This document shows, one piece after another, positions 1 through 64,000 of a stretch of DNA of 64,000 nt (positions within the stretch are counted from its first letter, which is position 1; the number at the start of each line of letters is the position of its first letter). The notes under the pieces were generated by a model. The model ran no database searches and had not been told where the DNA came from. It saw nothing but the letters and a program-made list of their open reading frames with translations. Both the position numbers and the translations under genes were made by a program. The stretch comes from Mycobacterium florentinum (lineage in GTDB: Bacteria; Actinomycetota; Actinomycetes; Mycobacteriales; Mycobacteriaceae): positions 3,534,001 through 3,598,000 of the forward strand of contig NZ_AP022576.1 in NCBI RefSeq assembly GCF_010730355.1, read 5' to 3'.

Positions 1-424
1 ACACCAGCCCCAGACCGCGGACCGTGTCGGGCTTGTCGCTCTGGTCGGGCAGACCACCGCCCAGCGAGAACCGGCCGACCAGCGGAACGTTTCCCGCTTG
101 GAAAACCGCCGCCCGGCAGATGGCCGCGCCCGCTCCCGTGCTCGCGAACGATCCGATCGCGCTCAGCCCTTTGGCGTGATTTCGCCGGAACCCGTCGTGG
201 CGGCCGAAGACCTGCTCGAAGCGATCCGCGAAGCGCGGTGGGGTCAATTCGTCGGGTCGCAACCAGCCACCCGCGTAGGCGAACCCGCCGACGTCGACGG
301 CGGCCACCCCGGCCACCGCGCCCATCCCCAGCAGCGCACCGCGCCGGGTCAGTGGGCCGAAGCGGCTGGGTGGTGTTTCCGCAGACCGATCCTCGGGCTC
401 GTGGTCGCGATCAGCGGGCTCCAT
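1..424 (-). CDS. Tat-exported catalase-related peroxidase, 5' part only
   Basis: This gene runs off the left edge, so only about 141 N-terminal residues are seen. The ATG at 424 follows an AGGA-type ribosome binding site. The N-terminus has a twin-arginine signal (PLTRRGALLGMG, then a hydrophobic stretch), so the product is probably exported folded. After it comes RFADRFEQVFGRHDGFRRNHAKG, in two parts RFADRFEQVFG and RHDGFRRNHAKG, which resembles the start of the small heme catalase/peroxidase (SrpA-like) family; a following FSLGGG segment fits this. In the family such proteins use peroxide to oxidise organic substrates. The heme-ligand tyrosine would lie outside the window, so activity cannot be judged. 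Confidence 0.72.
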   Translation of the reverse strand, partial: MEPADRDHEPEDRSAETPPSRFGPLTRRGALLGMGAVAGVAAVDVGGFAYAGGWLRPDELTPPRFADRFEQVFGRHDGFRRNHAKGLSAIGSFASTGAGAAICRAAVFQAGNVPLVGRFSLGGGLPDQSDKPDTVRGLGLV

Positions 425-707
425 GGCCCACCGTCCTTTCCGTACTGCCGCGCAGCGTGGAACTAAGTCGCTGAAGGCAATTCAATCCATGGGCTGTTGA
501 GGTGCGCAACTCTCAAGGGGCTACCGATACGCACAATCCGGACCACGACGCGGCAAGAGGATTCGTTCAACTCTCGCCAAGACCTTCACTATTTACGCTC
601 CGAGGCGTAGCGTAATGGTCGGCCGAGGCCGGGCGTCCCCCGGTCTCGTGTCCACCATCTCCGGCCAGCCAGCCCATGGCGACCCCGAACAGACTCGGAG
701 GAGAACA
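425..707. promoter_or_regulatory. Intergenic region with inverted repeat upstream of the amidohydrolase gene
   Basis: This 283-bp gap separates the divergent catalase-like and amidohydrolase genes and has no convincing ORF. Near its right side is a perfect 7-bp inverted repeat, TTACGCT at 593-599 and AGCGTAA at 609-615, with a 9-bp spacer. Its size suits a TetR- or GntR-type operator for the amidohydrolase/Rieske pair. No regulator gene lies beside it, so the binding protein is unknown. Confidence 0.4.
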
Positions 708-2480
708 ATGTTCGACCTCAAAATCACCGGTGGAACTGTTGTCGACGGCACGGGCGCCGAGCGCTACCGCGCGGACGTCGGGATCAAGGATGGCCAGATC
801 GTCGACATCGTCCGACGGGGTGCTGACGACCCGGAGATGGGAGGCTTGGCGACAGCCCCCGCCGCCGAAACCATAGACGCGACAGGTCAAGTGGTGGCCC
901 CCGGTTTCGTCGACATCCACACCCATTACGACGGTCAGGTCACCTGGGACAGTTTGCTGGAGCCGTCCAGCGGTCACGGCGTCACGACGCTGGTGACGGG
1001 CAACTGCGGTGTCGGCTTCGCGCCCGTACGGCCCGGCAGCGAGCAGTGGCTGATCGAGTTGATGGAAGGTGTCGAGGACATTCCCGGCACCGCACTCACC
1101 GAGGGCATCACCTGGGGCTGGGAGACCTACCCCGAATACCTCGACGCGATCGGCAAGCAGAAGTTCGCGGTGGACGTGGGCAGCCAGGTCGCGCACGGTG
1201 CGATTCGCGCCTACGCGATGGGCGAGCGGGGTGCCCGCAACGAGCCGGCGACACCGGAGGACATCGAGGCGATGGGCCGGCTGGTGCGGGAGGCCATCGA
1301 AGCCGGCGCGCTCGGCTTCTCGACGTCGCGCACGATGGGACACCGCGCAATGGACGGCGAGCCCGTACCCGGCACGTTTGCCGCCGAGGACGAGCTGTTC
1401 GGACTCGGCCGCGCCATGGCGGCCGCGGGTCAGGCGGTATTCGAGCTGGCCCCACAGGGATCGGCGGGCGAGGACATCGTCGCCCCGAAGAAAGAACTGG
1501 ACTGGATGCGGCGGTTGAGCGGCGAGATCGACCGACCGGTGTCGTTCGCGCTGATTCAGGTCGACGCCGACCCGAACCTGTGGCGCGAGATGCTGGACCT
1601 GTCCGCGGACGCGCACGCGGCCGGCGCCCGGCTGTACCCGCAGGTTGCGGCGCGCCCGTTCGGCATGATGATCGGCTTCCAGGGCCATCACGGCTTCAGC
1701 CACCGGCCCAGCTACCGCCGCCTGAAGGCCGAGTGCAGCCGTGAGGAACTCGCGCATCGGTTGGCCGACCCCGCGGTGAAGGCCGCGATCCTGGCCGAAG
1801 ACGACCTGCCCGCCGACCCGACACTGTTGTTCGACGGCATGTTCGCCCTGGTGCAGCACTCCCTGAAACGGCTCTACGCGCTCGGTAACCCGCCCGACTA
1901 CGAGCCCACCGCCGACCGCACCGTGGCCGCCATCGCGAAGGCCCGCGGCGAGGACCCGCTGTCCACGCTGTACGACCTGATGCTCGAACAGAACGCGACC
2001 GCCATGCTGATGCTGCCGCTGTTCAACTACGCCGACGGCAACCACGACGCGATCCGCGAAATGATGCTGCACCCCGCCGGCGTGCTGGGCCTGTCCGACG
2101 GCGGCGCGCACTGCGGAATGATCTGCGACGCTTCCTATCCCACCTTCCTGCTCACGCACTGGGCCCGGGACCGGCACCGGGGTGAGAAGTTGTCGCTGGA
2201 GCACGTGATCCGCAAGCAGTCCCGCGACACCGCCCACCTGTTCGGTCTCACCGATCGCGGCACGATCGAGCGGGGCAAGAAGGCCGACATCAACGTCATC
2301 GACATGAATGCGCTGACCCTGCATCCCGCGGCGATGGCCTGGGACCTGCCGGCCGGCGGTAACCGGATCCTGCAGGGCGCCAGCGGATACGCGGCGACCA
2401 TCGTGAGCGGCACGGTGACCCGCCGTAAGGACGTCGACACCGGAGCCCGGCCCGGCCGGCTGGTACGCGGAGCGCGCTAA
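708..2480 (+). CDS. Amidohydrolase, N-acyl-D-amino-acid deacylase type
   Basis: A 590-residue metal-dependent hydrolase of the D-aminoacylase branch of the amidohydrolase superfamily. The ATG at 708 has a strong GGAGGAG site just upstream; longer readings in frame lack one. Visible signatures are the N-terminal [12 protein letters not shown] strand, the metal-binding H71-x-H73 in VDIHTHYDG, and a late [14 protein letters not shown] segment carrying the usual catalytic aspartate. The length fits the family. It is followed after 11 bp by a Rieske oxygenase gene, so the two are probably co-transcribed and may act in one catabolic route, for example removing an amide or acyl group before ring attack. 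The real substrate cannot be told from sequence. Confidence 0.85.
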
Positions 2481-2491
2481 GGACCGCGTCG

Positions 2492-3850
2492 GTGACCGCG
2501 GCTGCCGGCAATCCGGCACGCACCCGGGAGGAGGATGCGATCGGCACCCCGCCCGAAAGCCCGACGCTGGTGCCGGCCGAACGCTACTACTCTCCCGCGT
2601 TCGCGCAACTCGAGATCGAGCGAATGTGGCCGAAGGTGTGGCAGGTCGCCTGCATGGTCGACCACGTCGCCGAACCGGGCGACTACTTCGAATACCGGTG
2701 CGGCCCATACGGGGTGCTGATCGTCCGCGGTGACGACGGCGAGCTGCGGGCGTTCCAGAATGCGTGTCGCCATCGCGGCAACTCGCTGTGCACCGGGTCG
2801 GGTTCGGGACTGCGCGAACTCAAATGCGGCTACCACGGTTGGACCTGGGACCTGGCCGGTGCGCTCAAGCGGGTGCCCAACCGCAAGGGCTTCGGAGCCC
2901 TGCACATGTCTGATTTCCCGCTGGTCGCGGCCAAGGTCGAAACGTGGGAAGGGCTCGTCTTCGTCAATCTCGACGTCAACGCGATGCCGCTGATCGAGTA
3001 TCTGGAGGCGATCCCAGATGACATCGCCTGGTGTCATCTGGAGGACTTCCGCTGCTACGCGACGCTCACGGTCGACGTCGAGGCAAACTGGAAGACGATC
3101 GCCGACGGGTACAGCGAGACCTACCACATCCAGACGCTGCATCCGGAGTTGCTGCGGTGCGTCGACGACATCCATGCGCCACAACAGATCTGGGGCCGTA
3201 CGGGTAAGTCCGACCAGCCCTATGGTGTGCCGAGTCCACGTTTCGAGGACGCGCTCAGCGACGAAGAGGTCTGGGACGCTTACGTTTACACCCAGGGTGC
3301 GCTGATGGGCGCGGCCGAAGGTACCCCCTTCCCCGCCGACGAACGACGACCCGGGCAGACGGTCGCCGACCTGATCGCGGATCGCACCCGGGACTTTGCG
3401 GCCAGCCGGGGAGTGAACCTGGACTGGGCCGACACCGACCGGATCACCCGGCTGCATCAGTACAACGTGTTCCCGAACATGACGTTGTTGGCCAACGCCG
3501 ACCACCTGACCATCATGTGCTCGCGCCCCGGCCCGGATCCCGACAAGGGTGAGTTGGTCATGTTCCTGATGACCCGGATGTCACCGGGCGCGGCACGCAA
3601 CAAGCCAACGGACGTTCGCGTGCACGCCGGGGAAGCCGAACCCGGCCTGGTCCTGACCCAGGACATCCGGGTGCTTCCGGGCCTGCAGCGCGGCATGCAC
3701 CAACCCGGATTCACCCACGTTGTGCTCTCCGGCGAAGAGCGTCGGGTGATCAACATGCACCGCAATCTCGAGCGCTACCTCGACCTGCCGGTATCCGATC
3801 GGATGACCGGGGGCATAGGAGAACCCGGCGAATTCGGGCCGCCGATTTAA
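2492..3850 (+). CDS. Rieske-type aromatic ring-hydroxylating oxygenase, alpha subunit
   Basis: A 452-residue non-heme iron oxygenase. The Rieske [2Fe-2S] ligands are plain: C92-x-H94 (ACRHRGNSLC) and C112-x2-H115 (KCGYHGWTW). The C-terminal catalytic domain shows NWKTIADGYSETYH followed by LHPELL, giving H212 and H217 as likely mononuclear iron ligands. No reductase or ferredoxin gene is adjacent, so electrons must come from a partner elsewhere. It starts with GTG, 11 bp after the amidohydrolase stop, with AAGGA upstream. Members hydroxylate or demethylate aromatic and other ring substrates. The pairing with a deacylase suggests catabolism of an acylated or amide-linked compound; that is inference. 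Confidence 0.88.
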   Translation: MTAAAGNPARTREEDAIGTPPESPTLVPAERYYSPAFAQLEIERMWPKVWQVACMVDHVAEPGDYFEYRCGPYGVLIVRGDDGELRAFQNACRHRGNSLCTGSGSGLRELKCGYHGWTWDLAGALKRVPNRKGFGALHMSDFPLVAAKVETWEGLVFVNLDVNAMPLIEYLEAIPDDIAWCHLEDFRCYATLTVDVEANWKTIADGYSETYHIQTLHPELLRCVDDIHAPQQIWGRTGKSDQPYGVPSPRFEDALSDEEVWDAYVYTQGALMGAAEGTPFPADERRPGQTVADLIADRTRDFAASRGVNLDWADTDRITRLHQYNVFPNMTLLANADHLTIMCSRPGPDPDKGELVMFLMTRMSPGAARNKPTDVRVHAGEAEPGLVLTQDIRVLPGLQRGMHQPGFTHVVLSGEERRVINMHRNLERYLDLPVSDRMTGGIGEPGEFGPPI

Positions 3851-3900
3851 TCGGCGGCCGACCCTCCGAAAAACCGCGAACGGGTCTAGACTTCCGGCTT

Positions 3901-4278
3901 GTGACGACCGCGTCGAATCCGTGTGGTGACGAACGAGGACAGCTGCCACACCGACTGCATATGGGTTATCAGATCGTCGGCCAGCGGCGGGCGCGGCGGA
4001 TGTGCCGGTCGTTCGCGGACGTGGGCGTCGACACCGGGCCGGTTCGTCTGCAGCAGATGCTCGCGGGCATGCCGGTCAGCGACGAAGAAATGACCGACGT
4101 CAATTTCGCGCTCATCGCGACCCAGATCAAGCGCGACGAGCGCAACGCGAAGCGCAAACAACTCCAGCGCCAGGGCACCCGTTCGCTGATGTTCGCCGGG
4201 ATGATTCTGCTCGTGCTGAACTTTCTGTTCTGCCTCGCCTACCTGATGCTCAATCTGACCGACCAGGCCCCGCTGTAG
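3901..4278 (+). CDS. Small hypothetical protein with a C-terminal membrane segment
   Basis: I do not recognise the family. The 125-residue reading starts at GTG 3901; an ATG at 3961 is an alternative and would remove 20 residues. The central part is charged and probably helical (IATQIKRDERNAKRKQLQRQ), followed by one hydrophobic helix (MFAGMILLVLNFLFCLAYLML) near the end, so it is likely a tail-anchored inner-membrane protein with a cytoplasmic N-terminal part. It converges on the response regulator gene with a 13-bp gap. Codon use resembles its neighbours. Confidence 0.6.
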   Translation: MTTASNPCGDERGQLPHRLHMGYQIVGQRRARRMCRSFADVGVDTGPVRLQQMLAGMPVSDEEMTDVNFALIATQIKRDERNAKRKQLQRQGTRSLMFAGMILLVLNFLFCLAYLMLNLTDQAPL

Positions 4279-4291
4279 CACTTCGATACGG

Positions 4292-4948
4292 TCAGCGCGG
4301 TGCGACGATCCCGTTGTCGTAGGCGTAGACGATCGCGGCCGCACGGTCTCGAAGTCCGAGCTTGCCGAAGATCCGGCCGATGTGGCTTTTGACCGTGACC
4401 CCCGAGATGCAGAGCTCGTCAGCGATCTCGGTGTTGGAGAGACCTTTTCCGAGCAACGTGAGCACGTCGAGTTCGCGGGTGGTCAGCTCCGCGATGTCGG
4501 TCCCACGCGGGGCCTCGGCCACTTTGCGGTACGTGCTGAGTACCCGTGAGGTCACCGCGGGGTCCAGATAGCTGTCTCCCCTGGCGACGGCGCGCACGGC
4601 ACGGATCAGCTCCTCGGCGGAGGAGTCCTTGAGCACGAAACCGGCAGCGCCGGCGCGCAAGGCGCCCGAGAGCAGCTCGTCCTCGTTGAACGTCGTCAGC
4701 GCGAGCACCGGGGGGCCGCCGGCCAGTCGGCGCGTCGCCTCGATACCGTCCAGCCGCCGCATCCGCAGATCCATCACGACGACGTCGGGCCGGTACTCGG
4801 CCACGGCGGCCGGCACCTCGTCCCCGTCGGCGCATTCGGCCACGGTGACGAACCCGTCCTTGCGGCGCAGGATTCGGCGCAAGCCCGAACGCACCAGATC
4901 CTGGTCGTCGACGAGCAGCACGGCGATCTCGGGCGCGGCGTCGATCAT
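4292..4948 (-). CDS. NarL/FixJ-family two-component response regulator
   Basis: A 218-residue transcription factor. The receiver domain has the acidic pair in LLVDDQDLV, the phospho-acceptor D60 in VVVMDLRM, the switch threonine in ALTTFNED and the lysine in VLKDSS. A LuxR-type helix-turn-helix follows (LTTRELDVLTLLGKGLSNTEIA ending VKSHIGRIFGKL). The ATG at 4948 overlaps the stop of the upstream kinase remnant in an ATGA arrangement, typical of a coupled sensor-regulator operon. That kinase is broken (4945-5481), so this regulator is either orphaned, phosphorylated by another kinase, or on its way to being lost. Its own reading frame and key residues are intact. Confidence 0.9.
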   Translation of the reverse strand: MIDAAPEIAVLLVDDQDLVRSGLRRILRRKDGFVTVAECADGDEVPAAVAEYRPDVVVMDLRMRRLDGIEATRRLAGGPPVLALTTFNEDELLSGALRAGAAGFVLKDSSAEELIRAVRAVARGDSYLDPAVTSRVLSTYRKVAEAPRGTDIAELTTRELDVLTLLGKGLSNTEIADELCISGVTVKSHIGRIFGKLGLRDRAAAIVYAYDNGIVAPR

Positions 4949-5481
4949 TGCTTGCACCACCACGGCCTCCAGCTCGCGTCGCCTTCGTCCAGGGGTATGT
5001 CGGCACGCACCGACCACGCGTCAGGCGTCGGGCCCGCGTCGATGGCCCCGCTGAGCAACTCGACGCGCTGGCGCATGCCCCCGCAAACCACGTCCCTCGG
5101 CGGATTGCGGAGCCGCTATCGCCGCCGGCAGCCGGCTGTCCGCGACCAGGCTGGCCGATACTGGTGAAATACGCAGTGAGATAGTTGATTTCGAGTCAGC
5201 AGCAGGCTTGGCCACATTCGCCAACGATTCTTGCGCGATGCGACGTGTAGCAAGGTGATGCTCAGCGAGTGGGCGATCACGTCGTGCACTTCGCGGGCGA
5301 TGCGCCGTCTCTCGTCGGCGGCCGCGTGCTCGGCCAACTTCTGCTGGGCCTCGATCTGCTCGGCCAGCAACAGCCGTTGGGTCTGGTCGTACCCTCCATC
5401 GTGGCGCTGCTGGGCCGGTGGTTCTGGTGGCCGGGCGGCATTCCGCGCCGGGCCGCAACGAGCGCGAAAATGCCCGAACAC
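4945..5481 (-). pseudogene. Remnant of a NarL-type sensor histidine kinase
   Basis: Pieces of one kinase lie in two frames. A dimerisation/phospho-acceptor segment (DERRRIAREVHDVIAHSL, histidine in REVHD) at about 5240-5330 runs into out-of-frame sequence. The next part (RIAQESLANVAK, then SLRISPVSASLV) sits in a second frame, and the last part (MRQRVELLSGAIDAGPTPD, ending PWWCKQ) returns to the first frame and overlaps the regulator start. The region between the histidine box and the ATPase domain is missing, probably about 100 residues. A run of five G (plus-strand C5078-5082) marks a likely one-base insertion, and a TAG lies at 5116-5118. The N-terminal membrane part is also absent. Confidence 0.85.
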
Positions 5482-5518
5482 GAACTGGTTCGGCTATGAC
5501 GTTGTGCGTCCCGGGTTT

Positions 5519-5590
5519 TGCGTGTGCGTTCAGGGTGGTGACGCGCCGACTGAGCCCGCCGTGACCGCACACTCAAAGCTGCTGCCGCAC
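5519..5590 (+). repeat. Dispersed intergenic repeat, copy 1
   Basis: About 70 bp containing TGCGTGTGCGTTCAGGG, then GCGCCG, then GCCGTGACCGCACACTCAA. It aligns along its length with the reverse complement of 13900-13969. It lies next to the truncated 5' side of the kinase remnant, outside any coding region. This looks like a dispersed non-coding mycobacterial repeat. A shorter degenerate unit (GTGCGTCCCGGGTTT) directly precedes it. Confidence 0.55.
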
Positions 5591-5624
5591 AACAAAAGCT
5601 GCGAGTCAACACCATTGATATAGC

Positions 5625-6224
5625 TCAGGCGGTCCTGCGAAAGCGCACGATGTCGTGCCATCGATTGCCGGTCGATAGGACGAATTCGAAGTTCTCGGAC
5701 TCGACGAGATCGCGCAATTCCTGAACACTCATCCGGTCCGGATCGGGAAACGCCTCGGCGAAGACCAGGTATCCACCCGGCTTGAGCACCCGGCCCAGCG
5801 AACGGATGCACGCCGACTTGTCGGGCACCTCGCCGATCACCGCCGCCAGGAACGCGACATCGAAAGTGTTTTCGGGGTAAGGAAATCCGTCGCTCGCCTC
5901 GCCCGTTGTGAAGCCGACATCGTGGAATCCGGCCAGCTCGAGTTGGCGCCGGGCCTTGTCCAGCATCTCGGGCTGCAGGTCGAACAGGTCGAGTCGGCCG
6001 TAAGTGAGCCGGCGGGCGATCTGCACGCTGTAGAAGCCCGGACCGGGCCCGACTTCCAGCACGTGCTCGGAACCGGTGAGGCCGATGCCGTCGACCTTGC
6101 GCGCCGGGTTGGACAGCGCCCGGCGGACCGGGTTGTTCAGCAAGAACGCCGCCTGATGCGGATAGGGGGCGGCGCCTTTGTGGCGCCTCTTGTGGAGCAG
6201 GGCATCCATCCAGGTCGTCGACAT
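5625..6224 (-). CDS. Class I SAM-dependent methyltransferase
   Basis: A 199-residue protein with the SAM-binding motif I HVLEVGPGPGFYSV, a following acidic position at the end of the next strand (LDLFDLQPEML), and the later motifs NTFDVAFLAAVIGEV and LKPGGYLVFAEAF. This is the UbiE/COQ5-like methyltransferase fold. The start ATG at 6224 is preceded by GGAG. The substrate is unknown. Its promoter region contains two overlapping palindromes (6233-6264), so expression is probably controlled by a dedicated repressor. Confidence 0.85.
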   Translation of the reverse strand: MSTTWMDALLHKRRHKGAAPYPHQAAFLLNNPVRRALSNPARKVDGIGLTGSEHVLEVGPGPGFYSVQIARRLTYGRLDLFDLQPEMLDKARRQLELAGFHDVGFTTGEASDGFPYPENTFDVAFLAAVIGEVPDKSACIRSLGRVLKPGGYLVFAEAFPDPDRMSVQELRDLVESENFEFVLSTGNRWHDIVRFRRTA

Positions 6225-6232
6225 CGAGTCTC

Positions 6233-6264
6233 CTAACTTGTCCGTTCAAGTTAGGGTACCCTAA
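6233..6264. promoter_or_regulatory. Overlapping palindromes upstream of the methyltransferase gene
   Basis: CTAACTTG (6233-6240) and CAAGTTAG (6247-6254) form a perfect 8-bp inverted repeat with a 6-bp spacer. The right arm overlaps a second perfect 14-bp palindrome, TTAGGGTACCCTAA (6251-6264). Both lie just 9-40 bp upstream of the methyltransferase start, the usual place for an operator. The second has some likeness to iron-box half sites, but the match to the 19-bp consensus is poor. Confidence 0.5.
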
Positions 6265-6279
6265 GTAAATGCCCCTGCG

Positions 6280-7806
6280 CTAGGCCTGCTCCAGAACCTC
6301 GCGGGCCGGCATGGTGCGGCCGACTTCCACCGCACCGTGGATCTCGACCGTTCCGCCGGTCGCGTGATGTTGCTGCTGCCAGTCGTTAATCGCTTGGTGC
6401 GCAGCATGATCCAAGTAGCTCACCATTAGATGGACGGTGACCGTGGTGCGCTGCGGGATGGACGCCAGCACGCGGGTCAGCCTGGGCAGCGCGAGAAACG
6501 TGCACGCCCCCTCGACGACGACCCGCCACTCGTCACCCACCGGCGCGGCCTCGATCTTGGTGCGGATCACCCGCCAGGCGGTCAGCACGATGGCAAGGGC
6601 GAGTCCGATCATCACGCCGTGCAGCAGATTGAGGAACACGACCGCGACGATGGTCACCAGGTAGACGGTCAAATCGCGTGTCTTCATCGCGGTTTCAATG
6701 TGTGCCGGCTGTAGCAGCTCTATTCCGATGACAATGAGCAGACCGGCCAGGGCCGCGGTCGGGATCTGCTCCACCAATTCCGAAAACGGGATCGCGAACA
6801 GCAGGATCCAAAACCCGTGCATGATCGTCGAGGCGCGGGTCTTCGCGCCCGCATGGACGTTGGCCGCGCTTCGCACGATGACACCGGCGATGGGAAGCCC
6901 ACCGATCGCCCCCGACACGATGTTGGAGGCACCCTGCCCGACCAACTCACGGTCGAAATCGGTACGTGGCCCGTGGTGCATCCTGTCGATCGATACCGCC
7001 GTCAGCAGGCTCTGCACGCTGGTGATGAGCGTCACCGTAATGATGCCAACGACGACAACGCCCCAATTCCCGTGCGGAATGGCCGGCAGTTGCAGCGCTT
7101 GCAACACCGACCCGTCCAGCTCGATCCGGGAGACCCGGAACGGAAAGACCAGCGACACAACGGTCACCACCACAATGGCGACCAGCGGACCGGGAACGGC
7201 GGCCACCTTGGCGGGGGCCCATCGCCAGACGATCATGATGCCGATCACGAGCAGTCCCAACAAGACTCCCGGTCGATGGGCGTTGACGATTTGGTGGGGC
7301 AGCTCAACGACGTTGCGCCAGGCCGTGCTTTTGGACTCCCCACCCAGCAATACGTGGACCTGCTGAAGTGCGATCGTGATGCCGATCCCCGCCAGCATCG
7401 CGTGCACGACGACGGGCGAGATCGCCAGGGCGGCACGGGCAACCCGGCTGAATCCCAGCACAACCTGCATGACACCCGCGGCGACGGTGATGAAACACGT
7501 GATTCCCCAGCCGAATTCACCGACCAGATCGGCCACCACGACAGTCAGGCCGGCGGCGGGACCACTCACCTGAAGCGGCGAACCGCCGACGGCTCCGCCC
7601 ACGATCCCGCCGGCGATCGCGGCGATCAGGCCGGCGAGCACCGGCGCGCCGGAAGCGATTGCGATTCCCAGCGACAGCGGGAGCGCGACCAAGAAGACGA
7701 CCAGCGACGCGGACAAGTCGTGCCGAAGCACCGGGCGCAGCCGGTCCCTCAGGGACACGGCTCTACGTTCGGCCGTTCGCTCTTCGGGCTGTTCGATGAG
7801 TTGCAT
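6280..7806 (-). CDS. SulP-family anion transporter (sulfate or bicarbonate type)
   Basis: A 508-residue inner-membrane protein. The ATG at 7806 follows GAGGGAG; the extra 37 residues readable upstream lack a site. The N-terminus has the conserved SulP core (LRHDLSASLVVFLVALPLSLGIAIASG, here split as LRHDLSASLVVF and LVALPLSLGIAI), then about ten further hydrophobic segments and ASNIVSGAIGGLPIAG, which is typical of the family. The C-terminal part after residue about 430 resembles a STAS domain, shortened. Family members carry sulfate, bicarbonate or other oxyanions with H+ or Na+. Nothing nearby fixes the substrate. Confidence 0.88.
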   Translation of the reverse strand: MQLIEQPEERTAERRAVSLRDRLRPVLRHDLSASLVVFLVALPLSLGIAIASGAPVLAGLIAAIAGGIVGGAVGGSPLQVSGPAAGLTVVVADLVGEFGWGITCFITVAAGVMQVVLGFSRVARAALAISPVVVHAMLAGIGITIALQQVHVLLGGESKSTAWRNVVELPHQIVNAHRPGVLLGLLVIGIMIVWRWAPAKVAAVPGPLVAIVVVTVVSLVFPFRVSRIELDGSVLQALQLPAIPHGNWGVVVVGIITVTLITSVQSLLTAVSIDRMHHGPRTDFDRELVGQGASNIVSGAIGGLPIAGVIVRSAANVHAGAKTRASTIMHGFWILLFAIPFSELVEQIPTAALAGLLIVIGIELLQPAHIETAMKTRDLTVYLVTIVAVVFLNLLHGVMIGLALAIVLTAWRVIRTKIEAAPVGDEWRVVVEGACTFLALPRLTRVLASIPQRTTVTVHLMVSYLDHAAHQAINDWQQQHHATGGTVEIHGAVEVGRTMPAREVLEQA

Positions 7807-8116
7807 TGCTCCCTCGTTCGTTGGGTTTGCTTGGTAGACGTTCCGCGTTTCGCCACACCCGCGATAGCTCACGTCGACGTAACATGCTGGTACACAGGCG
7901 ATTACGTATGCCACCAACTCCGTTGTTCGGATGGGATCGCCTGGCTTCTTTTCCGAACGTATGTGGGCGCGCAGCGCGGGTCAACCGGACAAGCCGTGCG
8001 CATACGGAATGCAAATCTTTTTGGTCGCGCCGTTACGAATTCGCAACGCGCCGCAGCAATAAACCTAAGATCGCGCTAAACAGCTTGGCCTGCTGGATAT
8101 TTCACGTGTATTCGGC
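7807..8116. other. Intergenic region between the SulP gene and the PrrB-like kinase gene
   Basis: This 310-bp stretch holds the promoter region of the SulP gene (transcribed leftward) and the 3' side of the kinase gene. It is noticeably more AT-rich than its flanks around 8010-8090. I see no convincing small ORF, tRNA or strong hairpin terminator in it. Confidence 0.5.
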
Positions 8117-9526
8117 TCAGGCGGGGCCGCGGCCGTCGCCGGCCAGCTTCAGCAGAAGTCGTGTTCCGCCCCACGGGCTGGCGTGCAGGGATGCGCTCCC
8201 GCCGTGCAATTCTGCCTGTTGGGCGACCAGCGCCAGTCCCAGCCCGGAGCCCGATCGCGATGCGGTCGACCCGCGGGAGAAGCGTTCGAACACGGCGGTG
8301 CGTTCGGATTCGGGGACGCCGGTGCCGTTGTCGTCGACCGCGATTTCCACACCTTCACCTGAACTGCTCACGGTGAGTTGAATCTTGGATGCGCCACCGT
8401 GTTTGACGGCGTTGGCAATGGCGTTGTCGATGACCAGCCGCAGACCGGTGGGCAACCCGACCATCAAGACGGTGGGCGACGGCACCAGCGAGACCTCCAC
8501 GTCGGGGTAGACGCGAAGCGCGTCGTGCGCGGCCCGATCCAGAAGTTCGGTGATATCGAACGGCACGAAGTCGTCGACGGTGGTCAGCTGGCCCTGCGCG
8601 AGTCGCTCCAGCGCGGTCAGGGTGGCTTCGATGCGGCTCTGGGTGCGGATGACGTCGCCGATGACCTCCTCGCGCTGTTCGGCGGCCAGTTCGAGTGTGG
8701 ACAGCACCTCGAGGTTGGTGCGCATGGCGGTCAGCGGGGTGCGGAGCTCGTGTGAGGCGACGGCGGCGAAGTCGCGGGCCGATTCGAGTGCCGCCTTCGT
8801 GCGTTGCTGCTCGTTGCCGATGCGGGCCAGCATCTGCTCGACCGCTTCGGCGATCTCGACGGCCTCGCGCACGCCGCGGACCTGGACCTCGTCGGGGCTG
8901 GACTGGGCATTGATGGCGCGGGCTTGCCGGGCCAGCAGCAGGAAGGGGTTGACCATGATCAACGAGATCACCCAGCCGACCAGGATCGTGCCGGTGATCA
9001 CGCCCGCGCAGATCAGCAACACCCGCAGGTGCAGTTCGTTGATCCGGTGCTGAGCTTCGGCCAGCGGCGCGGCGAGTGCAATCGACACCGGCCCCGCGTT
9101 AAAGGTGCGGACCCGATATTGCACGCCGTTGATGGTGGTGTTCGCGTAGCCGTTGACCAGTTTGGGTAAGACGATGTTGCTGGGCACCGACACCGTCAGT
9201 TCCCCAATGCGGGCGGTGCGCACCAGGTCGCCGTCCGGTGAGGGCCGATCCGGGGTGCTTTGGTGGGCGCTGTTGAGGAGCGTGTTGATGTCGCCGAGGC
9301 TGCTCACGGAGTCCAGGCGGCGGTCGAGCTGGCTGTATTGATCGTTGGTGACGCCGACCCACACCCATACGCCCAGCGTGACGACCAGGGCGATCACTCC
9401 CAATTGCGCAACGATGACGATGGTGCGCAACGACAAGACACGCATCGGCAGTCGAATTTTTCTCAACGCGCGAATGTTCGGCTCCCTCACCTGAGCTATT
9501 GCTGCTTCGCGACCATCATGGCCCAT
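8117..9526 (-). CDS. PrrB-like membrane sensor histidine kinase without adjacent regulator
   Basis: Up to 469 residues; the exact start is uncertain, and MRVLSLRTIVIV at 9445 is a plausible later start. Two membrane helices (around residues 32-56 and 166-192) flank a periplasmic domain with the PrrB-like GVQYRVRTF segment. A HAMP linker, the H-box (AAVASHELRTPLTAM), an N-box (DNAIANAVKHGG) and G-boxes (DNGTGVPE, GSGLGLALV) follow. The C-terminal half is very close to M. tuberculosis PrrB as I recall it. PrrB normally sits directly after prrA; here the neighbours are a SulP gene and an oxidoreductase gene, so this is probably a duplicated orphan kinase that may signal to the resident PrrA. Confidence 0.85.
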   Translation of the reverse strand: MGHDGREAAIAQVREPNIRALRKIRLPMRVLSLRTIVIVAQLGVIALVVTLGVWVWVGVTNDQYSQLDRRLDSVSSLGDINTLLNSAHQSTPDRPSPDGDLVRTARIGELTVSVPSNIVLPKLVNGYANTTINGVQYRVRTFNAGPVSIALAAPLAEAQHRINELHLRVLLICAGVITGTILVGWVISLIMVNPFLLLARQARAINAQSSPDEVQVRGVREAVEIAEAVEQMLARIGNEQQRTKAALESARDFAAVASHELRTPLTAMRTNLEVLSTLELAAEQREEVIGDVIRTQSRIEATLTALERLAQGQLTTVDDFVPFDITELLDRAAHDALRVYPDVEVSLVPSPTVLMVGLPTGLRLVIDNAIANAVKHGGASKIQLTVSSSGEGVEIAVDDNGTGVPESERTAVFERFSRGSTASRSGSGLGLALVAQQAELHGGSASLHASPWGGTRLLLKLAGDGRGPA

Positions 9527-9616
9527 TCACCGTTTGGGGATTCGCTCAAGCCGCATTACGCCAAAGACGTGTTGCGATGTGCAACTGAAATGGTTTCCGG
9601 TGCAACGACTCTCGAT

Positions 9617-10564
9617 TCACGCCAGCGTCAATTCGCTGGGCAGCCCGGCACTGCACGCGGCCTGCGCAAGGAGTTCGCCGAGCACCGGCCCGAACTTCAT
9701 CAGGTTGTTGCCGACGAAGCCGACCACCCGGCCCCGGCGCACCACCTTCCAGCCGTCCCCGCCCGCGTCGAGCCACGGAGCGTGCACCGAGAGGCAGTCC
9801 ACCTGGCCCACCTGCGACAGGGACGGAAAGAGCGCACGCACGCCGGCGGGCTCCGGAATCGGCTGACCGAACGCCCAGCGACCCGTGCTGCCGAGTGGCA
9901 GCCCGTAGCCCTGCGGCGCCGACAGACAGGCGGCACCGGTCGCGTCGGCGCCCGCGTAGGTGAAGCGGGTATGCGGGATGAGCTCGACATCGAGCGGGCC
10001 TAACAGGTCGGGTGTCTGGGCGCCCACGCACACCAGAACTTGGTCGCCCCGCGTCACGGTGCCGTCCGCCAGACGCACCGAGCCGTCGTCACCGAGCGAG
10101 ACGACCTGGCCCCGCCGGATCTCTACCCGGGCTGCCAACGCAGTCAGAGCACGGCGAATACGCAGGCTGCCGCCGAGCGGATCGAAGATCCCGGCCTCCC
10201 AGGGCGCCGCCACGAAGGGGATCCGGGCCTCGATCTCCTGGCGGTCAAGCCAGGAGAATTCGGCGCCGGCCTCCGTCATCGCGGTTGCGGTCTCCTCGGG
10301 TGGAGCCGCGGCGATAAAACCCTCGGAACCGAGCAGCCGCCCCACATCGAGCTCGCTTTCCCAGCGCTGCCAGCCGGCACGAGCCTGGATGGCGAGCCGG
10401 CATAACGCCGGGCGCTGATGTGCGATGCGGAAGATGCGCGCAAGGCCCGCGGACAATTCGGCGAACGGCTCGCCGCGTTCGAACACGATCACGGGCTCTC
10501 CGCGCCGCGACAACTCATAGGCGGCGGCCAGCCCGCATATTCCCGCGCCAACGATGATGATCAC
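9617..10564 (-). CDS. FAD-dependent amine/amino-acid oxidoreductase (DAO family)
   Basis: A 315-residue single-domain flavoprotein with an N-terminal Rossmann motif MIIIVGAGICGLAAAYELSR and the DAO-type C-terminal VVGFVGNNLMKFGP segment. The family oxidises the C-N bond of amines or imino/amino acids such as sarcosine, proline or glycine. Its ATG at 10564 has GGGGGAGG upstream and lies 31 bp after the selB stop, so it probably belongs to the selA-selB transcript. A direct role in selenium metabolism is not established; this could be a passenger. Confidence 0.82.
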   Translation of the reverse strand: MIIIVGAGICGLAAAYELSRRGEPVIVFERGEPFAELSAGLARIFRIAHQRPALCRLAIQARAGWQRWESELDVGRLLGSEGFIAAAPPEETATAMTEAGAEFSWLDRQEIEARIPFVAAPWEAGIFDPLGGSLRIRRALTALAARVEIRRGQVVSLGDDGSVRLADGTVTRGDQVLVCVGAQTPDLLGPLDVELIPHTRFTYAGADATGAACLSAPQGYGLPLGSTGRWAFGQPIPEPAGVRALFPSLSQVGQVDCLSVHAPWLDAGGDGWKVVRRGRVVGFVGNNLMKFGPVLGELLAQAACSAGLPSELTLA

Positions 10565-10595
10565 GTAAGTGCCTCCCCCGCAACGGTATTAGCCA

Positions 10596-12377
10596 TCAGC
10601 GGACCACTTCGCGGTGCCCGGCGTCCAGTCGTCGGGTCCAGCCGCGCGAGTCGAGATGCTCCAGCAACGGAATCACCACCCGCCGGGTGGTGCCGAGTGC
10701 CTGCCGCGCCTGGCTCGTGGTGAACGGCTGGTCGAGCCGGGCCAGCTCCCGCATCGCCAGGGCCGGCGCGGTGGGCAACAGCACCACCCCGTCGCGCAGC
10801 CGCAGCACCCGCCCGACACGTTCGGCCGCGGCCAGTTCGCGCCCGGTGAGCTTCAGCGCCGACAGGTCATCGGCCTCCGGCGCGTGAAACGGCTGGGCCC
10901 GCAACCGGGCTTCCAACTCGCTGACCGCTGCCTCCGCGCAACCGAGATCGTCGCCGGCACCGGCCACCCGAATGTGGCCGCCGTGCCGTTCGAGACCCGC
11001 GTCGCGGGCGACAGCGTCGAGCAGCGATTCGTCAGGCAGGGCCAGCAGGTCGCGCGCTGCCCCGCGAGATAGCCCTTCTGCCAATGGGTCTCGCGTGTGT
11101 AGCTCCTCGACCGCGGCCCGCAGCCGCTGCCGCCAGGCGTCGTACGTCGCGTCGTGCACCCACCAGTCGTCGAGCACCCGCACGCCCTCGGGCGGCCCAG
11201 TCGCCGAGGCCAGCAGCCCCAGCCGACGGAGATGACTCTCCCGCACCGCACCGCGCCGGGCCACCTCGGCGCCGACGTCGCCGGCCGCGTTCATCGCGCT
11301 CAGGGCTGCGGCCCGGCGGGTTCCGTCACCGCGCCGCCGTAACACCGGGGGGTCGGCATCGAGCACCAGGGCGCCGCCCAGCACGCGCTGGCCACCCGGG
11401 TCGCGCAGCACCAACCGGTCGCCGAGCACGAGCGGCAGTCGCCGATCGAGCGTGAGCCGGCCATGGTCGTCGTCGAACGGCCGCAGCCGCGCGGGCACGG
11501 CCGCGGTGCCGACATGCACGACGAGGTGGGCCGCGGCCTCGGTCAGTGGACCTCCGGACGTGCGGCGGACGTCAAGCGTGCCGGTGCTCGGCCACGCCCC
11601 GGGGGTGACCAGCGCATGCCCGCGGCGGACCACATCGCGCGGGACGCCGCGCAGGTTGAGTGCGACCCGGGCCACCGGTCCCAGCGTCGGGTAGGGCTCG
11701 CCCCGGCTCTGCAAACCGCGGATCACCACCGACTGCGGCTGGTCCGCGCCGAGCACGTCCAGCCGGTCGCCGCGAGCCACTGTGCCGGCCGCGAGCGTCC
11801 CGGTCACGACGGTGCCCGCACCGGTGATCGTGAAGGAACGATCGACCCACAACCGCACCCGGGCGGTGGTTTCGGGGCCGGGCAGTTGCCCGAGGACGCG
11901 ATCGAGGGTGGCACGCAATTCGGTGAGCCCGGTCCCCGCGACCGCGGACACGATGACCCCGGGCGCATCCCGCAGCCCGGCGCCGGCCAGCTCGTCGCGG
12001 GCCTGCGCCAGCACGGCCCCGGCATGGTCCGGCGCCCGGTCGGCGCGGGAGATCACGATCAGACCGTGCCGGATGCCCAGCGCAGCGAGCGCGTCGCGGT
12101 GGTCGCTGGACTGCGCCTGCCAGCCCTCGTCCGCGGCGACGACGAAGCAGACCACGGGCGCTGGGCCGAGGCCGGCCAGCGTGTTGGCCAGGAAGCGCTG
12201 GTGTCCGGGCACGTCGACGAAGGCCACCTCGCGGCCCGACGGCAGCGTGGTCCAGGCGAAGCCGAGGTCGATCGTCAGGCCGCGGCGCCGCTCCTCCTCC
12301 CAGCGGTCGGGCTCCATGCCCGTCAGCGCGCGGATCAGGGTGCTCTTGCCGTGATCGACGTGGCCGGCGGTGGCCAC
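10596..12377 (-). CDS. selB: Selenocysteine-specific elongation factor SelB
   Basis: A 593-residue translational GTPase that brings Sec-tRNA to UGA codons marked by a SECIS hairpin. The G1 motif is GHVDHGKS, followed by the SelB-like RRGLTIDLGFAW and G3 DVPGH; G4 is degenerate as SRAD in place of NKxD. EF-Tu-like beta-barrels follow, and the C-terminal ~250 residues are the winged-helix repeats that bind SECIS RNA (for example GRELAAAERVGRVLRL and RQALGTTRRVVIPLLEHLD). The only standard in-frame start is GTG 12377, 20 bp after the selA stop. It belongs with selA, tRNA-Sec, selD and the selenoprotein gene fdhA in this window. Confidence 0.95.
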   Translation of the reverse strand: MATAGHVDHGKSTLIRALTGMEPDRWEEERRRGLTIDLGFAWTTLPSGREVAFVDVPGHQRFLANTLAGLGPAPVVCFVVAADEGWQAQSSDHRDALAALGIRHGLIVISRADRAPDHAGAVLAQARDELAGAGLRDAPGVIVSAVAGTGLTELRATLDRVLGQLPGPETTARVRLWVDRSFTITGAGTVVTGTLAAGTVARGDRLDVLGADQPQSVVIRGLQSRGEPYPTLGPVARVALNLRGVPRDVVRRGHALVTPGAWPSTGTLDVRRTSGGPLTEAAAHLVVHVGTAAVPARLRPFDDDHGRLTLDRRLPLVLGDRLVLRDPGGQRVLGGALVLDADPPVLRRRGDGTRRAAALSAMNAAGDVGAEVARRGAVRESHLRRLGLLASATGPPEGVRVLDDWWVHDATYDAWRQRLRAAVEELHTRDPLAEGLSRGAARDLLALPDESLLDAVARDAGLERHGGHIRVAGAGDDLGCAEAAVSELEARLRAQPFHAPEADDLSALKLTGRELAAAERVGRVLRLRDGVVLLPTAPALAMRELARLDQPFTTSQARQALGTTRRVVIPLLEHLDSRGWTRRLDAGHREVVR

Positions 12378-12397
12378 GACATTCGAGACGTGAGTGC

Positions 12398-13717
12398 TCA
12401 GCGGTCCGCCTCGGGCATTGCGGCCAGCGCCGCCCGGACCGCGTCCAGCAGCCGGCCATCGTCGGACTCGGGGATGCAGCGCAGGTCCAGCAGGCAGGAG
12501 CCGTCGTGCACCCGGGGCAGCACCGCGGGGTCACCCGCGCGCAGGACGGCCGCCGCGGGCTCCGGAAGCCGAACCGCCCACCCGGGCAACGGGACGCCCG
12601 GGGCTCCACCGCCACCGACTCGGCCGTCGTGCGCGACGACGGACGCGCCGACCGCCTCGGCCAGACGTAGCGCCCGCGCCCGCAGTCGTTCGGGGTCGGC
12701 GTGCAGGGCCTGGGTCACCGGCGAGGTGCCGGCCCGGACCGTGGCCTCCAGCGCGGCGAGGGTGAGCTTGTCGGCGCGCACCGCGCGCGCCAGCGGATGC
12801 CGTGCCAATCGCGAGACCACATCGCCGCGGCCGAGCACGATGCCCGCTTGCGGCCCGCCGAGCAGCTTGTCGCCACTGGCGGTGATCACGTCGGCGCCGT
12901 CGGACAGCGTGGTGGCGGCGTCGGGCTCATCGGGCAGCAGTGGGTCCGGCGCAAGCAGCCCGCTGCCAAGGTCGACGACCAACGGCACCCGCTTCTCGGC
13001 GGCCAACGAGCGCAGCTCGGGCACCGCGACGGCCGAGGTGAACCCCTCGACGCGGAAATTGCTCTGGTGCACCTTCAGCAGGCATCCGGTCGTCGGCCCG
13101 ATCGCGTCGGCGTAGTCCTTCAAGTGGGTCCGGTTGGTGGTTCCGACCTCACGCAGGCGGGCGCCGGTGGAGGCGATCAGGTCGGGCAGCCGGAAGCCGG
13201 CACCGATCTCGATCAGCTCCCCGCGGCTCACCACGACTTCGCCGCCGGCCGCCAGGGCGGTGGTCGCCAGCACCAGCGCGGCGGCGCCGTTGTTGACCAC
13301 CAGCGCGTCCTCGGCGGCGGGGCAGGCATCCAGCAGCGCCTGGCGAAGCGCGACCGCGCGCTTCGAGCGGGTGCCGGTGTCGAGGTCGAGTTCCACATCG
13401 ACGTAGCCGCTCGCCGACACCAGTGCGTCGACCGCGCTGGCGGCCAACGGCGCACGACCCAGATTGGTGTGCACGACGACGCCGGTGGCGTTGAGCACCG
13501 GGCGCAATCTCGTGGTCCGGTGCTCGGCCAGCGACGCCACGACCGCGTCCTGCACCTGGTCGGGCGCCAGGTCGCCGCGGCGGGCCCGGTCCTGGATGTC
13601 GCGCACCACGGCCCTGACCGCCTGCTCGCCCAGCCGGTTTCGCGCCTCCTGCACCGGCGGAAGCGAAAGCAGTTGATCCGTGCGCGGAATCAGGCGGCGT
13701 GGGTCGACCTGTGTCAC
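12398..13717 (-). CDS. selA: L-seryl-tRNA(Sec) selenium transferase SelA
   Basis: A 439-residue PLP enzyme that converts Ser-tRNA(Sec) to Sec-tRNA(Sec) using selenophosphate. The GTG at 13717 is preceded by GAGGAGG; longer frames run back through the tRNA-Sec gene and are not real. Signatures are LNATGVVVHTNLGRAP, the NNGAAALVLA segment and the PLP lysine in ITASGDKLLGGPQAG. Length matches bacterial SelA. The start is only 20 bp beyond the 3' end of tRNA-Sec, so tRNA and selA-selB may share a transcript. Confidence 0.96.
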   Translation of the reverse strand: MTQVDPRRLIPRTDQLLSLPPVQEARNRLGEQAVRAVVRDIQDRARRGDLAPDQVQDAVVASLAEHRTTRLRPVLNATGVVVHTNLGRAPLAASAVDALVSASGYVDVELDLDTGTRSKRAVALRQALLDACPAAEDALVVNNGAAALVLATTALAAGGEVVVSRGELIEIGAGFRLPDLIASTGARLREVGTTNRTHLKDYADAIGPTTGCLLKVHQSNFRVEGFTSAVAVPELRSLAAEKRVPLVVDLGSGLLAPDPLLPDEPDAATTLSDGADVITASGDKLLGGPQAGIVLGRGDVVSRLARHPLARAVRADKLTLAALEATVRAGTSPVTQALHADPERLRARALRLAEAVGASVVAHDGRVGGGGAPGVPLPGWAVRLPEPAAAVLRAGDPAVLPRVHDGSCLLDLRCIPESDDGRLLDAVRAALAAMPEADR

Positions 13718-13737
13718 GTGCCTCCTCGATCCGCGTC

Positions 13738-13833
13738 TGGCGGAGGCGGACGGGAATCGAACCCGCCAGACCGAGATACTCGATCTCACCGGTTTTGAAG
13801 ACCGGGGGGACCACCAGGAACCCAAACGCCTCC
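13738..13833 (-). tRNA. selC: tRNA-Sec (anticodon UCA)
   Basis: Read on the minus strand, the gene starts GGAGGCG at 13833 and ends CGCCTCCG plus an encoded CCA (13738-13740). The anticodon loop CTTCAAA, closed by the ACCGG/CCGGT stem, gives UCA, which reads UGA. It is 96 nt with CCA, longer than normal tRNAs, as expected for the 8-bp acceptor stem and long variable arm of bacterial tRNA-Sec; the variable arm is around GAGATCGAGTATCTC. The T arm GGCGGGTTCGATTCCCGTC is canonical. It lies directly upstream of selA. Confidence 0.97.
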
Positions 13834-13899
13834 CTGCACAAACTAGCGTGGTCAGCGCCGATGCCGAATCTGGCGGCTCCCTCCTGCGGCGTTGAGTGT

Positions 13900-13969
13900 G
13901 CGGCCACGGCGTTGGGTGTGCGGCCACGGCGGCCATACCCGGCGTGTCGCAACCCTGGACGCACACCCA
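13900..13969 (-). repeat. Dispersed intergenic repeat, copy 2, with local tandem duplication
   Basis: The reverse complement of this stretch aligns with 5519-5590 (TGGGTGTGCGTCCAGGG, CGCCGTGGCCGCACACCCAA). At its left end a 20-bp unit is repeated in tandem with one mismatch at 13888-13907 and 13908-13927 (GGCGTTGRGTGTGCGGCCAC). It sits in the 237-bp gap between tRNA-Sec and selD and carries no convincing ORF. Confidence 0.55.
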
Positions 13970-14070
13970 AGGCCCAGGCGTCACACACGAAGACACGTGT
14001 GACGACGTTGACAGTTGTCGTCGTGCGGCGGGCGGGTTGTGAGCCGGCCCGTTCCTCGTAGGCTCGTGGC

Positions 14071-15054
14071 ATGACCCAGACCCAGACCCGGCTGACCGGC
14101 TATGCGCACGGCGGCGGCTGTGCCTGCAAGATCCCGCCCGGTGAGCTGGAAGAAGCGGTCCGCGGCCTGGTCGGACAGAACAGCGACAACGTCCTGGTCG
14201 GGCTCGACGACGGCGACGACGCGGCCGCGGTGTTGGTCGGCGACATCGCGGTGCTGTCCACCGCGGATTTCTTCACGCCCGTCGTCGACGACGCCTACGA
14301 CTGGGGCCGGATCGCCGCGGCCAACGCGCTTTCCGACGTCTACGCGATGGGCGGACGCCCGGTGGTCGCGATCAACCTGGTCGGCTGGCCGCGCGACGTG
14401 CTGCCGCTGGAATTGATGACCGAGGTGCTGCGCGGCGGCCTGGCGGTGGCGTCGGAGGCCGGCTGCCCGGTGATCGGGGGCCACTCCATCGACGACCCGG
14501 AGCCGAAGTACGGCATGGCGGTGACCGGTGTGGCGGACCCGAATCGGTTGCTGCGCAACGACGCCGCCCAGCCCGGGCTGCCGCTGACCCTCACCAAGCC
14601 GCTCGGTGTCGGGCTGCTCAACAATCGGCACAAGCAGACCGGCGAGGTGTTCGCGGAGGCGATCGCGACGATGACCCGGCTCAACCGCGACGCCGCCGAG
14701 GCCGCGGTGGCAAACGGTGTGTGCGCGGCCACGGATGTGACCGGCTTCGGGTTGCTCGGCCACCTTTACAAGATGTGCCGGGCCTCAAAGGTGGGCGCGG
14801 TCATCGACCGCTGCGCGGTGCCGGTGCTCGACGCGGGACGCGCGGCGCTGCGCGACGGCTTCGTCTCGGGCGGGACTCGCCGCAACCTCGATTGGGTCCG
14901 GCCGCATCTGCGTCCCGGCCCCGGCGTGACCGAGGATGAGCTGCTACTGCTCGCCGATGCGCAGACCTCGGGCGGTCTGCTCGTGGTGGGCGAGCTGCCC
15001 GGGCACCCGGTGATCGGCCACACCGTCACCGGCGAGGGCATCGAGATTCGCTAG
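14071..15054 (+). CDS. selD: Selenide, water dikinase (selenophosphate synthase) SelD
   Basis: A 327-residue ATP-dependent enzyme making selenophosphate, the selenium donor for SelA. The glycine-rich loop HGGGCACKIPP carries the catalytic cysteine, so this SelD is the Cys form and not itself a selenoprotein. Conserved DDAAAV, STADFFTP, GGHSIDDPEPKYG and ATDVTGFGLLGH segments agree with the family, as does the length. The gene diverges from tRNA-Sec/selA/selB and converges with the fdh operon, whose stop is only 6 bp away. Confidence 0.96.
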   Translation: MTQTQTRLTGYAHGGGCACKIPPGELEEAVRGLVGQNSDNVLVGLDDGDDAAAVLVGDIAVLSTADFFTPVVDDAYDWGRIAAANALSDVYAMGGRPVVAINLVGWPRDVLPLELMTEVLRGGLAVASEAGCPVIGGHSIDDPEPKYGMAVTGVADPNRLLRNDAAQPGLPLTLTKPLGVGLLNNRHKQTGEVFAEAIATMTRLNRDAAEAAVANGVCAATDVTGFGLLGHLYKMCRASKVGAVIDRCAVPVLDAGRAALRDGFVSGGTRRNLDWVRPHLRPGPGVTEDELLLLADAQTSGGLLVVGELPGHPVIGHTVTGEGIEIR

Positions 15055-15060
15055 CCGGCT

Positions 15061-16146
15061 TCAATCGGCGGTGGTGATCGAGTCGTCCGTGATCCCGGCC
15101 GCGCGGCGAGCGGCCAGCCGGCGTTTCTGCGGCTCCATCGTGTAGCGAGGATCGCGGGCGGATTCCTTGCCCGCCTCGAAGAAACCGAACCTCAGCATGG
15201 CCGACGCCGTCAGCAGCGCCAGGCCGGACAACGCGGCGACGTCGCGGCGGTGCCCACCGAGCAGTGCGCCCAAACCGCCTGCGGCGGCCAGTCTTTCGCT
15301 CCATGCCAGCAACCGGCCGGGCGTGCCGTGGTGCAGCGGCTCTCTGGTCACCGGGTCCATCCGGAATTCGGTGAACCGCGCGGAGATCAGGTCACTGACC
15401 GCGCCGATGACGGCCAGCTTGCGCGCGGGTGCGGCCTCGGCGACCGGGGTCGTGATCATCGCCAATCCCGACGCGGCCAGGCTCGCCGAGCTGGCGAACA
15501 CGAACGGCAGGTCGCGATAGGCGGCGTTCCACGTCGGGGTCGCGGTGTCGGTGAGCAGCACCGCGGTGTAGACCGCCAGCGGCGGCGACAGCACCGCCGC
15601 CCCGAGTCCCGCGGGTCCCTCCACGGCTCGCAGCACGGGGCGGAACGGGCCCAACGGAATTCGCTCGCCGAGCATTCGGTCGACCTCGGACACCGCGGCG
15701 ACCCCGATGCCCGCACTGAAGAGGCTCAGAATCCACGAGCCGATGCTCATCGGCGAGGTCAGCTTGACCGTCCGCAGCATGTTGGCAAAACGCTCGGGCC
15801 GGCCCAGGTCCTTCACCAGCGCGACCGCACCCAGCGACACCGCGATCAGTGCGGAAATTCTTGTGTTGCGGCGCAACGTTTTTCGGCCGGTGAGCTGAGC
15901 GCCCGCCGCCAGCAGGCCGGACCCGCCGGCGACGCCACCCAAGAACAGGTAGGCCGCCACTTCGTGTCCCCATGGCGGGGCCTTGACGACGGGGCGCCCG
16001 TAATACGAGGTGAATTCGGCGTCGGGAACCATCGGCATCTCGCGCGAGCCGTCACCACCGCCGCGCCGGCCCGCGCGCTTACCTTTGCGACGCCTGCCGC
16101 CCTTGGGCTCCGGCGGACGGAAGCTGTCGAATTCCGAGGTGCTCAC
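15061..16146 (-). CDS. Formate dehydrogenase membrane subunit, NrfD/PsrC type
   Basis: A 361-residue protein starting with GTG 16146, overlapping the stop of the iron-sulfur subunit gene by GTGA, so translation is coupled. The N-terminus is strongly basic (KGGRRRKGKRAGRRGG). Starting at about residue 50 come eight or so hydrophobic segments in the style of NrfD quinone-reacting anchors (VAAYLFLGGVAGGSGLLAAGA; KDLGRPERFANMLRTVKLTSPMS, in pieces KDLGRPERF and KLTSPMS). It should anchor the formate dehydrogenase to the membrane and pass electrons to menaquinone, instead of the cytochrome b subunit used in E. coli FdnI. Confidence 0.88.
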   Translation of the reverse strand: MSTSEFDSFRPPEPKGGRRRKGKRAGRRGGGDGSREMPMVPDAEFTSYYGRPVVKAPPWGHEVAAYLFLGGVAGGSGLLAAGAQLTGRKTLRRNTRISALIAVSLGAVALVKDLGRPERFANMLRTVKLTSPMSIGSWILSLFSAGIGVAAVSEVDRMLGERIPLGPFRPVLRAVEGPAGLGAAVLSPPLAVYTAVLLTDTATPTWNAAYRDLPFVFASSASLAASGLAMITTPVAEAAPARKLAVIGAVSDLISARFTEFRMDPVTREPLHHGTPGRLLAWSERLAAAGGLGALLGGHRRDVAALSGLALLTASAMLRFGFFEAGKESARDPRYTMEPQKRRLAARRAAGITDDSITTAD

Positions 16147-17114
16147 CGGCTCCTCCAGAACGCCAGCGCAGCCGCCCCGGCCATGCCGGCCGCGGCCATG
16201 CCGGCCCGCTTGAACATCGTCGGCAGGTCGGCCGTGCACACCCGCGGATCGGGCGGCAGTCCGTAGACCTCCGGTTCGTCGAGCAACAGGAAGATCGACC
16301 CGGTACCGCCGACGCCGTCATTCTCGTTGGCGCCGTAAAGCCTTGCCTCCGTGCGCCCTTCGGCGTGCAGCTGAGCTACCCGCTGCCGCGCCCGGTCCAC
16401 CAGATCGTCGTGATTGCCGAACTTGATCGACGTGGTCGGACAGGTTTGGGCGCAGGCCGGCGTCTGGTCCTCGACCAAGCGGTCGTAGCACAGGGTGCAC
16501 TTCTGGGCGACGCCGGTGACGTATTCGTGGGCCAGCTGATCGGACTGCCGCTCGGATGTCGCGTAGGTGCCGTCGCTACGGCGCTCGACCACACCGAACG
16601 GGCATCCCGCCACACAGGTTCCGCAGCCGTTGCACACGTCGTGCTGCACCACCACGGTGCCGAACTCGGTGCGGAACAACGCCCCCGTCGGGCAGACATC
16701 GAGACAGCCCGCGTGCGTGCAGTGCTTGCAGACATCGGAGGACATCAGCCAGCGAAACTCCGGGGTGTCCGGCGGCTTGGTGTCGGCATTGTCCTGGGCA
16801 CCGGGGAAAGCCGGCATTCCCAAACCAATCAACGCCCGCCCGGATTCGCGGGCTTCCTCGATCCGGTCGCGACCCTGCTCGATGAACGCCACGTGGCGCC
16901 AGGTGCTCGCCCCCAGCGAACCGGTGTTGTCGTAGGACGACCCCAGCAGTTCGAGGTCGCCGTCGCGCGGGTTCCGATTCCATTCCTTGCATGCCACTTC
17001 GCAGGCCTTGCAACCGATGCAGATCGAGGTATCGGTGAAAAAGCCCTTGCGCGGCTTGGCATCTCCCCAACCGGCATCGGCGGCAGGGTCAGTCGGTCCG
17101 GTCAGTTGACCCAT
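16143..17114 (-). CDS. Formate dehydrogenase iron-sulfur subunit
   Basis: A 323-residue ferredoxin-like electron-transfer subunit of the FdnH/FdhB/HybA class. Four cysteine clusters suited to four [4Fe-4S] centres are visible: CIGCKACEVAC, CKHCTHAGCLDVCP, CNGCGTCVAGCP and CTLCYDR with a following CAQTCP. A hydrophobic C-terminal segment (MFKRAGMAAAGMAGAAALAFW) may touch the membrane. Its ATG at 17114 lies 26 bp inside the 3' end of fdhA and its stop overlaps the membrane subunit start, so the three genes form one translationally coupled operon. Confidence 0.92.
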   Translation of the reverse strand: MGQLTGPTDPAADAGWGDAKPRKGFFTDTSICIGCKACEVACKEWNRNPRDGDLELLGSSYDNTGSLGASTWRHVAFIEQGRDRIEEARESGRALIGLGMPAFPGAQDNADTKPPDTPEFRWLMSSDVCKHCTHAGCLDVCPTGALFRTEFGTVVVQHDVCNGCGTCVAGCPFGVVERRSDGTYATSERQSDQLAHEYVTGVAQKCTLCYDRLVEDQTPACAQTCPTTSIKFGNHDDLVDRARQRVAQLHAEGRTEARLYGANENDGVGGTGSIFLLLDEPEVYGLPPDPRVCTADLPTMFKRAGMAAAGMAGAAALAFWRSR

Positions 17115-20100
17115 CGGCTCCCCTTCTGTGTTTCCCGTGCGGCGGGTCGATGACGTCCCAGACGGCCTCGGTCACTCGTACATTGTCCGTCTCGACCGTG
17201 GCGCCCGAACGAGACTGGTACTCGGCGACCAGCCGCAGCAGATCCGCGCCCTGCGGCCGGCGGCCCGGCCGGATGTCGCAGGACCCGGCCTTGGACTCCT
17301 GGATCTGCACGTTGGGGTCCAGCGTCACGCCCAGCAGGTCGTTGGCCGCATCGCCACTCACCACCGCGTCGCTGCCCACACCCCAGTGGTAGGGCAGTCC
17401 GATCTGGTGCACGGTGTGCCCGCCGATGACCAACGGATTCATCCGCTCGGTGACCAGCACCCGCGCCTCGATCGCCGCGCGCGGCGAGATAATAGTGGCC
17501 CATCCATAGGGTTCGAGCCCGCGTTCGGCGGCCAGCTCCGGGGAGACCTCGCAGAACATCTCCGGTTGCAACTCGGAGAGGTAGGGCAACCACCGGCTCA
17601 TGCCGCCGGCGGTGTGGTGCTCGGTCAGCCGGTAAGTGGTGAACACGTACGGGTACACGTCGGCGCCGGGCTCGCCGGCGCTCGGTGCGCTCAGATTGTC
17701 CTTGCGCGGGAAGATGATTCGCGACGGGTTCTGCTGCTGCGGATACAGCGCGTTGACGACCGGCGACTCCTGCGGCTCGTAGTGCGTGGGCAACGGCCCA
17801 TCGACCACACCCCTGGGCGCGAACAGCCAACCCTTGCCATCGGCCTGCATGACGAACGGATCATCGCCGGCCAGCGCGGCCGGGCCGCCGAGCGCGGGGT
17901 CGGGTCGGCTGCCCGGCTCTCGGTCGACGGGGAAGTCGGGCACATCGTCGCCGACCCAGCGCCCCTGCTCGGCGTCCCACCAGATGTAACGCTTGCGCTC
18001 GCTCCACGGGTTGCCGTCGGGGTCGGCCGACGCGCGGTTGTACAGAATCCGGCGGTCGGCCGGCCACGCCCAGCCCCACTGCGACTGGCTAGGGCCGGTG
18101 CCGCCGTGCGGGACGCGGCGAGCGGCCTGGTTGACGCCGTTCGCGTAGACCCCGGCATAGATCCAGCAGCCGGACGCGGTCGAACCGTCGGCGCGCAGCT
18201 CGGCGAAGGACGACACCGGCTTGCCGGCATCGGGGCCGGTGAGGTGGTGACCGTTGTACTCGGCCAGCACCGCCTCGCCATCGATGTCGCCGTGCTCGTC
18301 GGTCGGGTAATCCCACGTCAGGTCCAGCAACGGGCGGTCGCGCTCGTCGGTCGAACCCGCCAGCCGCGCCCTGATCCGCTTGCCCAGCTCGTAGAAGAAC
18401 TCGCATTCGCTTTGGCACTGGCCGGGCGGCTCGAGTGCCTTGTGCCGCCATTGGATCAGCCGCTGCGTCTGGGTGAAGGTTCCCGCCTTCTCGACGTGCG
18501 TGGCCGCCGGGAAGAAGAACACCTCGGTCTCGATCTTTTCGGTCTCCAGCTCCCCGGACGCGATCTCCGGGCCGTCCTTCCACCAGGTGGCCGACTCGAT
18601 GAGGTTAAGGTCGCGCACCACAAGCCATTTCAGGTGGGCCATGCCGAGTCGCTGCATGCGGCCGTGGGCGGACCCGACCGCCGGGTTCTGACCCAGCAGG
18701 AAGTAGCCCTCCACCTCGTCGTCGAGCATGCCCATTACGGTCTGGTAGGTCCCGTGCGGTCCGGACAGCCGCGGCAGGTAGTCGTAGGCCCAGTCGTTGT
18801 CTTCCCGCGCGGCGCCCCCCCACCACGCCTTGAGCAGGCTGACGGTGTAAGCATCGGCGTTGGCCCAGAAGCCCTTCTGCTGCTTGGATCCCACCGCGTC
18901 GAGGTAGTCGGCGAGGGTGTCGTGAGTGCCCGCCTTGGGCATCGGCAAGTAACCGGGCAGCAGGTTGAACAGCGTCGGGATGTCGGTGGAGCCCTGGATG
19001 CTGGCGTGGCCGCGCAACGCCATGATGCCACTGCCGGGGCGGCCGACGTTGCCCATCAGCAGCTGCAAAATCGTTGCGGTGCGGATGAATTGGGCCCCGA
19101 GGGTGTGCTGGGTCCAGCCGACGGCGTAGGCGAAGCAGGTGGTGCGCTCGCGGCCGGAGTTCTCGACGATGGAGCGGGCCAGATAGTCGAAATCGGCGAG
19201 GCTGATGCCGCAGACGTCGCGCACCATCTCAGGCGTGTAGCGGGCGTAGTGCCGCTTGAGGATCTGGAAGACCGTCCGCGGGTGTTGCAGCGTTTCGTCG
19301 CGCTGCACCCGAGCGTGCGCCAACGGCGCACCGCCGCTGCCCAGTTCGTCACCAACTCCGGACTCGGGTTGGTCATCCGACTGTTCCGCGTACGCCCAGG
19401 AGGACGGGTCGTACTGCCCCGTCTCGGGATCGAAGCCGGAGAAGAGGCCACCGAGATCCTCAGCGTCCCTGAAGTTCTCGTTGATCAGCGTGGCCGCATT
19501 GGTGTACGCGACGACGTACTCCTTGAACCACAGGTCGTTCGTGATCACGTGATTGATCAGGGCGCCGAGTAGCACCACATCCGAGCCCGCCCTGATCGGG
19601 ACGTGTTTGTCCGCCACCGCCGAGGTGCGGGTGAAGCGCGGGTCGACGTGGATCAGCCGCGCCCCACGGGCTTTGGCCTCCTCGACCCACTGGAACCCCA
19701 CCGGATGGCACTCGGCCATGTTGGAGCCTTGGATGATGATGCAATCCGCGTTGGCCATGTCTTGCAGTGATTGGGTGGCGCCGCCGCGCCCGAAGGAGGC
19801 TCCCAGACCGGGAACCGTGGCGGAGTGTCAAATGCGAGCTTGGTTCTCGATCTGAATCGCGCCCGCCGCGGTGAAGAGCTTCTTGATCAGATAGTTCTCT
19901 TCGTTGTCCAGCGTCGCGCCGCCGAGCGCCGCGATCCCCATGGTGCGGCGTAGCAGGTTGCCCTTCTTGTCGATGTCCTGCCAGGTATTGCGGCGGGACT
20001 CGAGGAAGCGATCGGCCACCATGTCGATGGCGGTGTTCAGGTCGAGGCGCTCCCATTCGGTCGCCCGCGGGGCGCGGTAGAGCACCTCGAGCTGGCGGCC

Positions 20101-20409
20101 CGGCGAGTTGACCAGTTGCTCGCTCGCCGACCCCTTGGGGCACAACCGGCCGCGCGAAATCGGCGAGTCGGGATCGCCTTCGATCTGAACGACCTTCTCG
20201 TCCTTGACGAACACCTTTTGGCCGCAGCCGACCGCGCAGTACGGGCACACACTTTGCACGACCCGGTCGGCGGTCGTGGTGCGTGCGGTGATGGCGCGGG
20301 TGTGCTTGGAAGTCACCGCCTGCCCGCGACCGAACGCGTCACCCGAACGCAGCTGACGGATCACGGGCCATTCGAGGAGAATCTTCGGCGAGGGCAGCTT
20401 CGGAGCCAT
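17089..20409 (-). CDS. fdhA: Selenocysteine-containing formate dehydrogenase catalytic subunit
   Basis: A molybdopterin enzyme oxidising formate to CO2. A standard reading breaks it at TGA 19828-19830; read as Sec it is one 1106-residue protein. The context QARI-U-HSATVPGLGASFGRG matches the active-site pattern of formate dehydrogenases, with Sec as residue 194. The N-terminal [4Fe-4S] ligands are C55, C58, C62 (CPYCAVGC) and C90 (LCPKG). Later parts show GSNMAECHP, GNVGRPGSGI and the C-terminal molybdopterin-binding domain with INP-like LGVTLDPNVQ. No Tat signal is evident at the chosen ATG. A SECIS-like hairpin follows the UGA at the correct distance, and selA, selB, selD and tRNA-Sec lie within 7 kb. 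Confidence 0.95.
19798..19816 (-). promoter_or_regulatory. SECIS-like hairpin following the fdhA UGA
   Basis: On the minus strand, 11 nt after the UGA, GGTTCCC (19816-19810) can pair with GGGAGCC (19804-19798) around the loop GGTCT. The E. coli fdhF SECIS has its GGUU...ACC stem at the same 11-nt distance and the same GGUCU loop, which SelB contacts. The TT in the 5' arm allows the bulged U seen there. The spacing and loop match argue for real UGA recoding. Confidence 0.88.
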
Positions 20410-20457
20410 GGTTCGAAGCCTAGTGTGCGCCCTCTCGGCGTGCGGCGTGGGCAGCGG

Positions 20458-21345
20458 TTATGTGATGGAGGCCGCGTAGATCTGGTCGATGTTCGATCCC
20501 AGCTTCTCGTCGAATTCCGCATCGCTGCGCTGGGCGGTCAGCCCCTCGGTCAGGGCCCGCGAAAAGCTGGCGATCAGGCCGTGGTTGCGGGCCAGGATCT
20601 CGCAGCTCTCGGTGAGGCTGTAGCCGCCGGACAGGGCTACCACCCGCAGCACTCGGGGGTGGTCGATCAGCGGCGCGTACAGGTTGTCCTCGTCGGGCAG
20701 CGTCAGCTTGAGCATGACCTGCCGGTCGCCCGGGAGCTCGTCGAGCTTCGCGCTGATCGCCGCCACCAGCAGGCCGTCCGCTTCGGGTTTGTCGGGGCTC
20801 TTGATACTGACCTCGGGCTCGATGATCGGCATCAGTCCGGCCGCGGCGATTTTGTCCGCGTACTCGAATTGCTGGGCAACGATGGCGTTGATGCCCGTCT
20901 GGTTGGGCTCCTGGATGAACGAGCGCATCTTGGTGCCGAAAATGCCTTTGCCGACGGCCCGCTGCAACAAGCCGTCGAGTTTGGTCATTTCCTTCATCAG
21001 CTGCACCCCGTTTTCGGCGTCGGCCAGCCCCTGGTCGACCTTCACGAACGGCACGATGTGCTTCTGCTTCCACAAAAAGGCCGCGGAGTCCTCACCATTG
21101 ATGGTGCGGTCCATGGTCTGCTCGAACAGGATGGTCGCGATCACCTTGTCGCAGGTAAAGCTCGGGCTGGTTATCAGCCGCGAGCGCATCTCGTGGATGA
21201 GGTTGAACATCTGCTCGTCGTCGTCGTACGAGTCCTGCTCAATCCCGTAAAGCTTCAAGGCTTTTGGCGTACTGCCACCGCTTTGGTCCAGCGCGGCGAT
21301 AAAGCCACGCCCCGATGCCATTGCGTTGCGTTGCTCTTCGTTCAC
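20458..21345 (-). CDS. Class I fructose-bisphosphate aldolase
   Basis: A 295-residue Schiff-base aldolase interconverting fructose 1,6-bisphosphate with DHAP and glyceraldehyde 3-phosphate. The sequence (FIAALDQSGGSTPKAL near the start; VMLKLTLPDE with K213 as the likely Schiff-base lysine; VVALSGGYSL) matches the short bacterial class I enzymes of about 296 residues such as that of Staphylococcus. Start GTG 21345 has GAAGGGA upstream. It stands alone upstream of the fdh operon, with about 48 bp to fdhA; cotranscription with fdhA is possible. Mycobacteria usually also carry a class II enzyme, so this would be a second aldolase. Confidence 0.92.
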   Translation of the reverse strand: MNEEQRNAMASGRGFIAALDQSGGSTPKALKLYGIEQDSYDDDEQMFNLIHEMRSRLITSPSFTCDKVIATILFEQTMDRTINGEDSAAFLWKQKHIVPFVKVDQGLADAENGVQLMKEMTKLDGLLQRAVGKGIFGTKMRSFIQEPNQTGINAIVAQQFEYADKIAAAGLMPIIEPEVSIKSPDKPEADGLLVAAISAKLDELPGDRQVMLKLTLPDEDNLYAPLIDHPRVLRVVALSGGYSLTESCEILARNHGLIASFSRALTEGLTAQRSDAEFDEKLGSNIDQIYAASIT

Positions 21346-21590
21346 TGCATCCCTTCGTCGTTGTTTGGTCCGGGCCCCGCCCGGTGCTGAGAACCCGGCG
21401 ACCCCGGGTCCCAGCATTGCGCACCGGCACCTGTGTGCCTACAGCGACTTTCGACTGCCGCCGGTATGCCGCACCGCTGACGATTCGGCCAGAACCTATT
21501 GACTGAGACTATCGGCATATGTGACGATTTCGTCAGCATCGGCCCGGTCATGCGGAGGAACGGCTCGGCCGGGCAGCTAGGAGATTCCCC

Positions 21591-22781
21591 ATGAGCAACG
21601 GGCCCAATGGTGTGGCCGCCTACCGGCACAACATCTACAGCCGCGCCGCCTTGCTCGACCCCTACCCGCACTATCGGCGACTGCGCGACGCCGGCCCGGT
21701 GGTCCGGCTGCACGGCCACCGGGTCTACGCGCTGCCGCGCTACGCCGAGTGCAAAGCCACGCTGCGCAACGACGGAGCATTCATCTCCGGACGCGGCGTC
21801 GCGCTCAACCCGTTCAGCAACCGACTCTCCCGCGGCACCACGCTCAACAGTGACGGCGCCGAACACGATCAGCGCCGCAAGCTTCTTGCTCACCGGCTGC
21901 TGCCCCGGGCGCTGCGCTCCGTCAGCGAAGCCATCGAAAAGCAGGCGGACGCCGTCGTCGACGCCGCCGTGCGACGCGGCCACGTCGACGCTGTCGCCGA
22001 TCTGGCGACGGCCCTGCCGCTGGCCATCGTCCCCGATCTCGTGGGCTGGCCGCGCGATCAACGTAAGCATCTGATCGACTGGGCCGGCGCCACGTTCGAC
22101 ATCCTCGGACCGCTCAATTGGCAAGCCATCAAAGCGACTCCACGCAGCCTGCAGATGCTACTGTTCGCCCGTCGCGTGGTGCGGCAACGCACCGTCCTGG
22201 ACGGAAGCATGGCGCACGAGCTGCTGTGTGCCGCCGACGCCGGCCGGCTGAGCTACGACGATTGCCCGGCCCTGATGATCGATTACCTCGCCCCTTCCCT
22301 GGACACGACGATCAGTGCCATCTCCAACGCCCTGTATCTGCTGGGTACGCACCCCGAGCAGTGGCGCCTACTCAAAGAGCAGCCCGGCCTGATCCCCAAT
22401 GCCGTCAACGAGGTAATCCGCTACGAATCGCCGCTGCGCGCCTTCGCACGCCAGGTGTGCCGCGACACCGAGATCGCCGGCACGCGGATACCTGCCGGGT
22501 CCCGGGTTCTGGTCATGTACGCCTCGGCCAACCGCGACGAAAACGAGTGGGACAGACCCGAAATCTTCGACATCCGCCGCGACGCGGCCCGCCACATCGG
22601 TTTCGGCCACGGCACCCACGCCTGCGCCGGTCAGGGACTCTCCAGGATGGAAACCGCTGCCATTTTGCGTGCGCTGCTGGAACGGGTGGACCGGATCGAT
22701 GTTGTCGGGCAACCGGTCTGGGCGGTGAACAACATCATCCGCCGGCATCAATACCTTCCCCTCAAGCTGACACCGGCCTGA
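21591..22781 (+). CDS. Cytochrome P450 monooxygenase
   Basis: A 396-residue soluble P450. The heme-cysteine loop is FGHGTHACAGQGL and the K-helix ExxR is in NEVIRYESP. The I-helix oxygen-activation motif is unusual: APSLDTTIS instead of AGxDTT, keeping the Asp-Thr-Thr but losing the glycine. The start ATG at 21591 is preceded by an AGGAGA-type site. The next gene on this strand is a TetR regulator about 100 bp away and then an acyl-CoA dehydrogenase. The substrate is unknown. Confidence 0.92.
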   Translation: MSNGPNGVAAYRHNIYSRAALLDPYPHYRRLRDAGPVVRLHGHRVYALPRYAECKATLRNDGAFISGRGVALNPFSNRLSRGTTLNSDGAEHDQRRKLLAHRLLPRALRSVSEAIEKQADAVVDAAVRRGHVDAVADLATALPLAIVPDLVGWPRDQRKHLIDWAGATFDILGPLNWQAIKATPRSLQMLLFARRVVRQRTVLDGSMAHELLCAADAGRLSYDDCPALMIDYLAPSLDTTISAISNALYLLGTHPEQWRLLKEQPGLIPNAVNEVIRYESPLRAFARQVCRDTEIAGTRIPAGSRVLVMYASANRDENEWDRPEIFDIRRDAARHIGFGHGTHACAGQGLSRMETAAILRALLERVDRIDVVGQPVWAVNNIIRRHQYLPLKLTPA

Positions 22782-22860
22782 ACATTTACCGCCGGATCGG
22801 CACCCGCACCGGGTAAGGGTTGTGGTCGAACGCGCGCGACGAACGGTTTGCTATCTCGTT

Positions 22861-22882
22861 GGTGAGTGAGTACTCTCTCACC
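22861..22882. promoter_or_regulatory. Palindromic operator at the TetR gene start
   Basis: A 22-bp near-perfect palindrome centred on GTAC (GGTGAGTGAGTAC then TCTCTCACC; one mismatched pair) ends directly before the ATG at 22883. The place and symmetry are typical of an autoregulatory TetR operator, which would block transcription of the regulator and perhaps the downstream acyl-CoA dehydrogenase gene. Confidence 0.65.
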
Positions 22883-23494
22883 ATGCCCGACTCGGGACGC
22901 GATCGACTGTTGGCGGAGGCGCTGAAGCTTTTCGCCGCCAAGGGCTATGCGGCGACGTCGGTGGCCGACATCCAGCGGGCGTCCGGCCTGGCGCCCGGAT
23001 CGGGCGCGTTGTACAAGCACTTTGCCTCCAAGCGCGAACTGCTGGAGGCGGCGGTGACCCAACGGATCGACAGCATCGTCGCCGCGCGAGAGCAGTTCGA
23101 CGCCGGGCAGCCGGACGGCGTCGAGCAGGCGGTGCGAACCGCCGGCCAGTTGATCTGGAGCAACCTCAACGAAAGCGAGGATTTGCTCAAGGTCATGCTG
23201 CGCGAACCCGAAGAGCTCGGCGATCTCGACGAGAAGACGTGGCAGGTCATCACCGACAACGCCTATCAGCGGTTCGCCGACGAGCTGGCCGCGTCCAATC
23301 GCGCCGGCCGCACCAGCATTCCCGATCCCGAGGCCGCCGCGGCCGTGGCGATCGCGTCGTTGTCCCACGCGGCGACGCTGCAGGCGCTGTCCGGACGGCT
23401 ACCGGGCAACGTCGACGAGGACCGTTATTTCGAGGCCTGGGTCACCCAAACCGTCAGCATGCTCGCGCACCACACCACCCCCAGAAACCGTTGA
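22883..23494 (+). CDS. TetR-family transcriptional repressor
   Basis: A 203-residue regulator. The helix-turn-helix is seen in residues about 5-50 (LLAEALKLFAAKGYAATSVADIQRASG in pieces LLAEALKLFAAKGY and TSVADIQRASG, then GSGALYKHFASKRELL). The rest is an all-helical ligand-binding domain with no recognisable ligand. I chose ATG 22883 because it follows the palindrome; GTG 22862 in frame is an alternative. The acyl-CoA dehydrogenase gene starts 27 bp after its stop, so the regulator probably controls it in one operon. Confidence 0.88.
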   Translation: MPDSGRDRLLAEALKLFAAKGYAATSVADIQRASGLAPGSGALYKHFASKRELLEAAVTQRIDSIVAAREQFDAGQPDGVEQAVRTAGQLIWSNLNESEDLLKVMLREPEELGDLDEKTWQVITDNAYQRFADELAASNRAGRTSIPDPEAAAAVAIASLSHAATLQALSGRLPGNVDEDRYFEAWVTQTVSMLAHHTTPRNR

Positions 23495-23521
23495 ACATCA
23501 ACCTATTTCAGGAGTAGAACC

Positions 23522-24733
23522 GTGACTTTCTCATTGCAACTGAGCGACGACGTGATCGAGGTGCGCGACTGGGTGCACCAGTTCGCGGCCGAAACCATCC
23601 GCCCCGCCGCGGCCGAATGGGACGAGCGGGAGGAAACCCCGTGGCCGGTCATCGAGGAGGCCGCGAAGGTGGGCCTGTACTCCCCCGACTTCTTCGCACA
23701 ACAAGCCGCCGAGCCCACGGGCTTGGGCTTTCTCACCGCGTTCGAGGAGATGTTCTGGGGTGACGCCGGCATCGCCCTGTCCATCATGGGGACCGGGCTG
23801 GCCGCGGCGGCGTTGGCGGGCAACGGAACTCCCGAGCAGCTGGGCCAGTATTTGCCTGAGATGTTCGGTACGCCCGGCGACCCCAAGCTCGGTGCGTTCT
23901 GTTCCTCGGAGCCCGACGCGGGTTCTGACGTCGGTGCCATCCGCACCCGGGCCCGCTTCGACGAGGCGACCAACGAGTGGGTTCTCAACGGCACCAAGAC
24001 CTGGGCGACCAACGGCGGGATCGCCAATGTGCACATCGTGGTGGCGTCGGTCTATCCGGAGCTGGGCACCCGCGGTCAGGTGTCGTTCGTTATCCCGCCC
24101 GAGACCAAGGGCCTGTCGCAGGGGCAGAAATTCAAGAAGCACGGTATCCGCGCGTCGCACACCGCCGAGGTTGTCCTCGACAACGTGCGGCTGCCCGAGG
24201 ACTGCATTCTCGGCGGCCGCGAGAAGTTCGAGGCCCGAATCGCGCGGGTCAAGTCCGGCGCCTCGGCGGGCGGACAGGCCGCGATGAAGACCTTCGAGCG
24301 CACCCGGCCGACCGTCGGTGCGATGGCGGTCGGTGTGGCCCGGGCCGCCTACGAGTATGCGCTCGAATATGCCTGCCAGCGTGAGCAATTCGGCCGCAAG
24401 ATCGGCGAATTCCAGGCAGTGGCGTTCAAGCTAGCCGACATGAAGAGCCGGGTCGACGCCGCCCGGCTGCTGGTGTGGCGCGCCGGCTGGATGGCCCGCA
24501 ACAACCAGAACTTCGACTCCGCGGAGGGCTCGATGGCCAAGCTGGTGGCCAGCGAGGCCGCGGTCTACGTCACCGACGAGGCCATCCAGATCTTGGGCGG
24601 CAACGGCTACACCCGCGACTACCCCGTGGAGCGGATGCACCGCGACGCGAAGATCTTCACCATCTTCGAGGGCACCAGCGAGATCCAGCGGCTGGTGATT
24701 TCGCGGGCGCTCACGGGGTTGCCGATCCGTTAG
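23522..24733 (+). CDS. Acyl-CoA dehydrogenase
   Basis: A 403-residue FAD enzyme of acyl-CoA oxidation. Family marks include [30 protein letters not shown], the C-terminal [21 protein letters not shown] and [23 protein letters not shown] (seen as [14 protein letters not shown] and MHRDAKIF), and [14 protein letters not shown]. The catalytic glutamate in this class is usually in the IFEGTSEIQ region. GTG 23522 starts after an AGGAG site. It is preceded by a TetR gene at 27 bp. The acyl chain specificity is not visible. Confidence 0.93.
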
Positions 24734-24742
24734 GTTTGAGCC

Positions 24743-25162
24743 ATGAAGCGTGCGGTCGTCGCGGGAATCGGATTCGTCGTCGTTGGCTGCTGCGCGGGAA
24801 TGCCGGTGGCCGCGGCGGACAACCCGGCCTGCACGCCGTCCATGTGCGCGTTCTTGTCTCCGTCACGCAACATCAGCTGCGAGGTCAACTACAAGCGTGA
24901 CCCCGGCATCCCCGATGAGGCCTATTGCCAGACCAACGAGCCGCAGCAATCCGTGCACCTGTCCACCGGCGGAGTCGTCACCACCTGTAAGGGTGTTTCC
25001 TGCGTGGGCAACGCCGGAGAGGGCGCGCCTACCCTGGACTATGGCCAAACCGCCGGTGTCGGTCCCTTCACCTGCACATCCAAGCCCGATGGAGTGACCT
25101 GCACCGCGTCCTCGGGCAAAGGATTCACCATCTCCAATGCGGGGATTACCTCGATCGGGTGA
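24743..25162 (+). CDS. Exported Cys-rich protein, DUF6636-like
   Basis: A 139-residue protein with a Sec signal peptide (MKRAVVAGIGFVVVGCCAG, cleavage likely after PVAAA). The mature part has paired cysteines (CTPSMC, SRNISCEV, TTCKGVSC, FTCTSKPDGVTC) fitting a small disulfide-stabilised domain. It resembles the gene at 48085-48492, sharing the N/G-I-x-C-EV start and a VGP-x-x-CT...G-x-x-C...GF ending. Function is unknown. It follows the acyl-CoA dehydrogenase stop by 9 bp but need not be related. Confidence 0.78.
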   Translation: MKRAVVAGIGFVVVGCCAGMPVAAADNPACTPSMCAFLSPSRNISCEVNYKRDPGIPDEAYCQTNEPQQSVHLSTGGVVTTCKGVSCVGNAGEGAPTLDYGQTAGVGPFTCTSKPDGVTCTASSGKGFTISNAGITSIG

Positions 25163-25275
25163 GGCCGGGCTTCGCTTTTCGTCCTTTTTTCGCCCTAAAC
25201 CGTCTTGGCCTGAACGACTCTCATCGCTAGCTTCGTAATCCTTCGAGAAGGTGCTTGCGTCAGAAGGGCCACATC

Positions 25276-26469
25276 ATGCCCCGTGGGGTGTCGACGAGAG
25301 TCGGACTTTATTTCGGGCTGCTGCAGCTCGCCTTCGGACTGACGTGGGTCGGGTACGTCATCTATCTGCCGCAACTCGCGGCGCAGGCCGGCATCAGCGC
25401 CGGCGTGGTCGGCTGGCTTCTGGTGTGCGATCAGATCATCTTCGCGTGCTGCGACTGGGCGGCCGGTGTCGCCGTCGACCGGGTGGCGCGGATGGTGGGC
25501 CGGGTGGGCTGGATCATCGCGGCGGCGACGTCGGTTTCGGCGCTGGCGTTCCTGCTGCTGCCGCTCGTATCGCGTTCTGGTGCTTACATTTTCGTGGCGT
25601 TGATTGTGGTGTGGGCGATCACCTCCTCGGCCCTGCGCGCACCGCCGCTGGCCCTGCTCGGCCGATACACGCCCGACGGCCGGCAACCGTGGGTCTCGTC
25701 ACTGTTCGTGGTCGGAACCGGTATGGCCACCGCGTCGACGCCCTTTCTGACCGGACGGCTCACGACGTACGACCCGCGGATCCTCTTCGGCGCATCGGCC
25801 GTCTCCGTTTTCGCGGTGACCCTGTCGATCGTCTGGGCCGAAAAGACCCTCACCCGCACCGCGCCGCCCGAGAAAGAGGCACCCACCGAATTTCGGGTCG
25901 GGATCTTGCTGATGTTCCTCGCGGCGGTCTTGGTGGCGCAACTGGGATTCCAGGTGCATTCCTCGCTCAATGCCCAGCGGCTCTTCGCCAAATACGCTGA
26001 ACCCAGCGGACTTCCGGCACTGCTGTCGCTGTTCTGGATCGGGTTCGCGCTGTTGACACCGCTGGCGTCGTTGCTGGCGAAGCGTCTCGGCGGCCTGGTC
26101 GCGATGATGGTGGGCGCAGTCATTGCCGCCGGATCGGCGTGGGCCGCCGCACTGGCCACCGACGTCGTCTCGCTCGGCATCGCCCAATTCGTCTGCGGCG
26201 CAGCCTGGGGCGCGGTGATGGTCGGCGCGGTTGTCACTGCCTTTGCGATCGGCCGCCACGGCCGCGAGGGCACCGCGGCCGGCGCCCTGTTCTCGGTGAT
26301 TGCGGTGGCGACGATGGCGCGCATCGCGCTGGTGACCGCGCATGGTGATCGGGTTGCGGCGGTAGCGTCCGCCTTGCCCTGGTTGCCCACCGTGTCATGG
26401 TTGGCGGTGGCGCTGCTACTGCCGCCGGTCCTGCTGCGGATGCGGCGGGTGCCACAGCCCGCCACGTAG
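25276..26469 (+). CDS. Major facilitator superfamily transporter
   Basis: A 397-residue membrane protein with about 12 hydrophobic helices, for example LYFGLLQLAFGLTWVGYVIYL at the start. ATG 25276 follows AGAAGGG at a good distance; a TTG at 25255 is possible. The central loop (KTLTRTAPPEKEAPTEF) between helices 6 and 7 is charged, as usual. The typical loop 2-3 motif is degenerate (DWAAGVAVDRVARMVGR). Substrate is unknown. Confidence 0.85.
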   Translation: MPRGVSTRVGLYFGLLQLAFGLTWVGYVIYLPQLAAQAGISAGVVGWLLVCDQIIFACCDWAAGVAVDRVARMVGRVGWIIAAATSVSALAFLLLPLVSRSGAYIFVALIVVWAITSSALRAPPLALLGRYTPDGRQPWVSSLFVVGTGMATASTPFLTGRLTTYDPRILFGASAVSVFAVTLSIVWAEKTLTRTAPPEKEAPTEFRVGILLMFLAAVLVAQLGFQVHSSLNAQRLFAKYAEPSGLPALLSLFWIGFALLTPLASLLAKRLGGLVAMMVGAVIAAGSAWAAALATDVVSLGIAQFVCGAAWGAVMVGAVVTAFAIGRHGREGTAAGALFSVIAVATMARIALVTAHGDRVAAVASALPWLPTVSWLAVALLLPPVLLRMRRVPQPAT

Positions 26470-26474
26470 ATCCG

Positions 26475-27425
26475 CTACGCGGAAGCGCGATTCCGTTCCC
26501 GCTTGGCCAGTAGCGGCAATACGCCTTCGGCGAACCAGTACGCCTCTTCCAGGTGCGGGTAGCCGGAGAGAATGAACTCGTCGAAGCCCGGCGAATGGTA
26601 TTCGCTGATCAGGTCGGCGACCTCCTGGTGGCTACCGACCAGCGCGGTGCCGGCACCCCCACGGACCAGGCCCACCCCGGCCCACAGATTGGGATAGATC
26701 TCGAGCTTGTCGAGCCGACCGCCGTGCAGCGCGGTCATCCGTCGCTGCCCTACGGATTCCGAACTAGCATGCAGCGCTGTGGCTTTCGCGATCTGATCGT
26801 CGGTGAGGTCGGCGAGCAGATCATCGGCAACGGCCCAGGCGGCGGACGAGGTGTCGCGGCTGATGGTGTGCAGCCGGATGCCGAACCGGATCCTGCGGCC
26901 CCGCGCGGCAGCCTGCGCGCGCGCACCTTCTCGATCTTGGCGGCGGCCGCCTGCGGCGGCTCACCCCAGGTCAGGTAGACGTCCGCGAATTCGGCCGCGA
27001 TCAGCAAGGCAGCGCCGGATGACCCGCCGAAGTAGATCCCGGGCAACGGGTTCGGCGGCGCCGAGACGCGGGCATCTTCGACGGTGTAGTACTTCCCGGT
27101 GAAGTTCACCGAATCCTGCGTCCAGACCGGTCGGACGATCCGCAGGAATTCGGCGGTGCGCGCGTAGCGCTCGTCGTGACCGGGATAGTCGCCGAACCTG
27201 CGTGGCTCGGCGTCGTCGCTGCCGCTGACCACGTTGAGCAACACCCTGCCCTCGGAAAAACGTTGCAGTGTCGCGGTCGGCGGCGCGGGCCACCTCGGCC
27301 AGGTAGCGGCGGCTCGGTGCGCGATACCCGGTGGGGACGTCGCGGTTGGACGACGCGTGGGAACCGCCGACGATCGAACGGCTGTCGCCTGTGGTGGGCA
27401 GGAACCAGAAGAATCTCGCAGACAT
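26475..27425 (-). pseudogene. Broken SsuD-like FMN-dependent (alkanesulfonate) monooxygenase
   Basis: The coding pieces of one luciferase-like monooxygenase lie in two frames. The N-terminal part starts at ATG 27425 (FFWFLPTTGDSRSIVGGSH, RAPSRRYLAEVARAADR). Near 27275 it jumps frame to QRFSEGRVLLNVVSGSD, with roughly 50 residues of the family missing between. Near 26911-26922 a run of alternating GC (GCGCGCGCGC) marks a 2-bp slip that returns to the first frame, giving [20 protein letters not shown] and ending [10 protein letters not shown]. The homologous enzyme releases sulfite from alkanesulfonates with FMNH2. With both lesions no complete protein can be made. Confidence 0.88.
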
Positions 27426-27563
27426 CTCTCGCCAAAGTAGGTGCCCGGCAAGCGCAGGACAAGTTGGATTCTGGGCGGATTTAACCCGTCCACTGACGGA
27501 ATGGCTGGACCAAATTGGCGGGGCCTTGGCGCCGGCGCGGCGCAGACAAGACATGATTGCGCA

Positions 27564-28781
27564 ATGACCACCGAGCTCCGGGTTCTCGAGAGTGAGGGCG
27601 ACCTCATCGCTGCGCTGAACGTGTTTCGCGTCGCGATGGTGGGCTTTCCGCCGATACCGGATCTGCCGCCCGGCCAGATCACCAAGATGCTCGAACCCGG
27701 TCGTATGGTCGGCGCGTTCGTCGGCGGACAACTGGTCGGCACCGCATGCGCCGCGACGAGCACCCTGACCCTGCCCGGCGGCGCCACGATCAGCCACGCC
27801 GCCGTCACGGACATCGGAGTGCTGCCGACCTTCACCCGACAGGGCATCGCCACCGACTTGATGCGTCACCTCTTGAACGACTTCACGGCGCGGGATGAGG
27901 TGGTCGCCTCGTTGCGGGCGTCGGAGGCCACGATCTATGGGCGCTACGGCTACGGCGTGGCGAGCTCGATGCAGAGCGCGGAGATTACGACTGCACGGGC
28001 GGCATTTCGTCCAGGTGTCGGGTCCGGTGGTCCGGTCCGACTGGTCAGCCCCGCCGAAGCCTGGGAGATCCTGCCCCGGATCTATGACGCCAATCGCCCG
28101 TCGCGGCCGGGAACCATCGACCGTCCCGGGGGGTGGTGGGAGGGCGTACGGCTGCGCACCGAATTATCTTCGGGTGCTTGGTATGTGGCCGTGCACGGCG
28201 AGCCCGGCGCCGAATCGGGTTTCGCCCGCTACCGCCCGACCGACACCGACAGGTGGTTCCTCAGCGACCAGCGCACCATTGTGGTCGAGGATTTCTTCGC
28301 GCCGACCACCGAGGCCTATCTCGGATTAGTGCGCTTCCTCCTCGGTCTGGATCTCGTTGACCGAGTGACGTTTTGGATGCTGCCCCTCGACGATCCGCTG
28401 CCCTCGCTGCTCGTCGATCGCCGTGCGGTCAAGGTGACCGCGGTGCACGACGAAACGTGGCTGCGGGTCGTCGACGCCGAAAACGCGCTGGCGAGTCGGT
28501 CCTATGCCGGGGCCGGCGCGATCACGGTCGCCGTCAATGACCAACTGCTGCCAAAGAATTCGGCCAGCTTCGCGATCAGCGCAGACGGGGCCGAACCGAC
28601 CACCCGGCGTGCCGACCTGCACGTCGGGATCGAGGGGCTCGGTGCCGTGCTGCTGGGCGGCACCCGCTGGCACAGTCTCGCGACGGCCGGGCTGGTCCGG
28701 GCCGAGGATCCTGCGGCGCTAGCCGTCGCCGATGAGCTGTTCGCGGTGCGTCAAACACCGCATGCCGGAACGTTCTTCTAG
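27564..28781 (+). CDS. Eis-family GNAT N-acetyltransferase
   Basis: A 405-residue protein matching the Eis layout: an N-terminal GNAT domain with the acetyl-CoA loop GVLPTFTRQGIATDLM, a second GNAT-like domain, and an SCP2-like C-terminal domain ending in a free carboxylate phenylalanine (HAGTFF). M. tuberculosis Eis ends in a similar ...F and uses that carboxylate as the general base, acetylating aminoglycosides and other amines at many positions. The length (Eis about 402-408) agrees. Members of this family occur in several copies in mycobacteria, so orthology to Eis itself is not claimed. Confidence 0.85.
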   Translation: MTTELRVLESEGDLIAALNVFRVAMVGFPPIPDLPPGQITKMLEPGRMVGAFVGGQLVGTACAATSTLTLPGGATISHAAVTDIGVLPTFTRQGIATDLMRHLLNDFTARDEVVASLRASEATIYGRYGYGVASSMQSAEITTARAAFRPGVGSGGPVRLVSPAEAWEILPRIYDANRPSRPGTIDRPGGWWEGVRLRTELSSGAWYVAVHGEPGAESGFARYRPTDTDRWFLSDQRTIVVEDFFAPTTEAYLGLVRFLLGLDLVDRVTFWMLPLDDPLPSLLVDRRAVKVTAVHDETWLRVVDAENALASRSYAGAGAITVAVNDQLLPKNSASFAISADGAEPTTRRADLHVGIEGLGAVLLGGTRWHSLATAGLVRAEDPAALAVADELFAVRQTPHAGTFF

Positions 28782-29635
28782 GCCCGGCGCACCGCGTCCG
28801 AAACTGCTTGTGGCGCTTCGGATTGCGGATAGTGCCCCACGCCGTCGAGTTTCGTCACCTCGGCGCGCGGCAGAACGTCGGCGGCCGCCTCGAGAACATG
28901 GCGCCCCGAGACCGGATCATCGAGTCCCCACACCAGCCGCAGCGGACCATCCCAACCGGCCAGCGCCTGCTCCCACCGACGGTGGTGTTCGGCACGTTCA
29001 GCGTTGTAGCGGATCAGCAGATGTACGATCTTGTGGCCTCCGTCTCGCGAAACGCCGTACCAGAGGTCATCCAGCTCGGCGTCGGTCAGCCGTGACCCGC
29101 GGACCGCATCGAGCCCGGAGCGTAGCCGGCCGGCATTGACCCGGCCGGCGATCAGCTTTCCGATCACCGGCAGAATCAAGAGCTTCTGTAGCCGCGTCGG
29201 CCGGTAAGCGTTGTAGACGATCCCGGAATTCAGCATGACAAGGCTGGAAATGCCGAATCCCAGGGTGCCGGCCGACACCCGATCTATCAGCTCCTGGGCG
29301 ACGATGCCGCCGTAGTCGTGGGCGACCAGGCGTACCGAATCCAGGTGCAGGTGCGCCGCCAAATCCTCTACCACGTCGGCTGATTCGGCGACGGAATACT
29401 CGTAGGGGTTTGGTTTGTCGGAGGCGCCGTAGCCGAGAAAGTCGAGCGTGACCACGTCGTGGTCGGCGGCAAGGTCGGTGGCGACCTCGGCGTAGTCGTA
29501 GGACCAGGTGGGAAATCCGTGCAGCAGGAGCACGGCCGGCCCCTGCCCGCGACGCCGGTACGCGATGCGGTGTCCCCGGCGGCTGGTCAGCGTCTCGCAT
29601 TGGTCGATCCAGTCGCGTGCGCGCAGAGTCGCCAT
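28778..29635 (-). CDS. Alpha/beta hydrolase, epoxide hydrolase/haloalkane dehalogenase-like
   Basis: A 285-residue alpha/beta hydrolase. The oxyanion HG motif is LLLHGFPTWSYDY and the nucleophile elbow is VAHDYGGIVAQ with Asp107 in place of Ser, as in epoxide hydrolases and haloalkane dehalogenases. The likely catalytic acid lies in WGLDDPVSG and the histidine in DGVGHYPQSEAP. It converges on the Eis-like gene with a 4-bp overlap of stop regions. ATG 29635 is chosen; an ATG at 29653 also works. Substrate unknown. Confidence 0.85.
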   Translation of the reverse strand: MATLRARDWIDQCETLTSRRGHRIAYRRRGQGPAVLLLHGFPTWSYDYAEVATDLAADHDVVTLDFLGYGASDKPNPYEYSVAESADVVEDLAAHLHLDSVRLVAHDYGGIVAQELIDRVSAGTLGFGISSLVMLNSGIVYNAYRPTRLQKLLILPVIGKLIAGRVNAGRLRSGLDAVRGSRLTDAELDDLWYGVSRDGGHKIVHLLIRYNAERAEHHRRWEQALAGWDGPLRLVWGLDDPVSGRHVLEAAADVLPRAEVTKLDGVGHYPQSEAPQAVSDAVRRA

Positions 29636-29689
29636 GCGGCTATTCTCTCGCATGTAGCGGGGGCCACCGACGCAGGAGATGATGCCGGC

Positions 29690-30658
29690 GTGACCATCAA
29701 GTCATTGCCCGACGTGCTACGGATGGGCCAGCTCGAACCGACCTACGAGGCCGAACTGCTCGCCCGGTACGACATCCCGGAGCTGCCCGACGGGCCCGAG
29801 CGGGCCGCGTTCCTGGCCGACCACGCGGCCGGCGTTCGCGTGGTGTTGACGTCGGCTCCGCCCCGCGGCATCGACGCCGCGACCGTCGCGGCCCTGCCGA
29901 GTTTGGGGGCGATCGTCAACTACGGGGCGGGCGTGGACTCCATCGACCTGGAGGCCGCCCGTCAGCGTGGCATCGGCGTGAGCAACACGCCCGACGTGCT
30001 GTCGGACACCGTCGCCGACACCGCGCTGGGGCTGATCCTGATGACCCTGCGCCGCTTCGGCGAGGCCGATCGCTTTGCGCGGGCGGGCAGCTGGGCGAGG
30101 GAGGGGCGATTCGGGTACGGCCGGGACGTCAGTGGCCTGCAGGTCGGCATCTTGGGTCTGGGCCGCATCGGATCGGCGATCGCGACGCGGCTGGTCGGAT
30201 TCGATTGCGCCATCGCGTATCACAACCGCCACCGGATCGACGGATCGCCCTACCGGTATGCGGCGTCGCCGCTGGAGCTCGCCGAATCGGTCGACATCCT
30301 CGTCGTCGCCACGACCGGCGACCCCAAGGCCCGCAATCTGGTCGACCGCGCTGTCCTCGAAGCGCTGGGGCCGGAGGGCTATCTGATCAACATCGCCCGC
30401 GGCAGCGTCGTGGACCAAGAGGCACTGGTGGAGTTGCTCGCCGCGGGCGAGCTCGGCGGGGCCGGGCTGGACGTGTTCGTCGACGAGCCCAATGTGCCTG
30501 CGGCGCTGCGCGATCTGGACAACGTGGTGCTGTTCCCGCACATCGGCAGCGCCACGGTGCGGACCCGCCGGGCGATGGCGCTGCTGGCGATCGAAAACCT
30601 CGACCGGTATCTGGCTACCGGCGAGCTGGTCACCCCGGTGCTGCCGCCGCGCCGCTAA
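29690..30658 (+). CDS. D-isomer-specific 2-hydroxyacid dehydrogenase
   Basis: A 322-residue NAD(P)-dependent oxidoreductase reducing 2-oxoacids. The Rossmann motif GILGLGRIGSAIA is in the middle, and the catalytic residues are the arginine in NIARGSVVDQEAL, the glutamate in VFVDEPNVP and the histidine in LFPHIGSATVRTRR. It starts with GTG 29690 after a CAGGAGA site. It diverges from the hydrolase gene with about 55 bp between starts. Confidence 0.9.
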   Translation: MTIKSLPDVLRMGQLEPTYEAELLARYDIPELPDGPERAAFLADHAAGVRVVLTSAPPRGIDAATVAALPSLGAIVNYGAGVDSIDLEAARQRGIGVSNTPDVLSDTVADTALGLILMTLRRFGEADRFARAGSWAREGRFGYGRDVSGLQVGILGLGRIGSAIATRLVGFDCAIAYHNRHRIDGSPYRYAASPLELAESVDILVVATTGDPKARNLVDRAVLEALGPEGYLINIARGSVVDQEALVELLAAGELGGAGLDVFVDEPNVPAALRDLDNVVLFPHIGSATVRTRRAMALLAIENLDRYLATGELVTPVLPPRR

Positions 30659-30711
30659 CTCGCCGGCGCCGGCGGGTGGGGCACCACGACCGGGCGCGAT
30701 GTGCGGCGTCG

Positions 30712-31647
30712 CTAATGCCGGGTCGTGCCGGCCCGTTGTGTAACCAGCGCGACGGCGGCCGCGACCAGGTCGGGTTGGTGAATCTGAATGAAGTGATCGC
30801 TACCCGTCGCGACCAAGTGCGGCGTTTGCGGCACCAGCGCGACCAGATCCGAGGCGGCCTCGCGCCATGCCTGCTCCAACTTCGTGCCCTGCTCGGCCGA
30901 CGCCGTCGCGGGACTCACGAACGGCTCGGTCCTGGTGAGCACCGCGATGGGAATGGGCGGAAACACCGGGGCGGCGCCGACCTGTTCGACGCTCTTGTCG
31001 ATATCGACCTCCTCGAACGCGGACGAATCGGCGAACTGCTGCGGTGGCGTATCCAACGCCCGCCGATATGCGGGCCAGTCGACTCCCAGCAGGCTCGGTA
31101 TTTCGACACCGAAGGCGTCGACGAACACCACCCCGCACACCTGGTCGGGGTAGGTCTGGGCGTACAGCCGGGCAAAAAGCCCGCCCAGCGAGTGCCCGAC
31201 AAGCAGGTAGGGGCCCCGAAGCCGTGCGGCATCCAGCAGCGCGTGCAGGTCACCGACGACCTCGCGCGCGGTGCGTGGCATCGCGACCGGTGAACTGCGG
31301 TCGCTGAGCTCGAGCGGGTCGGAATTGCGCAGGGTGCCGGGCCGGTCGTAGGCGCAGACGCGATGGGTGCCGGCCAGGGCGGGCAGTACGGCGGGGCCCG
31401 CCGCCGGTGCTGCTGCGTCGGACTGGCTCCACGGATCCGACGAGTTGTGATAGCCCGATTCCAAGATGACGGTGGGGCTGCCCTTTCCACGGCATTCGAG
31501 GTAGAGGTGGCGGCCGTGGCCGATGTCGATCGGCCCGCTGAAGTCACCCGACGAACCCGATGCCCGCGCCGGGTCGCCGTGCGCACAGCTCACCAGCGCG
31601 AGCACCAGCGCGGTGGTCGGCAGGAGGACTCTCCAAACTGCGGGCAC
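30712..31647 (-). CDS. Lipoprotein alpha/beta hydrolase
   Basis: A 311-residue exported hydrolase. The N-terminus has a lipoprotein signal (WRVLLPTTALVLALVSCAHG) with the lipidated cysteine in LVSC. The hydrolase fold shows HLYLECRGKGSPTVILESG, the nucleophile in LVGHSLGGLFARLYA and the histidine near TGSDHFIQIHQPD. This resembles other mycobacterial surface-exposed esterase-like proteins. GTG 31647 is chosen to give a normal signal length; ATG 31686 is longer. Substrate unknown. Confidence 0.82.
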   Translation of the reverse strand: MPAVWRVLLPTTALVLALVSCAHGDPARASGSSGDFSGPIDIGHGRHLYLECRGKGSPTVILESGYHNSSDPWSQSDAAAPAAGPAVLPALAGTHRVCAYDRPGTLRNSDPLELSDRSSPVAMPRTAREVVGDLHALLDAARLRGPYLLVGHSLGGLFARLYAQTYPDQVCGVVFVDAFGVEIPSLLGVDWPAYRRALDTPPQQFADSSAFEEVDIDKSVEQVGAAPVFPPIPIAVLTRTEPFVSPATASAEQGTKLEQAWREAASDLVALVPQTPHLVATGSDHFIQIHQPDLVAAAVALVTQRAGTTRH

Positions 31648-31784
31648 CGCGTCATTGTGCGGGCACGCGACGCGGCTGGGACGCACTGGCTGCGGCGTTG
31701 CGCGAACGTTTTAACCAGTCCCCGTGTCTGACGTGGCGTCGGCCGGTTCAGTAGGGTCGCCGTAACAACGGGAGGTTGACCACC

Positions 31785-32387
31785 GTGGCTACCAGACGAG
31801 GCGCCCAGCTCTGGGTCGTGGCGGCTGTTGGCTATCTCGTGCTCGAGGCGGTCGCCGCCGCAAGTTTCGGGTCGGATTACAGCTACACCCGCAACTACAT
31901 CAGCGATCTCGGGGTGAACGCCCCGCACGCATACTTGATCCACATCGCGTTCTATCTGCAGGGCGTGCTGTTCCTGCTCGGCGCGTTACTCATCGTCGGC
32001 ATTCCCGATAACCCAAGGGCCCAAGCGTTTTTGGGCTTCGTCGCCACGAACGCGATCGGCAACATCGTGATAGGGACCGTGCACAGCGGCGAGCTCCATC
32101 GCGCCGGAGCGGTGCTGGCGATCGTCGGGGGCAACGCCGCCATCCTCGCGGGATCCGCGGTAGTCGCAACCGTCGGCGGGTGGCGCTGGTACCGCCACAC
32201 CTCCGAACTCCTCGCGACCGTTGGCCTGCTGAGTCTGGTCATGGTGATCGTCAACTCGGCGACGGCCAAGACCAATCTGCTGCCGAGCGGGGCGTGGGAG
32301 CGCGGCAGCGTCTACTCGATCATCGGGTGGCAGCTGGTTACCGCCGCCTACCTGCTGAGGCTTGCGCACGGTCCGGACTGCGACTAG
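31785..32387 (+). CDS. DUF998-family membrane protein
   Basis: A 200-residue integral membrane protein with about six hydrophobic helices and the DUF998 pattern YSYTRNYISDLGV after the first helix, then GNIVIGTVHSGE. Start GTG 31785 has GGGAGG nine bases upstream. The biochemical role of the family is unknown. It converges with the ABC permease gene with a 4-bp overlap. Confidence 0.82.
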   Translation: MATRRGAQLWVVAAVGYLVLEAVAAASFGSDYSYTRNYISDLGVNAPHAYLIHIAFYLQGVLFLLGALLIVGIPDNPRAQAFLGFVATNAIGNIVIGTVHSGELHRAGAVLAIVGGNAAILAGSAVVATVGGWRWYRHTSELLATVGLLSLVMVIVNSATAKTNLLPSGAWERGSVYSIIGWQLVTAAYLLRLAHGPDCD

Positions 32388-33160
32388 CTGCGCCGGCGCA
32401 CCAGCCGCTTCTCGACGGCGCCCAGGATCGCGTCGCTGAGTTTGCCCAACGCGGCCAGCAGGACGATGGCCAATAGCATCACATCGGTGCGCCCGGTGTT
32501 CTGGCTGTCGAGCAACAAGAACCCGAGGCCCTTCGAGGACGCGATCAGCTCGGCCGCGACCACGAACAGCCACGCATTCGCCAAGCCCAATCGGAGCCCG
32601 TTCACCAACTCCGGAGCCGCGGCGGGCAACATCACCGTCGCGAGCAGGGATGCGCCCCGTCGTCCGTAGGCCCGTCCCACCTCGACAAGCTGTGCGTCGA
32701 CGTGGGAGAGCGCCGAGGCCGTCGTCGTGTAGACCGGAAAGAACGCGCCAATGGCGACCATCAGGATCTTCGGCGTCTCGTCGATGCCAAACCACAAGAG
32801 CAACAACGGAACCCACGCCAGGGAAGGCACCGTGCGAAACGCCGCGATGGTGGGTGCGAGCAATCTGCGCACGACCACCGACAGCCCGACCAGTGAACCC
32901 AGCGTGAGCGCCGCGGCGGTGCCCGCCAGATAGCCGACCAGCACCCGAGAACCGCTCGCGCGCAAGTGAGTCCATAGCTCACCGCGCCGGAGCAGCTCGC
33001 CCAGCGCGGACACCACGTCGCCCGGCGGCGGGAGCTGGCTGGGCGAGAAGAACCCCGTGCCCGCCGTGACGAGCTGCCAGAGCACCAGCAGCAGCACCGG
33101 GACGATCAGCCCCACCAGCGCCAGCGGCAACTTCGCCAGCCGGCCGGACCGTGACGTCAG
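32384..33160 (-). CDS. ABC transporter permease, SsuC/TauC type
   Basis: About 258 residues, a BPD-type inner-membrane permease for sulfonate, taurine or nitrate-like substrates. The EAA loop is seen in VGRAYGRRGASLLATVMLPAAAPELVNGLRLG (pieces VGRAYGRRG and LPAAAPELVNGLR), with helices before and after. The start is uncertain: no ATG, GTG or TTG lies right at the substrate-binding gene stop; a CTG at 33160 would overlap it, a TTG lies at 33130. It is the last gene of a B-A-C transporter operon. Confidence 0.85.
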   Translation of the reverse strand: MTSRSGRLAKLPLALVGLIVPVLLLVLWQLVTAGTGFFSPSQLPPPGDVVSALGELLRRGELWTHLRASGSRVLVGYLAGTAAALTLGSLVGLSVVVRRLLAPTIAAFRTVPSLAWVPLLLLWFGIDETPKILMVAIGAFFPVYTTTASALSHVDAQLVEVGRAYGRRGASLLATVMLPAAAPELVNGLRLGLANAWLFVVAAELIASSKGLGFLLLDSQNTGRTDVMLLAIVLLAALGKLSDAILGAVEKRLVRRRS

Positions 33161-34125
33161 TGCGCTTGCTGCGCGTATTTCGGCTCGATCAGCGTGCTCA
33201 GCGCGTTGCGGCCCGCGTCGTCGGACTTGATGTCGGAGTCGGCCACCGCGAGCGGCTCCACCCGAGTCAGCACCGTGCGCACCGGATCCCCCGGCACCGA
33301 GTTGATGTCCACCAGCGTCCTGGTCAGCTCCTCCTGCGCCACGCTCAGCGCTATGTTCGCCTGCGAGGCCAGCAATGCCGCCAGTTGATCGGGATGCGCC
33401 TTCGCCCACTTCCGGGCCTCCTCATAACTGTTGACCACGGCCTGCAGAGCCTCGGGGCGGTTGGCGATGAAATCCTCACGGGCGTCCAGTACGCCGAAGG
33501 TGTTGAAACTCGGGTTGCGGTAGATGAAGCGCGAACCCTGCTGCTGGATGGTTTGCGCGATGAACGGGTCCAACCCGGACCACGCGTCGACATTGCCGCG
33601 TTCCAGGGCAGTCTTGCCGTCGGCATGCTGCAAGTTGACGATTTCGACATCGCTGGGTGAAAGTCCCACGGTGGCAAGCGATTGCAACAAGAAGAAGTAC
33701 GGGTCGGTGCCCTTGGTCACGGCGACCTTTTTACCCTTCAGATCGGCCACCGAATTGATCGGCGAATCCTTGGTGACGACCAGGCCCGTCCATTCGCCCC
33801 CGGCATAGAGGTCGACGACCTTGATCGGCGACCCGTTGGCCCGCGCGACCAATGCGGCCGAACCGGCGGTGGATCCGATGTCCAGTGCCTTGGACCGCAG
33901 CCCTTCGTTGGCCTTGTTACTACCCGCCGAAAGCACCCAGGTGACGTTGTAGCCGCGGTTTTCCAGCAGGTGCTGGTCACGCACCACCAGGCTCAGCGGG
34001 TTGTAGTAGGCGTAATCCAGATGGATGTCCTTCGACGCCGTAGTGCTGGAGTTCGAACCGCAGCCGGAGACCGCGACAACGCTCGCGATCACCGAAATTG
34101 CGGTCAAATAACGAACTTTCACCAT
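33157..34125 (-). CDS. ABC transporter substrate-binding lipoprotein, SsuA-like
   Basis: A 322-residue periplasmic binding protein with a lipoprotein signal (SVVAVSGCGSN, Cys in the lipobox). The pattern LDYAYYNPLSLVVRDQ, WVLSAGSNKANEGL, GSTAGSAALVARANGSP and DLKGKKVAVTKGTDPYFFL matches aliphatic-sulfonate binding proteins. It overlaps the ATPase gene by 7 bp, so both are made together. The exact sulfonate or taurine-like ligand is unknown. Confidence 0.88.
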   Translation of the reverse strand: MVKVRYLTAISVIASVVAVSGCGSNSSTTASKDIHLDYAYYNPLSLVVRDQHLLENRGYNVTWVLSAGSNKANEGLRSKALDIGSTAGSAALVARANGSPIKVVDLYAGGEWTGLVVTKDSPINSVADLKGKKVAVTKGTDPYFFLLQSLATVGLSPSDVEIVNLQHADGKTALERGNVDAWSGLDPFIAQTIQQQGSRFIYRNPSFNTFGVLDAREDFIANRPEALQAVVNSYEEARKWAKAHPDQLAALLASQANIALSVAQEELTRTLVDINSVPGDPVRTVLTRVEPLAVADSDIKSDDAGRNALSTLIEPKYAQQAH

Positions 34126-34907
34126 GCTTTTGCCTCACTGCTACGTCGGGGTACACCAAGTTCGTCCAACAACTGCTCGCGCAACGCGGCGATACGCGGA
34201 TCCCCGCGGTCGCGTGGCTTGGGGATTGCGACCTCGTGAGTCGCGGCAATACGGGCGCCGCCGGTTGCGTCGGCGCGCAGAATCAGCACCCGATCGGCGA
34301 GGATCGCGGCCTCGTCCACGTCGTGCGTCACCAATACCGTTGTGGTGCCGGCCTCTTGCTGCACGGCATCGAGCAGGTCCTGCATCCGCAGTCGGGTGAG
34401 CGCATCGAGGGCGGCCAGTGGCTCGTCCAGCAACAGGACCCGCGGGCGCCGCGCCAGGGCGCGCGCGAACCCGGCTCGCTGTGCCATGCCACCGGACACT
34501 TGCCGCGGACGGTGGTTACCGAATTCGCGCAACCCGACGACGTCGAGCCAACGCTGCACGGTGCCAGAGCCTTTGGCGCGCGGCGCGCCGGGCGCCAAGC
34601 CATATTCCACGTTTGCGGCCAGCGACCGCCAGGGCAGCAGACGAGGCTCCTGGAACACCACCGCGCAGCGCGGGTCGATTCCGCGGACGGCTTCGCCGTC
34701 GATCTCGATCCGTCCCCCGGTCGGACTGTCGAGGCCGGCGATGAGGCGCAACAGCGTCGACTTGCCGCTGCCCGACGACCCGAGCAGCGCGACGACCTCA
34801 CCCGGCTCGATTTCGATGTCGACTTCGTGGAGGACGGTGTGTGTTCCGAACGTGCGGTCGACGCCACGAAGGGACACCCGGGCCGGCGCCGGATTGGTCG
34901 ACATCAC
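34119..34907 (-). CDS. ABC transporter ATPase, SsuB-like
   Basis: A 262-residue ATPase. Walker A is LLGSSGSGKST, the Q-loop VVFQEPRLLPWRSL, the signature QVSGGMAQRAGFARAL, Walker B VLLLDEPLAALD and the H-loop VLVTHDVDEA. The PRLLPW segment is typical of the SsuB/TauB/NrtD group. It is the first gene of the operon. The only sulfonate monooxygenase-like gene in this window is a pseudogene at 26475-27425. Confidence 0.92.
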   Translation of the reverse strand: MMSTNPAPARVSLRGVDRTFGTHTVLHEVDIEIEPGEVVALLGSSGSGKSTLLRLIAGLDSPTGGRIEIDGEAVRGIDPRCAVVFQEPRLLPWRSLAANVEYGLAPGAPRAKGSGTVQRWLDVVGLREFGNHRPRQVSGGMAQRAGFARALARRPRVLLLDEPLAALDALTRLRMQDLLDAVQQEAGTTTVLVTHDVDEAAILADRVLILRADATGGARIAATHEVAIPKPRDRGDPRIAALREQLLDELGVPRRSSEAKAW

Positions 34908-35165
34908 CTGCGCAGCCTAGGAATTGCGCTGGCAGGCCACCAGGTTTGCTTCGGTCGTGATTCAAACCCGGCCCGGGGGGGCAGACTTCGGAGTGACAAC
35001 CGCTGTTGTATCGCGGGTCCGGAATATCCGTTTGAGCGGCACTGTATTTGGACGGGGTGCGGCGCTAATTTTCCGCGGCGTGCTTCGAGGCACACAGCTG
35101 TGGCCGACATCACTGCGACACACAGTTTGTCGATCAACCGCGTGCAGAGACTGGGGAGGAAATCG

Positions 35166-36425
35166 GTGTGCAGGTCGGATGTGGAAGTGACCGGCCAGGA
35201 ACTTCCGGCGCCGGTGGAACCGCATGGACGTGACGAACGCGGTGAATCCGGGGGATCTGCACTGTTATTCGCCGCGGTGCTGGCCGTCCTGCTGGCGACT
35301 GGCTGGGCGGCCAACCACTTCGCCGGATTGATCCCCGCGCTCAGCGTCCACCGGCATCTCAACAGGGCCACGCTCGACGCCATCTTCGGGATCTACGCGG
35401 TGGGACTGCTGCCCGGCCTGCTCATCGGCGGCCGACTGTCGGATGTGCTCGGGCGCCAGTCAGTGGCCTGGGCGGGATCGATCACCGCGCTGGCCGGCAC
35501 GGTCGCGATGTCGCTGTCACAGCATTCCGCGGTGTTGCTCGGGGGCCGGTTGGTGGTCGGGGCCGGTGTCGGGCTGGTGGTCAGCTCGTGCACCGCCTGG
35601 GCGTCGGACATGAAGGGGCCGGCCGGCGCCGCCGTCGCCGGGGCCGTCCTGACGGCCGGTTTCGCGGTCGGCCCGTTTGCATCCGGCGTGATCGCCTCGG
35701 CCGGGCAATCCGGGCTTTGGGAGTCGTTCGGAATCGCCGCCGTACTCGTCGTGTTGGCGACCGCCGTCGCGGTGGTGGCGGCTCAGCGCGCGAACGTGCC
35801 CGCCCCATTGCCCAGGCCCAGCCGCGAGCGGACGGCGTCGGCACGCCCCGCCATCGCGCGGGCGTTGAGTTGGGCGCTGCCACTATCCCCGTGGGTGTAC
35901 TCGTCGGCGACTCTTGCATTCGTCACGATCCCGAGCCATGTGCAGACCGGGCTCGGGGCCACGATGGCCGCGGGGACCGCAGCGCTGATCGCCAACGGCG
36001 TCAGCGGCATTACTCAATTGGTCGCCCGTGCGCGCCAATGGGGTCCGCAGACCGGCACCGTTGGCGCCGTGCTGGCCGCGCTGGGCTACGCGGTGACCGC
36101 CGCGGCGCCGTCGACCATTCCGCTGGGCGTGGGTATGCCGCTACTGGTGGTTCTCGGCTGCGCGTCCGGCCTGCTGCTCCGCGAGGGCTTGATCGACGTG
36201 GAAGCCGCTGCGCCGCAACACTTGCGCGGCGCCCTCGCGGGAACGTTCTACACGGTGAGCTACGTCGGCTTCGGCCTGCCGATGCTGTTGAGCACGATCG
36301 GGTCCGCCCAGGCCGGTTCGACGATCCTCGCGGTGATGGCGGTGCTGGCGCTGACCACCGGCGCAGCACGGGCGGTGCGGCTGCGGCGAAATAGTCACCG
36401 GCGAAACGAGTTCCGCCCTGCGTGA
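35166..36425 (+). CDS. Major facilitator superfamily transporter
   Basis: A 419-residue membrane protein with about 12 helices. GTG 35166 has GGGGAGG seven bases upstream; the much longer open frame upstream runs antisense through the ssuB gene and is not real. The loop 2-3 motif GGRLSDVLGRQSV (GxxxDxxGR) is well preserved. Transport substrate is unknown; efflux of drug-like compounds is common for such sequences. Confidence 0.87.
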   Translation: MCRSDVEVTGQELPAPVEPHGRDERGESGGSALLFAAVLAVLLATGWAANHFAGLIPALSVHRHLNRATLDAIFGIYAVGLLPGLLIGGRLSDVLGRQSVAWAGSITALAGTVAMSLSQHSAVLLGGRLVVGAGVGLVVSSCTAWASDMKGPAGAAVAGAVLTAGFAVGPFASGVIASAGQSGLWESFGIAAVLVVLATAVAVVAAQRANVPAPLPRPSRERTASARPAIARALSWALPLSPWVYSSATLAFVTIPSHVQTGLGATMAAGTAALIANGVSGITQLVARARQWGPQTGTVGAVLAALGYAVTAAAPSTIPLGVGMPLLVVLGCASGLLLREGLIDVEAAAPQHLRGALAGTFYTVSYVGFGLPMLLSTIGSAQAGSTILAVMAVLALTTGAARAVRLRRNSHRRNEFRPA

Positions 36426-36436
36426 TCGCCTCGCCG

Positions 36437-37378
36437 CTACAGTGCCAGCGCTCGGCGCAGCACAGTGATCTTCTCTGCCTCTTCACGCTTGGAGATCGCC
36501 GCGTCCTGGATCAACATCGAGCCGTGGAATGTGCCAGGGAACAAATGCAATTCGACGCTCACGCCCGCGGCAAGCATGGCCAACGCGTAGGCGACGCCTT
36601 CGTCGCGCAGTGGGTCGAAATGCATGACCGAAACGTAGGCGGGCGGCAGACCCGCCAAATCGGTGGCACGCGCCGGCGCGGCGTAGACCGGTACGTCGTC
36701 AGTGCCGGCACGACCGGCGCCCAGGTAGCAGTCCCAGCTGAGGATCGCTCGGGGCCTGCTCCACAGTGGGGTATCGGTGAAGTCGGTCATGCTCGCCGTG
36801 ATGAGCCGGTCGTCGAGTTCGGGCACCGATAGAAACTGGAACGCGATGTGCGGTCCGCCGCGGTCGCGTGCCAGCAGCGCCAGCGCCGCACACAGTCCGC
36901 CACCGGCGCTCATGCCGTGGATGGCGATGCGTTGCGGATCGATACCCAATTCGTCGGCATGAGCCGCCATCCAGACCAGCCCGGCGTATACGTCCTCCAG
37001 CCCGCCGGGGAATGGTGTTTCGGGTGCTAGCCGGTAGTCGACGGACACCACGACGACGCCCAGTTCACGGGCAAGTACGACGCTCGAGCCGTGCTCGGTT
37101 TCGAGGTCGCCGGCGATGAAGCCGCCCCCGTGCACGCTGTACACCGCGGCCGGAGCGCTGGGCTGATTGGGCCGGTAGATGCGGATCGGCACCGCGGGAT
37201 CGCCATCGCGGCCGGGGATTTCACGGTTCTCAATCTGCAGTCCGGTGGCATCCGGCACCGGCAACGCGGCGATCATCTCCGACATCGCCGCCCGGATGGC
37301 CAGCGGGTCAGTGCCCGGGAGGTCGGGCAGATGTGGAAGCACCGCAGCGATTTCCGGGTCGAATGCATAGGTTGTCAT
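36437..37378 (-). CDS. HSL-family alpha/beta hydrolase (esterase/lipase)
   Basis: A 313-residue carboxylesterase of the hormone-sensitive-lipase group. The oxyanion motif is SVHGGGFIAGD, the nucleophile GMSAGGGLCAALA, the acid probably in HFDPLRDEG and the histidine in LFPGTFHGSM. This resembles mycobacterial Lip proteins such as LipH/LipN. Its start is preceded by a gap of 175 bp to a divergent luciferase-like gene. Confidence 0.9.
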   Translation of the reverse strand: MTTYAFDPEIAAVLPHLPDLPGTDPLAIRAAMSEMIAALPVPDATGLQIENREIPGRDGDPAVPIRIYRPNQPSAPAAVYSVHGGGFIAGDLETEHGSSVVLARELGVVVVSVDYRLAPETPFPGGLEDVYAGLVWMAAHADELGIDPQRIAIHGMSAGGGLCAALALLARDRGGPHIAFQFLSVPELDDRLITASMTDFTDTPLWSRPRAILSWDCYLGAGRAGTDDVPVYAAPARATDLAGLPPAYVSVMHFDPLRDEGVAYALAMLAAGVSVELHLFPGTFHGSMLIQDAAISKREEAEKITVLRRALAL

Positions 37379-37553
37379 CTGGTACTCCTGAATCGATCAA
37401 CGCCAACGTCGCTCGTAATACTGCCTGCGGCCTCGGCATCTGGCTAGATCGATTTCGAGGTTGTGCGCAAGCTGTACATATTGGCGCGCCGGCGGTCAAG
37501 TCGCGGCTTGGTACGGGAATGAAGTCGAGAACTAATCGGTTCGTCTAAACCAA

Positions 37554-38624
37554 ATGAAGTTCCTGCTGATAACTCTGATCACGCATGTTGCGGATCCGGC
37601 TTCGGGCGAGAAAAAGAGCCCGGCAGACCGGCTGCGCGAAGTCCTCGACAAGGCGGTCCTGGCCGAGGAACTGGGCTTCGACGGCTTTGCGGTGGGCGAG
37701 CGGCACGAGGATCCGTTCATCTCGTCCTCGCCACCGGTGGTGTTGAGCAACATCGCGGCGCGCACCTCGAAAATCGCTCTCTTTACCGGGGTTACGACGC
37801 TGAGCTTGCTCGATCCGGTGCGCGCGTTCGAAGACTATTCGACGCTGGACAACCTCTCGGGCGGGCGCCTCGAACTGATCATCGGCAAGGGCAACGGTGC
37901 GGCGCAGGCCGAGTTGTTCCACGTGACGGCCGAGGATCAATGGGAGCGCAACCGCGAAGGTTACGAGCTGTTCCGGTTGCTGTGGGACAGCGAGACCGTG
38001 ACATGGTCGGGCCGCTTTCGCCCGCCGCTGGTCAACGCCAAGGCGCTTCCCCGGCCGCTGCAGAACCGGATCCGGATCTGGCACGGCAGCGCGACGAGTA
38101 CAGCCTCCGTCGACCTCGCGGCACGGCACGGCGATCCGCTCTTTTCCGCCAATGTCATCAACCCGATTGAGCCGTACGCCGAGCTGGTGAGCCACTACCG
38201 GCAGCGGTGGGAGTTTTGCGGCCACCGCCCCGAGGACGCCCTGGTCGGTGCCGGGACCGCCGGGTTCTACATCACCCCGACGTCACAGGAAGCCGTGGCC
38301 GCCTACCGGCCGATGTTCGAAGCACGCCTGGCGTTCGCACGCCGTGCCGGGATGCCGGTGGTGTTCGAGTCGATAGAAGATTTCGTCGAGCGAAGCTCGG
38401 CGTTGGTGGGCAGTCCTGAGCAGGTGATCGACAAGGTGGGTCGCTATCACGAGCGGTTAGGCCACGAGGTGATGCACCTGTCCGCCGATGCCGACGGTGT
38501 GACGCCCGCCCAGCAGCGTCGTAGCCTCGAACTGTTTCAGTCCGAGGTGGCCCCCGTTCTGCGCGCGCGTATTCCGAGTCGCCCGCTGATGGCTCAATGG
38601 AATCTCAAAGATGTTGTCGGATGA
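37554..38624 (+). CDS. LLM-class flavin-dependent oxidoreductase
   Basis: A 356-residue bacterial-luciferase-like enzyme. The N-terminus MKFLLITLITHVADP and segments ELGFDGFAVGERHEDPF, LDNLSGGRLELIIGKGNG and MPVVFESIEDFVE... LVGSPEQVIDKV follow the family. Members use FMNH2 or F420 to oxidise varied substrates. It abuts the convergent NUDIX gene with no gap. Confidence 0.88.
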   Translation: MKFLLITLITHVADPASGEKKSPADRLREVLDKAVLAEELGFDGFAVGERHEDPFISSSPPVVLSNIAARTSKIALFTGVTTLSLLDPVRAFEDYSTLDNLSGGRLELIIGKGNGAAQAELFHVTAEDQWERNREGYELFRLLWDSETVTWSGRFRPPLVNAKALPRPLQNRIRIWHGSATSTASVDLAARHGDPLFSANVINPIEPYAELVSHYRQRWEFCGHRPEDALVGAGTAGFYITPTSQEAVAAYRPMFEARLAFARRAGMPVVFESIEDFVERSSALVGSPEQVIDKVGRYHERLGHEVMHLSADADGVTPAQQRRSLELFQSEVAPVLRARIPSRPLMAQWNLKDVVG

Positions 38625-39344
38625 CTACTTCCACGCGAATACCGGTTGCTCGAGCTGATCGACCGCGTCGTGTCGGCCTTCCAGGCACAGCCAGCGCAGC
38701 TGCAACAACACCGCGCCGGTCGGTGCGTGGATGAGGTCATTGCCCAGCGGGATCTGCACGACCGGCCGCGGGCTCTCCTTGATGGTGATGAACCGCGGCG
38801 AGTCATCGCGCTGCAGTTGGTGTAGCCCCACTCGGTATACGGCGACGACCTCGTCGGGGGCGGGATCGGGATCGAGCCGTCCGCCTCCCCAGATCACCAC
38901 CGGCGTGATGACGTATCCCGATCGGGTCGGGTAGTCGTCGAGCAGGCCCAGCACCGTCGAGCCGGGCAGTGCGATCCGCACTTCTTCGCGCAGTTCCCGT
39001 AACGCCGCGTCCACCGCCGTCTCGCCCGCATCGAGGCGGCCGCCCGGAAGTGCCCACTGCGCGGCGTGCGAGCTGAGCCGAGAAGCCCTGCGGCACAGTA
39101 GAAATGCCGCGCCGCCGGACACGTCGACCATGCGTCCGTCCAGATTCTCGGCCGGCATCGGGCGACCGGCATTCCAGTCCTGGACCGGCACCGGATCGAC
39201 GCGGTCCTCTCCGACCTTTGAATCGACCAGCACCACCGCCACCGCGGCGTGCCGCTTGGTCGGATCGGTCACCGCGCGACGGTCATGATTCGCGAGATGC
39301 TCGCGAATCCGCTCGCGCAGCGCCTCGTCGTAAGGGATGGTCAC
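38625..39344 (-). CDS. NUDIX hydrolase
   Basis: A 239-residue protein with a NUDIX box in GRLDAGETAVDAALRELREEVRI. The box keeps the glutamates of REUxEE but has Arg where the consensus has Gly after them. An N-terminal helical part of about 80 residues precedes it. Similar proteins are coenzyme A or nucleotide diphosphatases, such as YeaB/NudL type, but the substrate is not decided here. Confidence 0.86.
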   Translation of the reverse strand: MTIPYDEALRERIREHLANHDRRAVTDPTKRHAAVAVVLVDSKVGEDRVDPVPVQDWNAGRPMPAENLDGRMVDVSGGAAFLLCRRASRLSSHAAQWALPGGRLDAGETAVDAALRELREEVRIALPGSTVLGLLDDYPTRSGYVITPVVIWGGGRLDPDPAPDEVVAVYRVGLHQLQRDDSPRFITIKESPRPVVQIPLGNDLIHAPTGAVLLQLRWLCLEGRHDAVDQLEQPVFAWK

Positions 39345-39369
39345 GTCTGCAGCCTAGGTGGCCGGTGGC

Positions 39370-40251
39370 TCAGTTCTGCCGACCGGCCAGCTCGGTGACG
39401 AATCGATCGACGAAGCCGTCCACTGTCCCCCGGCCGGCGGGCCGGATGACGAATTTCGTCAATCCCGCCTCCAGGTAGGCGTCGAGTTGCCGGTGCAGCC
39501 GATCCCAGTCCGAGGCGATCAGATCACCGGGATCGACGTCCGGACGACGCCGGCGAGCCGCTGCGATCAACTCCGGCGACAACTCGCCATCGGCTACGCC
39601 TAGCGAAATACCGAAGTGGTCGGGCTCGATCTGCCGGCCGGCCTGCTCCGCGGCCCGCTCGATCGCCTCGCGCCCGGCCCGCGCCTCATCCGGGGTAAGG
39701 AAGCTGCCCAACCAGCCATCCGCCAAGGTACCGATGCGGCGAAACGCTGCCGGCGCCGAGCCGCCCAGCCAAATATCCAGTGGTGGAGCGGGTTTCGGCG
39801 TGACCATAGCTTCGTTGACGGTGAAGTAGCGGCCGCGATAGCTGGCTGAGTCGTCGGTCAGCGCGCAGCGCAGCACTCGCAGCGACTCGTCGAACACCGC
39901 CGCACGCTCGCCATCCGGGACCGCGAACAGCTCGCGCTCGGCCGGAATCGCCGACCGTAATCCGAAGACCGGAAGTACCCGCTTGGGTGCGATGGCGGCC
40001 AACGACGCCAGTTGTTTGGCCACCAGCACCGGATGGCGCCCCGGGAGCACCGCCACCGATGTGCCGACCTTCAACCGGGTCGTCCGGGCGAGCGCGTAGG
40101 CCATGCCGACAACGGGTTCCACCGTCGGGGCGTAAACCAGCTCGGAGAACCACAGCGAGTCGACACCGCTGTCCTCCAGATGATCGACAATGCCGGCGAG
40201 CTGATCGGGTGTGCTGTCCGCACCCAGTCCAACCCCGAAGCGAATCTTCAC
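39370..40251 (-). CDS. LLM-class oxidoreductase, F420-type
   Basis: A 293-residue luciferase-like protein. VKIRFGVGLGADSTPDQLAG begins at GTG 40251 after GAAGGGA. Segments SLWFSELVYAPTVEPVVGMA, VGTSVAVLPGRHPVLVAKQLASL (in parts) and RYFTVNEAMVTPKPAPPLDIWLGG agree with the F420-dependent TIGR03854-like group common in mycobacteria. It diverges from a SnoaL-like gene 80 bp away. Confidence 0.86.
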   Translation of the reverse strand: MKIRFGVGLGADSTPDQLAGIVDHLEDSGVDSLWFSELVYAPTVEPVVGMAYALARTTRLKVGTSVAVLPGRHPVLVAKQLASLAAIAPKRVLPVFGLRSAIPAERELFAVPDGERAAVFDESLRVLRCALTDDSASYRGRYFTVNEAMVTPKPAPPLDIWLGGSAPAAFRRIGTLADGWLGSFLTPDEARAGREAIERAAEQAGRQIEPDHFGISLGVADGELSPELIAAARRRRPDVDPGDLIASDWDRLHRQLDAYLEAGLTKFVIRPAGRGTVDGFVDRFVTELAGRQN

Positions 40252-40331
40252 CCGCGTCTCCCTTCGTGCGTCGCACACATGCGTATCGCAACGCCCCGGC
40301 GCCGCCGTTTGTGCCCTTACTATCCAGAACC

Positions 40332-40847
40332 ATGACCGACAGCGACGTCGTGGCGATCACCCAATTGGTGAACCTGTACGGACTGGCCGTCGACTCCCAG
40401 CGCTGGGAATTGTTCGACCGGATCTTTGTCGCGGACGTGGATGCCGACTACGGTCCGACGTCGCGCTGGACGGATCGTGAGCGATTCAAGTCTGAGTTCG
40501 CCGCGTTCCACGATCCCTTCGATTCCACCCAGCACACGATGTCCACCCATGTCGTGCACGTCGACGGCGACCACGCGCGCAGCTTCTGCAACGGCGGCTG
40601 GCGCCTGGTGCGCAATGCCGTCGACGGCAATCCGCTCTGGGACGGCAGCGGCTGGTACGACGATGCACTGGCGCGCACTCCCGGCGGCTGGCGGATCACT
40701 CACCGGGTATGCCGCATCACCTGGTGGACCGGAAACCCGTCCGTCAACGAGACGATTGCCTGCGTGAGGTTCGACCTGGCGACTACCGTGTTGCGCCGCG
40801 AAGCCGATGCCGGACGCGTCGGAATCCTCGGTGCGGCACTGAAATAA
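40332..40847 (+). CDS. SnoaL-like (NTF2-fold) protein
   Basis: A 171-residue protein of the NTF2-like superfamily, as shown by the N-terminal VVAITQLVNLYGLAVDSQRWELFDRIF (parts VVAITQLVNLYG and WELFDRIF) and the later GWYDDALARTPGGWRITHRVC. In actinobacteria these act as small dehydratases, isomerases or accessory subunits in catabolism of steroids and aromatics. A specific reaction is not visible. Confidence 0.8.
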   Translation: MTDSDVVAITQLVNLYGLAVDSQRWELFDRIFVADVDADYGPTSRWTDRERFKSEFAAFHDPFDSTQHTMSTHVVHVDGDHARSFCNGGWRLVRNAVDGNPLWDGSGWYDDALARTPGGWRITHRVCRITWWTGNPSVNETIACVRFDLATTVLRREADAGRVGILGAALK

Positions 40848-40855
40848 CGCGACTC

Positions 40856-41278
40856 TCAGGCGTTGGCGAACTTCTCGGCGAGTTCGACAGCCTCCTGCTG
40901 GATCCGACCGAACTGGGCACCCATCGCTTCGGATAGCGCCGTCGCGCCCGACAGCGGGCGCACCATCACCATGAACTCGTCGATCAGGCCGTCCTCGTCG
41001 AAATGCAGGAAGTCGCAGCCGGTGATCTTTACGCCCGGCACGCCGGCAATACCGGTCTCGAAGATGAGTGCATGGTCGCGACCGTCGGCGCCCGCGATCT
41101 CACGGACGTAGCGGAAATCCTCGAAGATCCGCAGCACACCGCGCAGGATCGCCGCGGTGATCGGCTTGCCCACATACGGCTTGAACGCCACCGGGCTGGT
41201 GAACACCACGGTGTCGGCCAGCAACGCCTGGATTGCTGCCTCGTCGCGGTCCTCGACCGCCTTCCGGAATGGATGCAT
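40856..41278 (-). CDS. SnoaL/NTF2-like small protein
   Basis: A 140-residue NTF2-fold protein: FRKAVEDRDEAAIQALLADTVVFTSPV at the start (in parts FRKAVEDRDE and LLADTVVFTSPV), then HALIFETGIAG and LHFDEDGLIDEFMVMVRPLSG. Its ATG at 41278 lies 4 bp after the stop of the TetR gene, so both are in one transcript under the control of the paired operators further upstream. Function unknown. Confidence 0.82.
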   Translation of the reverse strand: MHPFRKAVEDRDEAAIQALLADTVVFTSPVAFKPYVGKPITAAILRGVLRIFEDFRYVREIAGADGRDHALIFETGIAGVPGVKITGCDFLHFDEDGLIDEFMVMVRPLSGATALSEAMGAQFGRIQQEAVELAEKFANA

Positions 41279-41282
41279 CAGG

Positions 41283-41840
41283 TTATGGTGCCGGATCCGC
41301 GAGGTAGTGCACGAGCACGGGTCGCAGCCAGTCGATGAGCGTCGCGTCGTCCATGCGGGCCAGCGGCGGGATGCACAGGATGTAGCGGGCGGTCGCGAGG
41401 CCGAGAAGCTGCGATCCGACCAGCGCGGCCCGCTCGGGAGCGCGATCGGGAACCACCGCGGCCAGCGCCGGGGCCACCTGGTCGACGAACATCGCGAGCA
41501 GTGCGTCGGCGGCCGTGCGGTTGGTCGCGGCCGCGCGCAGCAGTGGCAACAGCGGCCCCTCCGGTCCCCACACCCCGATGAACAGCGGCAGCAGTAGATC
41601 CGCCACGCGGTCGGGGGCAATGCCGGACAGGTCGGGGAACTTCACGTCGAACCGCGAAGCCGCGGCGAAAAGCTCTGCCTTGCTCCCGAAGTAGTGCATC
41701 ACCAGAGCCGGATCGACGCCGGCCTCCGACGCGACCGAACGGATGGTGGTGCGTTCGAAGCCGTGGCTTCCGAACTGCGACCGCGCCGTCGTCAGGATCG
41801 TCGCCCTGGTGGCCTCCGCGTCGCGGGCTCTGGTCGCCAT
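41283..41840 (-). CDS. TetR-family repressor
   Basis: A 185-residue regulator with the helix-turn-helix TRATILTTARSQFGSHGFERTTIRSVASEAG (in parts TRATILTTARSQFG and TIRSVASEAG), then VDPALVMHYFGSKAELF. ATG 41840 is chosen; the extra N-terminal residues readable further upstream would cover one of the operators. The C-terminal domain is of the TetR_C_11/17-like kind. It is divergent from the monooxygenase operon, and identical palindromes precede both starts. Confidence 0.9.
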   Translation of the reverse strand: MATRARDAEATRATILTTARSQFGSHGFERTTIRSVASEAGVDPALVMHYFGSKAELFAAASRFDVKFPDLSGIAPDRVADLLLPLFIGVWGPEGPLLPLLRAAATNRTAADALLAMFVDQVAPALAAVVPDRAPERAALVGSQLLGLATARYILCIPPLARMDDATLIDWLRPVLVHYLADPAP

Positions 41841-41853
41841 GACCGACAGTGTA

Positions 41854-41869
41854 TTCAACAACTGTTGAC
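41854..41869. promoter_or_regulatory. Operator copy 1 in the TetR/monooxygenase divergent region
   Basis: TTCAACAACTGTTGAC: an inverted repeat (TCAACA and TGTTGA around AC) 13 bp upstream of the tetR ATG. An identical core occurs at 41899-41914. Its position suits self-repression of the tetR gene. Confidence 0.72.
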
Positions 41870-41898
41870 ATAGCACGCACCGCGGCCTACCGTTTGAT

Positions 41899-41914
41899 TT
41901 CAACAACTGTTGAA
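41899..41914. promoter_or_regulatory. Operator copy 2 in the TetR/monooxygenase divergent region
   Basis: TTCAACAACTGTTGAA: the same inverted repeat as at 41854, 45 bp apart start to start. It lies 12 bp upstream of the ATG at 41927, the place to block the hypothetical-monooxygenase operon. Confidence 0.72.
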
Positions 41915-41926
41915 CGGGGCACGACC

Positions 41927-42334
41927 ATGGCAGTCACGGCAATCCAGATCGGGCTCGATCCCGATGTGATCGACTACTCCTCACCGGACTTCGCGCAGTT
42001 TCCCGGCATCTCGAAGGAGAAGCTGCGCGCCGCCAACAACGACAACGTCGCCGCGTTGCGCGACGCGGGCTACGCCGTCGACAATTGCCTGATCGACTTC
42101 GGTGACGCGGGGGCCGACAAGGCCCGCCAGTGGCTGGAGGCAAAGCGATACGACGCGGTGCTCATCGGCGCCGGCGTGCGGCTGATCGCCAACAACACGC
42201 TGCTGTTCGAGTCGATCGTCAACGCCGCACACACCACACAGCCCGGCTGCCGCTTCGTCTTCAATCGCGCCGCCGTCGCCACGCCCGACGACATTCGTCG
42301 CTGGTACCCGCATCCGGAGGCGGTGGCGCGATGA
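41927..42334 (+). CDS. Hypothetical protein coupled to an FAD monooxygenase
   Basis: A 135-residue protein with no signal or membrane segment. It contains IQIGLDPDVIDYSSPDFAQFP near the start (parts IQIGLDPDVIDYS) and KRYDAVLIGAGVRLIANNTLLFESIVNA (part YDAVLIGAGVR), which looks like a small alpha/beta fold; GAGVR is not a full nucleotide-binding motif. It overlaps the FAD monooxygenase gene by ATGA, so the two are coupled. I do not recognise the family beyond conserved-hypothetical status. Confidence 0.75.
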   Translation: MAVTAIQIGLDPDVIDYSSPDFAQFPGISKEKLRAANNDNVAALRDAGYAVDNCLIDFGDAGADKARQWLEAKRYDAVLIGAGVRLIANNTLLFESIVNAAHTTQPGCRFVFNRAAVATPDDIRRWYPHPEAVAR

Positions 42335-43806
42335 TCACCCACCAGGTCGATGTCCTCGTCGTCGGCGCCGGGCCGACAGGCCTGACCGCCGCCGGCGACC
42401 TGGCGCGCGCGAACCGCTCGGTGACCGTGCTGGAGCGCTGGCCCACGATCAACCCGTCCAGCCGGGCCTTCGCCACCCAGGCCCGCACGCTAGAGGTCCT
42501 CGACGCCCGGGGGGTCGCCGAGGACCTCTTGGCGCGCGCGCACCAGGCACCCGCAGTCACCATTTTCGGCGGTGCCCGCATCGACCTCACCCACCTCGAC
42601 TCGCCTTATCAATTCGCGATGATCACCCCGCAGACCAATGTCGATCGGGCGTTGGCCGACTACGCCGTCGCGCAAGGCGCCGACATCCAGCGCGGCGTCG
42701 AAGTCATCGGCCTCAACCAGGACGCCGACGGCGTGACCGTCAACGTGCGGCGACACGGGGGCGACGCGGGCATGCATACCCGTTGGCGGGCAAAGTATTT
42801 GATCGGCGCCGACGGAGCACACAGCACGGTTCGCGAATTCGTGGGTGCGGACTTCCCCGGGCGCACCCTCCTGTCGTCGATCATCCTCGCTGACGTGAAG
42901 GTCGCGCACGGACCGACCGGACGCGGCCTGACGCTGGGCAGTACGCGCAACGAATTCGCGTTCCTGGCCCCCTACGACGACCGGGACGCCAGCGGTTCGT
43001 GGTATCGCGCGATGGTCTGGGACCGCAAGAATCAGCAACCCGACAACGTGCCCGTCGAACCGGACGAGATCGGCGGCATCCTGGCGCGGGCGATGGACCC
43101 CGACCCCGGATTGCTCGAGGTGGGCTGGAAGTCCCGATTCCATTGCGACGAGCGCCAAGTCACGCAGTACCGGCATGGGCGGGTGTTTCTGGCCGGCGAT
43201 GCCGCGCACGTCCACTCCCCCATGGGCGGTCAGGGCATGAACACCGGCATCCAGGATGCGGCGAACCTCGCGTGGAAGATCGACGCGGTGCTCGCCGGTG
43301 CCGACGACGCGGTGCTCGACACCTATCACGACGAACGCCACCTGATCGGCAAGCGGGTCCTGCTGCAGTCGGGCTTGATGGCGCGCGGTCTCAGACTTCG
43401 CCAGCCGGTCGCACGTGCAATGCGCAACCTACTGGCGCCCAAGCTGCTTCGTATACCCCGTGTTCGGGATGCGATCGCCGGGAGCTTCGCCGGAACAACG
43501 TTGCGCTATCCCCACCGCAAGGGAGAGAGCTCGCTGGTCGGCACCCGGGCCACGCAGATTCCGTTGCGGCATGGGCGACTCACCGAGCTGCAACGCCTGC
43601 CCGGCTTTGTTTTCATTCGCGAGCGGGGTGCGGCCCCGATCGACGCGGCCGGACTTCCGCAGGTGGAGCGGGTCGATGACGGACCGGCCGTGTTGGTGCG
43701 TCCCGACGGTTACATCGCCTGGGCAGGCGCCTCGGCCGACCCGGCCGCGGGCGCCGAGAGTCTTGCGTGGTGGATCGGACGCGAAATAGACTGTCTGGCA
43801 CGGTGA
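42331..43806 (+). CDS. FAD-dependent aromatic monooxygenase (PheA/TfdB class)
   Basis: A 491-residue class A flavoprotein hydroxylase. The dinucleotide motif is VLVVGAGPTGLTAAGDLAR, the second conserved motif KYLIGADGAHSTVRE and the FAD ribityl motif GRVFLAGDAAHVHSPMGGQGMNTGIQD (in parts GRVFLAGDAAHVHSP and GGQGMNTGIQD). The C-terminal ~100 residues form a thioredoxin-like domain, as in the TfdB/RdmE group. Expected role is NAD(P)H-dependent hydroxylation of a phenol or polycyclic compound. The tetR-operator arrangement suggests induction by the substrate. Confidence 0.93.
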   Translation: MITHQVDVLVVGAGPTGLTAAGDLARANRSVTVLERWPTINPSSRAFATQARTLEVLDARGVAEDLLARAHQAPAVTIFGGARIDLTHLDSPYQFAMITPQTNVDRALADYAVAQGADIQRGVEVIGLNQDADGVTVNVRRHGGDAGMHTRWRAKYLIGADGAHSTVREFVGADFPGRTLLSSIILADVKVAHGPTGRGLTLGSTRNEFAFLAPYDDRDASGSWYRAMVWDRKNQQPDNVPVEPDEIGGILARAMDPDPGLLEVGWKSRFHCDERQVTQYRHGRVFLAGDAAHVHSPMGGQGMNTGIQDAANLAWKIDAVLAGADDAVLDTYHDERHLIGKRVLLQSGLMARGLRLRQPVARAMRNLLAPKLLRIPRVRDAIAGSFAGTTLRYPHRKGESSLVGTRATQIPLRHGRLTELQRLPGFVFIRERGAAPIDAAGLPQVERVDDGPAVLVRPDGYIAWAGASADPAAGAESLAWWIGREIDCLAR

Positions 43807-43813
43807 TTGGCGC

Positions 43814-44866
43814 TCAAGCGGTCGCGTCCACTCCCATCAGTTGCGCCAGCTGCTCGGCCGAATAGCGCCCCGGGCCCTGGTCTTTGAGCACCGCTGCCCG
43901 CGCGGCACGAGCCAATGCGGTGTTCAGCGGTGCCTCGATGCCGTGTCGATGAGCGATCCGGACGATCTCCCCGTTGAGAAAGTCGGTCTCCACGTTGCCG
44001 GTCTGGCGGCTCAGCGATTGCCAGGTGGAATTGCTCGGTCCGGTATTCGATCCCGGCACCGGTCGTATCGTCGGTCCATCCGCCCGGGTGGCCGTCGAAA
44101 CCTCGAACGAGATGAATTCGATTCCCGCTTGCCGCAACACGTTTTCGCCTTCGCGCCGCAGCGCGGCCACCAGCTCGTCAGCGGCATCGAGTGTGAGGGC
44201 GCCCACGGCGTTGCCGAGGTTGCTCAGCAACTTGTTGTACTTCCACGGGGCGACGTCGTCCGGCATGCGCACCCGGACCCCCGCCGTGGTCCAGGTCTCG
44301 GCGAGCCCCGCCAGCAGGTCGGCGTCCTCCTGCGTGCGCAGTGTGGCGGGCCACCGCGCGATGTGGAATTGGCCGACCACCGGCCAGGCCCGCACAACGA
44401 CCTCGCCGGGTTGGAGGTGCACGGCCGGCAACCACACGCAGATCCCGAATACCCGCCGGAAGTAACGCAGCGTCTTCTCCTCCGCGGCAACGCCATTGAG
44501 TGCGGTCATGGCCGGCAGGCACTCACCCGCAGTTCCCATGACGCCGTCGGGACCATGGACGGGTTGGTCCACCCATTCCTGCAGTGCCGCATCGAGTTGC
44601 TGGGTCTTGGTCGCGACCACCAGGACGTCGCCACCGGTCAACCGAACATCGCCGGGTCGTGACGCCGTAGTGACCGCGGTCGTGAAGGTTCCGTCGGGCG
44701 TCTTCAGCGTGATGCCTTCGGCGGCCAGGACCTCCGCGTGCCGGCCGCGCGCAACCAGCACCAAGGGAATACCGGCGCGGGCGAGCACCCCGCCCACGGT
44801 GCCGCCGATAGCGCCGGCGCCGATGATCACGTATCGGCGGTCAATTCCTGCAGACAACCGGCCCAC
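43814..44866 (-). CDS. Ketopantoate reductase-like oxidoreductase (ApbA/PanE family)
   Basis: A 350-residue NADPH-dependent protein with the Rossmann motif YVIIGAGAIGGTVGGVLARAG and the PanE-type middle segment APWKYNKLLSNLGNAVGAL, where the lysine is usually catalytic. The C-terminal GNVETDFLNGEIVRIAHRHG segment is also typical. Such paralogues are common and not all act in pantothenate synthesis; no pan genes are near. It ends 8 bp from the convergent monooxygenase stop. Confidence 0.86.
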   Translation of the reverse strand: MGRLSAGIDRRYVIIGAGAIGGTVGGVLARAGIPLVLVARGRHAEVLAAEGITLKTPDGTFTTAVTTASRPGDVRLTGGDVLVVATKTQQLDAALQEWVDQPVHGPDGVMGTAGECLPAMTALNGVAAEEKTLRYFRRVFGICVWLPAVHLQPGEVVVRAWPVVGQFHIARWPATLRTQEDADLLAGLAETWTTAGVRVRMPDDVAPWKYNKLLSNLGNAVGALTLDAADELVAALRREGENVLRQAGIEFISFEVSTATRADGPTIRPVPGSNTGPSNSTWQSLSRQTGNVETDFLNGEIVRIAHRHGIEAPLNTALARAARAAVLKDQGPGRYSAEQLAQLMGVDATA

Positions 44867-44933
44867 CTTCCGTCGGCTCCGGAGTTTTCCTGCGCGAGGT
44901 TACGTCGGCTCGCTGGGAGACGGGTGAGCACGC

Positions 44934-45001
44934 GAGAGCGGGCCTCCTCCGGAGGTTGCTGGTACCCCGCTACCAGCAACCCCTGAAGGAAGCCCGCTCT
45001 C
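44934..45001. repeat. 68-nt imperfect inverted repeat
   Basis: The outer arms GAGAGCGGGC (44934-44943) and GCCCGCTCTC (44992-45001) are perfectly complementary. The inner arms GGTTGCTGGTA (44954-44964) and TACCAGCAACC (44971-44981) are also perfect, with a 6-nt loop. Between them the arms pair imperfectly. It lies between the divergent panE-like and tetR genes. No T-tract follows on either strand. It may be a small palindromic mobile sequence or an RNA hairpin. Confidence 0.6.
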
Positions 45002-45017
45002 TCTTTGCGATCCAGGT

Positions 45018-45037
45018 CTGTAGTCGTTTGACTACAG
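45018..45037. promoter_or_regulatory. Palindromic operator upstream of the TetR gene at 45052
   Basis: CTGTAGTC (45018-45025) and GACTACAG (45030-45037) form a perfect 8-bp inverted repeat with a 4-bp spacer, 14 bp before the GTG start. A further half site (GACTACA) occurs at 45054-45060, inside the start. This fits autoregulation by the TetR protein. Confidence 0.65.
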
Positions 45038-45051
45038 TGTAGTGTAGACAT

Positions 45052-45624
45052 GTGACTACACAAAGCGCAAGCCCTGATACTGCGCAAGCCACTACCCCGA
45101 CCGGCCGCGAAGAGGTGACCGCCGCGATCCTGGACAGCGCGGCGGAGATGTTCGCCGAACGCGGGCCGGGGGCGGCGTCCATTCGCGACATCGCGAGCAG
45201 GGCCCACGTCAATCACGGCCTGGTGTTTCGCCATTTCGGAACGAAGGAGAAGCTCGTCGCGGCCGTACTCGATCACTTGGCCGCCAAGCTGACCACGTTG
45301 ACCGGCGGCGAGGCATCCCCTGCCGAGGTCGAGAGGGCCACCTCGATCCATTTGCGGGTCATCGCGCGTGCACTGCTCGACGGGTTTCCGGCGGGCAAAC
45401 TGCAGTCCAGCTTCCCCGCCGCCGCCCGGCTGCTCGACGGGATCCGGCCCGAGCACGAGAGCGAAGAGAGCGCCAGGCTGGGAGCGTCACACGCGATCGC
45501 CCTGCTGTTGGGTTGGCAACTGTTCGAACCGTTCATCCGCTCGGCGACCGGACTCGATCTGGCCCGAGAGGAGCTGCGCGGATCGATGTTCGCCGAGATG
45601 GCGAGGCTTGCCGAGCCGCACTGA
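45052..45624 (+). CDS. TetR-family regulator
   Basis: A 190-residue regulator with VTAAILDSAAEMFAERGPG, SIRDIASRAHVNHGLVFRHFGTKEKL as the DNA-binding domain (parts SIRDIASRAHV and VFRHFGTKEKL). The rest is helical with no known ligand. GTG 45052 is used. A P450 gene follows 112 bp downstream in the same direction, and a panE-like gene is divergent. Confidence 0.88.
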   Translation: MTTQSASPDTAQATTPTGREEVTAAILDSAAEMFAERGPGAASIRDIASRAHVNHGLVFRHFGTKEKLVAAVLDHLAAKLTTLTGGEASPAEVERATSIHLRVIARALLDGFPAGKLQSSFPAAARLLDGIRPEHESEESARLGASHAIALLLGWQLFEPFIRSATGLDLAREELRGSMFAEMARLAEPH

Positions 45625-45736
45625 GGCCCGGGCCGCCGTCTTCTCGAGATTCGGAACCTACGGATGCTCGGTAGGCTGGGTGGGCGTCGAAGCCCCGAGG
45701 AGGCGCTGATGTTCCGCACCGTGTGGGCGAGTTGAA

Positions 45737-47068
45737 ATGAGCCAGACGACGCCAGCCGTGACCGATCGTCTCGCGCGGCTGCCGCTACCGCCCGGCCCCC
45801 GAGTGCCCGGCGTGGTGCAGACCGCGCTGTTCTCCCATCGAGACCGCATCACTCCGTGGTTGCGTAAGCACTACGGCGATGTCGTCGCGGTCTCCGTACT
45901 GGGCCGGCCGTCGGTCCTGGTGTGCAGTCCCGAGCTCACCCGGTCCGTGCTGAGCGGCGAGCCGACGACCTTCCATGCGGGCGAAGGAAGAATTCAAGGC
46001 ATACGCAACGTGATGGGTGAGCGATCCGTGGTCACCACCGACGAGGCTGAGCACCAACGGCTTCGCAAATTGCTGGTGCCCCCCTTCAACGGCGCCGCGC
46101 TGCGCGGGTACCGGGACATGATGAACGAGCTCGCCGCCAAAGAGGTGAGCCGCTGGCCGGTCGGCACGCCGTTCGCCGGGCAGCCGCGGATGAATGCGGT
46201 GACCCTGGAGATGATGTTGCGCGTCGTCTTGGGCCTGCAGGAGGGACCGCAGCTCGACGCGTTGCGGGTCCCATTCTCGCGACTCGTTTCGGCATCCATG
46301 GCGGTATACGCCGGCGAAGTGGTGCCGCCGTTGCAGCGGTTCGGGCCCTGGAAGCGATTCCGTCAGCTGCGCGAGCGCATCGACGACGCGCTCTACGCGG
46401 AGGTGCGCGAGCGCCGCAGCGCGGGAAATACCGCCGACCGCGGCGATGTGTTATCTCAATTGATCGCCACGCAAGTAGACGGCGACCGGCTCTCCGATGT
46501 CGAGCTGCGCGACCAAATGGTCACCCTGCTGCTGGCCGGCCACGAAACCACCGCCATCACACTCGCCTGGACGCTGCACGACCTGGCGCACGATCAAGCG
46601 TTGCAGGACAAGGCGATTGCCGCCGTCGACACCGGAGACGACAAATACTTCGAAGCCGTCATCAAAGAGTCGATGCGGCTACATCCGGTGTTCTACGCCG
46701 TCGCACGACGCCTCACCCACGATGTCGAGCTGGGTGGCTACCGTGTCCCGGCCGGCCACACCGTGTTCGCGGGCATCGGCCCCGTTCAGTCCGATCCCGG
46801 GCAGCACGCCGATCCGTCCGTCTTTCGACCCGAACGTTTTCTCGACGGCTCGGCCACGGCCACCAACTGGCTGCCCTTCGGCGCCGGGGTACGCCGTTGT
46901 CTCGGTGGGGGATTCGCGATGATGGAGTCCACCGCGATCCTTCGTGAGGTCCTGCTCAACTACCGCCTCGCGCCCGCGCGCAACCGGCCCGAGAAAGCCC
47001 GCGCCCGTCACGTCGTCTACATCCCGTCCCACGGCGCCCGCATCATCGCCCACAGACGCACGAAATAG
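45737..47068 (+). CDS. Cytochrome P450 monooxygenase
   Basis: A 443-residue P450 with a proline-rich start (RLPLPPGPRVPG), I-helix LLAGHETTAITLAW, ExxR KESMRLHPV and heme loop FGAGVRRCLGGGFAMME. All key motifs are canonical, in contrast to the P450 at 21591. The layout resembles actinobacterial families that are close to eukaryotic-type P450s in the LPPGP and AGHETT parts. Substrate unknown. Confidence 0.93.
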   Translation: MSQTTPAVTDRLARLPLPPGPRVPGVVQTALFSHRDRITPWLRKHYGDVVAVSVLGRPSVLVCSPELTRSVLSGEPTTFHAGEGRIQGIRNVMGERSVVTTDEAEHQRLRKLLVPPFNGAALRGYRDMMNELAAKEVSRWPVGTPFAGQPRMNAVTLEMMLRVVLGLQEGPQLDALRVPFSRLVSASMAVYAGEVVPPLQRFGPWKRFRQLRERIDDALYAEVRERRSAGNTADRGDVLSQLIATQVDGDRLSDVELRDQMVTLLLAGHETTAITLAWTLHDLAHDQALQDKAIAAVDTGDDKYFEAVIKESMRLHPVFYAVARRLTHDVELGGYRVPAGHTVFAGIGPVQSDPGQHADPSVFRPERFLDGSATATNWLPFGAGVRRCLGGGFAMMESTAILREVLLNYRLAPARNRPEKARARHVVYIPSHGARIIAHRRTK

Positions 47069-47072
47069 GTTG

Positions 47073-47660
47073 TCAGAGCATTGAATTGATCATCGCTCCG
47101 CCGTCGTTGTCGACCTGAGTGGTCGCACTGTCGTCCTGCCTGAAGTTGACGAAGGCCGTCTGCCGAGTCGAGGTGTTCAGCAGCTCGTTGAACGTGCCGA
47201 TGACGGGGATCGGTCCCTGCGGGCCCAAGACGTCCGCGGTGTAGTTCATGAACGTCTCCTGCTGAAAGTTGGCTCCCTGCACCGTTCTCGTGATGGGCGC
47301 GCTCAAGTCCTTGACGTTGATCAGGCCCGCCGCCGGAGTTCCGGTCAACTGGTTGATATCGGCCTGCAGCATGCCGACGAGATCGGCTCCGCTGGCGGGT
47401 TTGACCGCGACCTGCAACTGCGCGCTGGAGTTTGGGTTGGACAGCGCCACCCAGTTGGGGCCGCGGTCGGCCATCGTCCAGCCCGGCGCTGGCGTAATCG
47501 AGACGCCACCGGCGATGGTGACCGAGTCGGCCGAGGCCAGCGCGTGCGGCGGTCGGTTGATGTTGGCGATCAGAACGATCGCGGAGGCCGCGACACCGGC
47601 GATCGCGAGCGACCGCCGGTGGTGTCCGAACCGTGCCCCAGTTGTCGACCAGGTGGTCAT
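47073..47660 (-). CDS. Membrane-anchored or exported hypothetical protein
   Basis: A 195-residue protein with one N-terminal hydrophobic segment (LAIAGVAASAIVLIANI) after a basic stretch, so it is either exported or anchored with the main part outside. The outer domain starts VTIAGGVSITPAPGWTMAD and has SNPNSSAQLQVAVKP, suggesting a beta-rich fold as in mycobacterial LpqN/DUF-type cell-envelope proteins; that comparison is weak. ATG 47660 is chosen; 47708 is possible. It converges on the P450 gene. Confidence 0.7.
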   Translation of the reverse strand: MTTWSTTGARFGHHRRSLAIAGVAASAIVLIANINRPPHALASADSVTIAGGVSITPAPGWTMADRGPNWVALSNPNSSAQLQVAVKPASGADLVGMLQADINQLTGTPAAGLINVKDLSAPITRTVQGANFQQETFMNYTADVLGPQGPIPVIGTFNELLNTSTRQTAFVNFRQDDSATTQVDNDGGAMINSML

Positions 47661-47840
47661 GCTCGTACTCCTCCTGCCGTTGAGCGGGCCAGTGGTTACT
47701 TTGCCCATCGGCTTCTAGAGTCGCCCGACGTGGTAGGACTTGTCCAACATCGGGTTGCTATGGCCCGATACATGCCGCTTATGAAGCCTGCGCCGGCAGG
47801 AATTGGTTGTCGCGGAATTCGTTAGCGCGACCGGGTGCGG

Positions 47841-48011
47841 CTAGGCGGCCGCCGCGTTCGCCGAGACGGGAGTCACCTCGGAGTGCACGTGGCCGCAGGT
47901 CCCACAACGCACCTCGTACTCGAGCTTGTTGTCGCCGATTTCCAGGAACCGATACTCGGCGAACGCTGCGCATCGCGGGCACCGCGCGCGACCGTGCTCT
48001 ATCGTCGTCAT
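47841..48011 (-). CDS. 56-residue zinc-ribbon-like small protein
   Basis: A short ORF starts at ATG 48011 with GGAG upstream and ends TAG 47841-47843. It encodes MTTIEHGRARCPRC at the start and RCGTCGHVHSEV later: two CxxC knuckles 26 residues apart, which is enough for a zinc ribbon. Codon third positions are GC-rich as in real genes here. Possible roles include binding nucleic acid or a protein partner; none can be shown. Confidence 0.68.
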   Translation of the reverse strand: MTTIEHGRARCPRCAAFAEYRFLEIGDNKLEYEVRCGTCGHVHSEVTPVSANAAAA

Positions 48012-48084
48012 CGCGGGCTCCGTTCACGACTGCGGTTTCGTGAAAATACCCGGCTGAACCCAGGTCAAACCTGCTGGTTCACAA

Positions 48085-48492
48085 CTAATAGAGACGATAT
48101 GCGTGACGCGATAAATCGAATCCGTGCTGCGTCTTGGTGTTCCGGCATTGCATTCCCGCCGCGGTGTTGGTGCACGACATCGGGCCGACGGTCTGGGTGC
48201 TACCGACGGCGAGCATCGGGCCGTCGCCGAACGCGCTGTCGATGTGGCAGGCAAACTGCCCCGGCTGGTCTTGGTTGACGACGAGCGCGTTGCCCCAATT
48301 CAACGGGCAGTCGGCCGGCTTGGGCGGCGGCGTGAAGCTGTACTCCTTGATGTCGCAGCGTGCCTGGAAGTCGTAGACCTCGCAGCCGATGTTGCCGCCC
48401 GGCACCGCAATAAAGCCCGGGTCGGCCGATGCCGGCGGCGCGACGAGGCCGAGGCCGGCGACTGCTACCGTCGCGGCGACTATGCGTTTCAT
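48085..48492 (-). CDS. Exported Cys-rich protein, DUF6636-like
   Basis: A 135-residue protein with a Sec signal (MKRIVAATVAVAGLGLVAPPASA, cleavage after ASA). Cysteines at NIGCEV, QARCDI, PADCPLN, FACHID, MSCTN and MQCRN suggest three disulfides. The layout is shared with the protein at 24743-25162. Function unknown. It diverges from the tetR gene at 48577, so the operator between them may act on both. Confidence 0.78.
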   Translation of the reverse strand: MKRIVAATVAVAGLGLVAPPASADPGFIAVPGGNIGCEVYDFQARCDIKEYSFTPPPKPADCPLNWGNALVVNQDQPGQFACHIDSAFGDGPMLAVGSTQTVGPMSCTNTAAGMQCRNTKTQHGFDLSRHAYRLY

Positions 48493-48550
48493 GCGGCGGA
48501 CGTTACCGCGCGGGCGGGCACTTCCGCTGGCGAAATCGCATTGACCTATT

Positions 48551-48575
48551 TGAACACATATCGTTAATGTGTTCA
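48551..48575. promoter_or_regulatory. Palindromic operator at the TetR gene start
   Basis: TGAACACA (48551-48558) and TGTGTTCA (48568-48575) form a perfect 8-bp inverted repeat around a 9-bp AT-rich spacer. It ends one base before the GTG at 48577, fitting an autorepressor operator that may also cover the promoter of the divergent exported protein. Confidence 0.68.
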
Positions 48576-48576
48576 C

Positions 48577-49179
48577 GTGCCCGTCGATGCCGCGCGAGAC
48601 ACCAGACCGGTGCCGAACGCGTTGTTGACCGCCGCCTCCGACACGCTGCGCCAGCTCGGACCCCGAAGGTTCTCCTTGACGGCGGTGGCCGAAGCCGCCG
48701 GCGTATCGCGTGGCACCGTCCACAATTTGTTGGGCACCCGCGACAGCGCGATTGCCACCGCTCTCAACCAGCTGGCCGCGGGGTTCATCGACACCATGGC
48801 CGTCGAGGTCGCCAAGGAAGCCACCCTGGCCGACCAAGCGGCGGCAGTCGCGGTGTTGATTTGTGCGCATCGTCAACGCTCGCAGTCGATGTCGCGGGGC
48901 CTGGATCGCAGCATCCTGGTCTTGCTGCTGGACCACGGCGGCGACGAGTTGGTGCGCCGCGCGATCGAGTTGTGGAAGCCCTTGGTCAAAGCCGCCCAGC
49001 GCAACGGAGAGGTCGGCCCGACGGTCGACGCCGCGCGCGCTAGTGAATGGATCGTGCGAATGCTGTTCAGTTTCGAGCTGGTGCCCCCGATCGCGGTCAA
49101 CCTCGACAATCCCCGTGCCGTGCGCCGCTACGTCGGCGATCACATCGTCGCCGGTCTGACCGGAGCCGACCGTGGCTGA
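48577..49179 (+). CDS. TetR-family regulator
   Basis: A 200-residue protein with the DNA-binding segment FSLTAVAEAAGVSRGTVHNLLGTRDSA. The ligand domain is helical. It is followed by an 8-bp overlap with a remnant flavin monooxygenase start (GTGGCTGA) and then an SDR gene, a layout in which the three were once one operon. Confidence 0.85.
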   Translation: MPVDAARDTRPVPNALLTAASDTLRQLGPRRFSLTAVAEAAGVSRGTVHNLLGTRDSAIATALNQLAAGFIDTMAVEVAKEATLADQAAAVAVLICAHRQRSQSMSRGLDRSILVLLLDHGGDELVRRAIELWKPLVKAAQRNGEVGPTVDAARASEWIVRMLFSFELVPPIAVNLDNPRAVRRYVGDHIVAGLTGADRG

Positions 49180-49326
49180 ACCCGACTACGAAGTGGCGAT
49201 CGTCGGCGCCGGGCCGGGAGGCATCGCCGCCGCTTCAAGCTGTACAAGCACCAGCGCATGAACTTTCACACCCAACCCGACATCGCGCCGCGGCCGGCGC
49301 CGCAAGCAGAGGAGCTATCGGCATGA
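49172..49326 (+). pseudogene. Remnant of a flavin-containing (Baeyer-Villiger type) monooxygenase
   Basis: The frame opening at GTG 49172 reads EPDYEVAIVGAGPGGIAAA, the FAD-binding start of FMO/BVMO enzymes, then ends at TGA 49259. From 49234 another frame reads FKLYKHQRMNFHTQPDIAP and reaches TGA 49324, overlapping the SDR start by ATGA as an intact operon gene would. The two ends of one gene of roughly 500 codons therefore seem joined by a large internal deletion near 49232. The N-terminal identity is firm; assigning the tail to the same enzyme is inference. Confidence 0.65.
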
Positions 49327-50150
49327 CCGACACCGCCACCCCGTTAGCGGGGAAAGTCGCCTACGTGACGGGAGCCGCCCGCGGACAGGGCCGCTCACAC
49401 TGCATCCGGCTGGCCCGGGCCGGCGCCGACATCGTCGCGATCGACGCGTGCGCGCCGGTTGCCGAACACAACGGCTATCCCCCGGCAACGCCCGAAGACC
49501 TCGCCGAGACGGTCGGCCTGGTCGAGAGCGAGGGCCGCAAGATCGTCGCCGATGAGGTCGACGTCCGCGACCTGGCCGGCCAGCAGCGGGTGGTGTCGAA
49601 CGCGATCGAACAGTTCGGGCGCCTCGACATCGTCGTGGCCAATGCCGGCGTGCTGAATTGGGGCCGGGTGTGGGAGATTTCGCCCCAGCAGTGGCAGGAG
49701 ACGCTCGATACCAACCTCACCGGGCTGTGGAACACCATGAAATCGGTGGTGCCGGTGATGATCGACGCCGGCCATGGCGGCTCGATCATCAACATCAGCT
49801 CGGCGGCGGGAATCAAAGCCGTTCCGGGCTGCGGGCATTACTGCGCAACCAAATTCGGAGTCGTCGGCCTCACCAACTCGTTGGCGGTTGAACTCGGCGA
49901 ATTCGGTATCCGCGTCAACTCGGTGCACCCCTACGGCACCGACACCCCGATGGGTAACGACCTGTCGATGTACCAGGTCTTTCAGGACCACCCGAATTAC
50001 ATCCACAGTTTCTCGCCGGGCGCGCTGCCGACCGAATCGCTGGCCGCTCCCGACCTGATCTCCGACATCGTCGTGTGGCTGGCCAGCGACGCGTCCTCGT
50101 TGGTCACCGCCGCCCAAATCCCGGCCGACAAGGGCTATCTCAAGATCTGA
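49323..50150 (+). CDS. SDR oxidoreductase, mycofactocin-coupled type
   Basis: A 275-residue short-chain dehydrogenase. The nucleotide motif VTGAARGQGRSHCIRLARAGADIVAIDAC is of the mycofactocin-associated subfamily, recognised by GAARGQGRSH and the AIDAC strand. NNAG is NAGVLNW, the catalytic serine is in NISSAAG and the YxxxK is YCATK. These enzymes hold NAD tightly and recycle it through mycofactocin. It follows the flavin monooxygenase remnant with coupled ATGA. Confidence 0.9.
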   Translation: MTDTATPLAGKVAYVTGAARGQGRSHCIRLARAGADIVAIDACAPVAEHNGYPPATPEDLAETVGLVESEGRKIVADEVDVRDLAGQQRVVSNAIEQFGRLDIVVANAGVLNWGRVWEISPQQWQETLDTNLTGLWNTMKSVVPVMIDAGHGGSIINISSAAGIKAVPGCGHYCATKFGVVGLTNSLAVELGEFGIRVNSVHPYGTDTPMGNDLSMYQVFQDHPNYIHSFSPGALPTESLAAPDLISDIVVWLASDASSLVTAAQIPADKGYLKI

Positions 50151-50562
50151 GCGCCGGGCGTCAGCGTCGTTGGTTGCGAACGCTGGTGGCGGAATCGCTC
50201 TGGGGGCGATCGGAGAAAGTGGGCATCTGCACCGGTTCCGAATCGTCACCCGTGTGGGAGACGACCTCGGGCTCGGTGCGATGTGAAAACAAATCCGATG
50301 AATTCATCGAGCGGGGTCCTTAGTTTGGTTCGGCTTCAGCACAACGTTGGTGTGTCGAGCGAAGGTCGATCGATTCGTGAGCTGCGCATCTACACACAAA
50401 GTACGGCTACGGTGCCAACGGCAATACGAACGACTTACCACCAATCTACACGCGAGCGCGTCAGGAAAGACATCGCCCCCGGCGATTGCTCCGACATTTG
50501 CCTCAACGTGCTGTGGGCTGGCGGGAGACCACCCACCAGCCCACAAGAAGAACAGCTCACAC
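50151..50562. terminator. Non-coding gap with hairpin terminator for the cold-shock gene
   Basis: This 412-bp stretch has no convincing gene. At its right end TGTGGGCTGG (50512-50521) and CCAGCCCACA (50536-50545) form a perfect 10-bp stem with a 14-nt loop, 17 bp beyond the cold-shock stop on the minus strand. No U-tract follows, as often in mycobacteria. The part at 50300-50470 is clearly less GC-rich than the flanks; I see no known element in it. Confidence 0.6.
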
Positions 50563-50766
50563 TTAGACGGCGGTTACCCCGACTGCCTGCGGACCCTTGG
50601 CCCCCTGCTCGATGTTGAACTCAACTCGCTGGTTTTCCTCGAGCGACTTGTAGCCGTTTCCCTGGATTTCTGAGTAGTGGACAAACACATCTGCTGCGCC
50701 GCCATCCGGAGCGATAAAACCGAAGCCTTTTTCGCTGTTAAACCATTTCACAGTTCCCTGTGTCAT
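50563..50766 (-). CDS. Cold-shock protein (CspA family)
   Basis: A 67-residue single cold-shock domain: [21 protein letters not shown] with RNP1 KGFGFI, then RNP2 VFVHYSEI. It binds single-stranded RNA or DNA and melts secondary structure. ATG 50766 is used because the family always starts at [10 protein letters not shown]; the gene has a long upstream non-coding part (to 51001), as is common for csp mRNAs. Confidence 0.96.
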
Positions 50767-51001
50767 ACCTTCAACTTCTCTCATTCTGAATGGATGCCGA
50801 CAGGCATCCCGGGTCACAGTAGCATGCGCGGCACGAAAGAGTTGTCTTCGACTGTGATAGAACGCCTTTCATCCACGGGCGCGGGATGTGCGACGAGCTA
50901 CTTAGTGCTGAAAAGTGGTTTACCGCAGAGAGTTTGGAAAGTATCGACCCAAGACCGCGAGGAGCTTGGCCGTGGATATGGTTGTGCTGTAGTCGATTTA
51001 A

Positions 51002-51325
51002 TCAGCTCTGACTCAGCACCGGCCTGAGGTCGTCGAGGCGGTCGAACAGGTGCCAGACGTATCCCGACGATCCGTTCTCGCGGTGCGGATGTAGGTCCGC
51101 GAGTTCCGGGTCGTTGCAGTAGCTGTCAAAGGCCTCCCGCGATTCCCACTCCACGAGGATCAGCACCTGGCGCGGCTCGATGTCGCCGAGCATCGCGTGC
51201 TGGAAACTGCCGAGCGCGACGACGCGGCCGCCGTGCCGGGCCACTTCGGCGGGCGAACGTCGTGAGTAAGCGCGGTACTCGTCGGCATCGGCAATATCGA
51301 AGAGATTCAAGGCATAAACGCTCAT
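51002..51325 (-). CDS. DUF1330-like small dimeric alpha-beta barrel protein
   Basis: A 107-residue protein starting MSVYALNLFDIADADEYRAYSRRSPAEV in two parts (MSVYALNLFDI, EYRAYSRRSP) and including VLILVEWESREAFDSYCND. This is the ferredoxin-like dimeric barrel seen in DUF1330 and ABM-type proteins. No catalytic residues are evident. It stands alone between the csp and transglutaminase-like genes. Confidence 0.78.
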   Translation of the reverse strand: MSVYALNLFDIADADEYRAYSRRSPAEVARHGGRVVALGSFQHAMLGDIEPRQVLILVEWESREAFDSYCNDPELADLHPHRENGSSGYVWHLFDRLDDLRPVLSQS

Positions 51326-51358
51326 GGCGCCGACGTTACGTGCGACCGCTCGCCGCCT

Positions 51359-52213
51359 CTACGCCAGGCTGACCAGTTGTTCGACGGAGTCCTTGGGCAG
51401 CTCGCCGTCGACAATCGCCGTGACGGTCATGTTCTGCAGGGTGATGGCGCCGCCATGGTTGTCCAGGAACGCGGTGTCGGCGGCGTCGCGTCCGGTCGCG
51501 ATGCGGACCATGGACTGCCGGGGGGCCAGGCAGGTGGCATCGACGACTCGCCACACACCGTCGATCAGCGCCTCGGCCACGGCATGAAAATCCATCGGGT
51601 GGCATCCGGGCGCGTACACGGCCACCAATCGGGCCGGGACATAGACGGCGCGCAGCAGCGCGATCACCAGATGGGCATAGTCGCGGCACACGCCCGCACC
51701 CGCAAGCAAGGTATCGGCCGCCCCGTCGATCGGATCGCTGGACCCGGGGACATAGCTCAGTCGGGTACCGACCCACGAAGAGACTTTCTCGAGCAACGTC
51801 ACCGACGTGGCGTACTGCTGGAATTCGGTAGCGGCGAATCCGAAGAACTTGTCGGCTTCGGCGTATCTACTGGGACGCAGATACTTGATGGCGTCGATAT
51901 CGCTGATCGGCTCGGGGTCCGCCTGGCCGGCGACCGTCGCCGAATACGACAAGGTGACTATTCCCTTGTCGGCCTCCACGACGTGGATACGCGACAGATG
52001 CGCACCGATGATTTCGCGCGGTTCAACAACCTCGCCGTTGTGTGTGATCGTGAGCGATTCGCTCACATCGATACCCGGCTGACGGCTGACCGCGATCTGG
52101 AAGTCCAGCACCGTCGGTTCGGTGACCTCGAGTTCGATTTCCGCGCCCACGCTGCGGCTCGGGCCGGTCGTGTTGCCGTCTTGCGTCGCGCCGCGGCGTC
52201 TCCATGCAGGCAT
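51359..52213 (-). CDS. Transglutaminase-like cysteine protein
   Basis: A 284-residue protein with an N-terminal beta-rich part and a transglutaminase core. The triad is visible: cysteine in AGAGVCRDYAHLV, histidine in MDFHAVAEALI and aspartate in WRVVDATCLAP. Bacterial members act as proteases, amide hydrolases or cross-linkers. No signal peptide is seen, so it is likely cytoplasmic. The neighbouring genes give no specific clue. Confidence 0.88.
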   Translation of the reverse strand: MPAWRRRGATQDGNTTGPSRSVGAEIELEVTEPTVLDFQIAVSRQPGIDVSESLTITHNGEVVEPREIIGAHLSRIHVVEADKGIVTLSYSATVAGQADPEPISDIDAIKYLRPSRYAEADKFFGFAATEFQQYATSVTLLEKVSSWVGTRLSYVPGSSDPIDGAADTLLAGAGVCRDYAHLVIALLRAVYVPARLVAVYAPGCHPMDFHAVAEALIDGVWRVVDATCLAPRQSMVRIATGRDAADTAFLDNHGGAITLQNMTVTAIVDGELPKDSVEQLVSLA

Positions 52214-52513
52214 GCGATCAAGCCCTTTCGTCTAGGCCAGTCGAATCCCGCGCGCTGCTTGGCAGGGCTTCCGTTTAAGCACTTTCTACCGCACAACCAA
52301 TTTGGCCGCGCGCCGACGCCAAGTTCGGTCGATGAGGTGGTCAGACACCCAGTCTGGCGGACAGACGATTAAGGCAGCTGCACTTCGGCAGCCACGTACG
52401 GCCGTCAACCACGTTCGCGCTGCGACCGTACCGCTGCCGTTGGCATCTCTATGACTGAATATTCAACCACAACAACGACTTTGGCTATGCCGTTGCGATT
52501 CGCCCTAGCACGT
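52214..52513. other. Intergenic region with no clear gene
   Basis: A 300-bp gap between the transglutaminase-like gene start and the celA1-type stop. It contains a 10-bp palindrome TGAATATTCA (52454-52463). No convincing ORF is present. It must hold the promoter of the leftward gene. Confidence 0.5.
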
Positions 52514-53518
52514 CTACATACCGGCCTTGCTGGCCAGATCGATCGCGTACTGATTGACGAAGGTGCCCGCCGGTGGATCACCCTTGCCGCACGATCCGTC
52601 GGATTCGCCGGGACGCTTGATCCACAAGTAGGCATCGGCGTGCGCGCCCGCGGTCGACGCGGTGGGCGCAGCGCCCAGCGCCCGGCCGCTGGGGTTGCAC
52701 CAGTTGAGTTCGGCGTCGGGCGCCGGTCCGGCACCGTTGCGTGACGTGTCGATCACGTAGTGCGCACCGTTCGTGAGCCCCGAAATCGCCTCGCCGTAAC
52801 CGATTTCGTCCTCGGTGGTGAAGAAGTTCGCGGTGTTGACGCTGAAACCCCGGGCGTGGCCGACGCCGGCCTGGTTGAGTCGGCCGGCCATGTCCTCGGC
52901 ACTGTGCCAGCGCAGGTGCCCCGCATCGACATAGACGGCCGCGTTCGGATCCCGGGTCAGCGTGTCGACGGCGTAGCGGATCAGGTCGAATCGTTCCTGC
53001 CGCGAATCACCCGACAGACAATCGGCCATCGCGAGCGCGTCGGGTTCGACGACGATGGCCACGCGCGAGGCACCTATGCCGGCGGCGATGCCGTCGATCC
53101 AGCCTCGGTAGTCGGCGCCCGACCCGAGACCGCCGGCAGCGAAGCTGCCACAGTCGCGGTGCGGGATTCCATAGATCGACAGCACCGGGATGGCACCGGC
53201 GGCATTCGCGTCGCCGACGTACTTTCCGACCGTGCCCGCCGAACCGCCCGGGACGATCCAGTACGCCTGCGGGGTGTTGGCGATGGCGGTCAATTGGGGA
53301 CTCGGCGGATCGGCGCTTTGGGCGGCACGCATGGCCGCCGAGCCGGGATTGACGTAGAACGGCGCTCCGGCCAGCGGGTTCCCGTCGCTGGCCAGGCGTA
53401 CCGCCGGGCCAGGACCAGCCTGCAGCCGGTCGGCCGCAATACCCGCGCAGGCAACGACCGCAACGGTCAGGAGGGGACCAATCAACCGAGCAAGAGCCCG
53501 AACAGCTGACGACATCAC
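52514..53518 (-). CDS. celA1: Glycoside hydrolase family 6 (endoglucanase CelA1 type)
   Basis: A 334-residue exported GH6 enzyme. A signal or anchor (LIGPLLTVAVVACAGIAADRL) is followed by NPLAGAPFYVNPGSAA and the catalytic aspartate regions: YGIPHRDCGSFAAGG, IVVEPDALAMADC and VYVDAGHLRWHS. The ending ADAYLWIKRPGESDGSCGKGDP (parts AYLWIKRPGESDG) is typical for mycobacterial CelA1, which hydrolyses beta-1,4-glucan. Position near dnaB is as in M. tuberculosis, where Rv0062 celA1 lies close to dnaB (Rv0058). Confidence 0.92.
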   Translation of the reverse strand: MMSSAVRALARLIGPLLTVAVVACAGIAADRLQAGPGPAVRLASDGNPLAGAPFYVNPGSAAMRAAQSADPPSPQLTAIANTPQAYWIVPGGSAGTVGKYVGDANAAGAIPVLSIYGIPHRDCGSFAAGGLGSGADYRGWIDGIAAGIGASRVAIVVEPDALAMADCLSGDSRQERFDLIRYAVDTLTRDPNAAVYVDAGHLRWHSAEDMAGRLNQAGVGHARGFSVNTANFFTTEDEIGYGEAISGLTNGAHYVIDTSRNGAGPAPDAELNWCNPSGRALGAAPTASTAGAHADAYLWIKRPGESDGSCGKGDPPAGTFVNQYAIDLASKAGM

Positions 53519-53577
53519 ACCAGGGAAATTAGTGCGTCACGGCATGATGCGCGCAACTGCCCCGTGATTCGACGGGC

Positions 53578-54657
53578 TCAGCCCCACCAGAACGCCGCGG
53601 CGATGATCCCGTAGAGGACGACGAGGGTGGCGCCTTCGAGCCACGTCGACTCACCGTCGAATGAGATGAACGCGGTGAGCACGACTGCGAGCAGCAGCAC
53701 CACCACCAACATCGGGCTGAACACCAGCGTCAGCCCGGCCATGCCGGTCACCTGCGAGATGAGCACCAGCAGCGGCCCCAGCACCAGCGAGATCTGAAGC
53801 GGCGAATTGAGGACGACCGAGAATCCGTACGCGGACTGCCCCCTCGCGGCGAGCTGGATGCCGACGAAGTTCTCCACCGCGTTGCCGGCGATCGCCACCA
53901 CGACCAGCCCGGCGAACACCTCGGAGATGTTGAGCGCGTGCATGGCCGGTTGCAGCGCGTCGACAAACCACTCCGACACGAAGGCGGCGAGGATGCCGGC
54001 GGCGGCCAGCAAGCCGACCGCGAGCCAGACCGGCCAGCGCGGGTGCTCGTGGAAATCCGCGGACTGCGCCTCGTCGTCCTCGCGGCGCAGCGAGGCCGGC
54101 AGGGACAGAGCGAACAGGCCGAGCAGCAGCACCGAAACGACGATCGACAACGCATCCTCGTGGTGCGACGCCGGGGTGTGGATCCAGTAGGCCACCGACG
54201 GGATCGACATCGCCGTGACCGACAACAGCATCAGCACCGTCACGGTGCGTGCGCGGTTTGAGCCAAGTTGCTGAGTGCCGTGACGCAGTCCGCCGGCCAC
54301 GAACGCAAGTCCCAGCACCAACAGGAGGTTGGCCAAGATGGACCCGACCAGGGCGGCGCGGACGACGTCGACCAGGCCGTGCCGAAGGCTGAAGATGCAG
54401 ATGAACAGCTCGGGGAGGTTGCCGAGCGCTGACTGGAGCACGCCGGTGGCGCCGGCTCCGAAGCGGTCGCCCAGCTGATCCACGCTGTGGCCGACGACCG
54501 CCGCGAGAATGCCGACCGCTGCGGCGGCGATAAGGAACGTGAGCACCGAGTTCCAGCCGCCGAAGTGGGCGAATCCGGCGCAAACCGTCAACGCCACCGA
54601 GAGGAGCAGCAAGATTCGGTCGGACCGGATCAGTACGGGCGTGGCGGCGGCCGACAT
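53578..54657 (-). CDS. Calcium/proton antiporter (CaCA/ChaA family)
   Basis: A 359-residue membrane exchanger with two alpha-repeats: GVLQSALGNLPELFICIFSL and NAVENFVGIQLAARGQ, each having the GN-x-x-E type core (GNLPE; GNAVE). About 11 hydrophobic helices are present, with an acidic stretch (RREDDEAQSAD) in the central loop. It exports Ca2+ or other cations with H+. ATG 54657 is chosen because the upstream part is not protein-like. It is divergent from the patatin operon, and two palindromes lie between. Confidence 0.9.
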   Translation of the reverse strand: MSAAATPVLIRSDRILLLLSVALTVCAGFAHFGGWNSVLTFLIAAAAVGILAAVVGHSVDQLGDRFGAGATGVLQSALGNLPELFICIFSLRHGLVDVVRAALVGSILANLLLVLGLAFVAGGLRHGTQQLGSNRARTVTVLMLLSVTAMSIPSVAYWIHTPASHHEDALSIVVSVLLLGLFALSLPASLRREDDEAQSADFHEHPRWPVWLAVGLLAAAGILAAFVSEWFVDALQPAMHALNISEVFAGLVVVAIAGNAVENFVGIQLAARGQSAYGFSVVLNSPLQISLVLGPLLVLISQVTGMAGLTLVFSPMLVVVLLLAVVLTAFISFDGESTWLEGATLVVLYGIIAAAFWWG

Positions 54658-54758
54658 GGGCCCAACCTTAATGGGTCGTGGCACCGCGCGTCGTGCCGCA
54701 ACATTGACCATCAGTCGGATCCGACAACAATGGGGACTGCGTGCTCCCCCGCTGATTA

Positions 54759-54780
54759 GTCGCGGCGCCGAAGCCGCGAC
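54759..54780. promoter_or_regulatory. Stem-loop 1 between the antiporter gene and the patatin operon
   Basis: GTCGCGGC (54759-54766) and GCCGCGAC (54773-54780) form a perfect 8-bp inverted repeat with a 6-nt loop. Both flanking genes start outward, so it is not at a gene end and may be an operator or RNA leader element. Confidence 0.45.
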
Positions 54781-54788
54781 AACCCAAG

Positions 54789-54808
54789 ACGAGTAGTCGA
54801 CTACTCGT
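54789..54808. promoter_or_regulatory. Perfect 20-bp palindrome upstream of the patatin operon
   Basis: ACGAGTAGTCGACTACTCGT is a perfect 20-bp palindrome with no spacer, 146 bp before the patatin ATG and 131 bp before the antiporter ATG. It is a strong candidate operator for a dimeric repressor acting on the patatin-S8-MBL genes; no regulator gene is adjacent. The 54658-54954 gap otherwise has no gene. Confidence 0.6.
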
Positions 54809-54954
54809 GCGCAAGCGCGGTCCTCGGAAATAGCGTCGTCAATACCGGTACGAACAACGCCCTCAGCTCTGGACGGCGGAGCCACCGAGAATCGCGTGTT
54901 TCGCGATGGTGCGCTCCCCAATGCCTTGTTGGCCGTGGACAATTGGGAGCGGGA

Positions 54955-56118
54955 ATGACCAGTCCCACGTCGGACGAATTGATCACCCCGGTGCGGAAAA
55001 CGCCGGACGACGGAATCCGACAGCCAGAGAAGGGCCTGGCGCTTTGCCTGTCGGGCGGCGGCTACCGGGCGATGGTCTTCCACGTCGGAGTGCTCTGGCG
55101 ACTCAACGAGGTCGGCCTACTGGCGAAACTCGATCGCATCTCCAGCGTCTCAGGCGGTTCGATCACCGCCGGCGTCCTGGCCAAGAATTGGAAGCGGCTG
55201 GCGTGGGACGCGGGGCAGGTCGCCGCCAACTTGGAAGACCTGCTCGTCAAACCCGTACGGCGGATGAGCCAAACCGCTCTCGACGTGAAGGCGGTTATCG
55301 GGGGAATACTGCCTTTCGGCGATTCGGCCGCCGATCGTGTCGCCGCGGCCTATCGCAAGCACCTCTTCGAGGACACCAGCCTGCAGGATCTGCCGGACAC
55401 GCCGCGGTTCGTCTTCAACTCCACCAACCTGGAGTCCGGCGTGCTGCTGCGGTTCAGCAAGCCCTACCTCGCCGACTATCGGGTGGGCCGAATCATCAAT
55501 CCCGACCTGCCGCTGGCGGTCGCGGTTGCCGCGTCGTCGGCCTTTCCGCCCGTGCTATCGCCCTGCACGCTGCACCTCAAGGGCCAGAGCTGGATCGACG
55601 AGCGGGGCAACACGCTTACCCACTCCGGCTTCCGCGACGAGATCCAGGTGACCGACGGCGGCGTATACGACAACCTCGGCCTGGAAACCGCGTGGAAGAG
55701 GTACCGGTCGATCATTGTCAGCGACGCCGGCGGCCAAGTCACCGACGACGCGGATCCCGCCACCGACCCGCTCCGGCAAAGCACTCGAGTGCTCGACCTC
55801 ATCCAGAACCAAGTCCGCGCGCTGCGCAAGCGCCAAGCGATCGGCTCCTTCAAATCCGGTCTGCGGCAGGGCATGTACATCGGCATCCGCAGCCAAGTCG
55901 CAAAATACGGCGGGGCAATACTGCCGGCCAACCCCGATCGCACGCGCGAACTCGCCGAGCTGAAAACGAGGCTTGCGCCGCTGTCCGACCCCGATCAAGA
56001 GCGCCTGATCAACTGGGGCTACACCATCTGCGACGCCGGCTTACGGACGCACCTGTCCGGTGAACTCACCGATCCCACCAAGACCGAGCTGCCCTACCCG
56101 AACGAGGCGTTGACATGA
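54955..56118 (+). CDS. Patatin-like phospholipase
   Basis: A 387-residue protein, first gene of a three-gene operon. The oxyanion hole is CLSGGGYRAMVFHVG, the nucleophile Ser66 is in SSVSGGSITAG (S at the -2 position instead of the usual G of GxSxG) and the dyad Asp234 is in VTDGGVYDN. No signal peptide or membrane helix is seen. Family members hydrolyse phospholipids; in CBASS (CapV) and related systems they damage the host membrane when activated. It is coupled by ATGA to the protease gene. The start ATG 54955 follows GGGAG. Confidence 0.9.
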   Translation: MTSPTSDELITPVRKTPDDGIRQPEKGLALCLSGGGYRAMVFHVGVLWRLNEVGLLAKLDRISSVSGGSITAGVLAKNWKRLAWDAGQVAANLEDLLVKPVRRMSQTALDVKAVIGGILPFGDSAADRVAAAYRKHLFEDTSLQDLPDTPRFVFNSTNLESGVLLRFSKPYLADYRVGRIINPDLPLAVAVAASSAFPPVLSPCTLHLKGQSWIDERGNTLTHSGFRDEIQVTDGGVYDNLGLETAWKRYRSIIVSDAGGQVTDDADPATDPLRQSTRVLDLIQNQVRALRKRQAIGSFKSGLRQGMYIGIRSQVAKYGGAILPANPDRTRELAELKTRLAPLSDPDQERLINWGYTICDAGLRTHLSGELTDPTKTELPYPNEALT

Positions 56119-58043
56119 CGGAGGAAACGACAATCTCCCGAAAGTTGGTCGATTACATCCTGGTTGGCACCGGCCCCGGTCGGCGGCACCTGCAGGGCTC
56201 ACCGATCCTGGGCGATGTGTGGACCGCGTACGTGCAAGACCTGAGTAAACCGGTCGATCTGCTCATCACGTCGCACAAGGGCACCACGGCCAACGACCTG
56301 GCTGCGGAAATCTTCAGTGAACTGCAAAAGATCCGCAGCGGTATCGCGCACGACGACGACCCGAGGGTCGCTCCGGTGCAGAACTATGTGGCCGCCCGCC
56401 TGTACTTCGACGAAGTGATACGGGTGTTGATCCCGATGACACAGTGGTGGCTCGATCCGAGGACGCGCAACGAATTCGACGCGTGGCTGAACTCCGGGAA
56501 ATCTGCGGCCGAAAACGGATCCGACCGGATGACTCAGACGCTCGATGATGTGCGGGTCCTGGTCGACGCATGGAACAAGGGGCCCTCGTTCGTCGACGAA
56601 TTGGTCAAGGATCCCACGGCCGGGATCCGTCACCGGCGCACAGCATTCGAGCGCTTCGTCGCGTTATGCACCCTGGTCTTGATGGTGCAGCGGCCCCCGG
56701 AGGAGACGGACCGCAAGCCGATGGCGCAAGCCAATTTGACCAAAATTCAGCGGAAGAACCGAGGCCTGCTGGTCGACACCAGCAGGGACGAGTTGCGCGA
56801 GCTGGTGGTCGATCTGATCTCCACGGATATGTCCCCGGCAAAGGAGGCGAAGGTCTGGCAGATCTCCCGGAACCGGCCGGCATCCACGGCGATCATGAAG
56901 TCGGTGCCGACCGTGAAAGCCGACGCGGCCCGGCGGCTGTTCGAACTCGACGGCAGCGGGATCACCTGGGCGGTAATCGATTCCGGGATCTACACGCAGC
57001 ACGGCGCGTTTGGTCAGCACCCGATCCGCAAGACGTATGACTTCACCTACTACCGCGAGGTCGTCAACCTCAGCAATGTCGACGACGTCGTTCGCAAGCG
57101 CAATCTCGCGACGATCGAGGCGGCTCGGGGCAACACGCTTCCGTCCGGCGCAGACCGAAAGCTCAAGCAGATCGCCAAGGCCGCCTGCAGACGTGAGCCG
57201 ATACGGTATGACTTGATCAAGGAGTTCCTGGAACTCGGCGGCGGCGACACACCACCACCACGGCCGTCCAGCGAGCACGGCACTCATGTCGCCGGCATCA
57301 TCGCCGCCTCGGTCGACGAAACGGGCCAAAAGCTGGTCACCGGCATGTGCCCGGGTATCGGTCTGTACGACTTGCGCATCATCGGATCCGACAAAGAGGA
57401 CACCGAGTTGGCGGTGATCGCCGCGCTGCAATTCGTCCGGCGCACAAACGAATTGGCGGGCGACATGCAGATCCAGGGGGTGAACATGAGCCTGTCGATC
57501 GAGCACGACGTGCGCAATTACGCCTGCGGAGCAACGCCGGTCTGCATGGAGGCCGAACGACTCGTCGACAGCGGGGTGGTCGTCGTTGCGGCGGCCGGAA
57601 ACTTCGGCTACCAGAACATTGTGGTCAACGACCGGCCATTCAATAACTATCTGGCGTTCAGCATCACCGACCCGGGCAATGCGGACCGCGTGATCACGGT
57701 GGGATCCACGCACCACTACAAGCCTTTCACCTACGGCGTGAGCTACTTCTCGAGCCGCGGTCCCACCGGCGACGGCCGTCTCAAGCCCGATCTCGTCGCC
57801 CCTGGCGAGCGCATCTACTCCTCGGTGCTGGACGACGATTGGGGCTATCTGGACGGCACCAGCATGGCCGCACCTCACGTGAGCGGCGCTGCGGCACTGC
57901 TGATGGCCCGCTATCCAGAACTGGTCGGACATCCCGACAAGATCAAGAAGATTCTCTGCGAGACAGCGACCGATCTCGGACGAGAGCGCAACTTTCAGGG
58001 CCACGGCCTACTCGATGTCCTTCGTGCACTACAGAGTCAATGA
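56115..58043 (+). CDS. Cytoplasmic S8 (subtilisin) protease with a long N-terminal domain
   Basis: A 642-residue serine protease. The triad is complete: Asp289 in VIDSGIYTQHG, His388 in SEHGTHVAGI and Ser583 in DGTSMAAPHVSG; the oxyanion Asn is in VVAAAGNFGY. No signal peptide is present, unlike secreted subtilases. Residues 1-280 are a mostly helical region of unknown function (e.g. DLLITSHKGTTAND, YFDEVIRVLIPMTQWWLD). Its start overlaps the patatin stop by ATGA and the MBL gene starts 11 bp after its stop. It may cleave the patatin or another partner as a switch; that is inference. Confidence 0.92.
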   Translation: MTEETTISRKLVDYILVGTGPGRRHLQGSPILGDVWTAYVQDLSKPVDLLITSHKGTTANDLAAEIFSELQKIRSGIAHDDDPRVAPVQNYVAARLYFDEVIRVLIPMTQWWLDPRTRNEFDAWLNSGKSAAENGSDRMTQTLDDVRVLVDAWNKGPSFVDELVKDPTAGIRHRRTAFERFVALCTLVLMVQRPPEETDRKPMAQANLTKIQRKNRGLLVDTSRDELRELVVDLISTDMSPAKEAKVWQISRNRPASTAIMKSVPTVKADAARRLFELDGSGITWAVIDSGIYTQHGAFGQHPIRKTYDFTYYREVVNLSNVDDVVRKRNLATIEAARGNTLPSGADRKLKQIAKAACRREPIRYDLIKEFLELGGGDTPPPRPSSEHGTHVAGIIAASVDETGQKLVTGMCPGIGLYDLRIIGSDKEDTELAVIAALQFVRRTNELAGDMQIQGVNMSLSIEHDVRNYACGATPVCMEAERLVDSGVVVVAAAGNFGYQNIVVNDRPFNNYLAFSITDPGNADRVITVGSTHHYKPFTYGVSYFSSRGPTGDGRLKPDLVAPGERIYSSVLDDDWGYLDGTSMAAPHVSGAAALLMARYPELVGHPDKIKKILCETATDLGRERNFQGHGLLDVLRALQSQ

Positions 58044-58054
58044 GGTGAATTCAC

Positions 58055-59341
58055 ATGGTCAACAACGTTTTCAGTCTTGAAGTTCTGCCCGCCAAGAAGG
58101 GCGACTGCCTACTGCTTCGGTTCGGGCCGAAGGCGAGCAAGAGGCAGAAGCTGGCGCTGATCGACGGAGGCCCCAGCGGCGTCTACGCAAACCACCTCGG
58201 GCCGCGGCTAAAGCAGCTGCGCGCCGAGAAGGGCGTGTCCGACGACGAACCGATGGTATTGGACTGGGTCATGCTCAGCCACGTGGACGACGACCACGCC
58301 AACGGACTGGTGCGACTGACCGAGGAGCTCAGGGCGCTGCCCGCCAACAGGTTCGTAAGGCCACAGCGGTTGTTCCACAACACTTTTGACAAAATCATCG
58401 GCAATGATGCCGCCGAGCTGAAAAAGGCCACCACCAACGGCTATGGAACGGCGTCGCTGACCGGGGACATCCCCATCGACCTGGTGCCGGACGACGCGAA
58501 GGTCGACGCCACCACATTCAACGACGCGCTGATGGTGCTCGCCGGCATCGAGCAGGGCATCGACCTGGCCGGCAACGCCGAGGTGCTGCAGATCCAGGTC
58601 AACGACGGCGAGGGCGGGCTGATCGTCGCCGAGGACGGCGGCACGGCGATCGAGATGGAAGGCGGCCTGAAGTTGAGCGTTATCGGGCCGATGCTCCCAG
58701 AAGTCAAGGCGTTACAAGAGGCGCACCGAAAGTGGTTGGAGGAACAAAAGAAGCGCCCGAAGCCACCGTCCGCCGCGCTGGCGGCCTACGTCGACGAGTC
58801 GGTGCCCAATCTGTCCAGCATTGTGGTGCTCGCCGAACTGGGTGGAAAGACGATCCTGTTCACCGGCGACGCCCGTGGCGACAAGATCCTCGCGGGGATG
58901 CGGCTCGTCGGTCTGGGCGACAGAATGCACGTCGATGTGCTGAAGGGACAGCACCACGGCAGCGACAACAATGTCACGCGAGACTTTTTCGAGCGCGTCA
59001 CCGCCGATCACTACGTGTTCTCCGGAAACGGTGAGCACGGCAATCCCGAGCGGGAAACGCTGGACCTGCTGCGCCAGGCACGCAACGCCGTCCGGCCCGA
59101 CGAGGACTACCAGATCTATTTGACCTACGAGATCAAAGACATCGACGCGCTGCGCAAGAGGGACTGGGAGATCAAGCAGAAACGGGCCAGGAGCCAGGGC
59201 CGCGATCCCGGGCCCAATTGGTCGGCCCCCAAACAGGGTCTGGTCGCGTTCTTCAAGAAGCACCCCGACATGGCGGCGCGGGTCGTGCCACTGCAGGGCG
59301 ATCTACCCAGGCACCGCATCGATCTGCTGGCCACGCCGTAA
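58055..59341 (+). CDS. ComEC-like metallo-beta-lactamase-fold protein
   Basis: A 428-residue soluble MBL-fold protein. The metal motif is SHVDDDHANG (H76, D78, D80, H81), the HxDxDH variant typical of ComEC/Rec2. Other ligands lie in TILFTGDARGD and KGQHHGSDNN. ComEC domains of this class are nucleases on transforming DNA; no ComEC membrane part is present here. It is the third gene of the patatin-S8-MBL operon. ATG 58055 is chosen; upstream GAGGTG is the likely binding site. Confidence 0.9.
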   Translation: MVNNVFSLEVLPAKKGDCLLLRFGPKASKRQKLALIDGGPSGVYANHLGPRLKQLRAEKGVSDDEPMVLDWVMLSHVDDDHANGLVRLTEELRALPANRFVRPQRLFHNTFDKIIGNDAAELKKATTNGYGTASLTGDIPIDLVPDDAKVDATTFNDALMVLAGIEQGIDLAGNAEVLQIQVNDGEGGLIVAEDGGTAIEMEGGLKLSVIGPMLPEVKALQEAHRKWLEEQKKRPKPPSAALAAYVDESVPNLSSIVVLAELGGKTILFTGDARGDKILAGMRLVGLGDRMHVDVLKGQHHGSDNNVTRDFFERVTADHYVFSGNGEHGNPERETLDLLRQARNAVRPDEDYQIYLTYEIKDIDALRKRDWEIKQKRARSQGRDPGPNWSAPKQGLVAFFKKHPDMAARVVPLQGDLPRHRIDLLATP

Positions 59342-59354
59342 CGGTCGAACGCGT

Positions 59355-60218
59355 CTACGCCGGGGCGGAAGATCGGCCGAAGTAGAGCTCTTGGGTTGCG
59401 ACGCAGACCATTTGGCCCTTGCGGTTGTACATCGTCGACGTCGTCAGCCCCCGGCCTGCGACACCGCTGGTCGACATCTGATCCGAGAGGACCCAGTCCG
59501 TCAGGTCGACCGGCCGGTGAAACCACAGTGCGTGGTCGATGAGGGCGTTGAACGTGCTGACGGGGGTGGCCCGCCGCATGACGAGTGCCGGCTCGACCAT
59601 CGTGGTTCCGGAGAGATAGGTCAGCAGGCAGCTGTGCAGCACCTCGTCATCCGGAACAGATCCGTTGGCCCGCCACCACATTCGCAGCCGTGGCGACGGC
59701 TCGCGCAGGTCGATGGCAAGCCGTGGCGGGGGGTCGACGTAGCGCAGCTCGAAAGGCCGGGGTGCGACCCAGTGACCGTCCAGTTCGTCCGCGTACGCGG
59801 CCAGCTGCTCGTGCATCGGCGCCAGCGAATCGGGACCGGCGATGTCGGGCATCGGCTGTTGGTAGTCGAGCGAATCGAATGGCACGTTGAACGACGCGAG
59901 CGCTTCGAGCAGGATCTGCCCGTCCTGGCGGGCCGTGATCTTGCGGGTGGACAACGTGCCACCGTCACGGGCCACGTCGACGTGGAGGTCGACGGGCTTG
60001 CGGGCATCGCCGGCTCGCACGTAGTAGACGTGCACGCTGTGCGCCGTGCGGCCCGGCGCGGTGAGGCTCGCCGCCATCAAGGACTGGGCGGCAATATGGC
60101 CCCCCACGATGTGGTGGCTCGGGTTGTCCAATTGCGTGGCGACGAAGTGGTGCTCGTCGACGCGAGCAACGTTGAGCGTGTCGATGACATCGGCCAGGAT
60201 CGGCCAGGGGTAACTCAC
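59355..60218 (-). CDS. Acyl-CoA thioesterase (TesB-like, double hotdog)
   Basis: A 287-residue thioesterase II protein with two hotdog repeats. The first has IVGGHIAAQSLMAA and HSVHVYYVRAGD; the second has the conserved LIDHALWFHRP with the usual catalytic aspartate and DWVLSDQMSTSGVAGRG. It hydrolyses acyl-CoA to free acid. GTG 60218 is used. It converges on the MBL gene and is not part of that operon. Confidence 0.88.
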   Translation of the reverse strand: MSYPWPILADVIDTLNVARVDEHHFVATQLDNPSHHIVGGHIAAQSLMAASLTAPGRTAHSVHVYYVRAGDARKPVDLHVDVARDGGTLSTRKITARQDGQILLEALASFNVPFDSLDYQQPMPDIAGPDSLAPMHEQLAAYADELDGHWVAPRPFELRYVDPPPRLAIDLREPSPRLRMWWRANGSVPDDEVLHSCLLTYLSGTTMVEPALVMRRATPVSTFNALIDHALWFHRPVDLTDWVLSDQMSTSGVAGRGLTTSTMYNRKGQMVCVATQELYFGRSSAPA

Positions 60219-60387
60219 CCGGGAATCTTGTCATCCGTTTCGCCGAGGTAGCGGCCCGGGGCGTCCACCAGAAGAGCGATTTGAGCCAGCACGCGAGTCA
60301 TGCCATCACGAAACGATCCTTCCGGCATCTTCGACGTGAATTGATCCGCCGGGAGCTGCCATGCCGTGATCGGCCGTCCGCGCACCT

Positions 60388-60870
60388 TTAGGCGGCCGCG
60401 CCTGGGGGGTCCGCACGGACGCCGAGCACCGGCTGCCGACGACGGCCATGGCCCCACCTCGCATCCCAAGGCCAACGGCCCTTGTCGTCAGCCCACACCA
60501 ATTGCAGGGCACGGACACGTGGGCCGAAGAGCCCGACCGCGGACTTCAAGTGGACATCCGGATGCTCGACCTCGACCACTTCGACAAGAAATCTGTCTTG
60601 GTAATCGATATGCATTGCCGGTGCGAGCACCGTACCGTCGTCGACGATCATGTGAGCAATGGAATTGAGGACGCGACAGCTCGTGTCGGCGGGCAGACCC
60701 GTCATCAGCAGTTCGGGTAGCCCCCTACTGTGTAACCCGACCGTGTAGGCGAACGGCCTGTTATCGCTCTCGACGTACTGAACCGCCCAACCGTGGTCGC
60801 GGATGGTTGCACGCAGTACGTCCAGGTAGTCCTCGGTTGTGGCGCTTGGATTGTCGCATTGCCAGCACAT
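60388..60870 (-). CDS. DUF4262 domain protein
   Basis: A 160-residue protein starting MCWQCDNPSATTEDYLDVLR and having the DUF4262 pattern DHGWAVQYVE, FAYTVGLHSRGLPELLMTG and the end LQLVWADDKGRWPWD. ATG 60870 follows GAGGGAG. The function of the family is unknown; it is common in actinobacteria and often near mobile or accessory genes. The C-terminal tail of about 25 residues is Arg-rich and may be of poor quality. Confidence 0.82.
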   Translation of the reverse strand: MCWQCDNPSATTEDYLDVLRATIRDHGWAVQYVESDNRPFAYTVGLHSRGLPELLMTGLPADTSCRVLNSIAHMIVDDGTVLAPAMHIDYQDRFLVEVVEVEHPDVHLKSAVGLFGPRVRALQLVWADDKGRWPWDARWGHGRRRQPVLGVRADPPGAAA

Positions 60871-61517
60871 CGCAGCTCCCTCTCGTAGTGGTTGCGCACC
60901 AGCATGCATGCACCCTCCGACAAGAACCTCCACCCGACCTGGCCACGGTCGTCTTGACCACTCCCCGACATAGTCTCGGTCCTCGCACCTAGGTGCCGTC
61001 GCGGTCATGATCAGCGCAAAACGCTGCTGGTGCAATCTCTCCACCGTCGTCAGATTCACTGCATCTCGACCAGTCGCCGCCGCAGCGCTTGTAGGTTCTC
61101 AACCAACATGGCGGACGCCGTTTCTCCTACCTGCAGTTTTGCAGAATTCTCATCAAAATGGCGGACCGCTTTTTCTCATCTTTGTGGCGGATCTTAGAAC
61201 CGTACAGTTATGCCGGAATTTAACGGTTCGCGAACTCGCCTTCCTGAAACACCGCGGCTGACCTTATTTTGGCTCTTCAAAATACCTTGCCCCACAGGAT
61301 ATTTGGCCTCGGCCGGCCCCTTAAGTGAGCGTCAGGGACCTGACACGACGGTGGTATGTTAAATGAGGGTCATCCGGCTGAAACTGCGAATCAATAACCC
61401 CTTCGACGCGACCGCACCGGACGACCGACGACGCCGAGCCTGCACCCGCCATTTCCACGTCATGGAGTTTGGAAATCCGCCACCCAAGACTGGAACGAAT
61501 TTCCTGAGCTCGAGCTC
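60871..61517. other. AT-richer non-coding region between DUF4262 and dnaB
   Basis: This 647-bp stretch contains no convincing gene. From about 61090 to 61350 base composition is clearly less GC-rich than the rest of the window. It includes three related boxes (61108-61197, listed separately). It looks like an insertion scar or a remnant of a mobile element end. Confidence 0.6.
61108..61197. repeat. Cluster of three degenerate boxes, mobile-element end-like
   Basis: ATGGCGGACGCCGTTTCTCC starts at 61108, ATGGCGGACCGCTTTTTCTC at 61158 and GTGGCGGATCTTAG at 61184. The last two share a unit TTCTCATC-www-RTGGCGGAY (61147 and 61173, 26 bp apart). Repeated short sites of this kind occur at ends of IS21-family elements as transposase-binding sites. 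No transposase gene is present, so this may be a solo end or decayed element; the IS21 likeness is inference. Confidence 0.5.
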
Positions 61518-63896
61518 CTACCGCGCCATGTTGGCGAATCGCGACAGGTGCAGCTGGTGGGCGACGGTGACCGTCTTGGTCGGGCCGTTGCGGTGCTTGG
61601 CCAGAATGAAATCCGCCTCGCCCCCGCGCGGGTCGTCACGCTCGAAAGCATCCGGCCGGTTCAGTAGGATGACCATGTCCGCGTCCTGCTCCAGCGATCC
61701 CGACTCACGAAGGTCGGACAGCATCGGCTTCTTGTCGGTGCGCTGCTCGGGACCACGGTTCAGCTGGCTGATCGCGACGACGGGTACCTCGAGCTCCTTG
61801 GCCAAAAGTTTGAGATGCCTTGAGAATTCGGAAACCTCGAGCTGCCGCGACTCGACCTTCTTGCCCGACGACATCAGCTGCAGATAGTCGACCACGACCA
61901 GACGCAGATCTGCCTTCTGCTTCAGCCGGCGCGCCTTGGCGCGGATCTCCATCATGGTCAGGTTCGGCGAGTCGTCGATATACAGTGGCGCCTCGCTGAT
62001 TTCGCTCATCCGCCGCGCCAGCCGCGTCCAATCGTCGTCGTTCATCCGGCCCGAACGCATATCGGCGAGTTTGATTTTCGCTTCCGCCGACAGCAGCCGC
62101 ATCACGATCTCGGACTTGCTCATCTCCAGCGAGAAGATCACGCTGGCCATGCGGTGCTTGATGGAGCACGAGCGCAAGAAATCCAATCCCAGCGTGGAGT
62201 TATGCGTGGGGATCATGGCGTTGCTCGCCAAATACATGTGGCTGTCGTTATCCACTTCGACACACCGCACCGGAACGGTCTCGATCGGGCGGACGTCCAC
62301 AACAAAGCGTGATCCCGAGTGCTGGGTGTTAGCACCAGCCCGGCGCTCCTTGTGCGCTATGGCTTTTCGCTGCAATGCGAACACCATGTCGTCGGTGCGG
62401 AACGTCAGCGTGTAGGCGATGCTGGACGACTCGCTGCGCCCCCGAACACGCTTGGTCGAGGTTTGGTAGCGATAGCCCAGGCTGACGATTAGCTCGGCCA
62501 CATCGCAGGCCAGCCGATGGTTGGTGACGCAGAATTGGACGGCCCCGCCCACGGTCACTGTTCCGTCGGTGTCGAGCAGGCCGGCGAGCAGTTCGCGGCG
62601 CTGCGTCTCGGACCCCCGCAAGTAATCCGTCGGAATGTGCTTGTTACCAAGCACTCCCAGGGCACGCAGATGCGCCTGCAATGTCTCTGCGACGTACCCG
62701 TCTGCTTCGATTCGCATGATGAGTTCCGGATCGGCTGTGGTGATCTGCGCTGCGGCGCTGTCATCCCCCAGCCAGGCGCCCAAAGTGTATGGCTGCACTA
62801 AGAACTCGCGGTCCGGCAGGTCCAGCGCACACGCATTGACCACGCTGTGGTTCGGCCGCCGGTCTTTCGTGTCGCAACGCAACGTTTCGGCGATCTCGGC
62901 CGTCGTGCGCACGGCCGCAAAGGTCCGTTGATTCGTGTAACGGTGGTAGCCGGTCGCCGCGGCTTGCGCCGATCTCCGGGACGCGCGTGTATCGGTCAGC
63001 CACTGGTGCTCCGCGTCGGCGACGATGACTGTCCCGTCGGAGAACTCGACCTCGTAGCAGGGCCGCCCCAGCATCACTTCGGTGGCGGCCACCACCCGCG
63101 TGGGCTTCCCGTCCGCGCCCAGCAACTCATCGCCGACTGCGATGTCACGCATCGTCGTCCAGCCGGTCGGCGTCGGCAGCGGCGTGTCCAACGCCAGCGC
63201 CTTCCCCACTCCAGGCCTGGCCGCCACGATGATCATTTGCCCGGCGTGCAGACCGTTGGTCACCTCGTCGAGTTCGGTGAAACCGGTCGGCACGCCACGC
63301 GCCACCCCGCCGTTGGAGGCGATGGCGTCGATCTCGTCCATCGTCGGCTGCAGCAGATCTTCGAGCGGAACGAAATCCTCCGAGGTTCGCCGTTCGGCAA
63401 CCTCGTAGATCTCCGCTTGGGCCCGGTCGACCACCTCGGCAACATCGGCACCCTCGGCGCCGGCGTAGCCGTACTGCACGACCCGCGTTCCAGCCTCCAC
63501 AAGCCGGCGCAGCAGCGCCTTCTCGGCCACGATGTCCGCGTAGTAGCCCGCGTTGGCTGCGGTCGGCACCGTCGAAATCAGGGTGTGCAGATAGGGCGCG
63601 CCGCCGACCCGGCGCAGCAGGTTGCGGCGGTCGAGTTCGGCGGCGACCGTCACGGCGTCAGCGGGCTCCCCGCGCCCGTAGAGATCCAGGATCGCGTCGT
63701 AGACGTTCTGGTGTGCCGGGCGATAGAAGTCGCCGGGGCGGACCCGCTCCAGCACGTCGGCGATGGCGTCCTTGCTCAGCAGCATCCCGCCCAGCACCGA
63801 CTGCTCCGCGGCCAGATCCTGCGGCGGTTGACGACTGAACTCCTCGCTGGGCGGCGGCGAGTCCATGCCAGGCGCCCGGTCATCTATGACAGCCAC
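61518..63896 (-). CDS. dnaB: Replicative DNA helicase DnaB with intein
   Basis: The precursor from GTG 63896 (GGGAGG upstream) is 792 residues; after removal of a 334-residue intein the helicase is 458 residues, as in other mycobacteria. The N-terminal part (DLAAEQSVLGGML) binds primase, the RecA-like core has Walker A split by the intein (ARPGVGK | STLGLDF), Walker B is LRLVVVDYLQLM and the end is LHLSRFANMAR. It unwinds the replication fork. Earlier ATG codons add residues not seen in the family. Full activity depends on correct protein splicing. Confidence 0.97.
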   Translation of the reverse strand: MAVIDDRAPGMDSPPPSEEFSRQPPQDLAAEQSVLGGMLLSKDAIADVLERVRPGDFYRPAHQNVYDAILDLYGRGEPADAVTVAAELDRRNLLRRVGGAPYLHTLISTVPTAANAGYYADIVAEKALLRRLVEAGTRVVQYGYAGAEGADVAEVVDRAQAEIYEVAERRTSEDFVPLEDLLQPTMDEIDAIASNGGVARGVPTGFTELDEVTNGLHAGQMIIVAARPGVGKALALDTPLPTPTGWTTMRDIAVGDELLGADGKPTRVVAATEVMLGRPCYEVEFSDGTVIVADAEHQWLTDTRASRRSAQAAATGYHRYTNQRTFAAVRTTAEIAETLRCDTKDRRPNHSVVNACALDLPDREFLVQPYTLGAWLGDDSAAAQITTADPELIMRIEADGYVAETLQAHLRALGVLGNKHIPTDYLRGSETQRRELLAGLLDTDGTVTVGGAVQFCVTNHRLACDVAELIVSLGYRYQTSTKRVRGRSESSSIAYTLTFRTDDMVFALQRKAIAHKERRAGANTQHSGSRFVVDVRPIETVPVRCVEVDNDSHMYLASNAMIPTHNSTLGLDFLRSCSIKHRMASVIFSLEMSKSEIVMRLLSAEAKIKLADMRSGRMNDDDWTRLARRMSEISEAPLYIDDSPNLTMMEIRAKARRLKQKADLRLVVVDYLQLMSSGKKVESRQLEVSEFSRHLKLLAKELEVPVVAISQLNRGPEQRTDKKPMLSDLRESGSLEQDADMVILLNRPDAFERDDPRGGEADFILAKHRNGPTKTVTVAHQLHLSRFANMAR
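62199..63200 (-). mobile_element. Class 3 intein with LAGLIDADG homing endonuclease in DnaB
   Basis: Encoded between the Lys and Ser of the P-loop. The intein begins with Ala (ALALDTPLP) in place of the usual Cys/Ser nucleophile and ends MIPTHN before Ser. The class 3 WCT set is present: Trp in block B (AEHQW, two residues after the block B His), Cys in block F (VRCVEVD) and Thr in block G (PTHN). The two endonuclease motifs are LGAWLGDDS and LLAGLLDTDG, with the acidic residues kept, so the homing enzyme may be active. Size is 334 residues. Confidence 0.93.
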
Positions 63897-64000
63897 AGAC
63901 TCAACACCTCCCTTACGAAAACATGATACGAACATACATTCGAGAGCCGACACTCAGCGACGTCGATCAAGGCACTCCCACTCCGGACCCAGGCACCCGT
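63897..64000. other. Upstream of dnaB to window edge
   Basis: The last 104 bp hold the dnaB ribosome binding site (GGGAGG at about 63907-63912) and probably its promoter. No gene is visible. Confidence 0.5.

Follow-up and report, generated by a model that had tools for sequence, protein, structure and literature searches.

A patatin, subtilase and MBL-fold hydrolase operon of Mycobacterium florentinum as a candidate protease-triggered defence cassette

Results and discussion

Three coupled genes in the window, as we call the whole 64,000-nucleotide stretch of Mycobacterium florentinum DNA that was analysed and that is part of a 6.22-Mb single-contig genome, encode a patatin-like phospholipase, a subtilase of family S8 and a ComEC-like MBL-fold hydrolase. 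We read them as a two-effector, protease-triggered abortive defence cassette, an interpretation that, taken as a whole, we hold with slightly more belief than doubt. The operon itself, its recurrence, the co-variation of its three genes, the exchange of lipases and proteases, the homology of the MBL protein to gated nucleases and the propeptide-like N-terminus of the protease all come directly from the computations.

Organisation of the operon

The patatin gene (54943..56118, + strand) encodes 391 aa from a TTG start, or 387 aa from an alternative ATG at 54955 (+ strand), and in the ORF calls for the window it is followed in the same direction by the S8 gene (56115-58043, + strand) and the MBL gene (58055..59341, + strand; 428 aa). 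The ORF coordinates confirm what an initial annotation of this DNA had described, namely an ATGA overlap between the patatin and S8 genes, an 11-bp spacer between the S8 and MBL genes and a common orientation. No other gene is coupled to these three, and the next large ORF downstream of the MBL gene (59355-60218) lies on the opposite strand. Further along, a DnaB-type helicase ORF of 811 aa (61518-63953, - strand) carries an apparent intein, as read by eye.

Pfam matches were Patatin (PF01734; 1.4e-19), Peptidase_S8 (1.9e-41) and Lactamase_B (8.4e-5). The catalytic residues listed in the initial annotation are intact in the three proteins and conserved across their relatives. Patatin Ser66 and Asp234 of the ATG numbering, which are residues 70 and 238 counted from the TTG, are kept in 37 and 36 of 38 aligned rows, respectively; the S8 triad Asp289, His388 and Ser583 in 77, 78 and 78 of 79; and His76, Asp78, Asp80, His81 and Asp272 of the MBL protein in 86, 85, 86, 85 and 88 of 88. 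The remaining rows are gaps, except for the MBL of locus L090, which differs at positions 78 and 81. The gap at Ser583 belongs to L100, a candidate Rosetta-stone fusion of S8 and MBL that was rejected as a broken copy, its ORF lacking the stretch with the catalytic Ser and its MBL end being garbled. In agreement with the annotated absence of signal peptides, none of the three proteins of the window has a hydrophobic N-terminal stretch as judged by hydropathy (Kyte-Doolittle mean over 11 residues, starting within the first 45; highest values 1.15 to 1.45).

The S8 protease

The protease, 98% identical to its counterpart in Mycobacterium triplex DSM 44626, is a standalone Peptidase_S8, neither fused as trypsin-like domains are nor caspase-like. 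Its catalytic domain (56901..58043, + strand; PF00082) is preceded by about 262 N-terminal residues (56115..56900, + strand) that would constitute a propeptide-like inhibitory region with an insert, roughly residues 98-238, that is mostly helical. Structure prediction, which had been suggested for this protein, matched the N-terminal part to the subtilisin propeptide. Because the model aligns with unprocessed subtilisin precursors, propeptide included, the S8 protein is probably a cytoplasmic zymogen. The proposal that it acts as a protease switch appears likely. Among phage records, 20 matched the S8 protein, none with 80% coverage, and the 15 listed match the common S8 core only.

The MBL protein

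Judged from its profile matches, the MBL protein is a relative of protease-gated pro-nucleases. In PADLOC it matched the LmuA model (5.3e-41, over residues 6-374), Avs1a (2e-25) and RTasMBL (5.2e-22), with the Avs1a equivalog cut-off being missed (128.4 bits vs 420). Reciprocally, the profile of the window MBL family gives 173 bits to an MBL of Agrobacterium (L156), a locus called canu-like from its caspase/unknown/MBL order, and 154 bits to the MBL of L155. The latter locus (9004-15142), on a Providencia plasmid, is matched by the PADLOC LmuA model at 1.4e-120 and has the MBL as first gene of an ABC-three-component operon. The ComEC/Rec2 cut-off was missed as well (31.9 bits vs 190.05), and the 428 residues, whose maximum 19-residue Kyte-Doolittle mean is 1.35, show no ComEC membrane channel domain.

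The predicted model has two lower-confidence loops about 100 residues apart, both of them proposed gates. The first (58445..58534, + strand; residues about 131-160) has block pLDDT values of 61, 64 and 71 over residues 131-160, and the second (58745..58804, + strand; residues about 231-250) values of 79 (231-240) and 63 (241-250). Each includes a conserved alanine, Ala133 being kept in 65 of 84 MBL rows and Ala243 in 82 of 88. The initial annotation had offered the protein as a sensor or a nuclease; it is related to antiphage nucleases in PADLOC, and it is more likely a substrate and effector of the protease than a sensor. It could also be that the MBL protein is a phosphodiesterase, or an enzyme similar to phosphorylcholine esterase, acting on lipase products in a lipid pathway in which the S8 protein matures one of the enzymes and no nuclease takes part. 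We regard this as improbable, since by sequence the profile favours ComEC (9.1e-8) and antiphage MBL models (5.3e-41) over Pce (1.4e-3), and many loci have neither lipase.

Recurrence of the S8-MBL pair

A scan of genome contigs with the MBL alignment rendered 143 relatives, and the best 80, together with 7 plasmids and the window, make up a set of 88 MBL loci in which near-duplicates (such as L051 and L097/L099/L127) are counted. The 80 genome loci are distributed over ten phyla: Pseudomonadota (41), Acidobacteriota (14), Actinomycetota (10), Myxococcota (4), Planctomycetota (4) and five others (6), with one locus unplaced. A strong S8 match is found in 78 of the 88 loci, and in 74 of the 88 the S8 gene ends 6-55 bp ahead of the MBL domain; four loci have odd spacing (116 bp, 368 bp, 6.2 kb in L118, and the broken L100). 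The ten loci with no strong match include three with a weaker S8 upstream (L046, L126, L128) and three that begin at a contig end (L083, L092, L105), and S8 is absent upstream of the MBL gene in four (L073, L090, L106, L109). L073 (8013-9260, Desulforhabdus) is an orphan, a close MBL relative located behind a citrate-type transporter.

The pair is also found on plasmids. A tblastn search with the S8 protein gave identities of 37-45%, with a single place spanning 80% or more of the query in five records; the S8 gene of one of these five, L043, is divided between two ORFs. S8 immediately precedes MBL on Sinorhizobium, Methylorubrum, Miltoncostaea and Rhizobium plasmids, and the order is the same on a Paroceanicella plasmid, where less of the sequence aligns. 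Of the first six pair-carrying plasmids, four were typed as conjugative. Complete trios occur, for example, in Sinorhizobium meliloti (NZ_CP021816.1, 160179-164554) and in Bradyrhizobium. Within the genus, 4 of 198 genomes, counting that of the window, have full-length S8, and one more (G144) has a part match; the MBL is present in 4 of 396 genomes of the phylum, again counting that of the window. In a search of the genus for an empty site, the pieces flanking the operon in the window matched at separate places and no simple empty site was found.

The two proteins diverge together, with a distance correlation of r=0.91 over 72 loci that was not reached in any of 999 permutations (L043, L045, L077, L100, L118, L119 and L124, with broken, partial or displaced S8, being omitted from all distance correlations). 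The trio recurs with conserved order and, contrary to the outcome that the initial annotation had named as refuting its proposal, does so in other phyla and not just among close relatives. This recurrence largely refutes the idea that the S8 protein serves housekeeping or stress proteolysis, as a mycosin-like or general intracellular subtilase, next to accidental neighbours. The S8 family is certainly large, with housekeeping members, and a T7SS mycosin is among the family matches; nevertheless, the match to that family (102.4 bits) is below the TIGR03921 cut-off of 278.75, the distribution is sporadic and the gene order is constant across the ten phyla, so that we consider such an explanation highly improbable.

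The lipase slot

The S8-MBL pair is the constant core of these loci. The third slot, that of the lipase, is exchangeable, and many of the loci have no lipase. A patatin of one subfamily is found in 38 of the 88 MBL loci, usually upstream, a count that includes fragments (such as L065 and L059) and a distant match (L128, 141 bits), that leaves L098, with a 102-aa fragment, among the loci without patatin, and that is favoured by the choice of the best 80 loci by similarity to the window MBL. The genome encodes seven other patatins, only one of which matches the profile of the window patatin (24 bits vs 712), and neither MBL nor protease of these profiles was found within 1.5 kb on each side of the seven; by these profile scores the window patatin belongs to a dedicated subfamily and is not a generic patatin.

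In seven other loci, a Tle1-like phospholipase (PF09994; Pfam, 7/7) directly follows the MBL gene; in four of these the contig is cut or S8 is not adjacent, and therefore an additional patatin is possible there. The Tle1-like gene is present in Mycobacterium hubeiense (L056) and in a Mycobacterium MAG (L057), and their sister group in the S8 tree, five mycobacteria and one actinomycete MAG, carries the patatin, so that lipases of two unrelated families appear to serve the same function. At least 17 changes are needed to place the patatin, Tle1 and other labels on that tree, which was built by a quick method from 75 rows, 72 of them labelled, omitting L100 and three rows no longer than 450 aa. 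PF09994 takes its name from the Tle1 effectors of the T6SS, and the operon could be a cassette for secretion or for an inter-bacterial toxin, in which the Tle1-like and patatin lipases would be secreted effectors and the protease and MBL protein their processing partners. We find this decidedly improbable: the proteins of the window have no hydrophobic N-terminal signal, no T6SS gene was noticed on reading the annotation of the annotated plasmid loci, and the carriers include mycobacteria, which are not known to have a T6SS.

Neither lipase is present in 31 of the 66 loci with full context, and therefore the protease-MBL pair is apparently able to work alone. Many of its non-lipase neighbours are ordinary metabolic genes, so the pair may stand alone in those loci. 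Small ORFs of 175-202 aa with no Pfam match overlap or closely precede S8 in three loci in which no lipase was found (L095, 5252-5806; L113, 5244-5771; L116, 86-694), and these are possible further partners. DUF4062 (weakly in L097, and by clustering in L099 and L127) FRG+pYEATS (L042, and L043 by clustering) and a Pycsar TIR (L040) were also seen as neighbours, each at low count.

These lipase-free loci are compatible with a gated nuclease accompanied by a patatin or Tle1 lipase that is an independent, co-travelling effector or cargo, never touched by the protease, as are the patatins located downstream (L091, L101, L128) or behind an intervening gene (L044) and the 4 of 17 plasmid patatins around which these profiles detect no MBL within 5-6 kb. 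We consider this rather unlikely. The spacing is often tight, with 18 of 36 measurable gaps between the patatin and the S8 profile in the range from -14 to +24 bp; in the seven Tle1 loci the slot is taken by a lipase from a different family; and the divergence of the patatin is correlated with S8 divergence (r=0.83) and with MBL divergence (r=0.85; 33 loci, additionally omitting the fragments in L059, L065 and L094), values as high occurring in 0 of 999 permutations. As a member of the cassette, the lipase may be a membrane effector.

Patatins of the same family beside other peptidases

A search of plasmids with the patatin matched 34 records, and 17 loci were examined; the records are not independent, since nearly all of them come from rhizobia and L160 and L167 are closely related. 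The S8-MBL trio is present in 2 of the 17. Seven others have a protein of about 630-720 aa with a HETTH...E(A/I)AD motif adjoining an MBL of larger size, about 500-555 aa; the genes of one of the seven loci, L171, are broken. The assignment of this protein as a metalloprotease is based on the motif, found in 4 of 4 sequences inspected, and a phmmer search with the L160 protein against solved structures gave no match. The loci L157 (5977-10692), L160 (5962-10599), L163, L164, L166 and L167 look like a sister cassette with an unrelated protease, in which order and strand vary. On the patatin tree, the S8 and metalloprotease labels need four changes, although this tree is rough, with several long branches (49 rows, omitting L059, L065, L090 and L094).

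Among the other plasmid loci, L162 (2375-7167) has a canu-like operon of caspase, 404-aa protein and MBL divergent from a patatin of the window family. In L169 (1385-6143), an MBL (23 bits) and a 757-aa protein that looks E1(ThiF)-JAB-like by eye precede a patatin of the same family, and this locus may be a relative of the '6A-MBL' system that bears a lipase. L158 contains a similar protease and a piece of MBL 3.6 kb away, and L159 no more than an MBL (48 bits) at a distance of about 2 kb. The four patatins lacking a nearby MBL are those of L161, L168, L170 and L172.

Defence genes in the vicinity

A CBASS cyclase gene adjoins L157 and L160, and a DUF1837 and DEAD-helicase pair, which we take to be the Hachiman signature, adjoins L160 and L167. 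On plasmid pCMU01 (Methylorubrum CM4, L040), S8-MBL is directly behind a Pycsar operon (PycC 2e-220, PycTIR 5.2e-92). In this region (5457-12132) the Pycsar cyclase, an E2-domain protein and PycTIR come before the pair, the position of the E2 protein giving the impression of being unusual. The PADLOC scan of 20 loci covered 118 of 128 eligible flanking proteins of 200-700 aa (144 with at least 200 aa) and, as controls, 114 of 178 eligible proteins (195 in all) from stretches of the same 20 genomes. At E<=1e-20 the flanks gave mad3 (4), dGTPase, ThsB-TIR, SoFic, mad8, CARF and RtcR (1 each), and the controls, among the families listed, HerA, SIR2, ShosA, mad3 and PsyrA (1 each). As to location in defence islands, which the initial annotation had raised, there was no clear PADLOC enrichment around the 20 loci, although some plasmid relatives adjoin Pycsar, CBASS or a Hachiman-like pair.

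Proposed mechanism

From these data we infer a trigger, a cleavage, DNase and lipase activities and an antiphage outcome. In the uninfected cell, the S8 protein would be a cytoplasmic zymogen, kept in check by its enlarged propeptide-like domain, and the MBL protein an inactive nuclease with its active site restrained by the two flexible loops. The protease would be freed by a trigger, probably a signal of infection that the helical insert of the S8 prodomain senses, and would then cut the MBL loops, the conserved Ala133 and Ala243 being candidate sites. The opened nuclease would degrade DNA, and the patatin, or a Tle1-like lipase elsewhere, would degrade the cell's own membrane lipids, either being released by the protease as well or acting in parallel. 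A bolder version, which we put forward tentatively and would sooner doubt than endorse, is that the subtilase zymogen acts as the central switch of a death programme with two arms, opening the gated nuclease and releasing the lipase, so that DNA and membrane are destroyed together. In this version, unrelated peptidases (subtilase, HETTH metalloprotease, perhaps caspase and E1-JAB) would have been combined several times over with an MBL nuclease and a lipase, such cassettes representing a single general architecture of immunity.

Comparison with known systems

CBASS uses patatin effectors, and the window patatin is similar to them in being intracellular and a likely membrane effector; it differs in having no PADLOC match at E 0.1 and in being paired with a protease and an MBL protein. 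IetAS consists of an AAA ATPase and an S8 protease. The operon of the window likewise has an S8 protease in a defence-type arrangement, but with an MBL protein and a lipase in place of the ATPase, and its IteS match is weak (25.8 bits vs a cut-off of 900).

The principle of protease-gated MBL nucleases is already published: in the main text of Tuck et al. (2025, PMC12799240), pairs of a protease and an MBL pro-nuclease are described for Hachiman (HamM), AVAST (Avs1a) and Lamassu. According to that text, cleavage of HamM takes place at two isoleucines that lie in loops and are separated by 100 residues, Avs1a requires two isoleucines at the same distance, and CanC is the caspase-linked case, canu being caspase-nuclease systems. 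Compared with the HamM, Avs1a and Lamassu pairs as presented there, the loci described here share a related MBL, an adjacent protease gene and a mobile and modular character, as well as two loop regions about 100 residues apart, seen here as lower-confidence stretches of the model. They differ in that the protease is a standalone subtilase with a propeptide-like domain instead of a trypsin-like domain fused to a defence enzyme, and in that the order in the window is protease-MBL, with no coupled gene apart from the lipase. In contrast to AVAST type 1, the operon has no protease-STAND NTPase, and no STAND match was found by Pfam in the three proteins. Lamassu is marked by LmuB, an SMC-like ATPase, next to the MBL; in the window, the ORF that follows the MBL gene, 59355-60218, is on the opposite strand. 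The standalone protease upstream of a related MBL recalls the canu systems as reported in that article, although the window has a subtilase and not a caspase, no CanB counterpart, and a lipase.

The main text of the same article names no subtilase, and the terms patatin and phospholipase are absent from it. It does state that homologues of the nucleases are found together with proteases from 'other diverse families' as well (fig. S2, PMC12799240), and therefore the S8 pairing may already figure in fig. S2. In the open-access PMC literature, as covered by titles and the starts of abstracts, no description of subtilase, MBL and patatin together was found; the subtilase zymogen, the patatin/Tle1 lipase slot and the occurrence of the same patatin with metalloprotease and MBL were not found there.

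Conclusions

The cassette may be a relative of the protease-triggered antiviral systems of bacteria. The swapping of unrelated proteases and lipases around the MBL predicts cuts at the conserved loop alanines and a protease-dependent activation of the lipase. If the proposal is true, the principle of the protease-activated pro-nuclease would be extended to subtilases with a classical propeptide, and a lipase arm would be added to it, which would make the cassette a bacterial counterpart of a protease cascade that strikes DNA and membrane at once.
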